DNA from: Bryobacter sp. CoA8 C33
Lineage (GTDB): Bacteria > Acidobacteriota > Terriglobia > Bryobacterales > Bryobacteraceae
NCBI GenBank assembly: GCA_019931185.1
Contig: JAINDK010000057.1
Span: 1 to 59,101 of the forward strand
DNA: 59,101 bases
Reading direction: 5' to 3'
The translations under genes and the position numbers were made by a program. The notes below the pieces were generated by a model. That model worked only from the letters and a program-made list of their open reading frames with translations. It had not been told where the DNA came from and made no database searches. Position 1 is the first letter of the stretch. The number at the start of each line of letters is the position of its first letter. Shown here one piece after another: positions 1 through 59,101 of this stretch.

Positions 1-87
1 CTCCCAGTCAAGCGCTGCGCACTCAAGATCTTTCTCCCCCACCCGCAAGCTCACGCCAAAGCACTCGGCCAGCCGCTTCAGGCCCAT
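1..87 (-). CDS. 5' end of an unidentified gene, cut by the window edge
   Basis: An ATG at 87-85 opens a reading frame that runs off the left edge with no stop (29 codons). It is preceded by a good Shine-Dalgarno sequence, AGGAGAAA read on the minus strand at about 101-94, with normal spacing. The visible N-terminus begins MGLKRLAECFGV and has no signal peptide. The family cannot be named from this short piece. The start is supported by the ribosome site and the lack of stops. The next 112 bases (88-199) hold no gene. Confidence 0.45.
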   Translation of the reverse strand, partial: MGLKRLAECFGVSLRVGEKDLECAALDWE

Positions 88-199
88 TTCGCCTTTCTCC
101 TAGGCGCAAAAAACTTGGCTCGCAAATCGTTGGAATCGGTTGGAGCCAGCTTGTTTTTCGAGCCATCGCCAGAGCAGTGATGTTATGTCAGGATTTGCT

Positions 200-706
200 C
201 TAGTTATGGTAAGAAACCTGTATCGGCCCCGACGCCCGCGCCGGACCAAGATCGTCCATCACATCGAGTACGCGTTCCTTGTAGCCAGGAGTCGGATTGT
301 AGGTATGTAGGACTTTTTCGAGCGGTTTATTCCGGTAATGTTCCGAATTCGCCAAACGCTCGGCTACCTTATGAATACTCTCTTTCACACTGCGGAAACG
401 ATGATCACCGTTACGCCAACCGAAAATGTTGTTGTTGTGATAAGCCTTGCCGCCGCTCGATTCCACGAACGCGATGCTCGGCAGCAGCCGCCAATCCAGA
501 CGATGCCGGTCCGCCGCCGCAACAAAATCCGCCGCCAACGGCTTCACGGGACACTGCTTTTCGTCAAAATAACGCTCCAGACGCACTTTGCGAGGGTCGT
601 GCCTAAGAGATGCCATCTCACCCGTTGGCGCGGGGCTGGTGGCCACAAAAGGACCGGCCATCATCCCGATAACCGCCAACAGACGGCTCGATTTGGAAAA
701 ACTCAT
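200..706 (-). CDS. Exported glucosaminidase/lysozyme-like protein
   Basis: A 168-residue protein with an N-terminal hydrophobic segment (about residues 7-24) that looks like a signal peptide. The body resembles small glucosaminidase or lysozyme-like peptidoglycan hydrolases. The stretch SIAFVESSGG (residues 77-86) has Glu82 in the position expected of the catalytic acid, and NIFGWRNG follows at 93-100, as in FlgJ/LytD-type domains. The likely role is cleavage of cell-wall glycan in the periplasm. The frame extends 18 codons further upstream, but the ATG at 706 puts the signal peptide at the N-terminus and is preferred. It is divergent from the DNA repair pair at 899. The fold is probable; substrate and activity are inferred. 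Confidence 0.7.
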   Translation of the reverse strand: MSFSKSSRLLAVIGMMAGPFVATSPAPTGEMASLRHDPRKVRLERYFDEKQCPVKPLAADFVAAADRHRLDWRLLPSIAFVESSGGKAYHNNNIFGWRNGDHRFRSVKESIHKVAERLANSEHYRNKPLEKVLHTYNPTPGYKERVLDVMDDLGPARASGPIQVSYHN

Positions 707-860
707 GATTCGAAAATCACTCCTTGCGATTGGTACTCCGGTCCAATTCGGGACCGACATCGGCGGCGCTACACACAGGCACTACATCTCGCTGCGTTTC
801 GCGCGCCAGGAATTGGGTATCAAGAGCCAGAGTTGGTCATATCGTCTCAGGCCGCAAAAG

Positions 861-890
861 TATGAGTTATTTCGCTCATAGAGGTATTAT
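861..890 (+). promoter_or_regulatory. Perfect inverted repeat and -10-like box upstream of the repair operon
   Basis: TATGAG (861-866) and CTCATA (875-880) form a perfect 6-bp inverted repeat with an 8-base spacer. It is followed by GAGG and a TATTAT box at 885-890. The box ends only 8 bases before the ATG at 899, so a transcript started from it would be leaderless or nearly so; no Shine-Dalgarno lies at normal distance. The repeat would overlap the -35 region, fitting an operator. It does not resemble an Ada box. The regulator is unknown. Confidence 0.4.
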
Positions 891-898
891 AGCCATTT

Positions 899-1738
899 AT
901 GGATCAGGACTGGGAATGCCTCCCCTACCACCCACCACTCGATTGGGAAGGCCTTCTTAACTTCTTCGCCCCCCGAGCCATTCCGGGCGTGGAGTCGATC
1001 TCCGAGGGCCGCCTGCGGCGCTGTTTCCGCCAGGAGAACCGTTGGGGCGTGATCGACCTGAGCCTCGCCGAGCAGCCGGGGACCATACAAATACGCGCTT
1101 GGAACCACGCGCCGGACCTCAATCTGGTCCGCCGCGTTCTCGACCTCGACCACCAGCCAAGCCGCTTGGCCGCTCTGTTTCAATCAGACGACATTTTGGG
1201 CCCATTGTGGGCGCGCTGGCCCGGTGTTCGACTGCCCGGGGCCTGGGATCCCTTTGAGATGGGAGTCCGCGCGATCCTCGGCCAGCAGATCAGCGTCAAA
1301 GCCGCCCATACCCTGGCCGCTCGCCTCGTCGCCCGTTGGGGCCAAAAGGTGTCCACACCATGGCCCGGCTTGACTCACTTGTTCCCCCTGCCCGAGGACC
1401 TTGCTGGCCTGCAAACCGACGATCTCGCCAACCTGGGTCTGCCCAACAAGCGGGCGGAAACTCTTCGCCAATTCGCCCTCTGGTCTTGTAGGCCAATAAC
1501 GGACCGCCCTCCCCTAGGCAGCCTACCCGGCATCGGCCCCTGGACCGAGAACTACCTGAAAATGCGTGGCCAATCCTACCAGGACGCCTTTCCCGCCGGC
1601 GACCTTGGCATCCAAAAGGCCCTCGGTATCCAAAATCGTAGTCCCGCCGCTGCCGCCCGCGAGGCCGAAACCATCAGCCAGCGCTGGCGCCCCTACCGCG
1701 CCTATGCCGTATTCTTGCTTTGGAGGTCCCTTGGATGA
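899..1738 (+). CDS. alkA: DNA-3-methyladenine glycosylase II (AlkA family)
   Basis: A 279-residue base-excision glycosylase that removes alkylated purines from DNA. An N-terminal AlkA-type domain (about 1-105) is followed by the helix-hairpin-helix glycosylase core: FEMGVRAILGQQIS (119-132), hairpin LPGIGPWT (209-216) and catalytic Asp235 in PAGDLGI, aligned with Asp238 of E. coli AlkA. The length matches the E. coli enzyme (282). The ATG at 899 has no clear ribosome site and may be translated from a leaderless message. It overlaps the following methyltransferase by 4 bases (ATGA), so the two form an alkylation-repair operon. No Ada regulator is fused or adjacent. Confidence 0.9.
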   Translation: MDQDWECLPYHPPLDWEGLLNFFAPRAIPGVESISEGRLRRCFRQENRWGVIDLSLAEQPGTIQIRAWNHAPDLNLVRRVLDLDHQPSRLAALFQSDDILGPLWARWPGVRLPGAWDPFEMGVRAILGQQISVKAAHTLAARLVARWGQKVSTPWPGLTHLFPLPEDLAGLQTDDLANLGLPNKRAETLRQFALWSCRPITDRPPLGSLPGIGPWTENYLKMRGQSYQDAFPAGDLGIQKALGIQNRSPAAAAREAETISQRWRPYRAYAVFLLWRSLG

Positions 1739-2214
1739 CTTTTGTTCGCCACTGTGATTCCCCCCTCGGCGAGCTAAGCCTGTTCTCCGACGGCGAATCC
1801 CTGACTGGTTTGTACTTCGAACGTACAGAAGAAAACGCCCAGCGTGAAGATATCCCAGTTCTGATCGACGCCGAACGACAACTGGCTGAGTATTTCGGCG
1901 GCTGGCGGCAAACCTTCGATTTGCCCTTGCGCCCGCGGGGTACAGAATTCCAGCAGTCGGTCTGGCGTGCGCTACTCGAGATTCCCTTCGGCCAAACCCA
2001 AAGCTATTCCGCCGTCGCCCGCCGATTGGGGCAGGAAAAGGCAGTCCGCGCGGTAGGCCTCGCGAACGGAAGGAATCCAATTTCAATACTCATTCCCTGC
2101 CACCGTGTCATCGGCTCAAATGGAAGTCTCACCGGATACGGAGGGGGGCTCTGGCGTAAACAGTTCCTACTGAAACATGAAAAGCCAACCGCATCGCTGC
2201 GGCTGGCTCTTTGA
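1735..2214 (+). CDS. ogt: Methylated-DNA--protein-cysteine methyltransferase
   Basis: A 159-residue suicide repair protein that transfers alkyl groups from O6-alkylguanine (and O4-alkylthymine) to its own cysteine. The PCHRV signature is at residues 121-125 with acceptor Cys122, preceded by the helix-turn-helix region with SVWRAL and the YSAVARRLG stretch. The length fits Ogt/AdaB single-domain proteins. The ATG at 1735 overlaps the AlkA stop and has GGAGG at 1722-1726, eight bases upstream; an upstream in-frame ATG at 1720 is less likely. Direct-reversal and base-excision enzymes are thus co-translated. Confidence 0.93.
   Translation: MTFVRHCDSPLGELSLFSDGESLTGLYFERTEENAQREDIPVLIDAERQLAEYFGGWRQTFDLPLRPRGTEFQQSVWRALLEIPFGQTQSYSAVARRLGQEKAVRAVGLANGRNPISILIPCHRVIGSNGSLTGYGGGLWRKQFLLKHEKPTASLRLAL
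2183..2208 (+). terminator. Terminator-like hairpin inside the 3' end of the methyltransferase gene
   Basis: The arms AGCCAACCGCA (2183-2193) and TGCGGCTGGCT (2198-2208) pair with one A-C mismatch around the loop TCGC. The stem ends four bases before the stop codon at 2212-2214 and is followed by CTTTG, a weak T-tract. The convergent FecR-like gene ends at 2237, so the hairpin may stop transcription from both sides. Confidence 0.45.
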
Positions 2215-2236
2215 AAGTTCACAAACGCAGTTGTTC

Positions 2237-3235
2237 TTACTTAGCACTGATCGAATTGTCAGATTCAACCACGAATGCAATCGTTGCTGCCGTTGCCGCA
2301 ACACCGGCCACTGTGACTCCCGCGATTACGGCAGTGGAGGTTCCGATAGCTGATCCTGCAGCGCCGGCGGCTGCCGTACCCGCTGCAGTTGTGCCTGCCC
2401 CCGCCGTTCCTGCAGCGGCAGCACCACTGGCGGCCCCACCAAGGACCACGGCAACAACCGCCGGACAGCCTGCGCCTTCTTTCTTGACGTTTTCGACGCC
2501 TGATCCTGGCGGCACTCCAATTTCCTTTACAGCAAGTACTCGGCGATCCTCACCGCTATTCGTCAGATCCCCTTTCACCTGAATCTGCTTGCCCACATAC
2601 GGTTCCAAACAATTTGCTTGGAGTTCCGTCACCACATTCGTAGTCCCGTCGGTCAGGAAAAACTTTCCCTTCGTCACACTCACTGTTCCAACCATTCGAG
2701 TTTCCGCACTCGGCGCCAACGAAAAGGCCAGCGTCTCGCCCGGGCGAACCATTGCCACCAAAACTCCATTCCGCTTCCTGACTTCACTCGGCGATTGGGA
2801 TGCCGTTACTACAACCTCGTTCGACCTCAGCCGCTGCACCAGTCCACCCGTGGCACGAACCTCCAACAAACCAGCTGAAATGCTGACCGGACGATTCGCT
2901 GACGCCACAGCATCAATTCGCGCTGCACCCTGTTCAAGTCGCATTCCCCCAGCCTGTACACTCATCCGTGTGGCGGCGGCCAGCCGTACACGGCTACCAT
3001 CAGCAAAATATAGTTGCCCAGCTGATCGCAATGTATCCAGCCGGGATCCCGGCAGAAGATTTCCCGACCCAACATGGTCGGCCCCGTCAATCCGAAGCAC
3101 TCCGGAAGACCAGGCTACGGCAGGCTTCTGCGGCGAGGACAGCACATTCGAGCTATCCGCTCGAACCAGGCTGGAGGCAACCAATCCCAAAGTAGCGGTC
3201 AGAATTAAGTTCATTTTTTTGTTTTGCACAGTCAT
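2237..3235 (-). CDS. Exported FecR-like protein with Ala/Gly-rich hydrophobic tail
   Basis: A 332-residue protein with a signal peptide (hydrophobic core about 10-24). The middle (about 50-190) resembles a FecR domain, with the typical run of 'GS.L..G..L.T...GQ...ADGS..RL' as seen in GSRLDTLRSAGQLYFADGS. From about residue 258 to 325 it becomes an Ala/Gly/Thr-rich, mostly uncharged stretch that could insert in a membrane or pack like a glycine zipper. No ECF sigma factor or TonB receptor is adjacent, so it is an orphan rather than a classical FecIR unit. The ATG at 3235 abuts AAGGG; an alternative ATG is seven codons in. Function unknown. Confidence 0.65.
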   Translation of the reverse strand: MTVQNKKMNLILTATLGLVASSLVRADSSNVLSSPQKPAVAWSSGVLRIDGADHVGSGNLLPGSRLDTLRSAGQLYFADGSRVRLAAATRMSVQAGGMRLEQGAARIDAVASANRPVSISAGLLEVRATGGLVQRLRSNEVVVTASQSPSEVRKRNGVLVAMVRPGETLAFSLAPSAETRMVGTVSVTKGKFFLTDGTTNVVTELQANCLEPYVGKQIQVKGDLTNSGEDRRVLAVKEIGVPPGSGVENVKKEGAGCPAVVAVVLGGAASGAAAAGTAGAGTTAAGTAAAGAAGSAIGTSTAVIAGVTVAGVAATAATIAFVVESDNSISAK

Positions 3236-3337
3236 CCCTTGAAGCCGTTATCGACGCCCCTCAAGAAAACTTGAAGAAAAGTTGTTCGCACATCACTCTG
3301 TTCCTCTTGCGCCTCCACGCCGATACCCTCTTCAGTG

Positions 3338-4381
3338 ATGAGGCTTGATCGCCTCCCGCTCCTCCTCTGCCTGCTGCTCGCCTTATCCGGAGCAGCCCTT
3401 TCGGCCGGCGTTGCCTGGGTCCAGTGGATCGGGACTGCTTCGAATAACTCCTCCCAGCTCGAGATCTGGCTCCCCTTGGCTGCCTCCGCGGGCTTGCACA
3501 CCGCCCCCTTCTGGTTGCGTTTGGCGGAGATAAATCCTGATTCTCAGCAGAGATACTACTCTCTTGCTGTCGCTGCGGATCCCCGTTGCCTCCCCGCCCG
3601 CCTCGGCCTCGCCTTGGCTGCCGAGTTCTCTGGCAACCGCACCCTCGCCCGCCACCACATCGACCTCGCTCTCACCCACCACAAAACCTATCGCGCGTTC
3701 ATGGCCGCTCTCACTCAGGCCGCTCGCTGGCATGAGGCCGAGCGCAAAACACAACTCGCCCGCCAAGCCCTGCGCTACTGCCCCCGCGATGCCAGCGGCG
3801 TCTTCTCTCAGTTGACTCTTGCCGAAGCCAATGCCTTACTTGCTGGCTCTCCCCCTTCGCGCCGACTGGAGTACTTCCGTTTCTTGCTCGGCCAGCAGCG
3901 ATGGCAAGACGCTGCCCTCTATTCGAGCCAGGTTGAAACCAACCTCGAGTCCCGACAATTACGTCTCGAACTCACCGAGCAATTATTCTGGCAAGGTCAG
4001 CAGCAGGCCGCCGCCCGCTTGTTTGCCGAAATGGAGCCGGACTTTGGGCGCACAGGACTCTACAACGTTGATTTTGCCCACCAGCCAAGCTCCCTCGCAT
4101 TCGACTGGCGATTGACCGCCGACCCGGCAGTCCGGCTCGACTGGCGCCCCGGTCAGTTGGCCGTCAAGCTGGAGCCGGTCACAAAACCAGTCGACATTGT
4201 GAGCATCCTGCTCGACAGCCGCCGCAAACCCCTCCGCTTCGCTCGGCCCATCTGGTCGGGCGACACCCGTGGTCTCAACTGGCAAATCACTACGCTCCGT
4301 CCCGGATGGCAGCGTGCCGTGCTGACCGCTCCCGCGGGCCCGCAACGCGCATTTACTCTTTCGCAAGTGAATTTTGAATGA
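3338..4381 (+). CDS. TPR-like envelope protein, partner of the O-antigen-ligase-like gene
   Basis: A 347-residue protein with an N-terminal membrane anchor (about 5-28). The middle (about 60-215) is helical and Ala/Leu-rich with a repeat character (LGLALAAEFSGNRTLARHHI, then further helix pairs), suggesting tetratricopeptide-like repeats. The C-terminal 110 residues look like a beta-rich domain. I do not recognise a named family. The ATG at 3338 follows an in-frame GTG at 3335 and neither has a clear ribosome site. It overlaps the next gene by 4 bases (ATGA), so a joint role in surface polysaccharide assembly is likely but inferred. Confidence 0.55.
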   Translation: MRLDRLPLLLCLLLALSGAALSAGVAWVQWIGTASNNSSQLEIWLPLAASAGLHTAPFWLRLAEINPDSQQRYYSLAVAADPRCLPARLGLALAAEFSGNRTLARHHIDLALTHHKTYRAFMAALTQAARWHEAERKTQLARQALRYCPRDASGVFSQLTLAEANALLAGSPPSRRLEYFRFLLGQQRWQDAALYSSQVETNLESRQLRLELTEQLFWQGQQQAAARLFAEMEPDFGRTGLYNVDFAHQPSSLAFDWRLTADPAVRLDWRPGQLAVKLEPVTKPVDIVSILLDSRRKPLRFARPIWSGDTRGLNWQITTLRPGWQRAVLTAPAGPQRAFTLSQVNFE

Positions 4382-5403
4382 AGCAAGCCATCTCGATTCT
4401 CATTCTCGCCCTGCTCCTGCTGAGCGCCGCGGACCCTGATGGCATTGCCTGGGCTGCCACCCGCGGACTGGCGCTGCTTGCCTGCCCTTGGTGGGCCCTC
4501 CGCGCCCCAGGCCCATTGCCGGAAGCTCTCGCCTTCGGCTTCGCCATGATCGCCGCCCTTGGACTCCCAGGGCTCGACTGGGCTCTGTTCGGTCTCATCT
4601 TTGCCCTTCATCCCTGGCGGCTGACGTCATTGGCCAGTCTGGCCCTCGCCGCCGGACTGCTCGGCGCGGCCACGATGGCTGTCCCCGGCCAGAGGCTGCT
4701 GCCTTTCGCCAATCGTAACCACTACGCCGTATTCGTCGAAATGAGTATCCCACTGCTTCTGTTCTGCGCCGAACGCGACCGCCGGCCCGTTCTTGCCGCC
4801 GGCGCGGCCATTCTGTTGGTGGCGGCCATCGCTGGCGGCTCCCGCACCGGCACCATCTTGCTGTTGACTCTCGTCATCCCCCTGCTTTGGCGCTGGCGTA
4901 ACGGCCGTTGGCGCTGGACAGCCCCCACTCTGGCTCTGGCGGGCTTCAGCTTGCTGTTTTGGGCCAGCCCTTCACAACGGATCCTCGATCCCCTCGCCGG
5001 CGATCATAGGCTCGAAATTTGGCAGTCCGCTCTCGCCATGATCGGACAACGTCCCTGGTGCGGTTGGGGCGCTGGCGAGTTCCCCCTCAGCTACCCCGCC
5101 TTTGCCCTCTTCGACAACGGTCAGTTCGTCAACGCAGCACATTCCGACTGGCTCGAATGGGCCGTCGAATTGGGCATCCCTTTCACCGTCGCGATCTTGG
5201 CCGCATTCTCGCTCTGGTTGGAAAAAAACATCCACTTTTATCCGTCTTGGGGTATTCTCATGGGTGCCGTGCATGCGAGCGTGGATTTCCCTTTCCACGT
5301 CCCGGGCCTTTTAGCCTTCGCGGTTGCTCTGGCGGGAAGTATTTCAGCTCATGGCGCCCTCATCGAAACCGAATCCCCAAATCGTCAAAGACGAGATCCT
5401 TGA
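4378..5403 (+). CDS. O-antigen ligase/polymerase-like membrane protein
   Basis: A 341-residue polytopic membrane protein with about nine or ten hydrophobic segments. It shows Wzy/WaaL hallmarks: NRNHYAVFVEMSIPLLLF near residue 117, SRTGT (about 155-160), then the large periplasmic loop with GWGAGEFPLSYPAF followed by AAHSDWLEWAVELGIPF (about 250-270), where the His is the usual catalytic position. The family transfers or polymerises lipid-linked glycan in the periplasm. It starts within the stop of the TPR-like gene and overlaps the next gene by 53 bases. No glycosyltransferases are nearby, so the substrate cannot be inferred. Confidence 0.75.
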   Translation: MKQAISILILALLLLSAADPDGIAWAATRGLALLACPWWALRAPGPLPEALAFGFAMIAALGLPGLDWALFGLIFALHPWRLTSLASLALAAGLLGAATMAVPGQRLLPFANRNHYAVFVEMSIPLLLFCAERDRRPVLAAGAAILLVAAIAGGSRTGTILLLTLVIPLLWRWRNGRWRWTAPTLALAGFSLLFWASPSQRILDPLAGDHRLEIWQSALAMIGQRPWCGWGAGEFPLSYPAFALFDNGQFVNAAHSDWLEWAVELGIPFTVAILAAFSLWLEKNIHFYPSWGILMGAVHASVDFPFHVPGLLAFAVALAGSISAHGALIETESPNRQRRDP

Positions 5404-5863
5404 ATACCTCCATCAGGAGGAATTGGCCGTCTACCACGTGGAGCCGGAAATGTGGCCCAATGAGCGCAGTGTCTGGTGGGATACCAACCGCGTACCGGAC
5501 TACAAGCGATTCATCCTCGCCGGCAAGACAGCCGGTGTTCGCGTCATTCTCTATTTCGACGAGGACCTCGCCGAGGAAACCATCGCCGACGCCGAGGATG
5601 CCCTCGAGTTGGCGGCTCTCGAGCCCGACGAGTTCCGCGAATATGCCCGCCGCCTCGGAGAGTTGCGTTCTTATGTCGGATTCACCTGCCGCGTCGGCAT
5701 CGGCTACGCCAGCGAAGGGATTTTCTATTGGTTCGACCTCGAGGCCCCCTGGTATGAAGAGTTACTCGGCATGATTGAAGAACTCCATCTCCTCAACTTC
5801 CCCCGCGAAGGCGGCCCGGAGGATCAGGAGCCGCCCATCGGCAACTTCTACTCGAATAACTAG
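5351..5863 (+). CDS. Uncharacterised acidic 170-residue protein
   Basis: A soluble, strongly acidic protein of 170 residues with no signal peptide or membrane segment. It begins MAPSSKPNPQ and contains several Trp/Tyr-rich stretches (SVWWDTNRVPDYKRF, FYWFDLEAPWYEELL). I do not recognise the family. The ATG at 5351 is preceded by GGGAAG and lies inside the last 53 bases of the membrane protein gene; an in-frame upstream start at 5324 is possible. It ends four bases before recJ, so all five genes from 3338 to 8237 may be one transcript. Confidence 0.6.
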   Translation: MAPSSKPNPQIVKDEILEYLHQEELAVYHVEPEMWPNERSVWWDTNRVPDYKRFILAGKTAGVRVILYFDEDLAEETIADAEDALELAALEPDEFREYARRLGELRSYVGFTCRVGIGYASEGIFYWFDLEAPWYEELLGMIEELHLLNFPREGGPEDQEPPIGNFYSNN

Positions 5864-5866
5864 CCC

Positions 5867-7600
5867 ATGAGCCGTCTTGCGCCGCGCTGGGTGAGAACTC
5901 AGCTCTCCGCCGAGGAGGCGGAAGCCGCCGCCGAACTCGCCCGCCTTTTTGCTCTTTCTCCCGTCGTGGCCCGTGTGCTCGTTCACCGCGGTATCTCCAC
6001 CATCGGCCAAGCGCGGGATTTCCTCGACCCCGGACTGGACTCGCTTCACTCCCCCGCCCTCCTGCTGGGCATCGGCCCAGCCCTCGCCCGCCTCCAGTCC
6101 GCCCTCGCCAAGCGCGAATCCATCCTTCTCTACGGAGACTACGATGTCGATGGCACCAGTGCGATCGTCATTCTGAAGACCGTGCTCGACCTGCTCGGCG
6201 CCCAAACCGCTGCTTTTGTTCCCCACCGCCTGCGCGACGGCTACGGGATGAAGGCTTCCCGCATTGAGGAGGCCGCGCGCGAAGGAGTACGCCTGATCGT
6301 CAGCGTCGATACCGGCATCCGTGCCGGCGAGGTCGTCTCGCTCGCATCCCGGCTCGGCATGGACACCATCGTCACCGACCACCACTTGCCCGAAGCCGAG
6401 ATCCCCCCCGCGGTCGCGGTTCTCAATCCCAACCAGCCTGGCTGCGCCTATCCGAACAAGCATCTTTGCGGCGCCGGAGTCGCCTTCAAGCTTGCCCAGG
6501 CCCTGCTGGCCGGCTCGGCTCTTGCTGCCCAAAAACAGGAGCGCCTGCTTGAATCCCTGCTCAAGATCGCCTGCCTTGCCACCATCGCCGATATCGTTCC
6601 GCTCACCGGAGAAAACCGCGCTATCGTCAAGCTCGGCCTCGCCGGTCTGGCCGACGTACGCCAACCCGGCCTCCGCGCTTTGCTCGACGTCTCCGGCATT
6701 GTTTCAGGCGTCGCCCCCACCTCCCGGCAAATTGCCTTTCAGGTCGCCCCGCGCATCAACGCCGCCGGCCGCATGGCCAGCGCCGAGGAAGTCCTGGCTC
6801 TTTTCTTCACCCGTGATGCCGCCTTTGCCCGGCGCATCGCCGCTGCTCTCGACGAAATGAACCGCCAACGGCAGGATACAGAAAAAAACATGCGCGAAGC
6901 CATCGAGACCCAACTCCGGCGTGACCCAGCTTTCTCCACCCGCCTCGGCCTCGTGCTCTATCAACCCGACTGGCACCTAGGCGTCGCCGGCATCGTCGCC
7001 GGCCGCATCGCCGAACAGGAACGAAAGCCCACCTTCGTGCTCACGCGCCAGGAAAATGATGGCTCCACTACCGTAAAAGGCTCCGGGCGCTCCATCCCTG
7101 GTTTCCATCTGCTCGACGCCCTCGAATCGATGCGCGATTTGCTCGAACAGTTCGGCGGCCATGAACAGGCAGCCGGCCTTACCCTCGAGGAGGCCCGCGT
7201 CCCCGCCTTCGCCGAAGCCTTTGCCGCCGCCGCGGCTCGCGCTCTCGATGAGGAAACCCGCCGTCCCCGAATCGAAATCGACGCCGAAATCTCCGCCGCG
7301 GACCTCACTTCAGGCCTCTTTGATGCCGTTCAGCGACTCGCGCCCTTCGGCTATCGCCACCAGCCCCCTACCTTTGCTCTTTACTCCGCCACCGTCGCCG
7401 CTCCCCCCGTTGCCATGAAGGCAAAGCATCTCAAGTTGCAAATTCAGCAGAGCGGCCACCTCGTCACCGTCAAAGGCTGGTCTGTCCCTCCCGAGTGGTT
7501 TCAACTCTCCCCGGGCGATCGCGTCGATGTAGTCTGCCAGCTCGAGCACGACTCCTACGACGGCTGGGCGGCGATCCTCAAGGACCTCCGCCGCGCCTGA
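5867..7600 (+). CDS. recJ: Single-stranded-DNA-specific exonuclease RecJ
   Basis: A 577-residue 5'-3' exonuclease acting in recombination, mismatch repair and base-excision repair. DHH phosphoesterase motifs are in order: DYDVDG (91-96), VSVDTGI (about 146-151), the defining DHH at 171-173 and GAGVAFK near 205. GRMASAEEVL follows near 303, and the DHHA1 domain contains KGSGRS and GGHEQAAG. The C-terminal OB-like part is present, so the length is that of a full RecJ core. The ATG at 5867 is four bases after the preceding stop. Mn2+-dependent activity is expected from the family. Confidence 0.95.
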   Translation: MSRLAPRWVRTQLSAEEAEAAAELARLFALSPVVARVLVHRGISTIGQARDFLDPGLDSLHSPALLLGIGPALARLQSALAKRESILLYGDYDVDGTSAIVILKTVLDLLGAQTAAFVPHRLRDGYGMKASRIEEAAREGVRLIVSVDTGIRAGEVVSLASRLGMDTIVTDHHLPEAEIPPAVAVLNPNQPGCAYPNKHLCGAGVAFKLAQALLAGSALAAQKQERLLESLLKIACLATIADIVPLTGENRAIVKLGLAGLADVRQPGLRALLDVSGIVSGVAPTSRQIAFQVAPRINAAGRMASAEEVLALFFTRDAAFARRIAAALDEMNRQRQDTEKNMREAIETQLRRDPAFSTRLGLVLYQPDWHLGVAGIVAGRIAEQERKPTFVLTRQENDGSTTVKGSGRSIPGFHLLDALESMRDLLEQFGGHEQAAGLTLEEARVPAFAEAFAAAAARALDEETRRPRIEIDAEISAADLTSGLFDAVQRLAPFGYRHQPPTFALYSATVAAPPVAMKAKHLKLQIQQSGHLVTVKGWSVPPEWFQLSPGDRVDVVCQLEHDSYDGWAAILKDLRRA

Positions 7601-7613
7601 TACATTGGTCTTC

Positions 7614-8237
7614 ATGCGATCTCTGCTTGTCCTGGCCCTCGCCTGCTCCACTGTTCTGCCGGCGGCCTCTTGGAAACAGTTGTTCAACGGCAAAGACCTC
7701 TCCGGCTGGCAGATGACCGGCCCGGGATCCTTCCGTATCGAGGACGGCCAACTTGTCACCGAAGGAGGCATGGGCTTGCTCTTTTACAAGGAACAACCCT
7801 TCGCCAACACCACCATCCGCGTCGTCTTCAAGACCACCGGCAAGCGCGCCAATTCCGGTGTCTACATCCGCATGCCCGAAAAGCCCATGGACCCCTGGTA
7901 CGGCGTTCACAACGGCTACGAAGTTCAGATCGATTCCGGCGGCGATGAATGGCACCGCACCGGCGCTATCTACTCGCTCTCGAAGGCCGCCGGTGAGTGG
8001 AAACAGAATCCCAACGGCGAATGGAACACCATCGAAATCACGCTCAAGGGCAAGCGCACCATCATCCTGCTCAATGGCAAAAAGGTCAACGAATACAATG
8101 AAGGCCAGCCCGTTCCCGAGCGCAAAATGTGGTTTGAACCCGTGCGCGGACCGCGCCCCGATTCCGGCTACATCGGCATTCAGAACCACGACGCCGAGTC
8201 CCGCGTCTACTTCCGCGAAATCAGCGTCCGCCAATAG
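7614..8237 (+). CDS. Exported DUF1080 (3-keto-disaccharide hydrolase-type) protein
   Basis: A 207-residue secreted protein: signal peptide (about 1-18), then a single DUF1080 jelly-roll domain. Typical features are LFNGKDLSGWQ near the start, the EDGQLVTEGG strand, and late in the protein GYIGIQNHDAESRVYFREI. DUF1080 proteins are concanavalin-like domains; some members hydrolyse 3-keto-glycosides, and many are of unknown activity. The ATG at 7614 is preferred over the in-frame TTG at 7605 because it places the signal peptide at the very start. It lies 13 bases after recJ and ends convergent with the ABC transporter operon, five bases away. Confidence 0.85.
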   Translation: MRSLLVLALACSTVLPAASWKQLFNGKDLSGWQMTGPGSFRIEDGQLVTEGGMGLLFYKEQPFANTTIRVVFKTTGKRANSGVYIRMPEKPMDPWYGVHNGYEVQIDSGGDEWHRTGAIYSLSKAAGEWKQNPNGEWNTIEITLKGKRTIILLNGKKVNEYNEGQPVPERKMWFEPVRGPRPDSGYIGIQNHDAESRVYFREISVRQ

Positions 8238-8242
8238 CCGCC

Positions 8243-8923
8243 TTACTCTTCGAGCACCCGCCCGTCCTTCATCCGCACCTTGCGGTCGGCGAAATCCGCC
8301 GCCTCCGGATTATGCGTGATCATCAGGATCGTCTGGCCGTATCTCTTGTTCAGACCCCGCAAGATCCCCAACACCGCCGCCGAGTTCTCCGTATCCAGAT
8401 TCCCCGTCGGCTCGTCCGCCAGCAGAATCTTGGGCCGGTTCACCAGGGCCCGAGCAATCGCCACCCGCTGCTGCTCTCCCCCGCTCATCGCCCGCGGCTT
8501 ATGATTCAAGCGGTGCGCGATGCCAAGCGTTGCCAGCACGTCCTGAAACCACGCCTCCTCCATGTGGCGCCTTCCCGCCAACTCCTCGGCCAGCGAAATG
8601 TTGTCGTGCGCGTTGAGGGTCGGCAGCAAATTATACTTCTGAAAAACAAAGCCCACCGTGCCCCGCCGCAACTTCGTCCGCTCGATGTCGCTCATCGCCA
8701 GCAAATCCTCCCCGCCGAGGCGTATGGTTCCGCTTGTCGCCGGCGTCAATCCACCCAATATGTTGAACAGAGTCGATTTGCCGCTGCCGGAATGCCCCAC
8801 GATCGCCAGAAACTCCCCATCCCCTACCGTGAGATTCACCCCCCGCAATGCTTGCACATCCACCTCCCCCACGCGGTAGGTTTTGGTCAGTTCTCGAATT
8901 TCGATGATCGGTGCTTTATTCAT
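8243..8923 (-). CDS. LolD/MacB-type ABC transporter ATP-binding protein
   Basis: A 226-residue ATPase: Walker A GHSGSGKST (43-51), Q-loop VFQKYNLLPT, signature MSGGEQQRVAIARAL, Walker B ILLADEPTGNLD, and the switch His in MITHNPEAA. The GNLD Walker B extension and length place it with LolD/MacB/FtsE ATPases, which drive type VII mechanotransmission rather than substrate passage. The ATG at 8923 lies inside the last codons of the upstream permease (8-base overlap), making it the fifth and last gene of the overlapping operon that starts at 12623. It pairs with the permease at 8916-10019. Confidence 0.92.
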   Translation of the reverse strand: MNKAPIIEIRELTKTYRVGEVDVQALRGVNLTVGDGEFLAIVGHSGSGKSTLFNILGGLTPATSGTIRLGGEDLLAMSDIERTKLRRGTVGFVFQKYNLLPTLNAHDNISLAEELAGRRHMEEAWFQDVLATLGIAHRLNHKPRAMSGGEQQRVAIARALVNRPKILLADEPTGNLDTENSAAVLGILRGLNKRYGQTILMITHNPEAADFADRKVRMKDGRVLEE

Positions 8924-10019
8924 AAGCCAGCGCCTCAATGGCATCCTGCTTTGCCGCTTTCACTCCGGGATACAGCGCCCCCACCAGCGAGGCGAAAATC
9001 GCGATGCTGATCGAGATCGGCCACCACTCATACACGATCTGCATCTGCAGGCTGGCCGGTACCAGCACCGCGATCAGCCATTGCGACAGATAGCTGAACC
9101 CGATCCCCATCGCACCTCCCAAAATCGAAAGCGCGATCGTCTCGCGAAACAACAGCGTGATGACGAAAAACGGCGTCGCCCCAAGACTCTTGAGAATCCC
9201 GATCTCCCGCGTGCGCTCGAGTACGGCTGTGTACAAGCTCAAGAAAACTACCAGAAAACCAATCACCACGCTCAAGCCCACAATCACGTTTAGGAACGGG
9301 CGCAGTCCTGGGGCATTGTCAATGCTGATTAGTGACGTAAATGCCTCCATCGAGTAAATCGGATTTTCCGCCAGCCCCGGCAGCCCCTTGAGTTGCGCCA
9401 CCACTTCCTCCACGCGTTTCGGGTCGTCTACTTTTACATAAATCTGACTGAACTTACCCGTATTGCTGGTTAAGTCCTGCAAAACTTGGATTGGCATGAA
9501 GATTCGGCTCATTTTGCCGCTTTCCACTACGCCGCTCACCACCCAGTCCCGATTCAGCATGTTCACGGCGGATCCTGCCTTCAGCTTGCGCTGCGCCGCG
9601 TAGTATTCGTCGATGACGATCTCGCGGTCTCCCTGCCACGGCCGCCCCTGCTTGAAAACGAAGCCACCGCTGAATTGCTCAAACAACTTCAGGTCGATTC
9701 CCGTGACGCTATTCAGAAATCCCTCCATGCTGTGTACGGTCACGCCCATGGCGGAGGCAATATGCGGCTGCTTAAGAACATAGCTGACCATACCCTCTTT
9801 CATCGACGGCGCACTCAGGCCCAGCACACTGGTGCCGGGCGCGCGGATGATGATGTCGGCGCCCACCCCCCGGCTGCGGCGCTGAAAGTCGTTCAGCATT
9901 CCATAGCTCATCCCCACCAGCGTCAGCATCAGGTTCACCTGGATCGCGATCGCAAACAAAACAAGCAGAGTCCGGATCGGACGGTGCTTCAGATTTTCGA
10001 GTACGAGTTTATTGGTCAA
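8916..10019 (-). CDS. MacB/FtsX-type ABC transporter permease
   Basis: A 367-residue permease with one N-terminal membrane segment (about 18-38), a periplasmic MacB-type domain (about 40-240) and three C-terminal membrane segments carrying the FtsX core (TREIGILKSLGATPFFV near 275). This topology defines type VII ABC systems that extrude lipoproteins, antibiotics or peptides. The start is a TTG at 10019-10017 that overlaps the stop of the importer-type permease as TTGA, so translation is probably coupled. No MacA adaptor lies in this operon; a separate HlyD-like adaptor is encoded at 20781. The substrate is unknown. Confidence 0.88.
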   Translation of the reverse strand: MTNKLVLENLKHRPIRTLLVLFAIAIQVNLMLTLVGMSYGMLNDFQRRSRGVGADIIIRAPGTSVLGLSAPSMKEGMVSYVLKQPHIASAMGVTVHSMEGFLNSVTGIDLKLFEQFSGGFVFKQGRPWQGDREIVIDEYYAAQRKLKAGSAVNMLNRDWVVSGVVESGKMSRIFMPIQVLQDLTSNTGKFSQIYVKVDDPKRVEEVVAQLKGLPGLAENPIYSMEAFTSLISIDNAPGLRPFLNVIVGLSVVIGFLVVFLSLYTAVLERTREIGILKSLGATPFFVITLLFRETIALSILGGAMGIGFSYLSQWLIAVLVPASLQMQIVYEWWPISISIAIFASLVGALYPGVKAAKQDAIEALAYE

Positions 10020-10999
10020 CCCTTAATTGTAGCCCGTGAGGCCAAAACCCAAAGGAAGAACGGTCCACCCAACAGCGCCGTAATCACGCCCACCGGCAAC
10101 TCGGCCGGCGCGAATACTGTCCGGCCAATCGCGTCGCACACCGCCAGAAACGCTCCTCCCAGCAAGAAGCTCGCTGGTAACAGCAAGCGGTGATCCGGCC
10201 CAATCAGCATCCGCAAGGCATGCGGCACGATCAGCCCGGCGAATCCGATCGGGCCCGTGATTGCCGTCACCGCCCCGGCCAGCACCGATCCCGCCGCATA
10301 GCCAAGCCGCAACCGCGCCCCCGTATCCAGTCCCTTGGCCCGTGCCCATTCCTGCCCCACCGCCAACAGGTTCCAGTCCCCGGCCCGCCAGATCAATACA
10401 GCGGCCGCCGGCAATATCAGCAATGCCAAAAAACCCAAGGTTCGATACTCCACGGCATCCACCCCACCCATCAACCACCGCGTGATCGCCAGGCTCCGGC
10501 CCAGCGTCGTCACACTTTGCAAGAACAACATCAGCGCCACGCACATCGAGTTGATCGTGATACCCGCCAACAGCAGAGTGAAACTCGACAGGCGGCGCCC
10601 CGCGCTGGCCAGCGCCACAACCAACAACAACACCGCCCCCGCTCCGCTCAGCGAGGCCACCCACAATCCCCCCATCCTCCCCGCATCGGCCCACCCCAAG
10701 CTGATCGCCAACACCGCCCCCAGACTGGCGCCGCTCGATACTCCAAGCGTGTCCGGCGTCGCCAGCGCATCGCGCATCATGGCCTGAAACAACACCCCCG
10801 CCATCGCCAGCGCCCCTCCCGCCAGCAGCGCCAGCAGCACCCGCGGCAAACGCGCCAGCCAGAATATCTGATGCTCCATGCTCCCCGCTACCCCCACCTG
10901 CCTCCAATCCATCGCCGTTGGCCCCACCAGCGGGCACAATACCAGCGCCATAGCCGTCACCGCCAAGCTCACCCCCATCACCACCACGAATCGCTTCAC
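10016..10999 (-). CDS. FecCD/BtuC-type ABC importer permease
   Basis: A 327-residue integral membrane permease of the type II importer family that carries cobalamin, haem or ferric siderophores. It shows FecCD landmarks: LPRVLLALLAGGALAMAGVL near 55-75, then GVSSGASLGAVLAI, and near the C-terminus GPIGFAGLIVPHALRMLIG followed by ELPVGVITALLGGPFFLWVL. The GTG at 10999 begins the protein and overlaps the ATPase stop by 4 bases (GTGA). An upstream extension of the frame only reads through the ATPase gene in another phase and is not used. It forms a complete importer with its two upstream genes. Confidence 0.92.
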   Translation of the reverse strand: MKRFVVVMGVSLAVTAMALVLCPLVGPTAMDWRQVGVAGSMEHQIFWLARLPRVLLALLAGGALAMAGVLFQAMMRDALATPDTLGVSSGASLGAVLAISLGWADAGRMGGLWVASLSGAGAVLLLVVALASAGRRLSSFTLLLAGITINSMCVALMLFLQSVTTLGRSLAITRWLMGGVDAVEYRTLGFLALLILPAAAVLIWRAGDWNLLAVGQEWARAKGLDTGARLRLGYAAGSVLAGAVTAITGPIGFAGLIVPHALRMLIGPDHRLLLPASFLLGGAFLAVCDAIGRTVFAPAELPVGVITALLGGPFFLWVLASRATIKG

Positions 11000-11778
11000 G
11001 CGCCGTGCCCCCCCCCATCCAGCACCACCGGCGGCTGCCCCTCGACGCGTAACACCGACAGCGGCGCGCCAAAAACTTTCTCGAGCAGACTCTCCTGAGC
11101 CAATTCTTCCGGCCGCCCGGCCGCCGCAATCCGCCCCTGCTTCAGTAACACCAGGCGCGTCGCCCAGCGGGCCGCCAGATTCCAGTCGTGCGTCACCGCC
11201 ACGATCAAATACCCCTGCCCGCTCAGCCGCTTCAGCGCCATAAACATCTCCCGCTGATGACGTACATCGAGAAACGCCGCCGGCTCGTCGAGCAGCAGCA
11301 CGCAAGGCTGTTGCGCCAATGCGCTCGCCACCAGCACGCGCTGCTTCTCTCCGCTCGAAAGGCTGCGATAGTCCCTTTCCCTCATCCCCTCGCAATCCAT
11401 CGTCCGCAGCGCCACTTCCACTTGCGCCCAATCCTCGGCCCCTTCAAACCAGCGGTCCATATGCGGCGCGCGGCCCATCATCACCACCTGCTCCACCCGG
11501 TAGCCAAACGGCAACTCGAGCATTGGCTCCACCATGGCCACCTGCTGCGCCATGCGGCGGCGCCCAATCGCTCCAATGCGCTCCTTGCCGAGCCACGCTT
11601 GACCATCTCCCGGTTCCTCCAGGCCCGCCAGCACCCGCAGCAGCGTACTCTTGCCCGCGCCATTGGGCCCCATCACAACCACCAGTTCACCAGCCCCCAG
11701 CTCGAGGTCCACCTCTTCGAGCAATGCTCGCCCGCCCCGCCGCACGCCCACCCGTTCCAGGCGGTATACCGGGTTCAT
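10996..11778 (-). CDS. BtuD/FecE-type ABC importer ATP-binding protein
   Basis: A 260-residue ATPase with Walker [10 protein letters not shown] (37-45), a signature of LSSGEKQRV (variant of LSGGE), Walker [13 protein letters not shown] and switch region VTHDWNLA. It resembles cobalamin and ferric-siderophore importer ATPases. The ATG at 11778 overlaps the stop of the binding-protein gene as ATGA. The protein is Arg/Gly/Glu-rich and Lys-poor, matching the G-rich coding strand here. With the permease downstream and the binding protein upstream it makes a standard BtuFCD-like unit. Confidence 0.92.
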
Positions 11779-12623
11779 CGCCCCGCCCCGCTGATCATCA
11801 CGAGAAACCGCTCGGCCGCCTCGACAAAGCGCGGCCCCGGCACCACAAAAATGTCTTCGTTCAATGGAAACACCCGCTTTTCCCGTACCGCCCGCAATCC
11901 CGTCATCCGCCCCCACACACCCAGCACATCCTCCCGGTAACGTTTCTGCTCCATCCCGTCGTGTACGGAATCCCCCATCTCGAAGATCACGTCCGGATCC
12001 CGCGCGAGCAACTGCTCGATGGAGATCTTCGGGTACATCGACGGAGCATCGGCGAACACGTTGTCCCCCCCGGCCAGCTTCATCAGTTCCTCCAGGTAGC
12101 TCTTGGGCCCCACCGCGACCATGCCTTCCAGCCGCTGCGGCGTCCGCCCCACCAGAAACACCACGCGCCGCCGGATCTTCACCGCCCGGCGCACCGCCTC
12201 CATCCGGCCCTCCAGTCCCGCCCGCAGCGCCCCCGCCTGCCGCCCCCTGCCCGTCAGCCCGCCAATTTCCGTGATCGCCTCCAGAATTCCCGGCATCGTC
12301 TCCAGATCGAACTCCCTCACCCGCAACCCCATTGCCTCCAGCCGCGCCCCCAACCGCACCGGATTGCGAATGATCAGCACCACATCCGGCCGCAGCGCCG
12401 CGATCGCTTCCAGGTTCGGCTGCAGGAAAGATCCCGTCTTGGGCTTGCTCCGCGCCTCGGCCGGATATCGGCAATACTCACTCACACCGGCAACGCGGTC
12501 TCCCAGCCCCAAGGCGAACAGGATTTCCGTCAAACCAGGTACGGTGCTGACAATTCTCTTGGGTTCAGCCTGTGCCGCCCACGCAAGCCCGAGCAAGAAT
12601 AAAAATCTTTTCAATGCAACCAC
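11775..12623 (-). CDS. Periplasmic binding protein of cobalamin/iron ABC importer
   Basis: About 282 residues: a short signal peptide ([13 protein letters not shown], ending near residue 18) and a BtuF/FecB-type two-lobed fold. Family features are [20 protein letters not shown] at the N-terminus, [12 protein letters not shown], and in the C-lobe [17 protein letters not shown]. The start is uncertain: GTG at 12623 is chosen, with TTG at 12614 or GTG at 12638 possible. It is the first gene of the five-gene overlapping operon. The upstream gap is only 66 bases and holds no cobalamin riboswitch, so the ligand (cobalamin, haem or siderophore) is not settled. Confidence 0.85.
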
Positions 12624-12689
12624 GAGTCTACCAACCACTCCGCCCCCCCCTTCTATCCATCGCTTCGGCCTTTGCGACAATAGGAAAGA

Positions 12690-13496
12690 ATGATTGAACA
12701 ATTGCGGCCCGGCGTCCACGCTAATGACGCCCGCGTCGTGCTCTTTGACTTCGATGGCACGCTCTCGCTCATCCGCACCGGCTGGGTGAATGTCATGGTC
12801 CCGCAGATGGTGGAAATCCTCGCCTCCCTCAAGACCGGCGAATCCGAGACCGAACTGAAGACGATCGTCGAGGATTTCGTCGCCCGCCTCACCGGCAAGG
12901 AAACCATTTACCAGATGATGGAACTCGCCGCGCAGATCCGCCTCCGCGGCGGCTCCCCGGAGGACCCCAAGGTCTACAAGAAAATGTACCTCGACGCCCT
13001 GCATGAGGTAATTAAGGATCGCCTTTCCGCCTTGCGTTCCAGCAAGGCCAACCCAGATGACCACATGGTCCCCGGCTCGCGCGCCTTGCTCGAGGATCTG
13101 CGCGCCCGCGGGCTCAAGCTCTATCTGGCCAGCGGCACCGATCACGATAATGTCGTCGAAGAAGCCCGCCTGCTCGATGTCCACCGCTATTTCGATGGCG
13201 GGGTCTTCGGAGCTCTCGATGACCTCAGCAAGTTCTCCAAGGCCCTCCTCGTCCGCCAAATTGTCGAGTCCAGCGAGTTTCGCGGCGAAGACTTTCTCGG
13301 CTTCGGGGACGGCTATGTCGAAATCGAAGTGGTCAAACAGGCCGGCGGTATTGCCGTCGGCGTTGCCTCCGATGAACCCGAATGCATCCGGATCGACGGC
13401 TGGAAGCGCAACCGCCTCGCCGGAGTCGGCGCCGACTTCATCGTCCCCAACTACGCCAACCTCGACGCCTTGCGCACAGTTCTGTTCCCCGCCTAA
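12690..13496 (+). CDS. HAD-superfamily phosphatase
   Basis: A 268-residue soluble hydrolase. Motif I FDFDGT at 19-24 supplies nucleophile Asp20 and acid/base Asp22; motif II is LASGTDHD (about 145); a conserved Lys follows in FSKALLVRQIV; and motif IV is GFGDGYVEIE (about 208). A helical cap (about 40-110) places it near phosphoglycolate-phosphatase-like enzymes acting on small phosphate esters. ATG 12690 has AGGAAAG nearby. It is the first gene of a compact operon with an unknown protein, two sugar kinases and a sugar isomerase, so a sugar phosphate is the likely substrate. This is inference from context. Confidence 0.85.
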   Translation: MIEQLRPGVHANDARVVLFDFDGTLSLIRTGWVNVMVPQMVEILASLKTGESETELKTIVEDFVARLTGKETIYQMMELAAQIRLRGGSPEDPKVYKKMYLDALHEVIKDRLSALRSSKANPDDHMVPGSRALLEDLRARGLKLYLASGTDHDNVVEEARLLDVHRYFDGGVFGALDDLSKFSKALLVRQIVESSEFRGEDFLGFGDGYVEIEVVKQAGGIAVGVASDEPECIRIDGWKRNRLAGVGADFIVPNYANLDALRTVLFPA

Positions 13497-13502
13497 CCTT
13501 AT

Positions 13503-14462
13503 ATGTCTTCCCGCTATACCGCCTTCGACCGCGGCGCTCTCAAGATTCTCCCGCTCAGCGAGCGCCAGCATGATCTGGAAATTGACAACTGGCTCTACCT
13601 CGACAGCCCCACACCTGAATTCGAACATCCCGATATGCCGGCCTTGACCCAGCGCATTCGCGCCGCTCGGCTAAACCGTCGTGCCGTCATCCTCATCATG
13701 GGCGCCCATGTCCTGCGCGCCGGCGTCAACCGCCACCTGATCGATCTCATCGAGCGCGGCTGGATCAGCCACATCGCCTTCAACGGCGCGGGCGCCATTC
13801 ACGACTATGAGCTCGCCCGCGTCGGCGCCACCACCGAGAGCGTCGCCCGCTACATCCGCGATGGCCAGTTTGGCCTCTGGCAGGAGACCGGCGACCTCAA
13901 CGTCTGGATCCAGGAAGCCGCCAAGCTCGGCTACGGCCTCGGCGAACATGTCGGACGCCGCATTGCCGAATCCAACTTCCCTCATCGCGATCTCAGCGTC
14001 TTTGCCGCCGCCTGGCGCAAGGGCATCCCCGCCACCGTTCACGCCGGTATCGGCTATGACATCCTCCACGAACACCCCAACTGCGACGGCGCCAGCCTCG
14101 GCGCCGCCAGCTATCGCGACTTCCTCATCTTTACCGAATCCATCACCCGCCTCGAACACGGCCTTCTGCTTAACTTCGGCTCCGCCATCATGGGCCCCGA
14201 GGTCTACTTAAAAGCCCTCGCCATGGCTCGCAACGTCGCCCACCAGCGCGGGGCCGAGATCCGCCATTTCACCACCGCCGTCTTCGACCTGATCCCCATC
14301 CAAGGCGATTTCCGTAAAGAACTTCCCAAAACCGACCCTGGCTATTACTTCCGCCCCCAGAAAACCATCCTCGTCCGCACCGTCGCCGACGGCGGAGAAA
14401 GCTTTTATTTCTGCGGCAACCACCGCGCCACACTCCCCGCCCTCTGGAGAATGCTCCAGTGA
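13503..14462 (+). CDS. Uncharacterised Rossmann-like protein of the sugar-kinase operon
   Basis: A 319-residue soluble protein with no signal peptide. Two glycine-rich strand-turn segments are clear: ILIMGAHVLRAGV (about 69-81) and HIAFNGAGAIHDYE (about 91-104), then GLGEHVGRRI, HAGIGYDILHEHP (about 181-193) and LLNFGSAIMGPEVYLKAL (about 222-239). The layout is faintly like deoxyhypusine synthase, which also has paired Gly-rich nucleotide loops, but the active-site Lys region is not recognisable. Conserved His/Asp/Glu in HDYE and HEHP could bind metal or phosphate. It lies 6 bases after the HAD gene and overlaps the PfkB gene by GTGA, so it is part of that pathway. Function unknown. Confidence 0.8.
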   Translation: MSSRYTAFDRGALKILPLSERQHDLEIDNWLYLDSPTPEFEHPDMPALTQRIRAARLNRRAVILIMGAHVLRAGVNRHLIDLIERGWISHIAFNGAGAIHDYELARVGATTESVARYIRDGQFGLWQETGDLNVWIQEAAKLGYGLGEHVGRRIAESNFPHRDLSVFAAAWRKGIPATVHAGIGYDILHEHPNCDGASLGAASYRDFLIFTESITRLEHGLLLNFGSAIMGPEVYLKALAMARNVAHQRGAEIRHFTTAVFDLIPIQGDFRKELPKTDPGYYFRPQKTILVRTVADGGESFYFCGNHRATLPALWRMLQ

Positions 14463-15451
14463 ACGCCAGCCGGATCCTTTCCGCCTTCGGCCAACTCAAC
14501 TTGCTCGTGGTCGGCGACATTTGCCTCGACCGCTGGTGCCAATATGATCCCGCCACCGCCGAGGCGTCCCGCGAAACCGGCATCCCCCGCATTGGCGTCC
14601 TTTCCTTCTCCTCCACGGCCGGAGCCTGCGGCACGATCGCCAATAATCTCTCCGATCTCGGCGTGGGCCGCGTCTCCCTGCTCGGCGCCATCGGTGAGGA
14701 CTCGCAAGGCGACGAACTGCTCGGGGCCCTCGCGCGGCGCAACATCGGCGCCGGTCTCGTGCTCCGTTCCCGGCTCATCCAAACCTTCACCTACACCAAA
14801 CACATCAACATCGAAACCGGCATCGAGGATCTCCCCCGCGTTGATTTCATCAACAATAGTTCTCTGCCAGCCTCGCTCGACCAGCAAATGGTGGATTGCT
14901 TTGAAACCCACGCGGCGTCTTTCGACGCCGTCCTCGTCTGCGATCAGGCCGAGACGGCTCGCGGCGGCGTGGTCACCGACCGTCTCCGGGCGGCAATCAA
15001 CCGCTTCGCCTCCGCCCATCCCACAAAACCCGTCTGGGTCGACTCGCGCAAGCGCGCCGAGTTGTTCACCCACTGCTACCTCAAGCCGAACGAGGACGAG
15101 GCCGCCGAGGCCGCCCTCCGCCTCACCGGCCAGACTGACTACCGCTGCCTCCTCCCGGCCCTTTCACTCCGCGCTCTGATCGTGACGGCCGGCCCGCACG
15201 GCGCCTGGATTCATGACAACGGCGGCGAGCGCTGGGTCCGTACCGTCTCCGTCGCTGCGCCCGTCGATATCTGCGGCGCGGGAGACAGTTTTTCCGCCGG
15301 CGCGGCCTCCGCCCTTGCCACCGGCGCCGGCCTCGATGACGCCGTCCACCTCGGCAACCTCGTTGCCAGTATCACCATCATGAAGCCTGGCACCGGCACT
15401 GCCTCTCCCGAAGAGGTGCTCGCCGCCGCCAGCCGCGTGGGCCGCCTATGA
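14459..15451 (+). CDS. PfkB-family sugar kinase (HldE kinase-domain-like)
   Basis: A 330-residue ribokinase-fold kinase. The N-terminus LLVVGDICLDRWCQYDP resembles the RfaE/HldE heptose kinase domain, AGACGTIANNLSDLG (54-68) is the substrate-binding glycine motif, and GAGD (273-276) gives catalytic base Asp276 with the anion hole. VWVDSRKR (192-199) and LKPNEDEA (208-215) also match HldE-type enzymes. No cytidylyltransferase domain follows. GTG at 14459 overlaps the previous stop. In context with a GmhA-like isomerase, phosphorylation of a heptose or related sugar phosphate is plausible. Confidence 0.88.
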   Translation: MNASRILSAFGQLNLLVVGDICLDRWCQYDPATAEASRETGIPRIGVLSFSSTAGACGTIANNLSDLGVGRVSLLGAIGEDSQGDELLGALARRNIGAGLVLRSRLIQTFTYTKHINIETGIEDLPRVDFINNSSLPASLDQQMVDCFETHAASFDAVLVCDQAETARGGVVTDRLRAAINRFASAHPTKPVWVDSRKRAELFTHCYLKPNEDEAAEAALRLTGQTDYRCLLPALSLRALIVTAGPHGAWIHDNGGERWVRTVSVAAPVDICGAGDSFSAGAASALATGAGLDDAVHLGNLVASITIMKPGTGTASPEEVLAAASRVGRL

Positions 15452-16305
15452 ACACGCTCGCCCTCGATATCGGCGGCACCAAGTTCTCCCTCGCTCTCTT
15501 CGCCGGCGAGCGTATGATCCTCCGCGCCTCGGAAGCCACGGACCGCTCCGGCGGCCCCGCCGCCATGCTCTCCCGCATGGAGGCCATCCTCGCCAATTGG
15601 CGCGCCAGCCACTCCATTGATCGCTGTGGCATCGGCTTCGGCGGCCCCGTCGATTTTGACAGTCAAACCGTCACTCTTTCCACCCATGTCGCCGGCTGGA
15701 ATGATCACCCCTTGGTCGAAACCATCAGCCGCCTCTCCGGCGCTCCCGTGGTCATCGACAATGACGCGAATGTCGGCGCCCTCGGCGAAGGAGTCTATGG
15801 CGCCGGCCGCGGCGCCAGACCGCTCTTCTACATGACCCTGTCCACCGGCATCGGCGGCGGCATCCTCGCCCCAGCAGGACTCTACCGCGGCGCCGATTCC
15901 TATGCCGGCGAACTGGGCCATCTCTCCATCCGCCCCGATGGCCCCGAGTGCCTCTGCGGCGCCCGCGGCTGCTTTGAGCGCATGTGCTGCGGCCTCTGGC
16001 TTGAACGTGACCACGGCCGCCCCGCCCGCGACCTGCTCACCGACCCCGCCTTCGTCGCCCGCTACGTCGTTGACCTCAGCCTTGGCCTCAAAGCCGCCAT
16101 CATGATTCTCAATCCCATGCGCCTCGTCATCGGCGGTGGGATCAGCAAGGCCGGCGACGCCCTGTTCGTCCCCCTCCGCGCGGAACTCCGCCGCCAGATT
16201 ACTTCCTGGTCCCGCGCCCGCATCGATGTCGTACCCGCACAACTGGCCGACGACAGCGTCCTTTATGGCGCTCTCGCCTTGGCTGAGGAGACCTTTCCCT
16301 TATGA
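15448..16305 (+). CDS. ROK-family sugar kinase
   Basis: A 285-residue kinase of the ROK family. The ATP phosphate loop is DIGGTK (7-12), the catalytic loop IDNDANVGALGE has Asp106, GGGI is near 136-139, and the zinc site has ELGHLS with His158 followed by CLCGARGC (Cys168, Cys170, Cys175). ROK enzymes phosphorylate glucose, N-acetylmannosamine, N-acetylglucosamine or fructose. The ATG at 15448 overlaps the PfkB stop (ATGA). There is no helix-turn-helix domain, so it is an enzyme rather than a NagC-type repressor. Two kinases from different folds in one operon suggest two phosphorylation steps or two substrates. Confidence 0.9.
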   Translation: MNTLALDIGGTKFSLALFAGERMILRASEATDRSGGPAAMLSRMEAILANWRASHSIDRCGIGFGGPVDFDSQTVTLSTHVAGWNDHPLVETISRLSGAPVVIDNDANVGALGEGVYGAGRGARPLFYMTLSTGIGGGILAPAGLYRGADSYAGELGHLSIRPDGPECLCGARGCFERMCCGLWLERDHGRPARDLLTDPAFVARYVVDLSLGLKAAIMILNPMRLVIGGGISKAGDALFVPLRAELRRQITSWSRARIDVVPAQLADDSVLYGALALAEETFPL

Positions 16306-16856
16306 CCTTTACTGCTTCTTACCGTGAAAAACTGATCGATACTCTCAATGCGCTCGACCTCACCCAAGTCGACCAGGCCATCGCCTGGCTCACCGAGGCC
16401 CGCGATGCCGGACGTACGATCTTCATGACCGGCAACGGCGGCAGCGCCGCCTCCGCTTCCCACTTCGTCTGCGACATGCTCAAGGGCGCCAGCTACCGGC
16501 AGGACAAACGCTTCCGCATCATGGCCCTCCATGACAACATGCCCACCCTCACCGCTTACTCCAATGATGTCGACTACCACGATGCCGCCCTTGAACAACT
16601 CAAGAACTTTGCTCAATCCGGCGATATCGTCATCGCCATCAGCGGCTCGGGCAATTCCCCCAATGTGCTCCGCGCCATCGAATACGCCAACTCAATCGGT
16701 TGCCGCACCATCGGCTTCACCGGCCGCGATGGCGGCAAGCTCGGCCCCCTCGTACAACTGCGGATTCACACCGCCGAGCAACATATGGGCCGCATCGAAG
16801 ACGCCCACATGATCGCCCTGCACATGATCTGCTACCAGTTCATGGACCTCAAATAG
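16302..16856 (+). CDS. GmhA-like SIS-domain sugar-phosphate isomerase
   Basis: A 184-residue SIS protein. NGGSAASASHF (45-55) and SGSGNSPNV (114-122) are the phosphate-binding loops, as in sedoheptulose-7-phosphate isomerase GmhA. By eye alignment, metal ligands His61 and His180 of E. coli GmhA correspond to His54 and His174, while catalytic Glu65 and Gln172 correspond to Asp58 and Glu166. These two changes make the substrate uncertain. It overlaps the ROK gene by 4 bases and ends the five-gene operon. DiaA-like proteins share the fold, but the operon favours a metabolic role. Confidence 0.85.
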   Translation: MTFTASYREKLIDTLNALDLTQVDQAIAWLTEARDAGRTIFMTGNGGSAASASHFVCDMLKGASYRQDKRFRIMALHDNMPTLTAYSNDVDYHDAALEQLKNFAQSGDIVIAISGSGNSPNVLRAIEYANSIGCRTIGFTGRDGGKLGPLVQLRIHTAEQHMGRIEDAHMIALHMICYQFMDLK

Positions 16857-16859
16857 CTT

Positions 16860-17378
16860 TTACTTTTTGAAGAGACTGTCGAAGGCCGCCCGCGCTTCCT
16901 GTGAGTTGCGCGGCCCCTGCGTCTGCTCGATCGGCCGCGACACCGTCTGTCCCCCACCCAATCCCGTCATCCCCGCCGGACGGGCCCCCGGGTTATCCCG
17001 CGCCACCGTCACCCGCTGCTTGAAAAACGTGCACTGGTTCGGCTGGTCTTTCTTGTTAATCCGCTCCGGCACCGGCTTCAGGCACTGAAACCGCGTCGAT
17101 GGCTCAAAATGCGTGCACTGCTTGCAACAGTGCAGCGCCGCACTGCACTTCGGACAGGTCGCGTCAAACTCGATGCCATCCATCAACATCGTCGAACAAT
17201 TCCAGCAGCGCGACGCCGCCACGCTCTGCACCAGCCGCGGCAGCCGCGGTCCGGTTACATCAATCGGGGGCTTCGGCCCCTGATGCCTCGGACGTTCATC
17301 ATGCCGCCCCTGCCCTCCAGGTCCGCCGCGGTCACTATCTTGATAGCCGTGTTGGGAATACTTCCGGTCTCCATCCAT
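16860..17378 (-). CDS. Uncharacterised cysteine-rich zinc-ribbon protein
   Basis: A 172-residue soluble protein. The N-terminal 50 residues are Gly/Arg/His/Pro-rich and probably disordered. The middle holds CWNC (about 60-63), CPKC (about 76-79), CCKQC (about 84-88) and two later cysteines, enough for two zinc sites. The C-terminus is low complexity. ATG 17378 has AAGGAG about ten bases upstream; the frame extends further but without a ribosome site. It is downstream of alpha-glucan phosphorylase on the same strand and convergent with the SIS gene, four bases away. A nucleic-acid or protein-binding role is possible, but no family is recognised. Confidence 0.6.
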   Translation of the reverse strand: MDGDRKYSQHGYQDSDRGGPGGQGRHDERPRHQGPKPPIDVTGPRLPRLVQSVAASRCWNCSTMLMDGIEFDATCPKCSAALHCCKQCTHFEPSTRFQCLKPVPERINKKDQPNQCTFFKQRVTVARDNPGARPAGMTGLGGGQTVSRPIEQTQGPRNSQEARAAFDSLFKK

Positions 17379-17472
17379 GCGGTCTGTTACTCCTTGACAA
17401 TAACGAAACAATTGTCGTGACTCATCGTGCTACTGAGCGTGATTCGACTGAGACGAATGTCTGTCTCAAAAG

Positions 17473-17490
17473 CGCTTTGCTCCCAAAGCG
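17473..17490 (-). terminator. Hairpin downstream of alpha-glucan phosphorylase
   Basis: CGCTTTG (17473-17479) and CAAAGCG (17484-17490) form a perfect 7-bp stem with a 4-base loop. Read on the minus strand the stem is followed by CTTTTG, a short T-tract, so it may be a weak terminator for the glycan phosphorylase ending at 17581. The rest of 17379-17580 shows no gene. Confidence 0.4.
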
Positions 17491-17580
17491 GGTGATGGCC
17501 ATTCCAGTGCCATCTTCCACACGAAGCGCTGATTCTCCTCTTGTCTATCACAGAACTCGACAAGATACCAGCGAATTGTT

Positions 17581-20124
17581 TTATCCCCAGCGGATCAACG
17601 AACCGCAGGGCCGGGCTAACGGATCCGTAAAGTGATTCGGACTGATCCGCAGTCCATAACCAAGCCGCCCCGTCTGCCGCGGCCTGTATTCACAAGTATA
17701 GACGCAAGCCGTCCCCTTTCGTTCCCCGGCCACGAGAGGAATCACTTCACTGCCCGCCAGCGCCCCTCCCGGTGAAACTGCGCCCACCAGCGCCTCCACC
17801 CGCACATCGTCCGGCTCCAGCCCCGCTAACTCCACCGTCACCCGCAGGCTCAGCCTCTCTCCGCTGATCAGCAGCCCTTGCGGCTTCGGCCCCATATCGG
17901 CGAAGCCGACACGCTCCCATGCCGCCTCCACCTTCTGCGCCCAAGCTGCCTTCCGCCGCGAGTAAGCATAATCATGCTCCCGGTGTTGACGCGAGGCCGC
18001 GTAGGCCGGCTCATACAGACGATGCATATACTCACGTATCATCCGCTGCGCATTGAATTGCGGACTGATCTTGCGAATACAATTCTTCACCCGCTCCAAC
18101 CACTCAAGCGGCAGCCCATCTTCCCCACGCTGAAAATACATCGGCAGAATCTCGTTCTCGAGAATCGAATAAATCCCCGATGCATGAAACTCATCCTGGC
18201 CCGGCTCGTAAATGTCCCGGTCCCCCAACGCAAACCCAAGATCCGCCTCATAGGCTTCATCCCACCAGCCATCCAAGATACTCAGATTCGGCACGCCGTT
18301 GATCGCCGCCTTCATCCCGCTCGTGCCGCAAGCCTCCTCCCCGCGCCGCGGATTGTTCAGCCACAGATCCACACCCTGCACCATCTCGCGCGCCACCTGC
18401 AGGCTGTAGTCCTCGACAAATACCAGATGCTGGGCCAGTTCCGGATCCCGCGAAAGCTGCACGATCTCACGAATCAGCGTCTTGCCCGGATGATCCTTCG
18501 GATGCGCTTTTCCAGCAATGATGATCTGTACCGGCCGGTTGCGGTCGTTCAACAACTTCTTCAACCGCGCTACGTCGCGGAAGATCAGTGTCGCCCGCTT
18601 ATACGTCGCAAAACGCCGCGCGAATCCGATCGTGAACGCGTCCGGATCGAGTACCTGCTCCAGCCTCCGCGTCTCCGCCACGCTCGCATTACGCCGCTCG
18701 GCCGCCTTCACCGACCGCTCCCGCACAAACTGGATCAATTGCCGCTTCTGTTTCCGGTGTACTTCCCATAATTCCCGCGCCGGTATGTCAGCCACGTCGT
18801 CCCAGAGCCTCGGGTCCGTGTACCGCTCCCGCCAGTCCGGCTGCAGATAGTGGTCGTACAGCATGGCCAGTTCGCCATAGAGCATCGTCGGCAAATGGAT
18901 TCCGTTCGTCACCGAAGTTATCGGCACTTCTTCCACCGGCAATCCCGGCCATAAATCGGCCCACATCTCCCGTGATACATCCCCATGCAACAGCGACACC
19001 GCATTCCGGTAAGACGATGCCTTCATCGCCAGTATCGCCATCGAGTAACGCTCACTGTTATCGGAAGGATTCCGCCGCCCGAGTGCAAACAATTGATCGA
19101 TCGGAATTCCCGCTTCGTGACAATAAGCGTTGAGATACTCGTACACCAAGCCGCCGTCAAATAAATCAATCCCCGCCGGTACGCTTGTGTGTGTCGTGAA
19201 GATGTTACTCGCCCGCGCCGTCTCGAATGCCTCGCTGAAACTCAGCCCCTGCTCCGCCATCAGCAATCGCGTCCGCTCCAGCGGCATGAAGGCGGAATGC
19301 CCCTCATTCATGTGAAACACGTTCGGCTTCAGTCCCATCGCCCACAACGCCCTCAACCCGCCAATTCCCAATACGATTTCTTGTCGTATGCGCGTATGCG
19401 CATCTCCGCCGTATAACTGATCTGTTATATCTCGGTAGTCTGCCGCTCCATTCTCGGCAATGTTGGTATCCATCAGGTAAAGCTTCACCCGGCCTACCAT
19501 CATCTGCCATACCTTGATCCAAACTTCTCCCCCAGGCATCCGCACGCTCACCTTCAGCTCCGTGCCATCCTCCCGCAATACCGGCAAAACCGGCAACTGA
19601 TAAAAGTCATTTACCGGCGTCCGCTCCTGCTGCCAGCCATCAGAATTCAGCGACTGCTGGAAATAGCCTTTCTGGTACAGCAAACCTACCCCCACTAGCG
19701 GATAATTCTCATCGCTCGAGGATTTCATGTGGTCCCCGCTCAACACACCCAACCCGCCCGAATAGATCGGCATGCACTCCGCAAGTCCATATTCCATCGA
19801 GAAATACGCGATCAAACGATCATCCTCATAAGCCGGCTGCGCCTGCATGTAGCTGTCAAACCGTTCACACGCCCTCCGGTACACCGCCAGATACCGCGCA
19901 TCCGCCGCCGCCCGCTCCAATACCTCCGGCTTCAGGCGGCTGAGCATCAACACAGGATTGTGCGTCTCCCGCCACATCACCGGATCCAAGCGCCGGAACA
20001 ACGCTCGCAATTGGTGATCCCAACTCCACAAAACGTTCGTCGCGATTTCTGGCAGCCGGCTTAACGCTGCCGGCAACGATGGCTTGACCACGAATTCAGA
20101 AATCGGCTGGATTTGGAATGGCAT
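17581..20124 (-). CDS. glgP: Alpha-glucan phosphorylase (GT35 family)
   Basis: An 847-residue enzyme that releases glucose 1-phosphate from glycogen or maltodextrin. The N-terminal DUF3417 segment (about 12-120, with NVLWSWDHQLRALFRRLDP) marks the bacterial/archaeal alpha-glucan phosphorylase subfamily rather than classical GlgP. NEGHSAF and FTTHTSVPAG lie in the substrate-binding core. The PLP region is EEACGTSGMKAAINGVPN (about 602-619), with Lys as the Schiff-base residue. The C-terminal 100 residues form an added beta domain. The region before the ATG carries a perfect inverted repeat (20136-20153). It is divergent from the Rrf2 regulator. Confidence 0.93.
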   Translation of the reverse strand: MPFQIQPISEFVVKPSLPAALSRLPEIATNVLWSWDHQLRALFRRLDPVMWRETHNPVLMLSRLKPEVLERAAADARYLAVYRRACERFDSYMQAQPAYEDDRLIAYFSMEYGLAECMPIYSGGLGVLSGDHMKSSSDENYPLVGVGLLYQKGYFQQSLNSDGWQQERTPVNDFYQLPVLPVLREDGTELKVSVRMPGGEVWIKVWQMMVGRVKLYLMDTNIAENGAADYRDITDQLYGGDAHTRIRQEIVLGIGGLRALWAMGLKPNVFHMNEGHSAFMPLERTRLLMAEQGLSFSEAFETARASNIFTTHTSVPAGIDLFDGGLVYEYLNAYCHEAGIPIDQLFALGRRNPSDNSERYSMAILAMKASSYRNAVSLLHGDVSREMWADLWPGLPVEEVPITSVTNGIHLPTMLYGELAMLYDHYLQPDWRERYTDPRLWDDVADIPARELWEVHRKQKRQLIQFVRERSVKAAERRNASVAETRRLEQVLDPDAFTIGFARRFATYKRATLIFRDVARLKKLLNDRNRPVQIIIAGKAHPKDHPGKTLIREIVQLSRDPELAQHLVFVEDYSLQVAREMVQGVDLWLNNPRRGEEACGTSGMKAAINGVPNLSILDGWWDEAYEADLGFALGDRDIYEPGQDEFHASGIYSILENEILPMYFQRGEDGLPLEWLERVKNCIRKISPQFNAQRMIREYMHRLYEPAYAASRQHREHDYAYSRRKAAWAQKVEAAWERVGFADMGPKPQGLLISGERLSLRVTVELAGLEPDDVRVEALVGAVSPGGALAGSEVIPLVAGERKGTACVYTCEYRPRQTGRLGYGLRISPNHFTDPLARPCGSLIRWG

Positions 20125-20135
20125 ATTTTTTATCT

Positions 20136-20153
20136 TCGGTTAAAGTGAACCGA
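20136..20153 (-). promoter_or_regulatory. Inverted repeat in the glycan phosphorylase leader
   Basis: TCGGTT-N6-AACCGA is a perfect 6-bp inverted repeat, 12 to 29 bases upstream of the phosphorylase ATG. On the minus strand TTGATC-17-GATAAA spans it as a possible promoter, so a repressor bound here would block RNA polymerase. The regulator is unknown. The AT-rich stretch 20154-20221 separates it from the Rrf2 promoter side. Confidence 0.35.
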
Positions 20154-20221
20154 TCAACAGTGAAATGGTATTAGTAATTTTTATCCAACTGCATTATCTA
20201 ATCTTAATATGTACGCCACGA

Positions 20222-20239
20222 TTAACACGTCCACGTTAA
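20222..20239 (+). promoter_or_regulatory. Candidate Rrf2 operator upstream of its own gene
   Basis: TTAAC-N8-GTTAA is a perfect 5-bp inverted repeat ending 10 bases before the Rrf2 start codon. A TAATAT box at 20205-20210 could be the -10 element, placing the repeat at the transcription start. Position and symmetry suggest autoregulation. Confidence 0.35.
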
Positions 20240-20249
20240 ACTACGGGGT

Positions 20250-20750
20250 ATGAAGCTAAGCGCACAGGAGGAGTACGGTTTACGCTGTCTTCTGCAGATG
20301 GCTAGCCGAGGTGATTCAGCTAGCCTCAGTATACCGGAGATCAGCAAAGCCGAAGGCCTCTCCATTCCGAACGTGGCCAAACTGATGCGCTTGCTGCGCA
20401 TCGCCGGTTTTGTCAAAAGCGTTCGCGGTCAGTCTGGAGGCTATACCCTCGCCAAGCCCGCCGCCTTGATCCTGGTCGGCGAAGTCCTGGAGGCCCTCGG
20501 CGGAAAACTGTTCTCTGAACGATTTTGCGGTCGCCACTCCGGCCTCGAATCAGTTTGTGTCCACAATACCGACTGCAGTATGCGTGCTCTTTGGCTCGCC
20601 CTCCAGCACATGGTGGGAAAAGTTCTCTTTCGTACCACCCTATCGGACTTGTTGCTTCAGGAGGGGGCCATGCAAAAAATTCTCGAATCCCGTCATGGCG
20701 GCCTGATCCTTCCTGAACCTGCTCCCATGAATCCGGTTACGAACGGCTAA
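20250..20750 (+). CDS. Rrf2-family transcriptional regulator, probably iron-sulfur
   Basis: A 166-residue regulator with the winged helix at 1-75 (KLSAQEEYGLRCLLQMA, recognition helix SIPNVAKLMRLLRIAGFV, wing SVRGQSGGYTLAKP). Three cysteines at 93, 103 and 109 sit where IscR/NsrR bind a cluster. The C-x9-C-x5-C spacing is wider than the usual C-x5-C-x5-C of IscR. The protein probably senses Fe-S status, oxygen or NO. The divergent glycan phosphorylase and the downstream HlyD-like gene are possible targets; no suf or isc genes are in the window. Confidence 0.88.
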   Translation: MKLSAQEEYGLRCLLQMASRGDSASLSIPEISKAEGLSIPNVAKLMRLLRIAGFVKSVRGQSGGYTLAKPAALILVGEVLEALGGKLFSERFCGRHSGLESVCVHNTDCSMRALWLALQHMVGKVLFRTTLSDLLLQEGAMQKILESRHGGLILPEPAPMNPVTNG

Positions 20751-20780
20751 TCCGCTTCTGCGGCACAATGAGGGCTGAGC

Positions 20781-21842
20781 ATGAATCCGCCCCGATTGAC
20801 CGGCTCCCCCCTCGGACGATTTCTTTCCTCCCGCTGGCTGCTCTACGGACCGGTCCTCCTCGTTGCGTCCCTGATTGGCGCTGCCGTCTGGTACGGCTGG
20901 CGCCACTATCGTTCGGCTCCCCCTCCCTCAGCATCTTCTCCACCCCCTCCCCTAGATCCCTTGCAGTCCTCTTGGACCGGTAAGATCCGCGCCCAAAAGA
21001 CCGTCCTCATCCCCGCCCCGATCGATGGCACGCTCGAATCGATTGAAGTCCTCGATGGCGAAGAAGTCTACGAAGGCCAGCTACTCGGCCGCATCCAGAA
21101 CACCAGCCTTGAGGCCAACCGCCAGCGCGCCCTCGAAGACCTCGAACGGGCCAAGACCCGCGCCGCTGACCTCGAAAGCCAATTGCTCGCCGCCCGGCTT
21201 GAATCGAGCCGCTCCAGCGCCGAGCTGGCCCGCCTCCGCTCCGAACACGAACTGGGCGCCCGTCAATTCGAACGCCTGCGAAAACTCTTCGCCGAAGGCG
21301 CCGCCGCGCGCCGCTCTTTTGAGGCCGCCGAATCCTCCTTCCGCAAGCTAAGCGCCGACTTGAAAGACGCCGAGGAGGCATCCCGCGCCGCCTCAGCCCG
21401 CGCCCAGAGCCTGCAAACCTCCCTCGATCAGGCCAAACAAACCCTCGCTGACAAAACCGCCGAACTCGAAGACGCCGAGGCCGAACAACTCACCGGCGAA
21501 GTCAAGGCCCCCGTCGCCGGCCTCCTCATCGGCCACCGCAAAAACGCCGCCGAGGAAGTCACCCGCGATATCGAGGATCTATTCGAAATCGCCACCGAGC
21601 TCTCCGCCATGGAGGTCGCTGCCGGGATCCCCCCCGCCCTTGCCGCCCGGCTCAAGCCCGGCGCCTCCGCCCTCGTTCAGATCGCCGAAGCCGGCCCGAC
21701 CCCCCTCAACGGAAAAATCCGCGCCATCGAGATGGACACCGCCATCGTCGAATTCCTCAATCCCAGTCCCGCCATCCGTCCCGGCATGACCGCTCAGGTC
21801 CGCTTTCTCAACGAGCCCGTTCCCCAACTTGGCATACGCTGA
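20781..21842 (+). CDS. HlyD/MacA-like membrane fusion (periplasmic adaptor) protein
   Basis: A 353-residue protein with one N-terminal membrane segment (about 22-44) and a Pro-rich linker. A lipoyl-like half follows (VLIPAPIDGTLESIEVLDGE, about 74-93), then a long coiled coil (about 112-235, rich in Ala/Glu/Arg/Leu), the second lipoyl half (GEVKAPVAGLLIG) and a beta-barrel. This is the adaptor architecture of tripartite exporters. No inner-membrane pump or outer-membrane channel is adjacent; the nearest pump without an adaptor is the MacB-like pair at 8243-10019. It lies 30 bases after the Rrf2 gene and its end is five bases from the fumarase start. Confidence 0.82.
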   Translation: MNPPRLTGSPLGRFLSSRWLLYGPVLLVASLIGAAVWYGWRHYRSAPPPSASSPPPPLDPLQSSWTGKIRAQKTVLIPAPIDGTLESIEVLDGEEVYEGQLLGRIQNTSLEANRQRALEDLERAKTRAADLESQLLAARLESSRSSAELARLRSEHELGARQFERLRKLFAEGAAARRSFEAAESSFRKLSADLKDAEEASRAASARAQSLQTSLDQAKQTLADKTAELEDAEAEQLTGEVKAPVAGLLIGHRKNAAEEVTRDIEDLFEIATELSAMEVAAGIPPALAARLKPGASALVQIAEAGPTPLNGKIRAIEMDTAIVEFLNPSPAIRPGMTAQVRFLNEPVPQLGIR

Positions 21843-21846
21843 AGAT

Positions 21847-23364
21847 ATGGACTTCCTCGCCGGCTCTCTCGTCGAGCTGATTACTCAAACCTCCGTCAAT
21901 CTCCCCCCCGATGTGCGCGCCGCCATGGGCCAGACCCTGGCCGCCGAGACCCCCAACACCCAAAGCGCCCAAGCCCTTAACATCATCGCCGCCAACATCG
22001 ACATGGCCGCCGAGGACGAAGGCCCTATCTGCCAGGACACCGGCATGCCCACCTTCCTCGTTCACACCCCCGTCGGCGTCAATCAAATCCATTTGCGCAA
22101 AGCCATCCAGACCGCCGTTGCCGAAGCCACCCGCCGCGGCAAATTGCGCCCCAATTCCGTCGACTCCATCACCGGCAAAAACTCAGGCGACAATCTCGGC
22201 CACGAAACCCCCGTCATCCACTTCGAGCAATGGGAAGAGGACGACATCGAAATCAAACTCCTGCTCAAGGGCGGCGGCTGCGAAAACAAAAACATCCAGT
22301 ACTCCCTGCCCACCACGCTCGACCACCTGGGCAAAGCCGGCCGTGACCTCGAAGGTGTGCGCAAGTGCCTCCTCCACGCCGTCTGGCAGGCCCAGGGCCA
22401 AGGCTGCGCACCTGGCGCTATCGGTGTTTGCATCGGCTCAGACCGCGCCCACGGCTACTGGCTCGCCAAGGAACAACTCTTCCGCACCCTCGATGACACC
22501 AACCCCGACCCCGTCCTCGCCCAGCTCGAAGTTGAGGTCATGGAACAGGCCAACCACATCTCCATCGGCGCCATGGGCTTCGGCGGCAAGGCAAGTCTCA
22601 TCGGCTGCAAAATCGTCGCCGCCAACCGGCTCCCCGCCAGTTTCTTCGTCAGTGTCGCCTATGATTGCTGGGCCTTCCGCCGCCTCGGTGTTCGCCTCGA
22701 TGCCTCCTCCGGCGCCATCAAACAGTGGCTCTACCGCGACCCCGCGCGCCCTGTCGAAAAAATGGCCACTTCCTCCGGCTTCCCCCTCACGGGCCGCGAA
22801 GTCGTCCTCACCGCCCCCATTACGGAAGCCCAGGTGCGGGCCCTCCAGGTCGGCGACGTCGTCCTCATCCGCGGCCGCGTCTACACCGGTCGCGACGCCG
22901 TGCATGCCCACCTCATGCATACCCCGCCCCCCGTCGACCTCAACGGCCAGATCATCTACCACTGCGGTCCCGTTATGCTCAAGAGCGGCGAAACTTGGTC
23001 TGTCAAGGCCGCCGGGCCCACCACCTCGAGCCGCGAAGAACCCTACCAGGCCACCATCATCGAAAAGTATGGCGTCCGCGCCGTCATCGGCAAAGGCGGG
23101 ATGGGTCCGAAAACCAGCGCCGCCCTCAAACAGTTCGGCGCCGTCTACCTCAATGGCATCGGCGGCGCCGCCCAGTTCTATGCCCGCACCGTCAAGCGTG
23201 TCGCCGGCGTCGACCTCATGGAATTCGGCATCCCCGAAGCCATGTGGCATCTCGATGTCGAGGACTTTGCCGCCATCGTCACCATGGATGCCCACGGCAA
23301 CTCCCTGCACAAGGATGTCGAGGAAGCTACCGCAAAAGAACTCGCCGCCCTCGCCGAGGCCTAA
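21847..23364 (+). CDS. Class I (iron-sulfur) fumarate hydratase, fused alpha-beta
   Basis: A 505-residue 4Fe-4S hydratase converting fumarate and malate in the citric acid cycle. The alpha part has CQDTG (Cys62), QGCAPGAIG (Cys187) and AYDCWAFRR (Cys274), the likely cluster ligands by comparison with FumA. The beta part (about 330-505) carries GKGGMGPKTSAALKQFGAVY and VDLMEFGIPEAMW. The single chain joins what are two subunits in some bacteria. ATG 21847 is chosen; a TTG at 21829 lies within the previous gene. Oxygen-sensitive enzyme; an adjacent Rrf2 sensor may be relevant. Tartrate dehydratase is a less likely alternative. Confidence 0.92.
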   Translation: MDFLAGSLVELITQTSVNLPPDVRAAMGQTLAAETPNTQSAQALNIIAANIDMAAEDEGPICQDTGMPTFLVHTPVGVNQIHLRKAIQTAVAEATRRGKLRPNSVDSITGKNSGDNLGHETPVIHFEQWEEDDIEIKLLLKGGGCENKNIQYSLPTTLDHLGKAGRDLEGVRKCLLHAVWQAQGQGCAPGAIGVCIGSDRAHGYWLAKEQLFRTLDDTNPDPVLAQLEVEVMEQANHISIGAMGFGGKASLIGCKIVAANRLPASFFVSVAYDCWAFRRLGVRLDASSGAIKQWLYRDPARPVEKMATSSGFPLTGREVVLTAPITEAQVRALQVGDVVLIRGRVYTGRDAVHAHLMHTPPPVDLNGQIIYHCGPVMLKSGETWSVKAAGPTTSSREEPYQATIIEKYGVRAVIGKGGMGPKTSAALKQFGAVYLNGIGGAAQFYARTVKRVAGVDLMEFGIPEAMWHLDVEDFAAIVTMDAHGNSLHKDVEEATAKELAALAEA

Positions 23365-24347
23365 TCTTTCTTCTTCTTGGGCGGCGCCTCCACGGGCTTA
23401 TCCCCAAAGCTGATTTCCGATTCCGTCGTCGAAATCGTCGACTCCGTGGCGAACTTCCGGTAGTTCTTGTAAGCAATCTCGTTGCGCGTGCACTTCGTCG
23501 TGTAGCGGAAACACGCAATGTTTTCGCTCTTCACCGGCAACAGGTATTTCGTTCCGGCAATTGTCACCCACCCATACTCCGTCATCTGCTCCACCCAGTC
23601 GATGTCATAATCGCTCGGCAGCCGCAGCGCCTGCATCTCCGTCCGCATCACCCGCCCCGTCTTCGGGTCCACCCAAATCACGCCTTTGTAGGCCGGCTTC
23701 ACCGGCTTGCCATAACGAATCGTCCAGTGCGAATTCGCCTTCTCCACCGTAAAGTCGTACATCACCGTATCCAGCCCCGCAATCGCGTCATTGCCCTTCG
23801 GCTTGAAGCTCGCATTCGTCGTCGGCGACAGGATATCCATCAATGTCGTACCCCAATCCCCCGTCGACCAACTCCCCGTATCCTCCGGCGTACCGTTCTT
23901 CAAAGCCTTCCCATTAATGCGAACGTTGCGGTAATCCTCCGCTCCATTCACATACATCAGGTCCACTTCCACCAGATCTTCCTTCTTCCACTTCGGCGGC
24001 TTCGCCTCGCTGCGGAACCGCGTCACCACCTGGTCACAGACAAAGTTCGGCAAGCTCTGGTCGTAGTCAGCCGAAGCCTCTCGCGCCATCGTGATCAACG
24101 CATCGTCCGATCCAGCCCGCGGCACGCTGGCCGAGATGTCAAATGCCGGCTTCTTCAACTCCGCGTCGGACGGCCCCTCCGGCGCGGGCAAAGGCGTAAT
24201 GATTCTCGGCCCACCCCCCGCCGCCGGCGCTTTCCGCGGCGCATTTCCCCCGCGCTTCACCACCGGCGGTCCCGGGTCTTCCGGATCCACAGGCGCCGGC
24301 GTCTGCGCTTGCGCCAATATCAGTAAGGCTATGGTTAGCATTTCCAT
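23361..24347 (-). CDS. Secreted acidobacterial protein of unknown function
   Basis: A 328-residue protein with a short signal peptide (MLTIALLILAQAQ) and a Pro/Gly-rich linker (about 17-70). A beta-rich domain follows, carrying the SLPNFVCDQVVTRF signature (about 99-112) that recurs in many secreted Acidobacteria proteins. Later features are GVIWVDPKTGRVMRTEMQA and a Lys-rich tail. The fold may be outer-membrane-lipoprotein-like (LolA-type half barrel), but this is a guess. It converges with fumarase, sharing four bases (CTAA) at the stops. Confidence 0.7.
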   Translation of the reverse strand: MEMLTIALLILAQAQTPAPVDPEDPGPPVVKRGGNAPRKAPAAGGGPRIITPLPAPEGPSDAELKKPAFDISASVPRAGSDDALITMAREASADYDQSLPNFVCDQVVTRFRSEAKPPKWKKEDLVEVDLMYVNGAEDYRNVRINGKALKNGTPEDTGSWSTGDWGTTLMDILSPTTNASFKPKGNDAIAGLDTVMYDFTVEKANSHWTIRYGKPVKPAYKGVIWVDPKTGRVMRTEMQALRLPSDYDIDWVEQMTEYGWVTIAGTKYLLPVKSENIACFRYTTKCTRNEIAYKNYRKFATESTISTTESEISFGDKPVEAPPKKKKD

Positions 24348-24409
24348 CCTGTGGGACGTCTTCCGTTCCCCTCTCGATTCATGCTAATCTAACCTTTGTC
24401 GCTGAATAC

Positions 24410-24485
<76 letters not shown>

Positions 24486-24660
24486 CCCCAAACCCAACAA
24501 AAATCTGCCCTTACCCCCTTCCGGCCCCTTCTGCTCCGACTTGATTTGTGTGCCTCCCGTGTGCGTCGGCGATCTTCCCTGCCGCCTCCACCACAAACTC
24601 CATCACGCCACCGGCCCCCGCAGCGGCCGCGCACCTCCCCCCTTTGACTCTCAGATCAAG

Positions 24661-24671
24661 TGGTGCCACCA
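24661..24671 (+). promoter_or_regulatory. FadR-type GntR operator in the leader of its own gene
   Basis: TGGTGCCACCA matches the FadR-subfamily operator consensus TNGTNNNACNA with a perfect 4-bp inverted repeat. It lies 41 bases upstream of the GntR start, downstream of a TTGACT -35-like box at 24644-24649. It could allow autorepression and control of the whole PSD1/DUF1501 operon. Confidence 0.55.
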
Positions 24672-24711
24672 TTTAACTAGACCGTTTTGTAGACGCCAGG
24701 AGACCTCGCCC

Positions 24712-25497
24712 ATGCCCTCCGCCACTCCCATCGAACGCCGCAAACGCTCCCCAGCGGCCTCGAAGTCACGCTCACCACGCCTCGCCCAAACCCTCCCCCT
24801 CGAATATCGCAATGACGATGTCACCTCCAAGCTCATCGGTCAATTCCGCGACATGATCGCCGACCGCACTCTCCTGCCCGGCACCCGCCTCCCCGCCGAA
24901 CGCGATCTCGCCCGCAGCTTCTCCGTCAGCCGCAACTCCCTGCGCCAGGCTCTCAAAGTCCTCGAGATCATGGGCGTCGTTCGCCAAAAAATGGGCTCCG
25001 GCACTTACTTATCCGAGGACGCTTCCTCCATCCTCACCGAGGCCTTCCGCTTCCTCCTCCTCATGGACTCGATCTCTCACGAAGAGCTCTATCTGACCCG
25101 CCTCATGATGGAACCCGAATTGGCCGCCCGCGCCGCCGAAAACGCCACTCTCGAGCACTTGCGCCAAATCTCCCGCGCCATCGAGTCGATGAAGGCGGCC
25201 GGCAATCATTTCCAGCGCGTCATCGAAGCCGATGTCGAGTTCCACAACCGCATCTTCGAGGCCGCCGGCAGCCGCGTCTGCCAGGCCGTCTTCACCGTCC
25301 TGCACCGCGCTCTGCTGCAAAGCCTCGCCATCACCTCGCGCGAAGTCAACGTCTCGCACACCCTGCGCTTCCACCAGCAAATCTACCAGGCTATCTTCGA
25401 CCGCACCCCGGAGCGCGCCCGCCAACTCATGCGTGAACACATCGAGGATGCCCACGCCGTCATGCGCACTACCCAAACCAAAGCGCGAGTTTCCTGA
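24712..25497 (+). CDS. GntR-family (FadR subfamily, FCD domain) regulator
   Basis: A 261-residue regulator with a basic N-terminal tail (about 1-30, RRKRSPAASKSRSP). The winged helix is at about 35-105 (LPGTRLPAERDLARSFSVSR, then LRQALKVLEIMGVV and GSGTYL). The all-helical FCD ligand domain (about 115-250) has Asp/His residues (EADVEFHNRIFEAA, HTLRFHQQIYQAI, REHIEDAH) that usually hold a metal and a carboxylate effector. ATG 24712 has AGGAG nine bases upstream; a longer frame from 24541 lacks a ribosome site. It lies 10 bases before the first PSD1 gene and is probably its specific regulator, responding to a sugar acid or similar product. Confidence 0.9.
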   Translation: MPSATPIERRKRSPAASKSRSPRLAQTLPLEYRNDDVTSKLIGQFRDMIADRTLLPGTRLPAERDLARSFSVSRNSLRQALKVLEIMGVVRQKMGSGTYLSEDASSILTEAFRFLLLMDSISHEELYLTRLMMEPELAARAAENATLEHLRQISRAIESMKAAGNHFQRVIEADVEFHNRIFEAAGSRVCQAVFTVLHRALLQSLAITSREVNVSHTLRFHQQIYQAIFDRTPERARQLMREHIEDAHAVMRTTQTKARVS

Positions 25498-25507
25498 GGA
25501 GACACAA

Positions 25508-27931
25508 ATGGCTCTACCAATTGCACTCATCCTCGCCGCCACCCTGCTCGCCGCCCAGGACCAGCGCATCGACTTCTTCGGAAAACAGGTCCGCCCCGTT
25601 CTCGCTACCCAGTGCTACGCCTGTCACGGACCAAAGTCCAAAATCGTCCAGGGCGGCCTCCGCGTGGACTCCCGCGACGCCCTGCTCCGCGGTGGCCATT
25701 CCGGCCCCGCCCTCACGCCAGGCAACCCCGCCGGCAGCCGTCTCATTCAAGCCGTCAATCACACTCTCAAGCCCACCATGCCGCCCTGGGGCAAGCTCAA
25801 AGCCGAGCAGATCGCCGCCCTCGAACAGTGGGTCAAGGATGGTGCTCTCTGGCCTGATCAACCCGCCACCCTCTCCTCCCTTCCCACCCCAGCCCCTTCC
25901 CCGGACCGCCGCTCCCATTGGGCCTGGCAGCCCGTACGGGACCCCGCTCCCCCCGCCGGGCCCGCCAGCCTCAGCCCCATCGATCGCTTCCTCCTCCAAA
26001 GCCTACGCCAAAAGCAACTCCATCCCAATCCCCCCGCCGACCCCGCCACCCTGCTCCGCCGCGTCCACATCGACCTCACCGGTCTGCCCCCCAGCCGCGA
26101 AACCATGCTGGCCTTCCTCGCAAGCCCCACCCCCAGCGCCTTTGCCCACATCGTCGATCAACTCCTTGCCTCCCCTGCCTTCGGCGAACGCTGGGGCCGC
26201 CACTGGCTCGATATCACCTATTACGGTGACACCCTCGACGCCGCCATCCCCGCCACTCAGGCCTGGCGCTACCGCGACTACGTCATCCAATCCTTTCACA
26301 ACGACAAACCCCTCAACCGCTTCATCCGCGAACAAATCGCCGGCGACCTCCTGCCCCACCGCGATGGCCTCGAGCAGCGCGAGCAGATCATCGCCACCGG
26401 CTACCTCGCCCTCGGTCCCTGGGCCCTCGTCCAGGCCGACAAGGAGCAACTGCGCATGGATGTCATCGATCTCCAAATTGATGCCATCGGCAGGGGCTTG
26501 CTCGGCCTCACCATCAGTTGCGCCCGTTGTCACGACCACAAATTCGACCCCATCGCCCAAAAGGAATACTTCGGCCTCGCCGGCATTCTCGGTAGTACCC
26601 GCACCATCCACGGCAAAGTCCGTGAAGCCGGCGTCTTTAGCGATGTCCGCCGCCGCGAACTCTTCGAGACACCCGAGGAGATCGCCGCGCGCGAGCGAAA
26701 TGCCCAAGCCTATGCCGAGGAAATCGCCTCGATCGAGGCCCGCATCCAAAAGCTCGAAGCTGAAATCGCTGCCCTGCCCAAGGACGCCCCCAAGACCGAA
26801 CGCGACCCCCTCACCGCTCGCCTCAACACCCTCAACCGCCAAAAATTGCTCGTCGCCTTCAACCAGCCCGCTCAACCCTGGGCCCATGCAGTCGATGACG
26901 TCGAACGTCCCGCCGATTGCCCCGTCAACATCCGCGGCAACGCCCATCAACTCGCCGCCCCCACCCCCCGCACCTTCGTCGCGGTCGCCATGTTCGGCGC
27001 CGGCGCCCCAGCCTTTCAAGGCAGCGGCCGCCTCGAGTTGGCCCATTGGATCACCAGCGATCGCAACCCGCTCACCGCCCGCGTCTATGTCAACCGCGTT
27101 TGGCAGCACCTCTTCGGCGCCGGCATCGTCCGCAGCGCCGACAACTTCGGCCTGCGCGGCGAACTCCCGTCTCATCCCGACCTGCTCGACCATCTCGCCT
27201 CCAGCTTCATGCGCAACGGCTGGTCCACCAAACAACTCCTCCGCACCCTCGTTCTCACCAACGTCTATCAGATGTCCTCCCGGCCCAATGCCACAGCCAA
27301 GGAAGCCGACCCTGAAAATCGCCTCTTCTGGCGCATGAACCCCCGCCGGCTCGACGCCGAAAGCATCCGCGACGGCATCCTCATGCTCGCCGGCCGCCTC
27401 GATCCCACCCGCGGCGGCCCCTCCCTCCCCCTGCACTCCCTCGAAACATTCAGTCCCGAAGGCGGTAAGGTCAACCCCCCCACCATGCGAGTCGCCGGAC
27501 TTCTCCCCGGCAACATCCGCCATCGCCGCACCATCTACCTCCCCGTCTACCGCGGCTTGCCCGTCGTCGAACTCGACCTCATGAGCCTATTCGACGCCGC
27601 CAGCAACGCCCAGGTCACCGCAACCCGCAACAACGCCGTCATCCCTACTCAGGCCCTCTACCTCATGAACTCCCCCTGGGTCCAGGAACAGGCCCAACAA
27701 CTGGCCAAATTGCTCCCCGGCGACCTTGCCTTCCTCACACGCCAGCGCGCCCGCTGGCTCATTGAATCCATCTACTCCCGCCCGGCCCGCGAGCGCGAAC
27801 TGGATCGCATCCTCGACTTCATCACCGAAACCGAGCTTAGCCTCAATAAGAGCCCCCAGCCCAGCACCGAAGCCTGGACTCAACTCATCCAGTCCCTTCT
27901 CATCTCGAACGAATTTCTGTTCCGGAGCTAG
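25508..27931 (+). CDS. PSD1 protein (cytochrome-like, DUF1549, DUF1553)
   Basis: An 807-residue exported protein: signal peptide (1-16), an N-terminal planctomycete-type cytochrome c domain with CYACH (36-40), DUF1549 (about 160-370, including DLTGLPPSRE and CARCHDHKFDP) and DUF1553 (about 515-790, including NPLTARVYVNRVWQHLFG). A short Glu/Ala coiled coil (about 400-440) lies between. PSD1 proteins are abundant in Planctomycetes, Verrucomicrobia and Acidobacteria; the biochemical role is not settled, though a link to polysaccharide or sulfated glycan degradation is often proposed. ATG 25508 follows GAGGAG. Two CxxCH sites may bind haem. Confidence 0.93.
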   Translation: MALPIALILAATLLAAQDQRIDFFGKQVRPVLATQCYACHGPKSKIVQGGLRVDSRDALLRGGHSGPALTPGNPAGSRLIQAVNHTLKPTMPPWGKLKAEQIAALEQWVKDGALWPDQPATLSSLPTPAPSPDRRSHWAWQPVRDPAPPAGPASLSPIDRFLLQSLRQKQLHPNPPADPATLLRRVHIDLTGLPPSRETMLAFLASPTPSAFAHIVDQLLASPAFGERWGRHWLDITYYGDTLDAAIPATQAWRYRDYVIQSFHNDKPLNRFIREQIAGDLLPHRDGLEQREQIIATGYLALGPWALVQADKEQLRMDVIDLQIDAIGRGLLGLTISCARCHDHKFDPIAQKEYFGLAGILGSTRTIHGKVREAGVFSDVRRRELFETPEEIAARERNAQAYAEEIASIEARIQKLEAEIAALPKDAPKTERDPLTARLNTLNRQKLLVAFNQPAQPWAHAVDDVERPADCPVNIRGNAHQLAAPTPRTFVAVAMFGAGAPAFQGSGRLELAHWITSDRNPLTARVYVNRVWQHLFGAGIVRSADNFGLRGELPSHPDLLDHLASSFMRNGWSTKQLLRTLVLTNVYQMSSRPNATAKEADPENRLFWRMNPRRLDAESIRDGILMLAGRLDPTRGGPSLPLHSLETFSPEGGKVNPPTMRVAGLLPGNIRHRRTIYLPVYRGLPVVELDLMSLFDAASNAQVTATRNNAVIPTQALYLMNSPWVQEQAQQLAKLLPGDLAFLTRQRARWLIESIYSRPARERELDRILDFITETELSLNKSPQPSTEAWTQLIQSLLISNEFLFRS

Positions 27932-27932
27932 T

Positions 27933-30623
27933 ATGATCAATCGCACGGATCCCATGCCCAGCCGCCACGCCAGCCGAATCGGCCACGCTCTCATCTTCCT
28001 TCTCTCAGCCGCTTGCGCACTCCCCGCCCCGCGCTTTGAGTCCGAAGTGCTCCCCATCCTCCGCGCCAAATGCACCGGCTGCCACAACGAAAAAACCGCC
28101 AGCGCCAACCTCTCCCTCCTCACGCGCGACGCCCTGCTCCACGGCGGCGCCTCCGGCGCCGCGATCATTCCCGGTAAGCCCAACGACAGCCTCCTGCTCA
28201 GCATGGTCGCCTCCGGCAGAATGCCGATCACGGGGCCCAAGCTCTCCCCCGAGGAGATCAACACCCTCCGCCAATGGATCGAGCAAGGCGCCCTCATGAA
28301 CGGCGAATCCCCCGGCGCCGTTCGCCCCCAGGTAGCCGAACGCGACATCGAGGCCATTCTAAGCGCCAAGTGCTGGGTCTGCCATGGCCGCCGCGAACAA
28401 CAGGCCGGCCTCGACCTCCGCACCCACGCCTCGCTTCTCAAAGGCGGCAAGTCCGGCCCGGCCCTCGTCCCCGGCAATCCCGATGCCAGCCTGCTCGTCA
28501 AGCGCATCGTCGCTCAGGAAATGCCCCCGCCCAAGCTCCAGGAGCAGTTTTCCGTCCGCGGCCTCACCGAAGACGAACTCGCCAAGCTCAAGCAGTGGAT
28601 CGCCGCCGGCGCCCGCCCCGGCAGCGAGAAACCGATCGAGGTAAGCGCCACTGCCGACCCCGCCATCACCGTCAAAGACCGCGCCTTCTGGTCCTTTCAA
28701 ACTCCCCGCCGTCCTGCTCTGCCCCAACCCTCCCAGCACCCCATCGACGCCTTTCTTCCCGCCAAGGCCCCCGCCGCCTCTCCCCGCGCGCTCCTGCGCC
28801 GCGCCTCCTTCGACCTCACCGGCCTGCCTCCCACCCCGGAGCAGCTTCTTCAATATGACGGCAACTACGAGGCCCTCCTCGACCGCCTCCTCGCCTCCCC
28901 CCGCTATGCCGAACGCTCGGCCCGCCAATGGCTCGATGCCGTCGGCTACGCCGATAGCGAGGGCGGCAACAATTCCGACCTCACTCGCAAGAACGCCTGG
29001 CGCTACCGCGACTATGTCATCCGTGCCTTTGCCCAAAACAAACCCTTCCACCGCTTCCTGACAGAGCAGCTCGCCGGCGATGAACTCTTCAACCACCGCA
29101 CCGTCAAGCAACTTAGCCCCGAGCAAATCGACCTGCTCGCCGCCACTGGCTTCTGGCGCATGGCCCCCGACGGCACCAACAGCACCGAGCAAAACTTCAT
29201 CCCCGAGCGCATGGATGTCATCGCCGGACAACTGGAGATCCTCGGTTCCGCCGTCATGGGCGTCTCTCTCGGCTGCGCCCGCTGCCACGACCATAAATAC
29301 GATCCCCTGCCCACTCGCGATTACTACCGCCTCGTCGCCACCCTCACCCCAGCCTTCGACCCCTACGCCTGGCTGCCCGGCGAGTTTCCCTGTGGCGGCG
29401 TCGGCGCCAAGTGCGACGAAAACAACACCCGCTACTACATCGCCAAGGCCACAACGGAATTTGAGACCGTCGTCGCCCACAACAAACCCATCGAGGCCCG
29501 CATCGCCACCCTCGAAGCCTCTTTGCGCGAGCTCAAGGATTCCGACCCCACACAAAAGAAGCAGAAAGAAGCGATCCGGGCACAGATCAAGAAAGAGCGC
29601 GCCAACTTGAAGGAACCCCCGCTCATCCGCGCCTTGTTCGATCTCGGCCCCGAGCCCCCGCCCACACGCATCCTGCTGCGGGGCGATGCCTCCAGCCCCG
29701 GTCCCCTCGTTGCCCCCGGCCCGCCTTCCATCATGAGCGCCGGCTTACCCGAATACCGCCCGGTGCCGCTCGAGCATTCCTCCGGCCGCCGCCTCGCCCT
29801 GGCCGAATGGCTCACCCACCCCAATCACCCCCTCACCGCCCGCGTCATGGTCAACCGCATCTGGCAACAACACTTCGGCAAGGGTCTCGTCAGCACACCG
29901 GGCAACTTCGGACGCATGGGTGCCGCTCCCGAAAATCAACCCCTGCTCGATTGGCTCGCCACCGAGTTCATCCGCTCCGGCTGGGACGTCAAGGCCATGC
30001 ACCGGCTCATCATGACCTCCGCCGCTTACCGCCAGCAGACTTCCGAAAGCGGCTTCCCTCTCCGCCGCATCGATGCCGAATCCATTCGCGACTCGATGCT
30101 GCAAATCGCCGGCCGCCTTGACACAAAACAGTTTGGTCCTCCCGACGCGATCAAGCAGCTACCCGATGGCGAGGTCATCACCGAAAGCCGCCGTCGCAGC
30201 ATTTTCGTTTCGCAAAAACGCACTCAGCCCATCTCCCTGCTCGAAACCTTCGACCAGCCCTTCATGAACCCCAATTGCGTGCAGCGCGGCCAGTCCGTCG
30301 TCTCCTCCCAAGCCCTCCACCTCATGAATAGCGACCTCGTTCGCGAAAACGCCCGCTTCATGGCCGGCCGCATCGCCGATGCCGTCGGCGACCGCGCCGA
30401 CGCCCAGATCGAACGCGCCTACCTCCTCGCTCTTTCCCGTCAGCCCACCCCCGAAGAGCTTCGCCTCGCCCGCGATACCTTCGATCGTCTGATTCCCGAA
30501 TGGACCCGCAAACTCGAAACCGATCAACCCGCCGAGCCCGTCGCCAGCCGCGCCCGCTGGCTCGCGCTCGCTACCATTTGCCACACCCTGATGAACTCCG
30601 CTGAGTTCCTCTATCTCGACTAA
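27933..30623 (+). CDS. PSD1 protein with tandem cytochrome-like domains
   Basis: An 896-residue exported protein related to the previous gene but with two N-terminal cytochrome-like domains: CTGCH (47-51) and CWVCH about 100 residues later. DUF1549 has DLTGLPPTPEQ and CARCHDHKYDP, and DUF1553 has NHPLTARVMVNRIWQQHFG. A charged coiled coil (about 505-560) lies between the DUF domains. ATG 27933 is two bases after the upstream stop and has GGAG at proper spacing; a second ATG at 27954 is possible. Three CxxCH motifs suggest up to three haems and electron transfer in the periplasm. It is co-transcribed with the DUF1501 gene 9 bases downstream. Confidence 0.92.
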   Translation: MINRTDPMPSRHASRIGHALIFLLSAACALPAPRFESEVLPILRAKCTGCHNEKTASANLSLLTRDALLHGGASGAAIIPGKPNDSLLLSMVASGRMPITGPKLSPEEINTLRQWIEQGALMNGESPGAVRPQVAERDIEAILSAKCWVCHGRREQQAGLDLRTHASLLKGGKSGPALVPGNPDASLLVKRIVAQEMPPPKLQEQFSVRGLTEDELAKLKQWIAAGARPGSEKPIEVSATADPAITVKDRAFWSFQTPRRPALPQPSQHPIDAFLPAKAPAASPRALLRRASFDLTGLPPTPEQLLQYDGNYEALLDRLLASPRYAERSARQWLDAVGYADSEGGNNSDLTRKNAWRYRDYVIRAFAQNKPFHRFLTEQLAGDELFNHRTVKQLSPEQIDLLAATGFWRMAPDGTNSTEQNFIPERMDVIAGQLEILGSAVMGVSLGCARCHDHKYDPLPTRDYYRLVATLTPAFDPYAWLPGEFPCGGVGAKCDENNTRYYIAKATTEFETVVAHNKPIEARIATLEASLRELKDSDPTQKKQKEAIRAQIKKERANLKEPPLIRALFDLGPEPPPTRILLRGDASSPGPLVAPGPPSIMSAGLPEYRPVPLEHSSGRRLALAEWLTHPNHPLTARVMVNRIWQQHFGKGLVSTPGNFGRMGAAPENQPLLDWLATEFIRSGWDVKAMHRLIMTSAAYRQQTSESGFPLRRIDAESIRDSMLQIAGRLDTKQFGPPDAIKQLPDGEVITESRRRSIFVSQKRTQPISLLETFDQPFMNPNCVQRGQSVVSSQALHLMNSDLVRENARFMAGRIADAVGDRADAQIERAYLLALSRQPTPEELRLARDTFDRLIPEWTRKLETDQPAEPVASRARWLALATICHTLMNSAEFLYLD

Positions 30624-30632
30624 AGGAGCCCC

Positions 30633-32036
30633 ATGACCACCCGCCGCGATTTCTTCTCCCGTATCTCTGATGGCCTCATGGGCACCGCACTCGCCTCGCT
30701 TCTGGCCGAAGACCTGCTTGCCGAGCAGCGTCTCCACGACCTCACCCCCAAGAAGCCCCACCACGCCCCCAAGGCCAAGGCAGTCATCCAGCTCTTCCAG
30801 AACGGCGGCCCCAGCCAGGTCGATCTCTTCGATTACAAGCCGGCTCTCGAAAAGTACGCCGGCCAAGCCCCAGGCCGCGATCTCGCCGCCGAGGTCCGCG
30901 CCGTTCGCGAGACCGGCGGCCTCATGCCCTCCCGCTACAAGTTCCAGCGCCACGGCCAGTCCGGCGTCGAAATCTCCGAAGCCCTGCCTTACCTCGCCAA
31001 AGTGGCCGACGACATCACTGTCATTCGCTCCCTCCACACCACCCACCTCGCCCATGAAGCCGCCCTCTTCCTCATTCACGGCGGCCGCATCCTCCCCACC
31101 CGCCCCTCGCTCGGCTCCTGGATCACCTATGGGCTCGGCTCGGAGAATCAAAACCTCCCCGCCTACGTCGTCCTCGACGACCCCAAAGGCCCGCCCATCA
31201 ACTTCATTCAGAACTGGCAGTCCGGCTGGTTGCCCGCCGTCTATCAGGGCACCCGCGTCCGCTCGGAAGGCTCGCCGATACTCAACCTCCACGCCAAGTC
31301 CGAAGATCCCGCCGGCATTGTCGACCTCAGCCGCAGCCTCCTCCACCGCATGGATTCCAGCCATCGCGGCCGCCACCCCGGCAACGTCGAACTCGAGGCC
31401 CGCATCGCCAACTACGAACTCGCCGCTCGCATGCAAATGGAAGCCACCGATGCCCTCGACCTCAGCAAGGAATCCGAGGCCACTCGCGAGGCCTATGGCC
31501 TCAACGATGAGCGCACCGCCTCCTACGGCAAGCGCTGCCTCATGGCCCGCCGTCTCATCGAACGCGGCGTCCGCCTCGTGCAGATCTACATCGAAGGGCA
31601 AATCTGGGATAACCACAACAAGATCTGGGAGGGCCTCGATTACGCTTGCGGCAAGACAGACCGTCCCTCCGCCGCCCTCGTCGCCGACCTCAAGCAGCGC
31701 GGCTTGCTCGACTCGACCCTCGTCGTCTGGGGTGGCGAGTTCGGCCGCCTCCCCATCGCCCAGGCTCCCGGCGCCGCTGCCGGCCGCGATCATGGCCCCT
31801 CGGGCTTCAGCCTCTGGATGGCCGGCGGCGGCGTCAAACGTGGCTTCACCTATGGCACAACCGACGAGATCGGATACCGCGCCGCCGGCGACAAGGTCAG
31901 CGTCCATGACTTCCACGCCACCGTCCTCCATCTCCTCGGCATGAACCATCGCAATCTCACCTTCGTTCGTGACGGCCGCCACGAACGCATCACCGACGAG
32001 TTCCCCGCCCGCGTCGTCAACGAAATTCTCACCTAG
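30633..32036 (+). CDS. DUF1501 protein, Tat-type leader
   Basis: A 467-residue protein of the DUF1501 family (alkaline-phosphatase/sulfatase-like fold). The N-terminus TTRRDFFSRISDG is a twin-arginine-like leader. Family landmarks are VIQLFQNGGPSQVDLFDYKP (about 50-69), then IRSLHTTHLAHEAA, VVWGGEFGRLP (about 365) and DHGPSGFSLWMAGGGVKRG (about 388-406). His/Asp/Glu in these motifs would hold metal in a sulfatase-like site, but no substrate is established. SD AAGGAG precedes the ATG. It lies between a PSD1 gene and a second DUF1501 gene, the standard pairing. Confidence 0.92.
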   Translation: MTTRRDFFSRISDGLMGTALASLLAEDLLAEQRLHDLTPKKPHHAPKAKAVIQLFQNGGPSQVDLFDYKPALEKYAGQAPGRDLAAEVRAVRETGGLMPSRYKFQRHGQSGVEISEALPYLAKVADDITVIRSLHTTHLAHEAALFLIHGGRILPTRPSLGSWITYGLGSENQNLPAYVVLDDPKGPPINFIQNWQSGWLPAVYQGTRVRSEGSPILNLHAKSEDPAGIVDLSRSLLHRMDSSHRGRHPGNVELEARIANYELAARMQMEATDALDLSKESEATREAYGLNDERTASYGKRCLMARRLIERGVRLVQIYIEGQIWDNHNKIWEGLDYACGKTDRPSAALVADLKQRGLLDSTLVVWGGEFGRLPIAQAPGAAAGRDHGPSGFSLWMAGGGVKRGFTYGTTDEIGYRAAGDKVSVHDFHATVLHLLGMNHRNLTFVRDGRHERITDEFPARVVNEILT

Positions 32037-32051
32037 CCCAAAGTCTCCCCC

Positions 32052-33488
32052 ATGGATCATCGTCACGCATACTCTGCCCTCTCCCGCCGCCAATGGCTGC
32101 GCCAGTCCGCCCTCGGCTTCGGCTCGCTCGCCTTCACCGGGCTCGCCGCCCACGGCCTCGAGGCAAATCCCCTCGCCCCCAAAGCCCCGCACCACCCCGC
32201 CAGGGCCAAGCGTGTCATCTTCCTCTTCATGCAGGGCGGCCCTTCGCAAATGGATTTGTTCGACTACAAACCCAAACTGAAGGAACTAAGCGGCCAGCCT
32301 CTGCCCTTTCAACTCCCTTCCAACTACGAAGCCCCCGGCCTGCAGAAGACCAAGCTCATGGCCCCCATTTCCCCCTTCCGCCACGCGGGCCAGTCCGGCC
32401 TCTACCTGTCCGAGTGGCTGCCCGAAATGGCGACGATCGCCGACGAACTCTGCGTCCTCCGCGCCGTCCATGTCGATGCCGAAGCGCACGCTCCCGCCGT
32501 GCGCCAAATGCACACCGGGCACACCGTCCAGGTCCGCCCCGCCATGGGCTCCTGGGTCCTCTATGGCCTCGGCACCGAAAACCAGAACATGCCCGGCTAC
32601 ATCACCCTCCGCCAGGCTGTTACCGGCGACGCTGGCAGCCCCCGTAATTTCTCCAGCGCCTTCCTCCCAGTCGTCTACCAGGGCACACCCGTCGGCAGCC
32701 CCGACCCCGCCGACCCGCCGATCATCCGCCACACCGCCCGCCCCGATGCCGATGCCTCCGCGCAGCGCCGCCAACTGAACTTCATCCAGGCCCTCAACGA
32801 AGATCACCTTACCCGCCATGGCCACGACGCCGACATGCGCGGCATGATGCAGGCCTACGAACTGGCCTTCCGCATGCAGGTCGAAGCCCCCGGCTTGATG
32901 GACCTCGCCAAGGAATCCAAGGCCACCCTCGACGCCTATGGCGTCAACGAGCCCGAAACCCGCGACATCGGCACCCAGTGCCTCCTCGCCCGCCGCCTCG
33001 TCGAGGCCGGCGTGCGCTTTGTTCAGGTCAATGACGGCGGCTGGGACCACCACGCCTCCATCCGCTCCGGTCTCCCCAAGAAATGCCGCAATGTCGACAA
33101 GCCCGTCACCGCCCTCATTCGCGACCTCAAACAACGCGGCCTCCTCAACGATACCCTCGTCATCTGGGGCGGCGAATTCGGCCGTACCCCCTTCGACCAG
33201 GACCTCTCCCTCGGCGTCGATGGCGAACAGACTCGCGGTCGCGAACACAACCCCCACGGCTTCACCATGTGGATGGCCGGCGGCGGCGTCAAGCCCGGCA
33301 TCGTCTACGGCCAAACCGATGAGTTCGGCTACCACGGCGTCGAGGGCAAGATCCATCTCCACGATCTCCACGCCACCATCCTCCACCTCCTCGGCCTCGA
33401 TCACGAACGCCTCACGCACCGCTATGCCGGCCGCGACTTCCGCCTCACCGATGTCTATGGACGCGTCGTGCGCGAAATCCTCGCCTGA
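32052..33488 (+). CDS. DUF1501 protein, Tat leader, second copy
   Basis: A 478-residue DUF1501 protein. The leader SRRQWLRQSALGFGSLAF fits a Tat signal well. The motifs VIFLFMQGGPSQMDLFDYKP, VIWGGEFGRTPFDQ and NPHGFTMWMAGGGVKPG match the family and the gene just upstream; the two are diverged, not a recent duplication. An insertion after GRTP (DQDLSLGVDGEQTRG) is seen here and not in the first copy. It ends the + strand operon that began with the GntR gene and converges, 15 bases away, with a third DUF1501 gene. Confidence 0.92.
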   Translation: MDHRHAYSALSRRQWLRQSALGFGSLAFTGLAAHGLEANPLAPKAPHHPARAKRVIFLFMQGGPSQMDLFDYKPKLKELSGQPLPFQLPSNYEAPGLQKTKLMAPISPFRHAGQSGLYLSEWLPEMATIADELCVLRAVHVDAEAHAPAVRQMHTGHTVQVRPAMGSWVLYGLGTENQNMPGYITLRQAVTGDAGSPRNFSSAFLPVVYQGTPVGSPDPADPPIIRHTARPDADASAQRRQLNFIQALNEDHLTRHGHDADMRGMMQAYELAFRMQVEAPGLMDLAKESKATLDAYGVNEPETRDIGTQCLLARRLVEAGVRFVQVNDGGWDHHASIRSGLPKKCRNVDKPVTALIRDLKQRGLLNDTLVIWGGEFGRTPFDQDLSLGVDGEQTRGREHNPHGFTMWMAGGGVKPGIVYGQTDEFGYHGVEGKIHLHDLHATILHLLGLDHERLTHRYAGRDFRLTDVYGRVVREILA

Positions 33489-33503
33489 TTTCGCCGCCTC
33501 CGC

Positions 33504-34922
33504 CTAAATCAGCAGATCCTTCATTACCCGCCCCTCGTCCGTCGGCCCGATCAGCCGCTGGTTCAAACCCTGGTACGGATAGTGCAGCTTATAAGGGTCC
33601 AGCCCCAACTGCTGCAGCACCGTCGCCTGTAAGTCCCGCGGCGTCATCTTGTCCTTCGTCACGTAGTAACCAATGTCATCGGTTTCCCCATAATTGAGCC
33701 CGCGCTGGATCCCCGCCCCGGCCAGCATCATCGTGTAGGCATAGGGATGATGGTCCCGCCCGATATACGGACCCTCCACCCCGCCCCGGTTCTCCCGCAT
33801 AGGCGTCCTGCCAAATTCACCGCCAAATACGATCAGCGTCTGATCGAGCAGCCCCCGCTGCTTCAGATCCTGTATCAGCGCCTTCAGCGGCTGGTCCACC
33901 GTCCTCGCCTGCGGCTGCAGCGCATAGCGGATATCCTCGCGCCGGCTCGACCCGTGATGATCCCAGCCCCAGTGGTACAACTGCACGAAGCGCACCCCGT
34001 TTTCCACCAGCCGCCGCGCCAGCAGACAGTTGTTCGCGAAACTCAACTTACCCGGCTCTGTCCCGTAAGCCGCATGCACCTCGGGCTTCTCCCGGCTGAT
34101 ATCCATCACATTCGGCACCGTAATCTGCATCCGGTAAGCCAACTCATACTGCGAAACCCGCGAGTCGATCTCCGGGTCGCCTTGCTCCTGCTTTTCGATC
34201 GTGTTCAGATCCTTCAGCGCATCGAGCGTCTTGCGCCGCAAGCTCCGCGTCATCCCCTCCGGCTCGCTCAAAAACAACACCGGGTCTCCCTGCGAACGGC
34301 AATGCACCCCCTGATAAACACTCGGCAGAAACCCGCTGCCCCACAAACTCTTGCCACCGTCAGGATTGTTTCCCCCGCTCGTCAACACCACAAAGCCCGG
34401 CAGATCCTGGTTCTCCGTGCCCAGCCCGTAGGTCGCCCAGGCCCCCATCGACGCATAGCCGAATCGCGGATTCCCCGTCTGCACGAACAATTGCGCCGGC
34501 GCATGGTTGAACTGGTCCGTGCTCATCGAGTGCACCATCGTCACCTCGTCCACCACTTGGCTGAAGTGCGGCAACAGCTCACTGACCCACGTCCCCGCCT
34601 GCCCGTACTGCTTGAACTGATACGGCGTGCCCAGCATCTTCGGCACACCCTTGATGAACGCAAACCGCTTGCCCTTCAACAGCTCATCCGGGCAAGGCTT
34701 CCCGTTGTACTTCACCAGCTCCGGCTTCGGATCAAACAGCTCCAACTGGCTCGGCGACCCCGCCATATGCAGGTAAATCACCGACTTCGCCTTTGCCACC
34801 GGCAGCCGCGCCGCCGCTCCCTCCTGCGCCTCGGCTAAAAACATCGGCGCCAGCCCCAGCGTGCATTCCTTCAAAAAATGGCGCCGCGTCGCGCGCCTTG
34901 CGGTTTCCAGTTTCCAGTCCAT
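33504..34922 (-). CDS. DUF1501 protein, Tat leader, third copy
   Basis: A 472-residue DUF1501 protein. The leader RRATRRHFLKECTLGLAP carries a Tat RRxFLK motif. The core shows SVIYLHMAGSPSQLELFDPKP, LYHWGWDHHG, VFGGEFGRTPM and RDHHPYAYTMMLAGAGIQRG. SPSQ replaces the GGPSQ of the other two copies. The start is three bases after the PSD1 stop, and the ribosome site (GAGGCG) lies within the end of that gene, so translation is coupled. It forms a separate minus-strand PSD1-DUF1501 unit facing the + operon. Confidence 0.92.
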   Translation of the reverse strand: MDWKLETARRATRRHFLKECTLGLAPMFLAEAQEGAAARLPVAKAKSVIYLHMAGSPSQLELFDPKPELVKYNGKPCPDELLKGKRFAFIKGVPKMLGTPYQFKQYGQAGTWVSELLPHFSQVVDEVTMVHSMSTDQFNHAPAQLFVQTGNPRFGYASMGAWATYGLGTENQDLPGFVVLTSGGNNPDGGKSLWGSGFLPSVYQGVHCRSQGDPVLFLSEPEGMTRSLRRKTLDALKDLNTIEKQEQGDPEIDSRVSQYELAYRMQITVPNVMDISREKPEVHAAYGTEPGKLSFANNCLLARRLVENGVRFVQLYHWGWDHHGSSRREDIRYALQPQARTVDQPLKALIQDLKQRGLLDQTLIVFGGEFGRTPMRENRGGVEGPYIGRDHHPYAYTMMLAGAGIQRGLNYGETDDIGYYVTKDKMTPRDLQATVLQQLGLDPYKLHYPYQGLNQRLIGPTDEGRVMKDLLI

Positions 34923-34925
34923 CGT

Positions 34926-37562
34926 CTAGCGCCTCATCAAACTTTCATCCAGATTCAATACCGTGTTCGCCACCACCGCCCAGGCCGCGCGCACCACATC
35001 CGGACGCACCGGCTTGCCCAACTCGAGCGGCGCGACCGCCACCAACCCGGCGTCGAAGACCTGCCCCACGTTTGTGCCGTTGTTCCGCGTCGCCTTTACC
35101 GCGATCACATTGCGCCCCGGCCGGAACGCTTTCTGGCCCTCTGCCGTCAATTCATACTCATAATGCCCGGCCCGCTCGTACACCACGTTCGTTAGCGCCG
35201 GCACTCCATTCACCCAGATCTCGTGGGAACAGTTCGTCCGAATCGGCATCTGGAAACCGCTGGGCATCTTCTCCGGCAAATCCACCGCGATCCGCAGATA
35301 GATGCTCTCCGTGTCCCATCGCGTCCGCGCCGGCGTCGCCAGCGCCGCCGCCGAATCCGGCTTCTCAAAGTAACCAAAATAACCTGGCCCCGCCTTCCAC
35401 GGCGTATCGTCAAAATCAGCTTTCTCCCATCCCGCCACCGGCTCCGCCGTCTGATAGCGCCACTCCCGCGGCTTCGTCCGCGCATCCGGCAGCAGCGTTA
35501 CCGGCCGGTCTTCCTTGTACAGCACTTCATCAAATCGCGCCAGCTTCTGCGCGTTGCCGGGCTTCGCCCTCAGTTCGGCCTCGGCCTGCCGGTAAAGCAG
35601 CGCCAATCGTTGCTGCTCCAACTTGTTTGGCTCCCGCAGCAACACCCTCCGGAAGATCGCCCGCCCCGGATCCCGCGGCGATTCCGTCATCGCTCCCGCC
35701 GCCAGTTTCTGCGCCGCTTCCATGAATACCGGATCGTTCAGCGTCGTCAGCGCCTGCAGCGGCGTATTCGTGCGAATCCGCCTCACCGTGCACGTCTCCC
35801 CCGTCGGCGCATCGAAATTCATCATCGCCGGATACGAACTCGTGCGCCGCATGAATGTATAAATTGCCCGCCGGTAGCGGTCTTCACCCTGACTCGTCCT
35901 CCACGCATCCCCGTTGTAAACCACCTGCCACACCCCCTCCGGCTGCCACGGCATCACCGGCGGCCCATACATCTTCGTGCTCAACAATCCCGCTGCCGCC
36001 AGCGCCTGGTCCCGCACCACTTCCGCATCCAGCCGGAACCGGGCCCCGCGCGCATACCACTGGTTCTGCGGGTCCCGCGCCAGCAGATCCGGCGTCACCG
36101 CCGAAGCCTGCTGATACGTTGCGCTCGTCACAATCAACCGCAGCAGCCCCTTCGTATCCCACTTCTGCTCAAACTCCACCGCCAGCCAGTCCAGCAACTC
36201 CGGATGCGTCGGCAGCGCTCCCTGCGTGCCAAAATCCTCCTCCGTCTCCACAATGCCGCGCCCCATCAGACGGCTCCAATACCGGTTCACCGTCACGCGC
36301 GCCGTCAAGGGATTCTCCCGGCTCACCAGCCACTGCGCGAATCCCAAACGGTTCCGCGGCGCGTCCTTGTCGAGCCCCGGCAAAAACGCCGGTGTCCCGG
36401 CCTCTACCTCCTCTCCCGGCGTCAAGAAATTCCCCCTCTCGAAGATTCGCGTCTTGCGCTGCTTCCCGGCCGCTAACTCTCGCATCACCAGCGTCGAGAC
36501 CTCTTTGTTCAACCGCAGCAAAGGCCGGTCCGAAGCATGATCGTTGTCCTCCGTCTGGTTCAAAAACGCATACAGCTGATAAAACTCCTTGTGCGACAGC
36601 GGATCGTATTTATGCGTGTGGCACTGCGCGCAGCCCCAGGTCTGACCCATCCATACCTGCCCCGTCGTCGCCACCCGGTCCCGCACCGCTAGATCGCGGA
36701 ATTCCTCATCGTCCGTGCCCCCCTCGGTGTTCGTCATCGTATTCCGATGGAACCCCGTCGCCACCAGATCCTCCACCGTCCCCTCCGCCAGCAGGTCTCC
36801 GGCAATCTGCTGCACCGTAAACTGGTCGAACGGCAAATTCTCATTAAACGCCCGGATCACCCAATCCCGGTACGGCCAGATCACCCGGCGGTTGTCTTTC
36901 TCATATCCCTGCGTATCCGCGTACCGCGCCAGATCGAGCCACACCTTGGCCCACCGTTCCCCAAATCGCGGGCTCGCCAGCAACGCATCCACATATTTCT
37001 CATACGCCTCCGCGCCCGGGCTCCTCAGATACGGCTCGAGCACCGCCGCCTCCGGTGGCATCCCCGTCAAATCGAGCGCCACTCGCCGCGCCAGCGTCGC
37101 CGCATCCGCCGGACCCGAAGGCCGCAAACCCTTCTCCTCGAGCTTGGCCAGCACAAAGGCGTCAATCGCATTCCGACCCCACGCCTCATCCTTCACCGCC
37201 GGCAGGTTGCGCCGCTCCGGCTTGCGGTACGCCCAGTGCTCTTCGTATTTCGCGCCGCTGTCGATCCACCGCTTCAGCGCATCCACTTCCGCCTCCGTCA
37301 ATCGCGGCCCACTCGGCGGCATCGGCCGCGTCGGGTGCGTCACCCGCGCCACAATCCGGCTCTTGGCGCTGTCCCCCGGCACGATCAGGTTGTTCTTCAC
37401 CGCCGCCTCGCGCACGTCCAGGCGCACACCCGCCTGCCGACCGTTCTCGTCCGGCCCGTGGCACGCCCAGCACCGCTTGGCCAGGATCGGTCGCACCTCA
37501 GCCTGAAAATTCACCTGCGCCCCCAGCGAGGCCGCGCACATCATCATCATCCACAAGCGCAT
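34926..37562 (-). CDS. PSD1 protein with an inserted sugar-binding-like domain
   Basis: An 878-residue exported protein: signal peptide (1-15), cytochrome-like domain with CWACHG near 31-36, DUF1549 (about 110-320, with DLTGMPPEAA and CAQCHTHKYDP) and DUF1553 (from about 400, with NPLTARVTVNRYWSRLMG). Between about residues 690 and 850 an additional beta-rich segment interrupts DUF1553: WEKADFDDTPWKAGPGYFGY, SIYLRIAVDLPE, SHEIWVNGVP, RPGRNVIAVKA. These are hallmarks of galactose-binding-like domains of glycoside hydrolases. The last helix of DUF1553 (ANTVLNLDESLMRR) follows. This suggests direct glycan contact. It is divergent from the ferredoxin gene by 45 bases. Confidence 0.92.
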   Translation of the reverse strand: MRLWMMMMCAASLGAQVNFQAEVRPILAKRCWACHGPDENGRQAGVRLDVREAAVKNNLIVPGDSAKSRIVARVTHPTRPMPPSGPRLTEAEVDALKRWIDSGAKYEEHWAYRKPERRNLPAVKDEAWGRNAIDAFVLAKLEEKGLRPSGPADAATLARRVALDLTGMPPEAAVLEPYLRSPGAEAYEKYVDALLASPRFGERWAKVWLDLARYADTQGYEKDNRRVIWPYRDWVIRAFNENLPFDQFTVQQIAGDLLAEGTVEDLVATGFHRNTMTNTEGGTDDEEFRDLAVRDRVATTGQVWMGQTWGCAQCHTHKYDPLSHKEFYQLYAFLNQTEDNDHASDRPLLRLNKEVSTLVMRELAAGKQRKTRIFERGNFLTPGEEVEAGTPAFLPGLDKDAPRNRLGFAQWLVSRENPLTARVTVNRYWSRLMGRGIVETEEDFGTQGALPTHPELLDWLAVEFEQKWDTKGLLRLIVTSATYQQASAVTPDLLARDPQNQWYARGARFRLDAEVVRDQALAAAGLLSTKMYGPPVMPWQPEGVWQVVYNGDAWRTSQGEDRYRRAIYTFMRRTSSYPAMMNFDAPTGETCTVRRIRTNTPLQALTTLNDPVFMEAAQKLAAGAMTESPRDPGRAIFRRVLLREPNKLEQQRLALLYRQAEAELRAKPGNAQKLARFDEVLYKEDRPVTLLPDARTKPREWRYQTAEPVAGWEKADFDDTPWKAGPGYFGYFEKPDSAAALATPARTRWDTESIYLRIAVDLPEKMPSGFQMPIRTNCSHEIWVNGVPALTNVVYERAGHYEYELTAEGQKAFRPGRNVIAVKATRNNGTNVGQVFDAGLVAVAPLELGKPVRPDVVRAAWAVVANTVLNLDESLMRR

Positions 37563-37607
37563 GCGATGATCTTATCGCGCTCAGGCTAATCTGAAAAAGA
37601 TACTCCC

Positions 37608-37922
37608 ATGCCCAAGCTCACGCTTCTCAACGACAAATCCGTCCACGAATTCACCCCCGGCGCCATTCCCTACGGCGGCCACGGCAAGCCCGGCTCGATT
37701 CTCGACCTCGCCATGCACTTCGGCCTCCCGCTCGATCACGTCTGTGGCGGCAACTGCTCCTGCACCACTTGCCACGTCCACGTCGAAGCCGGCATGGAAA
37801 ACCTCAGTGAGCCCGAACAGGACGAACTCGATTTCGTCGGCATGGTCGAGGGCGGCACCGACGCCTCCCGCCTCGGCTGCCAGGCCATCGTCCGCGGCGA
37901 CGTCTCCATCCGCATCCCCTAG
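37608..37922 (+). CDS. [2Fe-2S] ferredoxin, adrenodoxin/Isc type
   Basis: A 104-residue electron carrier. Cluster ligands are Cys46, Cys52, Cys55 and Cys91 in CGGNCSCTTC and GCQ, matching the C-x5-C-x2-C-x35-C adrenodoxin pattern; an extra Cys50 lies within the loop. The acidic stretch LSEPEQDELDF is the usual partner-binding helix. No signal peptide. The related Fdx of isc operons assists Fe-S assembly, while others feed P450s or oxygenases; neither partner is adjacent, so the role is open. Confidence 0.93.
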   Translation: MPKLTLLNDKSVHEFTPGAIPYGGHGKPGSILDLAMHFGLPLDHVCGGNCSCTTCHVHVEAGMENLSEPEQDELDFVGMVEGGTDASRLGCQAIVRGDVSIRIP

Positions 37923-37972
37923 CGGAAAACTTCTCTGGATCAGACGTCCGCCGCCGCTCATCCCATGGGCGT

Positions 37973-38335
37973 ATGCGCTCTCTATTGCTTGTCCTCGCCC
38001 TTCCCCTGATGTCCCTGGCCTCTTCCTCCGCCGATGGCGAATGGTCCTGGAAAATGGCCAGTCCCTTCGGCGAATTGAATGCCCGCGCCGTCATGAAGGT
38101 CGAAGACGGCAAGCTCACCGGCGCCTTCTGGCTCGACGATTCCCGTAAACTCGAAATCGTCGACGGCAAGCTCGACGGCGACAAACTCAGCTTCACCCTC
38201 AAGCGCAACCGTCCCAGCGGCGGCTCGATGACCTACGAGATGACCGGCACGCTCAAAGGCGACGCCATCGATGGCAGCGCCAAGGCACTCGAGATGGGCG
38301 CTACCCAATCTTGGTCCGCTGCCCGTAAAAAATAG
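37973..38335 (+). CDS. Small secreted protein of unknown function
   Basis: A 120-residue protein with a clear signal peptide (1-20) and an all-beta body made of alternating strands (KVEDGKLTGAFWLDD, IVDGKLDGDKLSFTLKR, YEMTGTLKGDAIDGSAK), consistent with a small lipocalin-like or beta-barrel fold. The repeated 'GKL.G' strand starts give an internal repeat of about 25 residues. I do not recognise a named family, although similar small proteins occur in Solibacter-type genomes. It is 50 bases after the ferredoxin gene and may be a separate unit. Confidence 0.65.
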   Translation: MRSLLLVLALPLMSLASSSADGEWSWKMASPFGELNARAVMKVEDGKLTGAFWLDDSRKLEIVDGKLDGDKLSFTLKRNRPSGGSMTYEMTGTLKGDAIDGSAKALEMGATQSWSAARKK

Positions 38336-38404
38336 CGCCCCCATCCCGCGAGAATTCCTCCCGCCTTACCCCATCCGCCCCCGTATTGGTTTATCTTGGC
38401 TAGC

Positions 38405-39325
38405 ATGACCCGCCGCACTCTGCTGGCCAGCGCCGTCCCTCCGGCCCTCGCTCAATCTCCGGTGCCCATCATAGACACCCATATTCATCTCTTCGATACC
38501 GCGCGCCCGCAAGGCATCCCCTGGCCCCCAAAGGATGACGCCGTCCGCTACAAAACAGCTCTCCCCCCCCGCTACATCGCCCTCACCCGCAAGCTCGGCA
38601 TTGTCGGCGCCATTGAGCTCGAGTGCAGCCCCTGGCTCGCCGACAACCAGTGGGTTCTCAATGTCTGCGCTCCCGCCCCCATCATGGTCGGCATGGTCGG
38701 CAACATACCCCCCGGCGACAAAAACTTCCGCGCCGAACTCGACAAGCACGCCGCCAACCCCCTCTATCTCGGCATCCGCTATGGCAATATCTGGGGCTTC
38801 GACATCGGTAAGGAACTCTCCAAACCCGAATTCGTCGCCGGCTTGAAATACCTCGCCGAACGCGGCCTCATCCTCGATTCCGCCAACCCCAACCGCAAGC
38901 TCCTCGAAGACCTCCGCCGCGCCTCCGACCTCGTCCCCAATCTCCGCATCATGATCGACCATCTGCCCGGCATGGAGGCCCTCGATAAAGCAGCCGCTGT
39001 CCTCACCGATCTTGCCGCCCGCAAGCAGATCTACGTCAAGGTCTCCGCCGTGCTCAAGAAACGCAACGGCCAGACCATCACCGACGACGCTTTCTATAAA
39101 CCCGTCCTCGACGAAATGTGGCAGCGCTTCGGCGAAGACCGCGTCGTCTACGGCAGCGACTGGCCCAACTCCGACGGCCTCGGCGCCTACGAACAGGTCC
39201 TCACCGTCGTCCGCAACTACGTCAGCAAGAAGTCCCGCGCCGCTCAGGAAAAATACTTCTACCGCAACTCCCTGGCCGCCTACCGCTGGAAGCCCCGCAC
39301 CGCCGAACAACGGAAGCTCACCTAA
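38405..39325 (+). CDS. Exported amidohydrolase (COG3618-type, metal-dependent)
   Basis: A 306-residue TIM-barrel hydrolase. A short Tat-like leader (MTRRTLLASAVPPALAQ) is followed at once by IIDTHIHLFD, the metal-binding HxH. GMVGNIPP, a central His (MIDHLPG) and the C-terminal YGSDWPN (catalytic Asp) complete the amidohydrolase-2 site. Relatives hydrolyse lactones such as fuconolactone. The ATG at 38405 is preferred to the in-frame TTG at 38396. It shares one base of its stop with the start of the quinoprotein (TAATG), so a sugar oxidised to lactone by the dehydrogenase could be opened by this enzyme. That is an inference. Confidence 0.85.
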   Translation: MTRRTLLASAVPPALAQSPVPIIDTHIHLFDTARPQGIPWPPKDDAVRYKTALPPRYIALTRKLGIVGAIELECSPWLADNQWVLNVCAPAPIMVGMVGNIPPGDKNFRAELDKHAANPLYLGIRYGNIWGFDIGKELSKPEFVAGLKYLAERGLILDSANPNRKLLEDLRRASDLVPNLRIMIDHLPGMEALDKAAAVLTDLAARKQIYVKVSAVLKKRNGQTITDDAFYKPVLDEMWQRFGEDRVVYGSDWPNSDGLGAYEQVLTVVRNYVSKKSRAAQEKYFYRNSLAAYRWKPRTAEQRKLT

Positions 39326-41148
39326 TGCGCGCGCTCATCCTGCTCGCCACCAGCCTCCTCGCCCAGGACTACCGCACCTGGCGCGACTACGGCGGCGGCC
39401 CCCACGCCACCCAGTTCACCGCCCTCGACCAGATCAACAAATCCAACGTCACGCGCCTTGAGATCGCCTGGCGCTACCCGATCGGCGAAAACAAGCGCTA
39501 CAGCTTCAACCCCGTCATCGCCGGCGATCGCATCTTCGTCATGGCTGCCGGCAATTCCATCGTCGCCCTCAATGCCTCCTCCGGCGCACCCCTCTGGAAG
39601 TGGTCGCCCCCCGCCGGCACCACCGCCATCACCACCCGCGGCATCAATTACTGGGAGAGCAAGGACGGCCGTGACAAACGCCTCATCCTCGCCAGCAATC
39701 ACATACTCCGCGCCATCGACGCCAACACCGGCAAAACCATCGATAGCTTCCAGGTCGATCTCCGCTTGGGCCTCGACCGCGACCCCAAACTCCTCACCGT
39801 TCTGCAAAGCCTCTCTCCCGGCAAGATCTTCGAGGACCTCATCGTCGTCGGCTCGGCCACCAACCAGGGCTATGGCTCCGCCCCCGGCGACATCCGCGCC
39901 TTCGATGTCCGCACCGGCAAACTCGTCTGGACCTTCCACACCATCCCCCGCCCCGGCGAGTTCGGCTACGACGGCTGGCCCAAGGACGCCTGGAAAGCCG
40001 TCGGCGGCGCCAACGTCTGGAGCGAGATGTCCATCGACGAAAAACGCGGCATCCTCTTTGCCCCCACCGCCAGCGCCAAGTACAACTTCTACGGCAAAGA
40101 CCGCTCCGGCCACAATCTCTTCGCCGACTCCCTCCTCGCCATCGACGTCCGCACCGGCAAGCGCCTCTGGCACTACCAGATGGTCCATCACGACATCTGG
40201 GATTACGACGACTCCACCGCCCCCAAACTCCTCACCGTCAATCACAATGGCCGCCGCATCGATGCCGTCGCTCAGGTCTCCAAACAAGGCTTCGTCTGGG
40301 TCTTTGACCGCCTCACCGGCCAGCCCCTCTGGCCCATTGAAGAGCGCAAGGTACCCCAGACCGACATGCCCGGCGAAACCACCTGGCCCACTCAGCCCTT
40401 CCCCTCCAAGCCCGCTCCCTTCGCCCGCCAGAGCTTTACCGTCGACGACCTCAGCCCCTTCCTCACCCCCGCCGACCGCGCCAAGTTCCGCGACCAGATT
40501 CTCTCCGCCCGCAACGAAGGGCTCTTCACCCCGCCCGCCCAGCGCGGCGCCATTCAAATGCCCGGCAACAATGGCGGAGCCAATTGGGGCGGCGCTGCTG
40601 TCGATCCCGGTAAGGGCCTCCTCGTCGTCGTCAGCAAGGATCTCCCCTGCCTGCTCAAGCTCGACAAGCGTGCTGACGAGGTCCCCGGCCTCTCCCCCGA
40701 CGAGCGCTACGAAAGCGCCTTCGGCTTCATGATCGCCAGCGACGGGCTCTCCGCCATCAAGCCCCCCTGGACCACCCTCACCGTCTATGACCTCAATTCC
40801 GGCGACATCAAGTGGCGCATCCCCCTCGGTGAAGTCCCCGAACTCGCCGCCCGCGGCATTCGCAACACCGGCACCCACTATCCCAAACTCGGCCCCATCG
40901 TCACCTCCACCGGACTCGTCTTCACCGGTACCCGCGACAAAAAAGTCCGCGCCTTCGACATCGACAACGGCAAGCTCCTCTGGGAATTCGAAGTTCCTAC
41001 CGCCATCGAAGGCATCCCCGCCGTCTATGAACTCAACGGCAAACAATACCTGGTCTTTTGCGCCTCCGCCCAAGTGGGCTTGACTCCCGCTACGAGCAAG
41101 CCCATCGAGGGCGAATACATCGCTTTCGCCCTACCGGGCAAGCCCTAG
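39325..41148 (+). CDS. PQQ-type quinoprotein dehydrogenase
   Basis: A 607-residue exported beta-propeller (signal peptide 1-14). Repeated propeller signatures are seen: ALNASSGAPLWKW, AIDANTGKTIDSF, FDVRTGKLVWTFH, IDVRTGKRLWHYQ, FDRLTGQPLWP and FDIDNGKLLWEFE. The WDYDD stretch near 290-300 and the GGANWGG loop near 420 resemble membrane-type glucose/quinate dehydrogenases. No haem motif or N-terminal membrane helices, so it is soluble in the periplasm. It is expected to oxidise a sugar or alcohol using PQQ. It follows the amidohydrolase directly and converges with the Gfo/Idh gene, sharing CTAG at the stops. Confidence 0.9.
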   Translation: MRALILLATSLLAQDYRTWRDYGGGPHATQFTALDQINKSNVTRLEIAWRYPIGENKRYSFNPVIAGDRIFVMAAGNSIVALNASSGAPLWKWSPPAGTTAITTRGINYWESKDGRDKRLILASNHILRAIDANTGKTIDSFQVDLRLGLDRDPKLLTVLQSLSPGKIFEDLIVVGSATNQGYGSAPGDIRAFDVRTGKLVWTFHTIPRPGEFGYDGWPKDAWKAVGGANVWSEMSIDEKRGILFAPTASAKYNFYGKDRSGHNLFADSLLAIDVRTGKRLWHYQMVHHDIWDYDDSTAPKLLTVNHNGRRIDAVAQVSKQGFVWVFDRLTGQPLWPIEERKVPQTDMPGETTWPTQPFPSKPAPFARQSFTVDDLSPFLTPADRAKFRDQILSARNEGLFTPPAQRGAIQMPGNNGGANWGGAAVDPGKGLLVVVSKDLPCLLKLDKRADEVPGLSPDERYESAFGFMIASDGLSAIKPPWTTLTVYDLNSGDIKWRIPLGEVPELAARGIRNTGTHYPKLGPIVTSTGLVFTGTRDKKVRAFDIDNGKLLWEFEVPTAIEGIPAVYELNGKQYLVFCASAQVGLTPATSKPIEGEYIAFALPGKP

Positions 41149-42458
41149 ACTTCCAGCTTCCACGGCGCGCGGTACTTCGCCTTCAGATAAGGCTTCACCT
41201 CCGCCTGCTTCACCGTCCAGCTCTTCTCGTCCCAGTCGAGCCGCGTCTTAAAGCGCATCGACAGATTCGCCAGAATGCAAACGGTCGAACTGCGCACGCA
41301 GGTCTCGATCTCCGACTGCGGCTTCTCCCGGCTCTTGATGCAAGCCAGCCAGTTCTCCCAGTGCGGCACGTTCATCTGCCGCATCACATCGTCCTTCTCA
41401 TAGGCCTGCGGCTCTACCTTCGACTTCGCGTTCGGCGCCAGCCAGCACCCGCTGCGGTTCACAATCAGCGTTGCCTCCGTGCCGTGAATCGCCGTCGCCG
41501 CTCCGTGGCCGAACATCGGCATCGGGTTCGCCGTCCGGCTCTCATAGCTGGCGATGAACTTCGGGTACTCAAACGTCGCCAGCATCGTGTCCGGCGTGTC
41601 CCGGTTGTCCTTCACATACAGCTTGTTGCCCATCGCCGAGATCGCCGTCGGCATCGCCTCGTCAAAGCACTGGTGCACCGGGTCGAGCAGATGCACGCCC
41701 CAGTCCGTCATCGCCCCGCCCGCGTAATCCCAGAAGTAGCGGAAGGTCGGAAACGTCGTCTTCGTCACACCCCAGCGGTTCTCGTTAAACGGCACCTTCG
41801 GCGCCGGCCCCAACCACATGTCCCAATTGAGCCCCGGCGGCGCTGTCGAATCGGCCGGATTCCCCCACCCCTCCTGCGGCGTTGCCCCCGCCTGCCAGGT
41901 ATGCACAAACGTCACTTCCCCCAGTGTCCCCGCCTTCACTATCTCGGCCGCCTTCTTGAAATACCCGCCCGAGCGCTGCATCGTCCCCGCCTGCACAATC
42001 CGCTTGTATTTCCGCGCCGCCTCCACCATCTTCATCCCTTCATCCACATAAACGCTCGCCGGCTTCTCCACATAAACATCCTTGCCCGCCTTGCACGCCT
42101 CCACCGTCATATAGGCATGCCAGTGGTCCGGCGTCGAGATGCAGACCGCATCAATCGACTTGTCGGCCAAAATCTTCCGGAAGTCGTCCGTGCCCTTGAT
42201 CTCGTAGCCCCCACGCCGCGCCGCCGCTTCGGCCCGCTCCAGATGCGGCTGATACACATCGCACAGCGCCGCCGGCTGCATCCCCGGCACCTTCATCGAA
42301 TAACCCAGGTTCCCTGATCCCATCGCCCCAAGACCAATAAAGCCCACCGCCACGCGGTCGTTGGCTCCCTTCAGATTCCCGGTAAAAATGTTCGTCGTAA
42401 AGGCAGCGCCAAGCGTGATCGAGGCGTTGCGTCTGCTGAGTCGATTCTTGTCTTCCAT
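41145..42458 (-). CDS. Gfo/Idh/MocA-family oxidoreductase, Tat-type leader
   Basis: A 437-residue NAD(P)-dependent oxidoreductase. A twin-arginine-like leader ([15 protein letters not shown]) precedes the Rossmann motif [12 protein letters not shown] (about 38-49). [10 protein letters not shown] and the family-defining EKPAS (about 114-118) give the catalytic Lys, and [11 protein letters not shown] the downstream His. Exported members are common in Acidobacteria and Planctomycetes and act on sugars or inositols. ATG 42458 has GGAAAGGA upstream; a longer frame to 42557 lacks it. It lies 47 bases after the pseudo-receiver gene, on the same strand. Confidence 0.92.
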
Positions 42459-42505
42459 GGTTTCCTTTCCGCCCGACGGCTGGAAGTTATGTATTCTATC
42501 GCCAC

Positions 42506-42859
42506 CTAGGCTGCGCTTGCTTTCGCCTTTCCCCCAAGGTTCGATTCGAGAATCCAATCCATCTGCTCCCGCTCAATCGGCGCCGCGCAATAGTCCGCCG
42601 CCCCGGCCTCGATCACCTCCAACCACTCCTCCGTCTCCGGCAAACGGCTCACCGCCACCACCGGACAACTCGCCCCTCGCAACACGTCCGGAAACCATTT
42701 CTCCCGCGCGCTGCAAAACACCACATCATGCCCGTCCATCTCCCCGGGGCTCCCCGCCACCCTCACCGCCATGCCACGCCCGGCCAGGTAATGACTCAAT
42801 TCTCGTGCTACCGCGGGCTCCAGCCCCACCAGCAGCGCCGACAAGCCTTTTAACTCCAT
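42506..42859 (-). CDS. Receiver-like (REC fold) protein lacking the phosphoacceptor
   Basis: A 117-residue protein with the pattern of a response-regulator receiver: strand [15 protein letters not shown], strand AVRVAG, strand [11 protein letters not shown], strand [10 protein letters not shown], then [20 protein letters not shown]. The last segment is the typical 'GA.DY..KP' region with Ala in place of the conserved Lys. The phospho-accepting Asp is replaced (VVFCS), so it is a pseudo-receiver. No output domain. It may be a protein-protein adaptor. It lies upstream of the Gfo/Idh gene and divergent from ispG. Confidence 0.6.
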
Positions 42860-43026
42860 ATGACCCCCTCACGGTCTCCGGCGACATCGCCGGGCAAAGT
42901 TCACAATGCCGGGAACGTTTTCGAGTGGCTAGCCCCGCCGCGCCCTCATGGCGCGGCAATTCCTTCTCCAGTCTATTCCTGTTTTCCGCCATTTCATTGA
43001 TAAAATTATCCTTTCGAGGAGTTCTC

Positions 43027-44258
<1,232 letters not shown>

Positions 44259-44262
<4 letters not shown>

Positions 44263-44861
44263 CTGGCCAGCCCGCTGTGGATGCGCGAGCCCGGCGGCTG
44301 TGCCGCGATCACCCGCGCCTCCGCTTCGAGCATCCACTGCCACCGTTCTTCCACTTCTTCCTTCGGCCCCATCTTCTGCGCCAGCTTGAGGAAAACCTTG
44401 TAGTGCCCCATCTCCGAGCGAAACAGCGCCCGGTAAAACGCCGCCAGTTCCTCATCCTCGCTCGCCTCGGCCAACACCATGAACCGTTCGCAACTCCGCG
44501 CCTCGATCAGCGCGGACACACACAACCGGTCAAGCGTTTCCCCCGTCTTCCCGCTCCGCACCAGCTTGCGCAGATCCGCCGCATAAAAACTCTTGTGGCC
44601 CCGCTCGAGCCTCCCTCCGCGCCGCATCAATAGCCGCGTCACCTGCGCCAGATGCGCCGCCTCATCCCGCGCCACGCTCGTCATCGTTTCCACCCACCCC
44701 GGCGTCCACTCGTTCGGCCAACGCGTCATCAGCTCCATCGCGTTCTGCGCCGCCTTCATCTCAAGAAAAGCATGGTCGATCAACAACGCAATCGGATCCC
44801 CGAGCGCCTGCCGTCCCCATGCCTCCGGCGTCTGTGTCAGCAATGGCAATTGCTCCTTCAC
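44259..44861 (-). CDS. miaE: tRNA-(ms2io6A)37 hydroxylase-type di-iron protein
   Basis: A 200-residue ferritin-like four-helix protein. Di-iron ligands are visible in order: [24 protein letters not shown] (EXXH), [10 protein letters not shown] and [10 protein letters not shown] (EXXH). This pattern and the length match MiaE, which hydroxylates the isopentenyl group of ms2i6A37 in tRNA. Its cofactor source is dimethylallyl diphosphate, made by the MEP pathway whose ispG is the convergent neighbour, though this adjacency may be chance. A start at 44861 gives a typical N-terminus. Confidence 0.88.
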
Positions 44862-44890
44862 TCTCCCAACTTACCCTGTTTCTACCCCGG

Positions 44891-44920
44891 TTGACACCAT
44901 TCCATCCCTACTGCTAGCCT
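44891..44920 (+). promoter_or_regulatory. Predicted sigma-70-type promoter for the M23 peptidase gene
   Basis: A perfect -35 TTGACA (44891-44896), an 18-base spacer, and an extended -10 TGcTAGCCT (TG at 44912, hexamer 44915-44920). The peptidase start is 53 bases downstream of the -10 hexamer. Confidence 0.5.
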
Positions 44921-44972
44921 TACAGTTTAGAAAAAACCCGGCGCCAGACCGGGGCAGGAATGTTTTTCTCAG

Positions 44973-45884
44973 GTGCAGCAGCCATATTTCATCCTGGTCG
45001 TCGCACATTCTTTACACGGCCGGTTGCGGAGAATTCATGTCCCCTACAGCGTTCTGTACGGGATCTTGGCTCTTGCTCTTCTTGGCACTGTCAGTCTCGT
45101 CGGTGTTGCTGCTTCCTACGCCCGCATGCTCTGGAAAGTCAGCAACTACAACACGTTGCGCGCTGAAATCGATACCATCCGCCAGCGCTACCTCCGCCTC
45201 GAAAAAGAACACGACGCCGGCAAACAGCAACTGGCCACCCTCCAGGTCCTCGCCTCCGAAATCAGCGTCGCCTACGGCCTCAAACGCGAACTCGAAGCCA
45301 ACGAACCCCTCAGCCTCGAAGCCCGCCTCACCCCCACCCTCCACGACTCCATCGAGGATTACAACTACCTCCGCAACACCAATTTCACCTCCAGCTACCG
45401 TAACCCCTTCCAGGTCTCCAGCCCCATTCGCCCCCGCATCCCACTCGAGTCCCAGCCCAGCCTCTGGCCCGTCCAGGGCCGCCTCACTAGCTTCTTCGGC
45501 CAGCGCCTCGACCCCTTCGGCGGCTTCGGCACCTTCCACACCGGCATCGATATCTCTGTCCCCATCGGCACCCCCGTGCTCGCCACCGCCGGCGGCCAAG
45601 TCAAATTCGCCGACACCTATGGCGGCTATGGCCGCCTTCTCGTGCTCGATCACGGCAATGGCCTCGAAACTTACTACGGCCACCTCTCCCGCTTCAATGT
45701 CATCCCCGGCCAGTGGATCGCCCGCGGCGAACTCGTCGCCTGGAGCGGCCGCACCGGTCGCGCCACCTCCCCTCACGTCCACTACGAAGTCCGCCTCTCC
45801 GGTGCCCCCATCAACCCCTACCCCTACCTCCGCGCGCAAAATCTCCTCGCTACTCAGCAGAAACGCCGCGACCTTCCTTTCTGA
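44973..45884 (+). CDS. M23-family LytM-like peptidoglycan endopeptidase, membrane-anchored
   Basis: A 303-residue protein: one membrane segment (about 28-50), a coiled coil (about 55-95), a linker and an M23 domain (about 165-285). Zinc ligands are His189 and Asp193 in HTGID and His270 in HVH; His268 is the catalytic partner. LYTM topology as in cell-wall hydrolases acting at division or elongation. It starts with GTG 44973. The overlapping ATG at 44960 is in another frame and not used. It is 12 bases before the DUF3500 gene. Confidence 0.92.
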   Translation: MQQPYFILVVAHSLHGRLRRIHVPYSVLYGILALALLGTVSLVGVAASYARMLWKVSNYNTLRAEIDTIRQRYLRLEKEHDAGKQQLATLQVLASEISVAYGLKRELEANEPLSLEARLTPTLHDSIEDYNYLRNTNFTSSYRNPFQVSSPIRPRIPLESQPSLWPVQGRLTSFFGQRLDPFGGFGTFHTGIDISVPIGTPVLATAGGQVKFADTYGGYGRLLVLDHGNGLETYYGHLSRFNVIPGQWIARGELVAWSGRTGRATSPHVHYEVRLSGAPINPYPYLRAQNLLATQQKRRDLPF

Positions 45885-45896
45885 TAAACTCTCGTC

Positions 45897-46919
45897 GTGC
45901 GAAACACGTTCCTTCGTATCTCCCTGGCCACCTTCGGCCTCGCTTTGATCGCTGCCGCCTTCATGCGCCTCACCGTTCAGGATCAATTGCCCGCCGCCGC
46001 CAACGCCTTCCTCGCTTCCCTCAATGACGATCAGCGCTCCAAGGCCGTCTTCAAGTTCGAAGACGAAGAGCGCTTCTTCTTCCATTTCATTCCCGCCGAA
46101 GATGTAGCCAAACGCTACAACCGCCCCCGCCGCGGCGTCGGCTTCCTCGAACTCTCCGCTCCCCAGCGCCACCTCGCCCACGCCATGATCACTGCCGGAC
46201 TCTCCGCCCAAGGCGCCATCAAGGCCAGCACCATCATGAGCCTCGACGATGTCCTCCGCATCCAGGAAAAAGACACCACCGGCCGCCGCAACTCCGACAA
46301 ATACTTCCTCTCCCTCTTCGGCACACCCGACGCCAAAGGCACCTGGGGCTTCCGCTTTGAAGGCCACCACATCAGCCTCCACTTCACCTTCATCAACGGC
46401 AAGCCCGCCATCAGCCCCACCTTCTTCGGCTCCAATCCCGCCGAGGTCAAGGAAGGTCCCCGCAAAGGCCTCCGCGCTCTCCCCCGCGAGGAAGATCTCG
46501 GCCGCGACCTCGTCATGAGCCTCTCCCCCGATCAGTGGAAGACCGCCCTCGTCCAGGATAAAGCCTTCGACGATATTCTCACCTCAGCCGACCGCGTCGC
46601 CGCCCTCAAGGATCAGCCCAACGGCCTGCCCGCCTCCAAGCTCAACTCCAAGCAAAAGGAAATGCTCAAGGCCATCGTCGAGGAATACGCCAACAACTTC
46701 CCCGAAGATCTCGCCTCGGCCCGCAAAGCCCAGTTCCAGCGCCTAGCCAACCAAAGCTTCTTCGCCTGGGCCGGCGTACGCGAAAAAGGTGGCCCCCACT
46801 ACTACCGCATCGCCACTCCCGAGTTCCTCATCGAATACGACTGCACCCAGAACGGCGCCAATCACATCCACGCCGTCTGGCGCGACTACAAGAACGACTG
46901 GGGCCAGCAGCTCAAATAG
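45897..46919 (+). CDS. Exported DUF3500 protein
   Basis: A 340-residue protein with an N-terminal membrane/signal segment (about 5-24) and a DUF3500 body. Family features are FHFIPAEDVAKRYNRPRRGV, LFGTPDAKGTWGFRFEGHHI (about 145-165), the LHFTFINGKPAISPTFFG strand and a C-terminal HIHAVWRDYKNDWG. Function of DUF3500 is unknown; conserved His and Arg hint at an enzyme. It starts with GTG 45897 and lies close behind the M23 peptidase. Its stop overlaps the convergent dehydratase gene by 8 bases. Confidence 0.85.
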   Translation: MRNTFLRISLATFGLALIAAAFMRLTVQDQLPAAANAFLASLNDDQRSKAVFKFEDEERFFFHFIPAEDVAKRYNRPRRGVGFLELSAPQRHLAHAMITAGLSAQGAIKASTIMSLDDVLRIQEKDTTGRRNSDKYFLSLFGTPDAKGTWGFRFEGHHISLHFTFINGKPAISPTFFGSNPAEVKEGPRKGLRALPREEDLGRDLVMSLSPDQWKTALVQDKAFDDILTSADRVAALKDQPNGLPASKLNSKQKEMLKAIVEEYANNFPEDLASARKAQFQRLANQSFFAWAGVREKGGPHYYRIATPEFLIEYDCTQNGANHIHAVWRDYKNDWGQQLK

Positions 46920-48066
46920 CCCCCTCGAGCCGCGGTTCAATCACCGCCATCTCGTAGCACCCCTCGCCCATCACAAATCCCGGTTCCTCCACAAACCGGT
47001 TCGCCATCTCGACCACCAACGGATTGAACTCACACAGCGGACAATTACCCAACGCCGCCGCTACTTCCACGGCCGCGTTTAGCTGTGGCGGCAGTGCGAT
47101 CGACACATGCGGCACAATCGCCACTCCCGCCTCGCGCGCCATCCGCGCCAACTCCAACGTCTCCGTCACTCCGCTCCGCCCTAAATCCGGCTGCCAGTAA
47201 GTCATCACGCCACTGTCGAAAAATCGCCTCGCCTCAAACCGCGTCCGGTAGCTCTCCCCCAACGCCAACCGCACCCCCGTCTCCTTCACCAGTTCCACAT
47301 GCCCCTCCACATCCTCCGGCAACAGCGGACACTCAAGCCACAGCACTCTCCGCTCCGCCAGTTCACCGGCATACTCCACGGCCCGGTCCTCCGGCAGATG
47401 CCACAGCGCATCCACCGCCACCTCCACCCCCTCAAACTCCTCCTGCATCCGGTCCACCTGCTCGAGCAATACCTCAAAATCACTCTCGTAATACAGCTTG
47501 AACACCCGAAAACCCGCCTCCCACCAACGCCCCACAAACTCGAGCCGCTCCCCCACCGTTCGCCCCGGCGTCCCGCTCACATACGCCGGCACTCTCTCCC
47601 GCCCCGCCGGGTTCAGCAACCATCGCAACGCCTTGCCCTGCATCTGCACCGCGATATCCCACAGCGCCACATCCACCCCCGCCATCGCATCCAACATAAA
47701 GCCCCCCATCTGCCCCCGCACCCGCATCGTTGCATACATCCTCTCCCACAGCCGCCGCATCGTCTCTAGATCCGGCCCATATTCCTCCCCCTCCACCGCC
47801 ACCGCCAGCAATTCCTTCACAATCTCCGCCGCCACCCCCGGCGCCAGCGGCGCCTGCGCCTCGCCCCACCCCACTGTCCCATCCTCGAGCGTCACCCGCA
47901 CCAGACAGCTCTCAAACTCAGTGCTGTACAGCGCCGGATAGTGCCGGCTCCACTGATAGCTCCCCCTTCCCCCCTCAAGCCGGTGCGGGCTCCCCGCCCC
48001 GCCCACCACCCGCTGCGGATCCCGCCGCAACCGCACCGGAAACGCTTCCACCCGTTCAATTCTCAT
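46912..48066 (-). CDS. Enolase-superfamily (mandelate racemase/muconate lactonizing) dehydratase
   Basis: A 384-residue protein with the enolase-superfamily capping and barrel domains. Metal ligands are Asp219, Glu245 and Glu271; the Asp294/His320 dyad matches mandelate racemase. In the KxK motif the second Lys is Tyr (K190-L-Y192). Members with this dyad dehydrate acid sugars to 2-keto-3-deoxy acids. The neighbours (GntR, hexuronate-type MFS, DapA-like aldolase) fit such a pathway. The protein has only four lysines in 384 residues, a result of the G-rich coding strand. Product: probable sugar-acid dehydratase; substrate not determinable. Confidence 0.87.
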   Translation of the reverse strand: MRIERVEAFPVRLRRDPQRVVGGAGSPHRLEGGRGSYQWSRHYPALYSTEFESCLVRVTLEDGTVGWGEAQAPLAPGVAAEIVKELLAVAVEGEEYGPDLETMRRLWERMYATMRVRGQMGGFMLDAMAGVDVALWDIAVQMQGKALRWLLNPAGRERVPAYVSGTPGRTVGERLEFVGRWWEAGFRVFKLYYESDFEVLLEQVDRMQEEFEGVEVAVDALWHLPEDRAVEYAGELAERRVLWLECPLLPEDVEGHVELVKETGVRLALGESYRTRFEARRFFDSGVMTYWQPDLGRSGVTETLELARMAREAGVAIVPHVSIALPPQLNAAVEVAAALGNCPLCEFNPLVVEMANRFVEEPGFVMGEGCYEMAVIEPRLEGAI

Positions 48067-48083
48067 AGCAACTGGACTACAAT
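48055..48083 (+). promoter_or_regulatory. Possible promoter of the second GntR gene
   Basis: TTCAAT (48055-48060), a 17-base spacer and TACAAT (48078-48083) resemble a sigma-70 promoter. The -35 is within the first codons of the divergent dehydratase gene, so the two start regions overlap. TAGCA (48066-48070) and TGCTA (48096-48100) form a wide inverted repeat around it. Tentative. Confidence 0.3.
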
Positions 48084-48110
48084 TATTTCAGATCTTGCTA
48101 CCCTGACCCC

Positions 48111-48845
48111 ATGGCCCTCGCTCCCTTGCGCAAAAAACGCGCCACCGACGAAGTCTACGAATCCCTCCGCGCCGCCATCCTCACCCACCACTTCACCCCA
48201 GGCCAGCGCCTCCTCGCCGACGAACTCTGCTCCCAGCTCGGCGTCAGCCTCACCCCCGTCCGCCATGCCCTCCAGCAATTGGCCGTCGAAGGCCTCGTCG
48301 AAATCCACCCCCGCTCCGGCACCTACGTCGCCACCGTCTCGGCCGAAGACCTCGCCGAAACCTTCGAGATTCGCCTCGCCCTCGAAACCCTCGCCGGCCG
48401 CCGCGCCCTCGCCCGTTGGACTCCCGACGCCTCCACCCGTCTCCACGATCTCCTCACCGCCCTCGCCCGCCCCGTTCGCAACGCCGACGCCATGCGCCAG
48501 CACGAAGAGCGCAATCTCGAATTCCATCTCGCCCTCTTCGATATCGCCGCCTCCCGCCGCCTCCGCGAGCTCTATCAAAGCCTCAACACCCACATCCAGA
48601 TCGCCCGCATCCACTCCGCGGAAGGCCCCGGCACCGCCGGTCTCCGCGACCGTCTCACCCAGGAACAAAAAGAACACGAAGCCATCGTCCAGGCTCTCGA
48701 GCAAGGTTCCGCCGCCAAACTCGAATCCGCTCTCCGCACCCACATTGAGCGCGCCCAGGCCAGCCTACTCGCCGCCCTCGGCGCCCGCCAGCTTCAACTC
48801 CCCGCGCACCAGCCCCCGAAACACCAAAAACGCCAGCGGGTGTAG
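48111..48845 (+). CDS. GntR-family (FCD domain) transcriptional regulator
   Basis: A 244-residue regulator. Winged helix about 10-75: EVYESLRAAILTHHF, PGQRLLADELCSQLGVSLTP, recognition VRHALQQLAVEGLV, wing RSGTYVATV. The FCD effector domain (about 85-225) holds NLEFHLALFDIA, EQKEHEAIVQAL and THIERAQ, with His/Asp-type metal positions. Such regulators usually sense carboxylates or acid sugars. It lies between the dehydratase and carrier genes, on the opposite strand, and its last 81 bases overlap the end of the carrier gene. The likely targets are the flanking minus-strand genes and itself. Confidence 0.9.
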   Translation: MALAPLRKKRATDEVYESLRAAILTHHFTPGQRLLADELCSQLGVSLTPVRHALQQLAVEGLVEIHPRSGTYVATVSAEDLAETFEIRLALETLAGRRALARWTPDASTRLHDLLTALARPVRNADAMRQHEERNLEFHLALFDIAASRRLRELYQSLNTHIQIARIHSAEGPGTAGLRDRLTQEQKEHEAIVQALEQGSAAKLESALRTHIERAQASLLAALGARQLQLPAHQPPKHQKRQRV

Positions 48846-49970
48846 CACGCCCATCAACGCAAACACCCAGAAATACCCCGACACCTCCACCACCCACCCC
48901 GTCAGCGCCGTAAACAGCAGCCCCCCCAGCCCGTTTCCGAACGCAAACACTCCGCTCACACTTCCCACCACCTCGGCCGGATACAGATCGTTCGTCACCG
49001 TCGACAAATTCGTCTTCCACGCCATGTGCGCAAACGTCACCAGACAGATCCCCCCGATCGCCACCGCCGCCGACGGCGTCGTACCCACAATCAGGCTCAC
49101 CGGCATCATCAGCGCCGCCGGTAACATCACCGCCGTCCTCGCCCGCACCACATCCCACCCCCGCCCGATCAACACCCCGCTGGCCCACCCCCCCGCCATC
49201 GCCCCCAGATCCGCGCTCAGATACGGCATCCAGGCCACCAGAGCCATCTCTTTCAAAGTAAAGCCCCGCGCATCCATAAGATACTTCGGCAGCCAGAACA
49301 AGTAAAACCACCACACCGGATCACTCAGAAACCGCGACCCCATCAACCCGAAGCTCTGCGGCAGCCACAAGTACCGCTGCCACCCCGCCGGCTTCGCTTT
49401 CCTTGCCGCCCCGCCGTCCAGCGGCTCATAACTCGCCAGCCACAGCGGAATCCACACCACCCCCAGCGCCCCGCACACCACAAACGCCCCCCGCCAGCTC
49501 AACTGCCCATACAGCCATGTCACCAGAAACGGCGCCACCATCGCCCCCACGCTCGATCCCGCGTTCAATAGCCCGTTCACCATCGCCCTCTCCTGCTTTT
49601 GAAAGCAATCGCTGATCGCCCGGAATCCCGCCATGAAGTTCCCCGGCTCCCCCAGTCCCAGCAGAAAACGAAACACCCCCAGCCCCGCCGCATTCGTCGC
49701 AAAAGCATGCAGCGCATTCGCCACGCTCCACCAACCCATGAACACACCCAGGCTCACCTTGGCCCCCCACCGGTCCACCAGCAGTCCGCTACCCACATAC
49801 ATCACCGTATACGCCACCTGAAACCAGTTCAGAATCGCCGCATACCCCGTCGGCGTCAACTGCAATTCCTTCGTGATCACCGGCGCCAGCACGCTCAGAC
49901 ACTGCCGGTCGATGTAGTTGATCACCACCGACAGGAACAGCAGCACCGCGATCCAGGCTCGCCTTGGCAT
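48765..49970 (-). CDS. MFS transporter, hexuronate/ACS-family-like
   Basis: A 401-residue major facilitator carrier with twelve hydrophobic segments. NYIDRQCLSVLAPVITKEL in the first helix is typical of the anion:cation symporter (ExuT/GudP/UhpT-like) subfamily, as is FRFLLGLGEPGNFMAG in helix 4. Such carriers move hexuronates, galactonate or glucarate. Its gene starts three bases after the DapA-like gene, and its last 81 bases run antisense to the GntR gene. Together with the aldolase and the dehydratase it forms a probable acid-sugar uptake and breakdown locus. Confidence 0.9.
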   Translation of the reverse strand: MPRRAWIAVLLFLSVVINYIDRQCLSVLAPVITKELQLTPTGYAAILNWFQVAYTVMYVGSGLLVDRWGAKVSLGVFMGWWSVANALHAFATNAAGLGVFRFLLGLGEPGNFMAGFRAISDCFQKQERAMVNGLLNAGSSVGAMVAPFLVTWLYGQLSWRGAFVVCGALGVVWIPLWLASYEPLDGGAARKAKPAGWQRYLWLPQSFGLMGSRFLSDPVWWFYLFWLPKYLMDARGFTLKEMALVAWMPYLSADLGAMAGGWASGVLIGRGWDVVRARTAVMLPAALMMPVSLIVGTTPSAAVAIGGICLVTFAHMAWKTNLSTVTNDLYPAEVVGSVSGVFAFGNGLGGLLFTALTGWVVEVSGYFWVFALMGVLHPLAFLVFRGLVRGELKLAGAEGGE

Positions 49971-49973
49971 CTC

Positions 49974-50849
49974 TTAGATCCTCTCGCGCAACACCCTCAA
50001 CTCCGCCTGGCTCACCGCGTCGAGCGCCGCCGTCGGATGCCGCACCGTCGCGCTCGCTATGATCCCTTGCGCCACCAAATTGTGCTTCATCGCGCTCACC
50101 CCCATCCCCGGCTGCAGCTCAAAGCGCAACAGCGGCAGAATCCGCGTAAACACTTCCCATGCCCGCTTCACATCCCCTCCCTCGAGCGCATCCCAAATCT
50201 CCACCAACTGCCGGATGCAGTCGCTCCCCGGCATCGTTCCCCGCGCCCCCCGCTGATACTCCTCAATAAAAAACTGCGCGTTCAATCCCCCAAACACAAT
50301 CAGGCCATCCCCCGCCGCCGCCACCGTCTGCGTCACCTTCGGCGCCGTCGGCGGTGCCTCCACCTTAGCCATCGTTACAAACTCGATCTCGCGCGCCATC
50401 CGCGCCAGCAGTGCCGGCGGTATCACCACCTGTGTCAGCAACGGCGCGTCCTGCACCATGATCGGCGTCCGCGCCTCCCGGCTGATTTCGCCAAAGTAGT
50501 GCATCAGCCCCTCCCCATCCGTCTTCAGAAAGTACGGCGGCAATACCATCAGCCCATCGGCTCCAAGCCCTGCCAACTCCTTCGACAATTCAACAGCACT
50601 CCGCGTCCCCGTCGCCCCGCTCGAAGCAATCAGCGGCACCCGGCCTTTGACATGCCCCGCGATCGCCTTCATCAATTCCACTCGCTCCCGCGCCTCGAGC
50701 GCATACCCCTCGCTCGCGTTGCCGAAGAGCCCCAGCCCGTGCGCTCCTTGCTCCAGCAGATAATCCACCAGCTTCAATTGGCTCACCAGATCGAGCGAGC
50801 CGTCTTCCCGGAATGTCGTTACCAGAATCGGATAAACACCAGCAAACAT
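49974..50849 (-). CDS. DapA-family aldolase/dehydratase-like enzyme
   Basis: A 291-residue (beta/alpha)8 lyase. The Schiff-base Lys162 sits in VTMAKVEA, and GNASEGYAL (43-51) is the pyruvoyl carboxylate loop (usually GTTGE). At the position of catalytic Tyr133 the sequence is QDAP, which separates it from true dihydrodipicolinate synthase and from most KDG aldolases. Related QDAP-type enzymes are annotated only as DHDPS family. Context suggests cleavage of a 2-keto-3-deoxy sugar acid. ATG 50849 follows AGGACTC; a longer frame to 50894 is less likely. It heads an operon with the MFS carrier. Confidence 0.87.
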   Translation of the reverse strand: MFAGVYPILVTTFREDGSLDLVSQLKLVDYLLEQGAHGLGLFGNASEGYALEARERVELMKAIAGHVKGRVPLIASSGATGTRSAVELSKELAGLGADGLMVLPPYFLKTDGEGLMHYFGEISREARTPIMVQDAPLLTQVVIPPALLARMAREIEFVTMAKVEAPPTAPKVTQTVAAAGDGLIVFGGLNAQFFIEEYQRGARGTMPGSDCIRQLVEIWDALEGGDVKRAWEVFTRILPLLRFELQPGMGVSAMKHNLVAQGIIASATVRHPTAALDAVSQAELRVLRERI

Positions 50850-50906
50850 GAGTCCTGATCCTAACACGTGTATCCAGTCCCCTTCCCGCGGCATCGTATT
50901 CTATAG

Positions 50907-51995
50907 ATGAGCGTGACCCGCCGACATTTTGCCCTCACCCTCGCCGCCGCGCCGGCCCTCCGGGCTCAATTCTCGCCCATCCGCCGCTACCTCGACCCCT
51001 CCACCGAAGTCGAAGTCCTCGCTCTGTCCGATCCCTCCTACCCCTCCTACCTCACCCACCCTTACAATCGCGCTGTATCCTCTCGCGCCAATTTCCTCGT
51101 CTACGCCACCGCGGCGGCCCAAGGCTTGCGGATTCTCCGCCTCGACATCAAGGGCGGCGCCACGCGCCTGCTCACTTCATCGGCCGCCCTCGAGCCGAAA
51201 TCCCTCGCCCTCTCCCCCGATGACCGCACCCTCTTCTTCGCCGATGGCGACCGTCTCCTCGCCCTCCCCACCTCCGGCGGCAAACCCCGCGAACTCTTCA
51301 AGGCCTCCTCTCCGCATTGCTTCCGCCAAGGCCTATCCCTCTCCGAGGACGGCTCCTCCATCGCACTGATCGACAATAACCGCCTCGAACTCATCCCCAC
51401 CTCCTCCTCGGTCCGCACCGCCCACCGCACCCTCGCCGATCTCGATTCCTCCGCCTCACACCCCGCGCTCTCCCGCTCCGGCCTGATCTTTTTCCGCGAT
51501 GCCCGCCACAGCCTCCACCTCGTTTCCACCACCAACCCCGCTCCCCCTCAGCGCCTCCCCCTCGACGGCCACATCGGCCCCGCCCTCTGGAATCCGGACG
51601 GCCGCAGCATCCTCTACCTCCGCCTCAACCGGAGCCCCGGCATCCCCAACTCCCTATTTGAATACTCCCTCGATTCCTCAAAGGAATCCCTAGTCGGCAA
51701 AACCAGCCAGTTCGTCTCCTTCCACCGCAACTTCGATTCGAGCGTATTCGTCGGCGCCTCCGGCTCCAAAGCACAGCCCTATATCCTTCTCATGCTCCGC
51801 ATCACCCGCCGTGAACTCGCCCTCTGCGAGCATAATTCCTCCGACCCCACCTCCGTCTCCCCCGTTTTTTCCCCCAACGCCCAGCGCATTTTCTTCCAGT
51901 CCGACCGCCTCGGCAAACCTGCCATTTTCTCCCTCGCCGTCGATAAACTCGTCGAAAAGAACGAATCCGAAGACCCGCCTGATCGCAAGAGCTAA
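50907..51995 (+). CDS. Exported WD40-like beta-propeller protein (possible oligogalacturonate-lyase-like)
   Basis: A 362-residue protein with a Tat-like leader (SVTRRHFALTLAAAPALRAQ) and propeller repeats of the PD40 kind: SLALSPDDRTLFFADGD, GLSLSEDGSSIALIDNN, ALWNPDGRSILYLRLN and PVFSPNAQRIFFQSDR. The overall plan, its leader and its place next to acid-sugar genes recall oligogalacturonate lyase (Pfam PL22), but the catalytic His set cannot be confirmed by eye. It is divergent from the aldolase gene (57 bases) and converges with the HD-GYP gene over CTAA. Confidence 0.6.
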   Translation: MSVTRRHFALTLAAAPALRAQFSPIRRYLDPSTEVEVLALSDPSYPSYLTHPYNRAVSSRANFLVYATAAAQGLRILRLDIKGGATRLLTSSAALEPKSLALSPDDRTLFFADGDRLLALPTSGGKPRELFKASSPHCFRQGLSLSEDGSSIALIDNNRLELIPTSSSVRTAHRTLADLDSSASHPALSRSGLIFFRDARHSLHLVSTTNPAPPQRLPLDGHIGPALWNPDGRSILYLRLNRSPGIPNSLFEYSLDSSKESLVGKTSQFVSFHRNFDSSVFVGASGSKAQPYILLMLRITRRELALCEHNSSDPTSVSPVFSPNAQRIFFQSDRLGKPAIFSLAVDKLVEKNESEDPPDRKS

Positions 51996-54478
51996 GGCCG
52001 GAAGATCGGCTCGGTAGGAGACACCATTCCTAGATCCTTTCTCCCCAGATACTCCAACTGCCGCACCTTTGCCGCCTCCTTGCGCTCTTCCTTCGTCTGA
52101 TACATCCTTCGGTCCGCTTCTCCTAGTAATGTCTCCGCATCCCGCCCGTCATCCGGCGCATGTACCGCCCCAATGCTGATTCCAACCAATTCCTCCCCCA
52201 GCACTTCCCGCGCCGCATTCCGGACCATCGTCGATATCCGCGTCACCCGGCCAATTAGATCCTCCCGCTTCAGCCCGGGCAACACCAGCACAAACTCGTC
52301 TCCCCCCATCCGCGCCACATAATCATAATCCCGGCAGTTCAGCTTCAGGCATTGCGCTACCGCTTTCAACAGCCGATTCCCCTCCAGATGCCCAAACCGG
52401 TCGTTCACCGCTTTGAATCCATCCAGATCCGCCACCAGCACCGTCACCGTTTCGCCCGTTCGAGCACGCCTCGCCAGTTCACCGTCCAAATGCACAAACA
52501 GACTCCGCGCATTCGGCAATTCCGTCAGGAAGTCCGTCGTCGCCGTGCTCTCGGCTGCCTCTAGCCGCAGCAAATGATCAATCGTCATTCCCACCTTCGA
52601 GGCGATTGCCAACATGACCCTCAGGTTGTCCCGCGCAAACGCATCCTTCTCCGCCCGGTACAGCGCCAGGACTCCCACGATAGAATTCTTCCCCTCAAGC
52701 GGTACCGCTAATGCGCTTCGCAATGTGCTGAACTTCGCCGGGTCGTTCAAATACCCGGGCTCCACACTCGGGTTGCCGTTCACAATCGGCTTGTTTGTCT
52801 CCGCCACCCATCCGCTCAACCCTTGCCCCACGGGTATCTCTAGCGAACTGAATAAGCGGAAATTTTCCCCACACACATACTCCGGCACCAGTCGCCCTCG
52901 TCGTTGGATGTACACCGCCATCGAGTCGTACGGCACCATCTTCTTCACCCTCAACGACAACACACTCAACATCTCGTCCAGCGTCAAGCTCCGTCCCACA
53001 TCCTGCGAGATCTCAAACAACTGCTGCACCTCTTCCCGCGCTGAGGCAATCGACTGTATGAATTCTCCCGGGTCCCCATTTGTCACCGGTTGAACCGTCT
53101 TCTTCACCGTCTCAAATCCCGCCGCCGGCGCCAGCCCCGCTTCGATCTTCATCAGCTTCGACAACTTCACCGGCCCCTTCGTGTTTCGTATCGCCTGCTT
53201 CGCCATCTCCTCCAACTCCACGTGACGCCTTTTCAGCACTTCCACTACCCGCGGGTCGAAGCTGATCCCGCTTTCCCGATCCACCACCGACATCGCCTCG
53301 CTCATCGGCAGCGCCCGCCGGTACTGCCGGTCGCTCGCCAACGCATCCAGACAGTCCACCGCACTCAAAATGCGCGCCCCCAAAGGTATCTCTTCTCCCC
53401 TCGTCCCGTATGGATATCCGCTCCCATCCCACTTCTCGTGATGCGCCAGTACAATCGGCGACACCTGATACGGAAACTGCACACGCTCCAGAATCTCCGC
53501 CCCTACCACCGGGTGGATCTTCATCTTCTCAAACTCCTCCGGCGTCAACTTCCCCGGCTTCGAAATGATGTGCTCCGGCACCGCCAGCTTGCCGATATCA
53601 TGCAGGATCGCCGCCGCCCTCAGAGCTTCCAAATCCCGTTCTCCCATACCCAGCTCGCGCCCAATCTCCAGCGCATATACCTGTACACGCTGCAGGTGTT
53701 CATGCGTCGTCTCATCCTTTGATTCAATCGCCAGCGCCAGCGCTTCGATGGTCCGTAAATGCAACTCCGCCATTTGCTCGGCATGCTGCATCTCTTTGTC
53801 TATCCGCCCCAGATGCATGGAATACACCTTGTACAGCAGGTAGAAGAAGAGCAGCGCCAGCATCGAATAGCCCCAGTCCAGATAACTGTTCACCAAACTG
53901 AATAGCCCCGCCGCTACCGTTCCCACAATGTAGAAGTTGAAACTCCATACATAACGCTCCCGCCAGATTCTCCGCAGACTCTTTTGCTCGGTCAGCGAAA
54001 TCACCGCCGCTACCGGAAAAACGTTAAAGACATAAAACGCCGCCGCCGCCGTAATCAATCTCACCGGCGTACTCGCCAGGCTCAATTGCAAACTCGGATG
54101 CTGGTACACCCAATGCCCCACCCACGTCGCCGTCGCGATACTTGCCACGTTGAAATAGGTCAAAATCCGCCGGCTCGGCCCATCTAGCACCTGCCAGCAT
54201 TGCAACGCCGTCGTCACGCAGGCAATCAGTTGCGTTTCCGCCAAACTCATCTCCATGATCCCGATCAGCACAAATAAAATGTTGATCGGCATCGCCACCG
54301 CTCCCGGGCTTGCCACTCCCACCCTCAACCCTGCCGCGAACAGCGCTACCAACAGAAAACATACGAACCGAATCAAATCGTTTGATTCCCAACTCAACAG
54401 GCTCATCAGAATCACAACAGATCCGATGGCACTGGTCAGAACTACGTAGACACGTGCTGGAAGACTGAGAATTTCCAT
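51992..54478 (-). CDS. Membrane protein with HD-GYP, GAF and GGDEF domains
   Basis: An 828-residue c-di-GMP enzyme. About six N-terminal membrane segments (10-220) are followed by HD-GYP (about 235-410): HD at 293-294, HHEKWDGSGYP at 346-356. A GAF domain (about 480-640) and a GGDEF domain (about 660-815, with intact MGGDEF) follow. Both catalytic signatures look intact, so it could hydrolyse and make c-di-GMP, with GAF or the membrane part as the sensor. This HD-GYP-before-GGDEF order is unusual. It is divergent from the AAA+/PilZ pair (244-base gap, no gene seen), so the three genes likely form one signalling locus. Confidence 0.93.
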   Translation of the reverse strand: MEILSLPARVYVVLTSAIGSVVILMSLLSWESNDLIRFVCFLLVALFAAGLRVGVASPGAVAMPINILFVLIGIMEMSLAETQLIACVTTALQCWQVLDGPSRRILTYFNVASIATATWVGHWVYQHPSLQLSLASTPVRLITAAAAFYVFNVFPVAAVISLTEQKSLRRIWRERYVWSFNFYIVGTVAAGLFSLVNSYLDWGYSMLALLFFYLLYKVYSMHLGRIDKEMQHAEQMAELHLRTIEALALAIESKDETTHEHLQRVQVYALEIGRELGMGERDLEALRAAAILHDIGKLAVPEHIISKPGKLTPEEFEKMKIHPVVGAEILERVQFPYQVSPIVLAHHEKWDGSGYPYGTRGEEIPLGARILSAVDCLDALASDRQYRRALPMSEAMSVVDRESGISFDPRVVEVLKRRHVELEEMAKQAIRNTKGPVKLSKLMKIEAGLAPAAGFETVKKTVQPVTNGDPGEFIQSIASAREEVQQLFEISQDVGRSLTLDEMLSVLSLRVKKMVPYDSMAVYIQRRGRLVPEYVCGENFRLFSSLEIPVGQGLSGWVAETNKPIVNGNPSVEPGYLNDPAKFSTLRSALAVPLEGKNSIVGVLALYRAEKDAFARDNLRVMLAIASKVGMTIDHLLRLEAAESTATTDFLTELPNARSLFVHLDGELARRARTGETVTVLVADLDGFKAVNDRFGHLEGNRLLKAVAQCLKLNCRDYDYVARMGGDEFVLVLPGLKREDLIGRVTRISTMVRNAAREVLGEELVGISIGAVHAPDDGRDAETLLGEADRRMYQTKEERKEAAKVRQLEYLGRKDLGMVSPTEPIFRP

Positions 54479-54722
54479 AACTAAACAGGCGGATTTGCTT
54501 CCTAGCTCCTCCTCCTATCTTCGAAAATTCGGCAATATTCCTGAGCAACTTTAGCAATAGCCCTTGAATATGTCTCCTTCCGCCAATTCTTTCTGATAAT
54601 CCGCTCTCTCCCCACACCCTGACCCACCACTAAGGTCTTTCTGCTCACAAACTCAGCTCTAGAGCCCATGCGCGTTCCTCAATGAAAACCGTAACATCTG
54701 GTAGTACTTCCTGGTTCTGTTT

Positions 54723-55655
54723 ATGGCCGAAAAACATCTGTTCTTGGGTGTTGAAGCGATCTGGGCTTCCCCTCGCATGCGCGACCTCTTCGAGCAGGTA
54801 CGCCGTATCGCTCAATCCGCCCTACCCGTCATCCTGCTCGGTGAATCCGGCTCCGGTCGCGAAGTTATCGCCCGTGCCCTTCATTCTTGCTCTCCCCGCC
54901 ACCCGAAGCCCTTTGTTGACCTCAGCTGTGGCAGCCTCCCCGCCGATCTCATTGAATCCGAACTATTTGGCCACGAACGCGGATCTCTGTCCGCTCCTCG
55001 CTCAACCCGCCCAGGTCTGCTCGAATTGGCCCACCAAGGCACTTTGTTCCTCAACGAAATTGGTTCACTCGCTCCCCGCACCGAAGCGAAGTTACTTCAA
55101 GCGTTCGATTCCGCCCACGGCCGTCGCCTCGGCCACGTCCGTCAGCCGCGCACGGATGTACGCATCATCGCCGCCACTTCCGCCCCTTCCTCGGCGCAAC
55201 GCCTTTTCTCCGCTCTATCGGCTCGCGACACAGCACAACTCCTCAAGATCCCACCTCTGCGCGAACGGCCCGAGGACATCGAATTCCTTGCCTGTCACTT
55301 CCTCTCCCAGCAAAATCCTGAACTCCGATTTGCCAGCGGCGCCATGACCGCTCTCTATTCCTATCTCTGGCCGGGCAACGTTCGCGAACTTCGTAATACC
55401 GTCCTGCGCTCCGCTCTCATGGCCAAAGGGCCTCTCCTCCACGCTGACGATATCCTGTTCTCCCCCGCCGTACCCGGTGCCACCGCTGGTGTCGCCGGCC
55501 TCGAACCCGCCCTGATACGCCAGGCCTTGGCCGATTCCGGCGGGCGCCTCCAGCGCGCCGCCGACTCTCTCGGCATCTCCCGTCACGCTCTGTCGCGAAA
55601 AATCCGCTCCTATGGCCTCAACCCCACCACTCTGATCGAGAGGATCTCCGTATGA
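54723..55655 (+). CDS. Degenerate sigma-54 activator-like AAA+ regulator
   Basis: A 310-residue protein laid out as the AAA+ and Fis-type HTH parts of an NtrC-like activator. Key residues are changed: Walker A GESGSGRE (40-47) has Arg for Lys; the GAFTGA loop that contacts sigma-54 reads GSLSAP (87-92); and Walker B is GTLFLNEIG with Asn111 for Asp. The C-terminal ALIRQALADSGGRLQRAADS and SRHALSRKIRSYG form an intact HTH. It probably binds DNA without hydrolysing ATP or activating sigma-54. No receiver or sensory domain. It overlaps the PilZ gene by 4 bases (ATGA). Confidence 0.85.
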   Translation: MAEKHLFLGVEAIWASPRMRDLFEQVRRIAQSALPVILLGESGSGREVIARALHSCSPRHPKPFVDLSCGSLPADLIESELFGHERGSLSAPRSTRPGLLELAHQGTLFLNEIGSLAPRTEAKLLQAFDSAHGRRLGHVRQPRTDVRIIAATSAPSSAQRLFSALSARDTAQLLKIPPLRERPEDIEFLACHFLSQQNPELRFASGAMTALYSYLWPGNVRELRNTVLRSALMAKGPLLHADDILFSPAVPGATAGVAGLEPALIRQALADSGGRLQRAADSLGISRHALSRKIRSYGLNPTTLIERISV

Positions 55656-55957
55656 ACCCCGCCCGCCAACGGCAGAATGGCCTTTGGGAAGACCGCCGCT
55701 CGGAAGCCCGCCTGAAAGCCTCCGGCTCCGTCCCACTCCGGCTCACTGGCGACGAAAATCTTATCTTTGAGGCCCGCCTCTTGGATGTCTCCGCCTCCGG
55801 CTTTCGCGCCCGCCACGCCAATTCCGCCCTCCGCTCCGGCCAGGAAGTCGAATTCTCCCTGCCCAGCGTCCAAGGTCTTGCGAAAGTCGTTTGGAACCGT
55901 ACCACCCCAGAGTTCATCGAGTCCGGTTTCTTCATTATCCCCGTCGATCCCCTCTGA
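55652..55957 (+). CDS. PilZ-domain protein (c-di-GMP receptor)
   Basis: A 101-residue single-domain PilZ protein. RRSEAR (about 15-20) supplies the RxxxR part and DVSASGFRAR (about 45-54) the D/NxSxxG part of the c-di-GMP site; both are present, so binding is plausible. The start ATG overlaps the AAA+ stop (ATGA), meaning the two proteins are made together. It may act as the ligand-binding partner of the DNA-binding AAA+ protein. The HD-GYP/GGDEF enzyme is divergent on the other side. Confidence 0.88.
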   Translation: MNPARQRQNGLWEDRRSEARLKASGSVPLRLTGDENLIFEARLLDVSASGFRARHANSALRSGQEVEFSLPSVQGLAKVVWNRTTPEFIESGFFIIPVDPL

Positions 55958-56017
55958 GATTCCTTCACCCGCCCTGCCCCGTTTCAAGTAAACTAGCAAG
56001 GAAGAAAGTCCCCACGG

Positions 56018-58126
56018 ATGCATGCCTACCGATCAGAGCCCCATTTGGGAAAGCTGCTCCGCAGACAGACGGATGTCCTGGCCTCGAGCGAACTGCTTCG
56101 CGCTTTCCGCCTGATGTACACCAGCCGTCGCATCGACGACCGCGAAATCCTTCTCAAACGCCAGAACAAAATCTACTTCCAGGTCAGCGCCGCCGGTCAC
56201 GAAGCCGTCCAGGTCGCCGCCGCCATGGCCCTCGAGCCCGGCTTTGATTGGTTTCATCTCTACTACCGCGACCGCGCTCTCGCCCTCGCCCTCGGCATCA
56301 CCCCCGAACAGATGTTCCTCCAGGCAGTCGGCGCCGCCGCCGACACCATGAGCGGCGGCCGCCAGATGCCCAGCCACTGGAGCTCCCGCGACCTTCATAT
56401 CATCTCCGGCAGTTCCCCCACTGGCTCCCAATTTCTTCATGCCATCGGTTGCGCCCATGCCACCCGTTTCCTCCGCCAGCACCCCGAGGAATTAACCCTC
56501 GTTACCTCCGGCGACGGCGCCACCAGTGAAGGTGAATTCTGGGAAGCCATCAATCTCGCCTGTCTCCATCGCTACCCCATCATCTTCCTCATTGAGGACA
56601 ATGGTTACGCCATCAGCGTCCCCGTCGAATACCAAACCCCAGGCGGCAGCATCTCCAAGCTCCTCGCCGGCTTCCCCGGACTCCTAAGACTCGAAGTCGA
56701 TGGCCTCGATTTCCGCGCCAGCTATGACACCATCTCCGAAGCCGCCGCTCATTGCCGCGAAGGCCTCGGCCCCGTTCTCGTCCACGCCCATGTCATCCGC
56801 CCCTACTCCCACTCCCTCAGCGACGACGAGCGCTTCTATAAATCAGCCGCCGAACGCGCCCGCGAAGCCGAACGCGATCCCATCAACCGCCTCTTCCAGG
56901 AACTCATCGAGAAAGGCCACTCCACTGAAGCTCAACTCCGCGGCATGATGGCCGACTGCGATGATCAGGTCATCCGCGCCGCTGACTTCGCCCTCGCCCA
57001 CCCCGCCCCCTCAACCACCTCCCTCTTCGAAAACCTCTACTCCCCCGATATCGACATCACTTCCCCCTCCTTTGCCACCACCCCTTCCTTCTCCGGCGAA
57101 CCCCGCACCATGGTCGATACCATCAACCAGACCCTCGCCGAGGAAATGCGTCTCAATCCAAACATCCTCGTCTTCGGCGAAGACGTCGCCGACTGCAGCC
57201 GCGAGGATGTCCTCCCCGAGGTCAAAGGCAAAGGCGGTGTCTTCAAGGCAACCCTCGGCCTCCAGCGCGAGTTCGGCTCCTCCCGCGTGCTCAATACCCC
57301 CATCGCCGAAGCCGGCATCGTCGGCCGCGCCATCGGCCTCTCTCTCCGCGGCCTCAAACCCGTCGCCGAAATCCAGTTCTTTGACTACATCTGGCCCGCC
57401 ATGATGCAGATGCGCGATGAATTGGCTACCATGCGCTGGCGTTCCAACGGCGCCTGGTCCTGCCCCGCCGTCATCCGCGTCCCCATCGGCGGCTACCTCA
57501 CCGGCGGCGCCATCTACCATAGCCAGTCCGGAGAATCCATCTTCACCCACATCCCCGGCATCCGCGTCGTTTTCCCCTCCAATGCCCTCGACGCCTGCGG
57601 CCTCCTCCGCACCGCCCTGCGCGCCGATGATCCTGTGCTATTCCTGGAACATAAGAAACTTTACCGGGAGCCCTATAACCGTAGCCCGCATCCCGGCAAC
57701 CATTTCACGATCCCGTTTGGGAAAGCCAATACGGTCAAATCCGGCCAGCACCTCACCATCCTGTGCTACGGTGCCCTGGTCAAAAAATCGCTCGACGCCG
57801 CGCAATTGCTCGAAAAAAGGGTTCCCAGCCGCTCGGTCGAAGTCATCGACCTCCGCAGCCTCGCGCCCTATGATTGGAATTGCATCGCCGAAAGCGTACG
57901 GCGCACCAGCCGTGTTCTGATTGCCCATGAGGATGTCCTCAGCTGGGGCTTTGGCGCCGAACTCGCCGCCCGCATCGCCGACCATTTGTTCGCCGATCTG
58001 GACGCGCCCGTCGCCCGGGTCGCCGCCAAGGACACTTGGGTCGCTTATAACCCCTTGCTCGAGGATGCCATCCTCCCGCAGGTTGAGGACTTGGTTCGCG
58101 AAGGCGAAAGGCTGTTGGCTTACTGA
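56018..58126 (+). CDS. Fused alpha/beta E1 component of a 2-oxoacid dehydrogenase
   Basis: A 702-residue thiamine-diphosphate enzyme with alpha (about 1-335) and beta (about 365-702) halves joined in one chain by a short linker. The alpha part has the TPP motif GDGATSEG (165-172) to N195 and the HWSSRDLHI active-site loop. The beta part has [35 protein letters not shown] and [16 protein letters not shown]. The pattern favours branched-chain 2-oxoacid or pyruvate/acetoin dehydrogenase. No E2 or E3 lies nearby. Start 56018 is the first ATG; a clean ribosome site is not seen. Confidence 0.93.
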
Positions 58127-58168
58127 GATCCGGCGAATTTGTCATACTGAGGAAAGAAGGAAATACAT

Positions 58169-58360
58169 ATGCCGAATCTAGGACCGATGGAATTAGTTCT
58201 CATTCTGGGCGTTGCCCTGCTGCTCTTTGGCGGCCGCAAACTCCCGGAACTCGCCAAGGGCATGGGTGAAGGAATCAAGAATTTCAAGAACGCCCTCAAG
58301 GAGGAACCCACTCCCCCCCCTCCTCCCCCAGCTGCCCCCTCCGAGCAGCCCAAGAGCTAA
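58169..58360 (+). CDS. tatA: Twin-arginine translocase subunit TatA/TatE
   Basis: A 63-residue protein. The N-terminal membrane helix ([20 protein letters not shown]), the hinge and the amphipathic helix [18 protein letters not shown] are the TatA pattern, followed by a Pro-rich tail. AGAAGGAA lies before the ATG. Forms the pore ring for folded proteins. Tat-type leaders seen in this window include the three DUF1501 proteins, the Gfo/Idh protein, the amidohydrolase and the propeller protein. TatB/TatC are not in the window. Confidence 0.93.
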
Positions 58361-58385
58361 CCCTCTCTCGCTCTGAACCCGTTCT

Positions 58386-59009
58386 CTAGTCTTCAAGGAG
58401 TTCCCGGCGTCCCTGGAACTCCTTTATGCTTTCAGGATTCGCCAGCGCTCCCAGATTCCCGATCACCCGGCCCGCCACCGCCTCCCGCACCGCTGCCTCG
58501 CTGATCTTCCCGCTCACCGTCCGGGGTATCTCCCCCACGCCCAAAATCTTCTTCGGCACATGATGCGGGCTCGCCTGCTCCCGCAACAAGCGCCGGATCT
58601 TCTCCCGTAACTCCTCGCTCAGTTCCACCCCCTCCCGCGTCTTCACAAACAGCACGATCCGTTCATCCCCGCCCCACGCCTGCCCCACCACCACGCTCTC
58701 CTCCACCTCTTCGATCACTTCCACCTGACGGTAAATCTCCGCCGTTCCAATCCGGATCCCCCCCGGATTCAACGTCGTATCCGACCGCCCGTAAATCACA
58801 AAGCCCCCACTCTCGCTCACCTGCTTGGCCCAGTCCCCGTGATGCCACACCCCTCCCCCATAACGCTCAAAATAAGCTTTGCGGTAACGGCTGCCATCCC
58901 CATCCCCCCAAAAACCCAGCGGCTGCGATGGAAACCGGTTCACACACACCAACTCCCCCGGCTCATCCCACACCCGCTCCCCCGCCTCATTCCATACCTG
59001 CACATCCAT
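58386..59009 (-). CDS. aacS: C-terminal part of acetoacetyl-CoA synthetase, 5' end missing
   Basis: A 207-codon fragment of an adenylate-forming enzyme. GELVCVNRFPSQPLGFWGD, GRSDTTLNPGGIRIGTAEIY, and the C-terminal HHVPKKILGVGEIPRTVSGK (lysine of the swinging domain) match acetoacetyl-CoA synthetases (about 650 residues in full), so about two thirds is lost. The Met at 59009-59007 is internal to the family alignment and not a real start. Upstream of it the coding strand becomes a run of G, which is the contig edge artefact rather than a biological truncation. The 3' end carries the hairpin 58395-58424. Confidence 0.88.
   Translation of the reverse strand: MDVQVWNEAGERVWDEPGELVCVNRFPSQPLGFWGDGDGSRYRKAYFERYGGGVWHHGDWAKQVSESGGFVIYGRSDTTLNPGGIRIGTAEIYRQVEVIEEVEESVVVGQAWGGDERIVLFVKTREGVELSEELREKIRRLLREQASPHHVPKKILGVGEIPRTVSGKISEAAVREAVAGRVIGNLGALANPESIKEFQGRRELLED
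58395..58424 (+). terminator. Perfect 10-bp hairpin inside the end of the synthetase gene
   Basis: AAGGAGTTCC (58395-58404) pairs exactly with GGAACTCCTT (58415-58424) around a 10-base loop. It lies within the last codons of the minus-strand synthetase gene and 35 bases after tatA. A T-rich tract (TTTATGCTTTC) follows it on the + strand, so it may terminate tatA transcription. Confidence 0.4.

Positions 59010-59101
<92 letters not shown>

Follow-up and report, generated by a model that had tools for sequence, protein, structure and literature searches.

Introduction

Heptoses are building blocks of the lipopolysaccharide inner core in Gram-negative bacteria. The epimerisation of the heptose at C6 has one textbook enzyme, HldD, which stands beside GmhA, HldE and GmhB in the ADP-L-glycero-D-manno-heptose pathway. 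ADP-heptoses are also innate-immune signals (abstract of PMC10948575). In Geobacter, the genes GSU2085 (hldE, annotated as bifunctional), GSU2086 and GSU2087 (gmhA) carry consecutive locus tags and scored similarly in Tn-seq for growth on electrodes (PMC5585712). GSU2086 has a transposon phenotype there but no biochemical function, and the phenotype of the locus is common to surface-sugar genes.

The window, that is, the whole 59,101-nt stretch of Bryobacter sp. CoA8 C33 DNA that was analysed, contains an operon of five genes, one of which encodes a GSU2086-family protein (Table 1). Its reaction types are like those of the ADP-heptose pathway, a likeness that the first-pass annotation had noticed and that was confirmed here, as the PfkB kinase and the SIS isomerase best match the kinase domain of HldE (HldE-I) and GmhA. 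However, every operon protein lies under the curated cut-offs for the heptose pathway, the metal site of the isomerase is altered, the phosphatase does not match the GmhB model, and the operon has an additional protein with a predicted NAD-type fold and an extra ROK kinase. The genome has no HldD match (TIGR02197, E ≤ 1e-40), and its nucleotidyltransferase is outside the operon. The Geobacter locus, compared by annotation, is alike in NF052581 membership and in its hldE- and gmhA-like neighbours, but where it has a bifunctional hldE the window has a kinase alone, together with HAD and ROK. We propose, with a probability of roughly 55%, that these genes cover the central steps of a heptose-type sugar-phosphate pathway, which is parallel to the ADP-heptose route or stands in for it here.

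Table 1. Features of the five-gene operon in the window.
Feature	Position	Strand	Remarks
HAD-superfamily hydrolase	12690..13496	+	268 aa; Pfam HAD 5.8e-14
GSU2086-family protein (NF052581), type A	13503..14462	+	319 aa; NCBIfam 382 bits
PfkB kinase, nearest HldE kinase domain	14459..15451	+	330 aa; GTG start; Pfam PfkB 1.2e-27
ROK-family sugar kinase	15448..16305	+	285 aa; Pfam ROK 5.5e-49
GmhA-like SIS isomerase	16302..16856	+	184 aa; Pfam SIS_2 2.6e-18
GTGA overlap: GSU2086-family gene stop / PfkB start	14459..14462	+	
ATGA overlap: PfkB stop / ROK start	15448..15451	+	
ATGA overlap: ROK stop / SIS start	16302..16305	+	

Conservation of the Operon

The first-pass annotation had described a compact run of five co-directional genes with three of the four junctions overlapping by 4 nt. 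This is exact, since the spacings along the operon are +6, −4, −4 and −4 nt, the 6-nt gap being at the HAD/GSU2086 junction. Neighbouring genes were called by blastp (>70 bits to the window proteins) in the best 80 of 357 relatives' loci, which are 67–84% identical and mostly from Bryobacterales/Acidobacteria, and were counted over the loci with room for them. The HAD gene was upstream of the GSU2086 gene in 70 of 77 such loci and PfkB downstream in 75 of 76, while ROK was present in 49/64, SIS in 34/64 and the complete five-gene set in 30/64. The grouping is therefore not due to chance, and these counts indicate that HAD-GSU2086-PfkB is the firm core, whereas ROK and SIS are variable. Thus the co-conservation of all five genes, on which the first-pass annotation had staked its reading, was found for three of them but not for ROK and SIS.

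The window protein is of type A, a group that by itself is not a supported clade (support 44). The core was also found in 8 of the 9 type A matches in a phylum sample of 297 Acidobacteriota genomes. Among the own genome and 20 relatives (G000–G020; tallies compiled by eye), G002, G006, G009 and G011 carry the operon without the GSU2086 gene and have a type C copy elsewhere in the genome.

Phosphatase, Kinases, Isomerase and Nucleotidyltransferase

The HAD motifs D20xD22G, S148GT150, K184 and G206D207 are near-invariant in 95 rows, and we propose that this protein is a sugar-bisphosphate phosphatase in the place of GmhB. It did not match the GmhB model TIGR00213 at E ≤ 0.01, and the model had no match anywhere in the genome at E ≤ 1e-30. 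The idea that the GSU2086 family replaces GmhB as a general rule was dropped, because many carriers have a GmhB match (judged by eye).

The PfkB protein matched the HldE kinase model TIGR02198 over its full length with 130.8 bits, below the cut-off of 345, and is the sole match of its genome to this model at E ≤ 1e-25. Likewise, the operon PfkB is the only HldE-kinase-like match in 17 of the 21 genomes (own and 20 relatives). It carries a GAGD motif at 273–276 and is proposed to be the C1 kinase. The ROK assignment was confirmed with PF00480 (167.7 bits); its motifs for ATP (DxGG), ExGH and CxCGxxGC are intact and near-invariant in 66 rows. We regard this kinase as an accessory of the operon. 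It was not found in the order-mates L137, L138, L139 and L141–L143, nor beside the type A genes of other families.

The SIS protein reached 103.5 bits with the GmhA model TIGR00441 against a cut-off of 209.45. Its metal-site pattern is H54-D58-E166-H174, and H-D-E-H was found in 56/56 SIS-A rows, whereas the GmhA reference set (24 rows) has E (96%) and Q (96%) at the corresponding positions; the ligands of GmhA we take to be H-E-Q-H. Judged from sequence, the isomerase is GmhA-like and belongs to a subfamily of its own. The altered metal site, seen in all 56 rows, leaves room for a substrate other than sedoheptulose 7-phosphate.

The first-pass annotation was right that the operon has no nucleotidyltransferase, but the genome does encode an HldE-domain-II type enzyme (C15:124620-125036; 178 bits, cut-off 181.5). 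A strong match of this type was found in 18 of the 21 genomes (170–185 bits, 6 over the cut-off). The suggestion that the ROK kinase takes the place of the nucleotidyltransferase was rejected, since the C15 enzyme is present and ROK is not constant, and nothing was found in support of an N-acyl sugar phosphate as the product. In a Solidesulfovibrio plasmid and in G025, a genome of another acidobacterial family, the GSU2086 protein is accompanied by a nucleotidyltransferase domain fused to a kinase in reversed order and by a SIS protein of the same metal-site pattern. The G025 fusion scored 95 and 122 bits with two HldE models, both under the cut-off.

The GSU2086-Family Protein

The 319-aa protein had been singled out beforehand as the key to the operon, and this was borne out. 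It matched NCBIfam NF052581 (GSU2086 family; 382 bits, cut-off 250) over residues 8–316 of 319 and did not match TIGR02197. The family is thus already named, NCBIfam lists its function as unknown, and a Geobacter transposon phenotype has been published (PMC5585712). The only Pfam match was sub-threshold, to PF21570 (ArgZ-like C-terminal Rossmann; 19.8 bits, cut-off 27, 61 residues), and the deoxyhypusine synthase family was not matched at E ≤ 0.01. A PDB search with the single sequence gave nothing up to E 1, while ArgZ/AgrE, 3c2q and, weakly, 8put came up with the family profile, which aligned the HDxE stretch to AgrE/ArgZ.

In a Foldseek search with the predicted model, the nearest folds were the AgrE/ArgZ C-terminal domain, an archaeal LOR/SDH protein and deoxyhypusine synthase, with TM-scores of only 0.43–0.55 and identities of 10–15% among the 50 matches listed. 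AgrE/ArgZ and LOR/SDH were the best of these, but the window protein has no arginine dihydrolase domain, is 12–15% identical to them among the matches listed and has a sugar-type gene context. Deoxyhypusine synthase, with which the first-pass annotation had wanted the fold compared, was matched with E about 1e-6 and TM about 0.5, at 10–15% identity among the matches listed; it has a catalytic lysine, and to our knowledge eIF5A is absent from bacteria. The protein is thus predicted to have an NAD-enzyme-type fold. AgrE/ArgZ, LOR/SDH and deoxyhypusine synthase all use NAD in a transient oxidation. In the literature searched, GSU2086 is named in one paper and at least one of GSU2085, GSU2087, GSU2088, GSU2090 and GSU2091 in three. 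A sugar-pathway function for GSU2086 or deoxyhypusine-synthase-like proteins was not seen among the literature records listed, a weak negative given that most subscription journals lie outside the literature searched.

Thirty-four columns are invariant in a 28-row family alignment (13 type A, 14 type B and 1 type C), including H69, H100-D101-x-E103, E112, H180, D186, D206, K237, D262 and R284. These columns point to a putative active site.

Proposed Pathway

The substrates, step order, NAD binding and epimerase role that we infer would combine as follows. The SIS isomerase would convert a ketose 7-phosphate, in the simplest case sedoheptulose 7-phosphate, into the aldose 7-phosphate. The GSU2086-family protein would hold NAD+ and oxidise and then re-reduce one carbon without net redox change; this NAD-dependent step would most likely be an epimerisation, perhaps replacing HldD. 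The PfkB kinase would place a phosphate onto C1, the HAD enzyme would take off the other phosphate, and the HldE-domain-II type enzyme encoded elsewhere (C15) would activate the 1-phosphate for surface glycans. The ROK kinase would be an add-on, perhaps for the salvage of free sugar.

The heptose-type reading is favoured because PfkB and SIS match the HldE kinase and GmhA best, because the HAD-GSU2086-PfkB core is kept in relatives, in a Chloroflexota plasmid (there with SIS) and in most type A matches, and because of the fusions in Solidesulfovibrio and G025. It also draws on the Geobacter loci GSU2085–GSU2087, the predicted NAD-type fold, the HldE-domain-II matches in 18 of the 21 genomes where the operon PfkB is mostly the only HldE-kinase-like match, and the type C copies of genomes whose operon lacks the GSU2086 gene. 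It is weakened by the sub-cut-off scores of all operon proteins, by the altered metal site of SIS, by the low TM-scores, by type A not being a supported clade and by the Chloroflexota copy, whose gene context looks catabolic. This copy lies among an ABC sugar transporter, Gfo/Idh/MocA oxidoreductases, deoC and a sugar isomerase, with a ROK gene 11 kb off on the opposite strand.

Such a context would suit salvage or catabolism, in which a rare sugar is taken up, phosphorylated by ROK and PfkB and interconverted by SIS and GSU2086, with HAD setting the pools and no nucleotide sugar being made. ROK is typical of free-sugar kinases. L138, L139 and L141 have a divergent Gfo/Idh/MocA gene next to the operon, L142 has one at a distance of 1.4 kb, and the GmhA homologue of the own genome sits in a transporter/oxidoreductase cluster. 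We nevertheless consider salvage rather unlikely: no transporter gene lies inside the five-gene run of the window, the pairing of a phosphatase and a C1 kinase typically serves activation rather than breakdown, and the Solidesulfovibrio and G025 versions have the fused nucleotidyltransferase. The hldE and gmhA annotation in Geobacter and the phenotype shared with surface-sugar genes (PMC5585712) also speak against it.

Still less probable, and in our view very unlikely, is another C7 product (a cyclitol, a deoxy- or a branched sugar), for which GSU2086 would close a C7 sugar phosphate into a ring or remove water from it with the help of NAD, and the two kinases and HAD would act as in C7-cyclitol pathways. 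The set of two kinases, a phosphatase and an NAD-type enzyme would resemble the logic of acarbose and validamycin. Relatives of AgrE cyclise ornithine (title of 6lrg). They use NAD for this step. Transketolase pairs lie near the G025 and Solidesulfovibrio versions. But ROK is outside the shared core, and 21 type B genes adjoin GmhA genes. Moreover, a GmhA-like isomerase yields an open-chain aldose phosphate, which is superfluous for a cyclitol.

Distribution of the Family and HldD

In the 297 genomes, positives were called at thresholds of our choice (GmhA E ≤ 1e-20, HldD E ≤ 1e-70, GmhB E ≤ 1e-30); with family matches under the cut-off, G302 and G149 were left out of the carriers, and the genome lists for the co-occurrence counts were transcribed by eye. 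Type B, the sister branch, was found in 90 genomes, 87 of them GmhA-positive, and 21 of the 90 genes have gmhA no more than 1.2 kb away on their own strand. HldD was found in 66 genomes, always over the curated cut-off, and never together with type B (0/90; Fisher 1.2e-12 over all 297 and 4.4e-18 in GmhA-positive genomes only). This tie of type B to GmhA, never with HldD, favours the heptose-type reading as well. The exclusion is partly a clade effect, because p was 1.1e-6 by genus and only 0.010 by family (without a species tree). A strict rule that GSU2086 excludes HldD is true for type B only: G044 and G070 have both type A and HldD, and type C adjoins HldD in three relatives (G002, G006 and G011), which counts against the heptose-type reading. 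In at least five of the nine type A genomes (G025, G124, G176, G184 and G262), an HldE kinase passes the cut-off as well, and G011 has the operon and an HldE kinase near the cut-off. The operon there is thus not simply the ADP-heptose route, and the candidate that it is the lipopolysaccharide heptose pathway of all carriers was rejected on account of these canonical kinases.

A broader claim, which we make tentatively, is that the GSU2086 family might be a second, fold-unrelated NAD-dependent heptose (phosphate) epimerase on the deoxyhypusine-synthase fold. HldD, an SDR enzyme, would be replaced by type B in roughly one third of the Acidobacteriota sampled (90/297), perhaps also in Geobacter. 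Type A would catalyse this type of reaction too, in a parallel operon that has a separate isomerase, kinase and phosphatase. If true, such a substitute would account for the protein in 87 of the 156 sampled genomes that are GmhA-positive without HldD, and would bring the deoxyhypusine-synthase fold into sugar chemistry. It would also give a function to a family named after a Geobacter locus tag that matters for electrode growth (PMC5585712). The epimerase reading makes a sharp prediction for a few small soluble proteins.

It is also conceivable, if quite unlikely, that GSU2086 is a regulator, a chaperone or a detoxifying side enzyme linked to heptose phosphates and not a catalyst of the main route. 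On their own strand, 69 of the 90 type B genes have no gmhA up to 1.2 kb away, although contig ends may hide some, and the annotated neighbours at three loci are uvrA-, coaE- and queA-like genes. Against a side role, the 34 invariant columns suggest an active site, and the type A gene lies between those of the phosphatase and the kinase. Beyond these genomes, the phage collection had no GSU2086-family match, and the plasmid collection had two.

Organization and conservation of the operon

The five ORFs and their 4-nt overlaps were confirmed exactly as described in the first-pass annotation, and the operon is a genuine sugar-phosphate module of heptose type, conserved in relatives, whose uncharacterised enzyme has a predicted NAD fold. 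In the 5.05 Mb assembly (completeness 97.7%), the window is contig C39. Conservation was evaluated in the best 80 of 357 relatives, in which the 319-residue protein was 67-84% identical; the named relatives were mostly Bryobacterales/Bryobacteraceae (Acidobacteriota). Among the loci of this sample with room, HAD lay upstream of the GSU2086 gene in 70/77 and PfkB downstream in 75/76, while ROK was present in 49/64, SIS in 34/64 and the complete five-gene set in 30/64. The catalytic motifs D20xD22G/K184/D207 of HAD (95 rows), G273AGD276 of PfkB (93 rows) and ATP, ExGH and CxCGxxGC of ROK (66 rows) were retained among relatives. A gene with 75% identity to that of the window, together with partners of Bryobacterales type, was present in one record labelled Arcobacter sp. 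(L025); the label is probably a wrong name for the assembled genome. Other features are collected in the table.

Features in the window and in related loci
Feature	Location	Coordinates	Remark
O-antigen-ligase-like gene (Wzy_C)	window	4378-5400	~7 kb 5' of the operon
PSCyt1/PSCyt2/PSD1 protein, large	window	25232-27928	
DUF1501 gene	window	30633-32033	alongside the two PSCyt1/PSCyt2/PSD1 proteins
PSCyt1/PSCyt2/PSD1 protein, large	window	34929-37562	
Type B gene	window's genome, C83 (L124)	8488-9444	minus strand; second GSU2086-family gene of this genome
GmhA-homologue cluster	window's genome, C91 (L188)	3392-10857	with ROK kinase, Gfo/Idh/MocA, SDR, MFS transporter and FAD oxidoreductase genes
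Reversed HldE-like fusion	L175	7188-8732	split transketolase genes in neighbourhood
Reversed HldE-like fusion	L123	10372-11988	split transketolase genes in neighbourhood

Six order-mates (L137, L138, L139, L141, L142 and L143) carried HAD-GSU2086-PfkB-SIS, with no ROK detected in these operons; a divergent Gfo/Idh/MocA gene adjoined three of them (L138, L139, L141). The same four genes lay inside a sugar-transport cluster on a Chloroflexota plasmid, where a ROK gene was 11 kb off. On a Solidesulfovibrio plasmid and in the acidobacterial genome G025, GSU2086 was accompanied by a SIS gene, a nucleotidyltransferase-PfkB fusion and nearby transketolase genes. The domain order of this fusion, nucleotidyltransferase first and kinase second, is the reverse of HldE, and the G025 protein scored below cut-off with both the HldE-II (95 bits) and HldE-I (122 bits) models. 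Judging by gene content across these loci, the common core is GSU2086 plus the PfkB kinase, with HAD and/or SIS, and ROK was mostly added in the Bryobacterales. The general idea of the first-pass annotation stood, while its specifics on N-acyl sugars, on ROK in the place of a nucleotidyltransferase and on the lack of the latter did not.

Predicted properties of the GSU2086 protein and the SIS isomerase

The 319-residue protein belongs to the GSU2086 family (NCBIfam NF052581, 382 bits), whose name carries no function. An AlphaFold2 model (window plus 79 relatives) had a mean pLDDT of 86.9 and a pTM of 0.89. Its best PDB matches by Foldseek were AgrE and ArgZ (E 5e-8 to 5e-6), followed by the LOR/SDH protein 3c2q and deoxyhypusine synthases; among the 50 matches listed, TM-scores against the model were 0.43-0.55 and identities 10-15%. 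The profile search concurred (ArgZ at 5e-6) and aligned H100-D101-x-E103 to the HDxE of ArgZ. In these related enzymes NAD serves for transient oxidation, and the title of PDB entry 6lrg mentions NAD+. An alignment of 28 rows (13 of type A, 14 of type B and one of type C) contained 34 invariant columns, including H69, H100, D101, E103, E112, H180, D186, D206, K237, D262 and R284, and the active site thus looks similar in all three types.

The metal-site residues H54, D58, E166 and H174 of the SIS protein were found in 56/56 rows, whereas GmhA rows had H, E, Q and H. SIS proteins encoded in the Chloroflexota, Solidesulfovibrio and G025 clusters also show the H-D and E..H pattern. Zinc at the GmhA-type site is described in PMC11056994. 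By this pattern, the operon SIS forms a subfamily apart from GmhA, which argues for a substrate different from that of GmhA.

ADP-heptose-related genes of the genome

A nucleotidyltransferase is present elsewhere in the window's genome, as one HldE-domain-II enzyme on C15 (178 bits, cut-off 181.5). Strong matches to this domain occurred in 18/21 genomes (own plus 20 relatives), six of them above cut-off. Heptosyltransferases are members of glycosyltransferase family 9, which had five matches in this genome and matches in 21/21. HldD had no match in the window's genome, nor did GmhB at 1e-30, and the operon PfkB was its sole HldE-kinase-like match. In 17/21 genomes, this one included, PfkB of the operon was the only such kinase match; G010, whose operon runs past the contig end, had no such match, and G015 a partial one. 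No HldE kinase exceeded the cut-off of 345 bits in the 21 genomes, the nearest being G008 (339) and G011 (335). The orphan nucleotidyltransferase requires a kinase and a phosphatase, and the operon could be a source. G011 carried a kinase-isomerase-nucleotidyltransferase cluster plus the operon, and at least five of the nine type A carriers in the phylum sample had an HldE kinase above cut-off, so the operon is a second pathway in such genomes. The GmhA homologue on C91 (192 bits, cut-off 209) lies in a cluster that looks catabolic, perhaps a phosphoheptose isomerase in catabolic use.

Type B genes and HldD

In a tree of 85 rows, type B (52 rows) and types A plus C (33 rows) each had support of 100, as did the long-branched type C of four Bryobacteraceae; type A alone had just 44. 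The phylum sample (297 genomes) gave 99 matches above cut-off in 93 genomes, 90 of type B and nine of type A, the latter all with partners (HAD and PfkB in eight, a fused kinase and SIS in one). The genome studied here has one gene of each type, A in the window and B on C83. Among 14 well-known control genomes, sub-cut-off matches appeared in three archaea only, and none in E. coli and Caulobacter, the two controls that have HldD. Neighbours of the type B gene in a same-genus relative (L125) were uvrA-like, CAAX-protease and IF-2B-type genes, a cluster also found in L127.

GmhA (E<=1e-20) matched in 87/90 type B genomes, 64/66 HldD genomes and 69/141 with neither. In 21/90, gmhA lay within 1.2 kb of the type B gene on the same strand, 17 of these within 150 nt; two isomerases scored there had 196 and 200 bits with TIGR00441 (cut-off 209). 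In at least four of the 66 HldD genomes (G159, G191, G199, G245), hldD occupied the slot next to gmhA. Calculated without a species tree, the counts for both, B only, HldD only and neither were 0/90/66/141 genomes (p 1.2e-12), 1/68/18/38 of 125 GmhA-positive genera (p 1.1e-6) and 2/36/8/17 of 63 families (p 0.010), and family f23 (n=17) had six B, ten HldD and none with both (p 5.7e-4). Seven HldD matches, all from family f25 (G047, G073, G107, G126, G170, G194, G225), contained one in-frame stop each (TAG or TGA), which may reflect pseudogenes, errors or shifted gene ends.

In PMC5585712, electrode growth scores were alike for GSU2085 hldE (-3.1), GSU2086 (-3.2) and GSU2087 gmhA (-3.7), which were grouped with other surface-sugar genes; GSU2086 was annotated there as 'Hypothetical cytoplasmic protein in sugar biosynthesis operon'. 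A bold but inferred reading would make GSU2086 proteins a second type of heptose epimerase; for type B it draws support from neighbourhood, fold and HldD exclusion.

Exceptions in types A and C

This reading has clear exceptions in types A and C. Type A and HldD occurred together in G044 and G070, and in the Bryobacteraceae G002, G006 and G011 HldD adjoined a type C gene tail-to-tail. Among the 21 genomes (own plus 20 relatives), HldD exceeded its cut-off in 0/15 with type A versus 3/6 others (p 0.015, which is weak because the genomes are related). Four genomes (G002, G006, G009, G011) had a HAD-PfkB-ROK operon without a GSU2086 gene, with SIS in all except G011, and a type C copy elsewhere; G009 additionally had a short 62-bit GSU2086 match. 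One reading is loss of type A followed by gain of HldD. Alternatively, type C and HldD may just go together.
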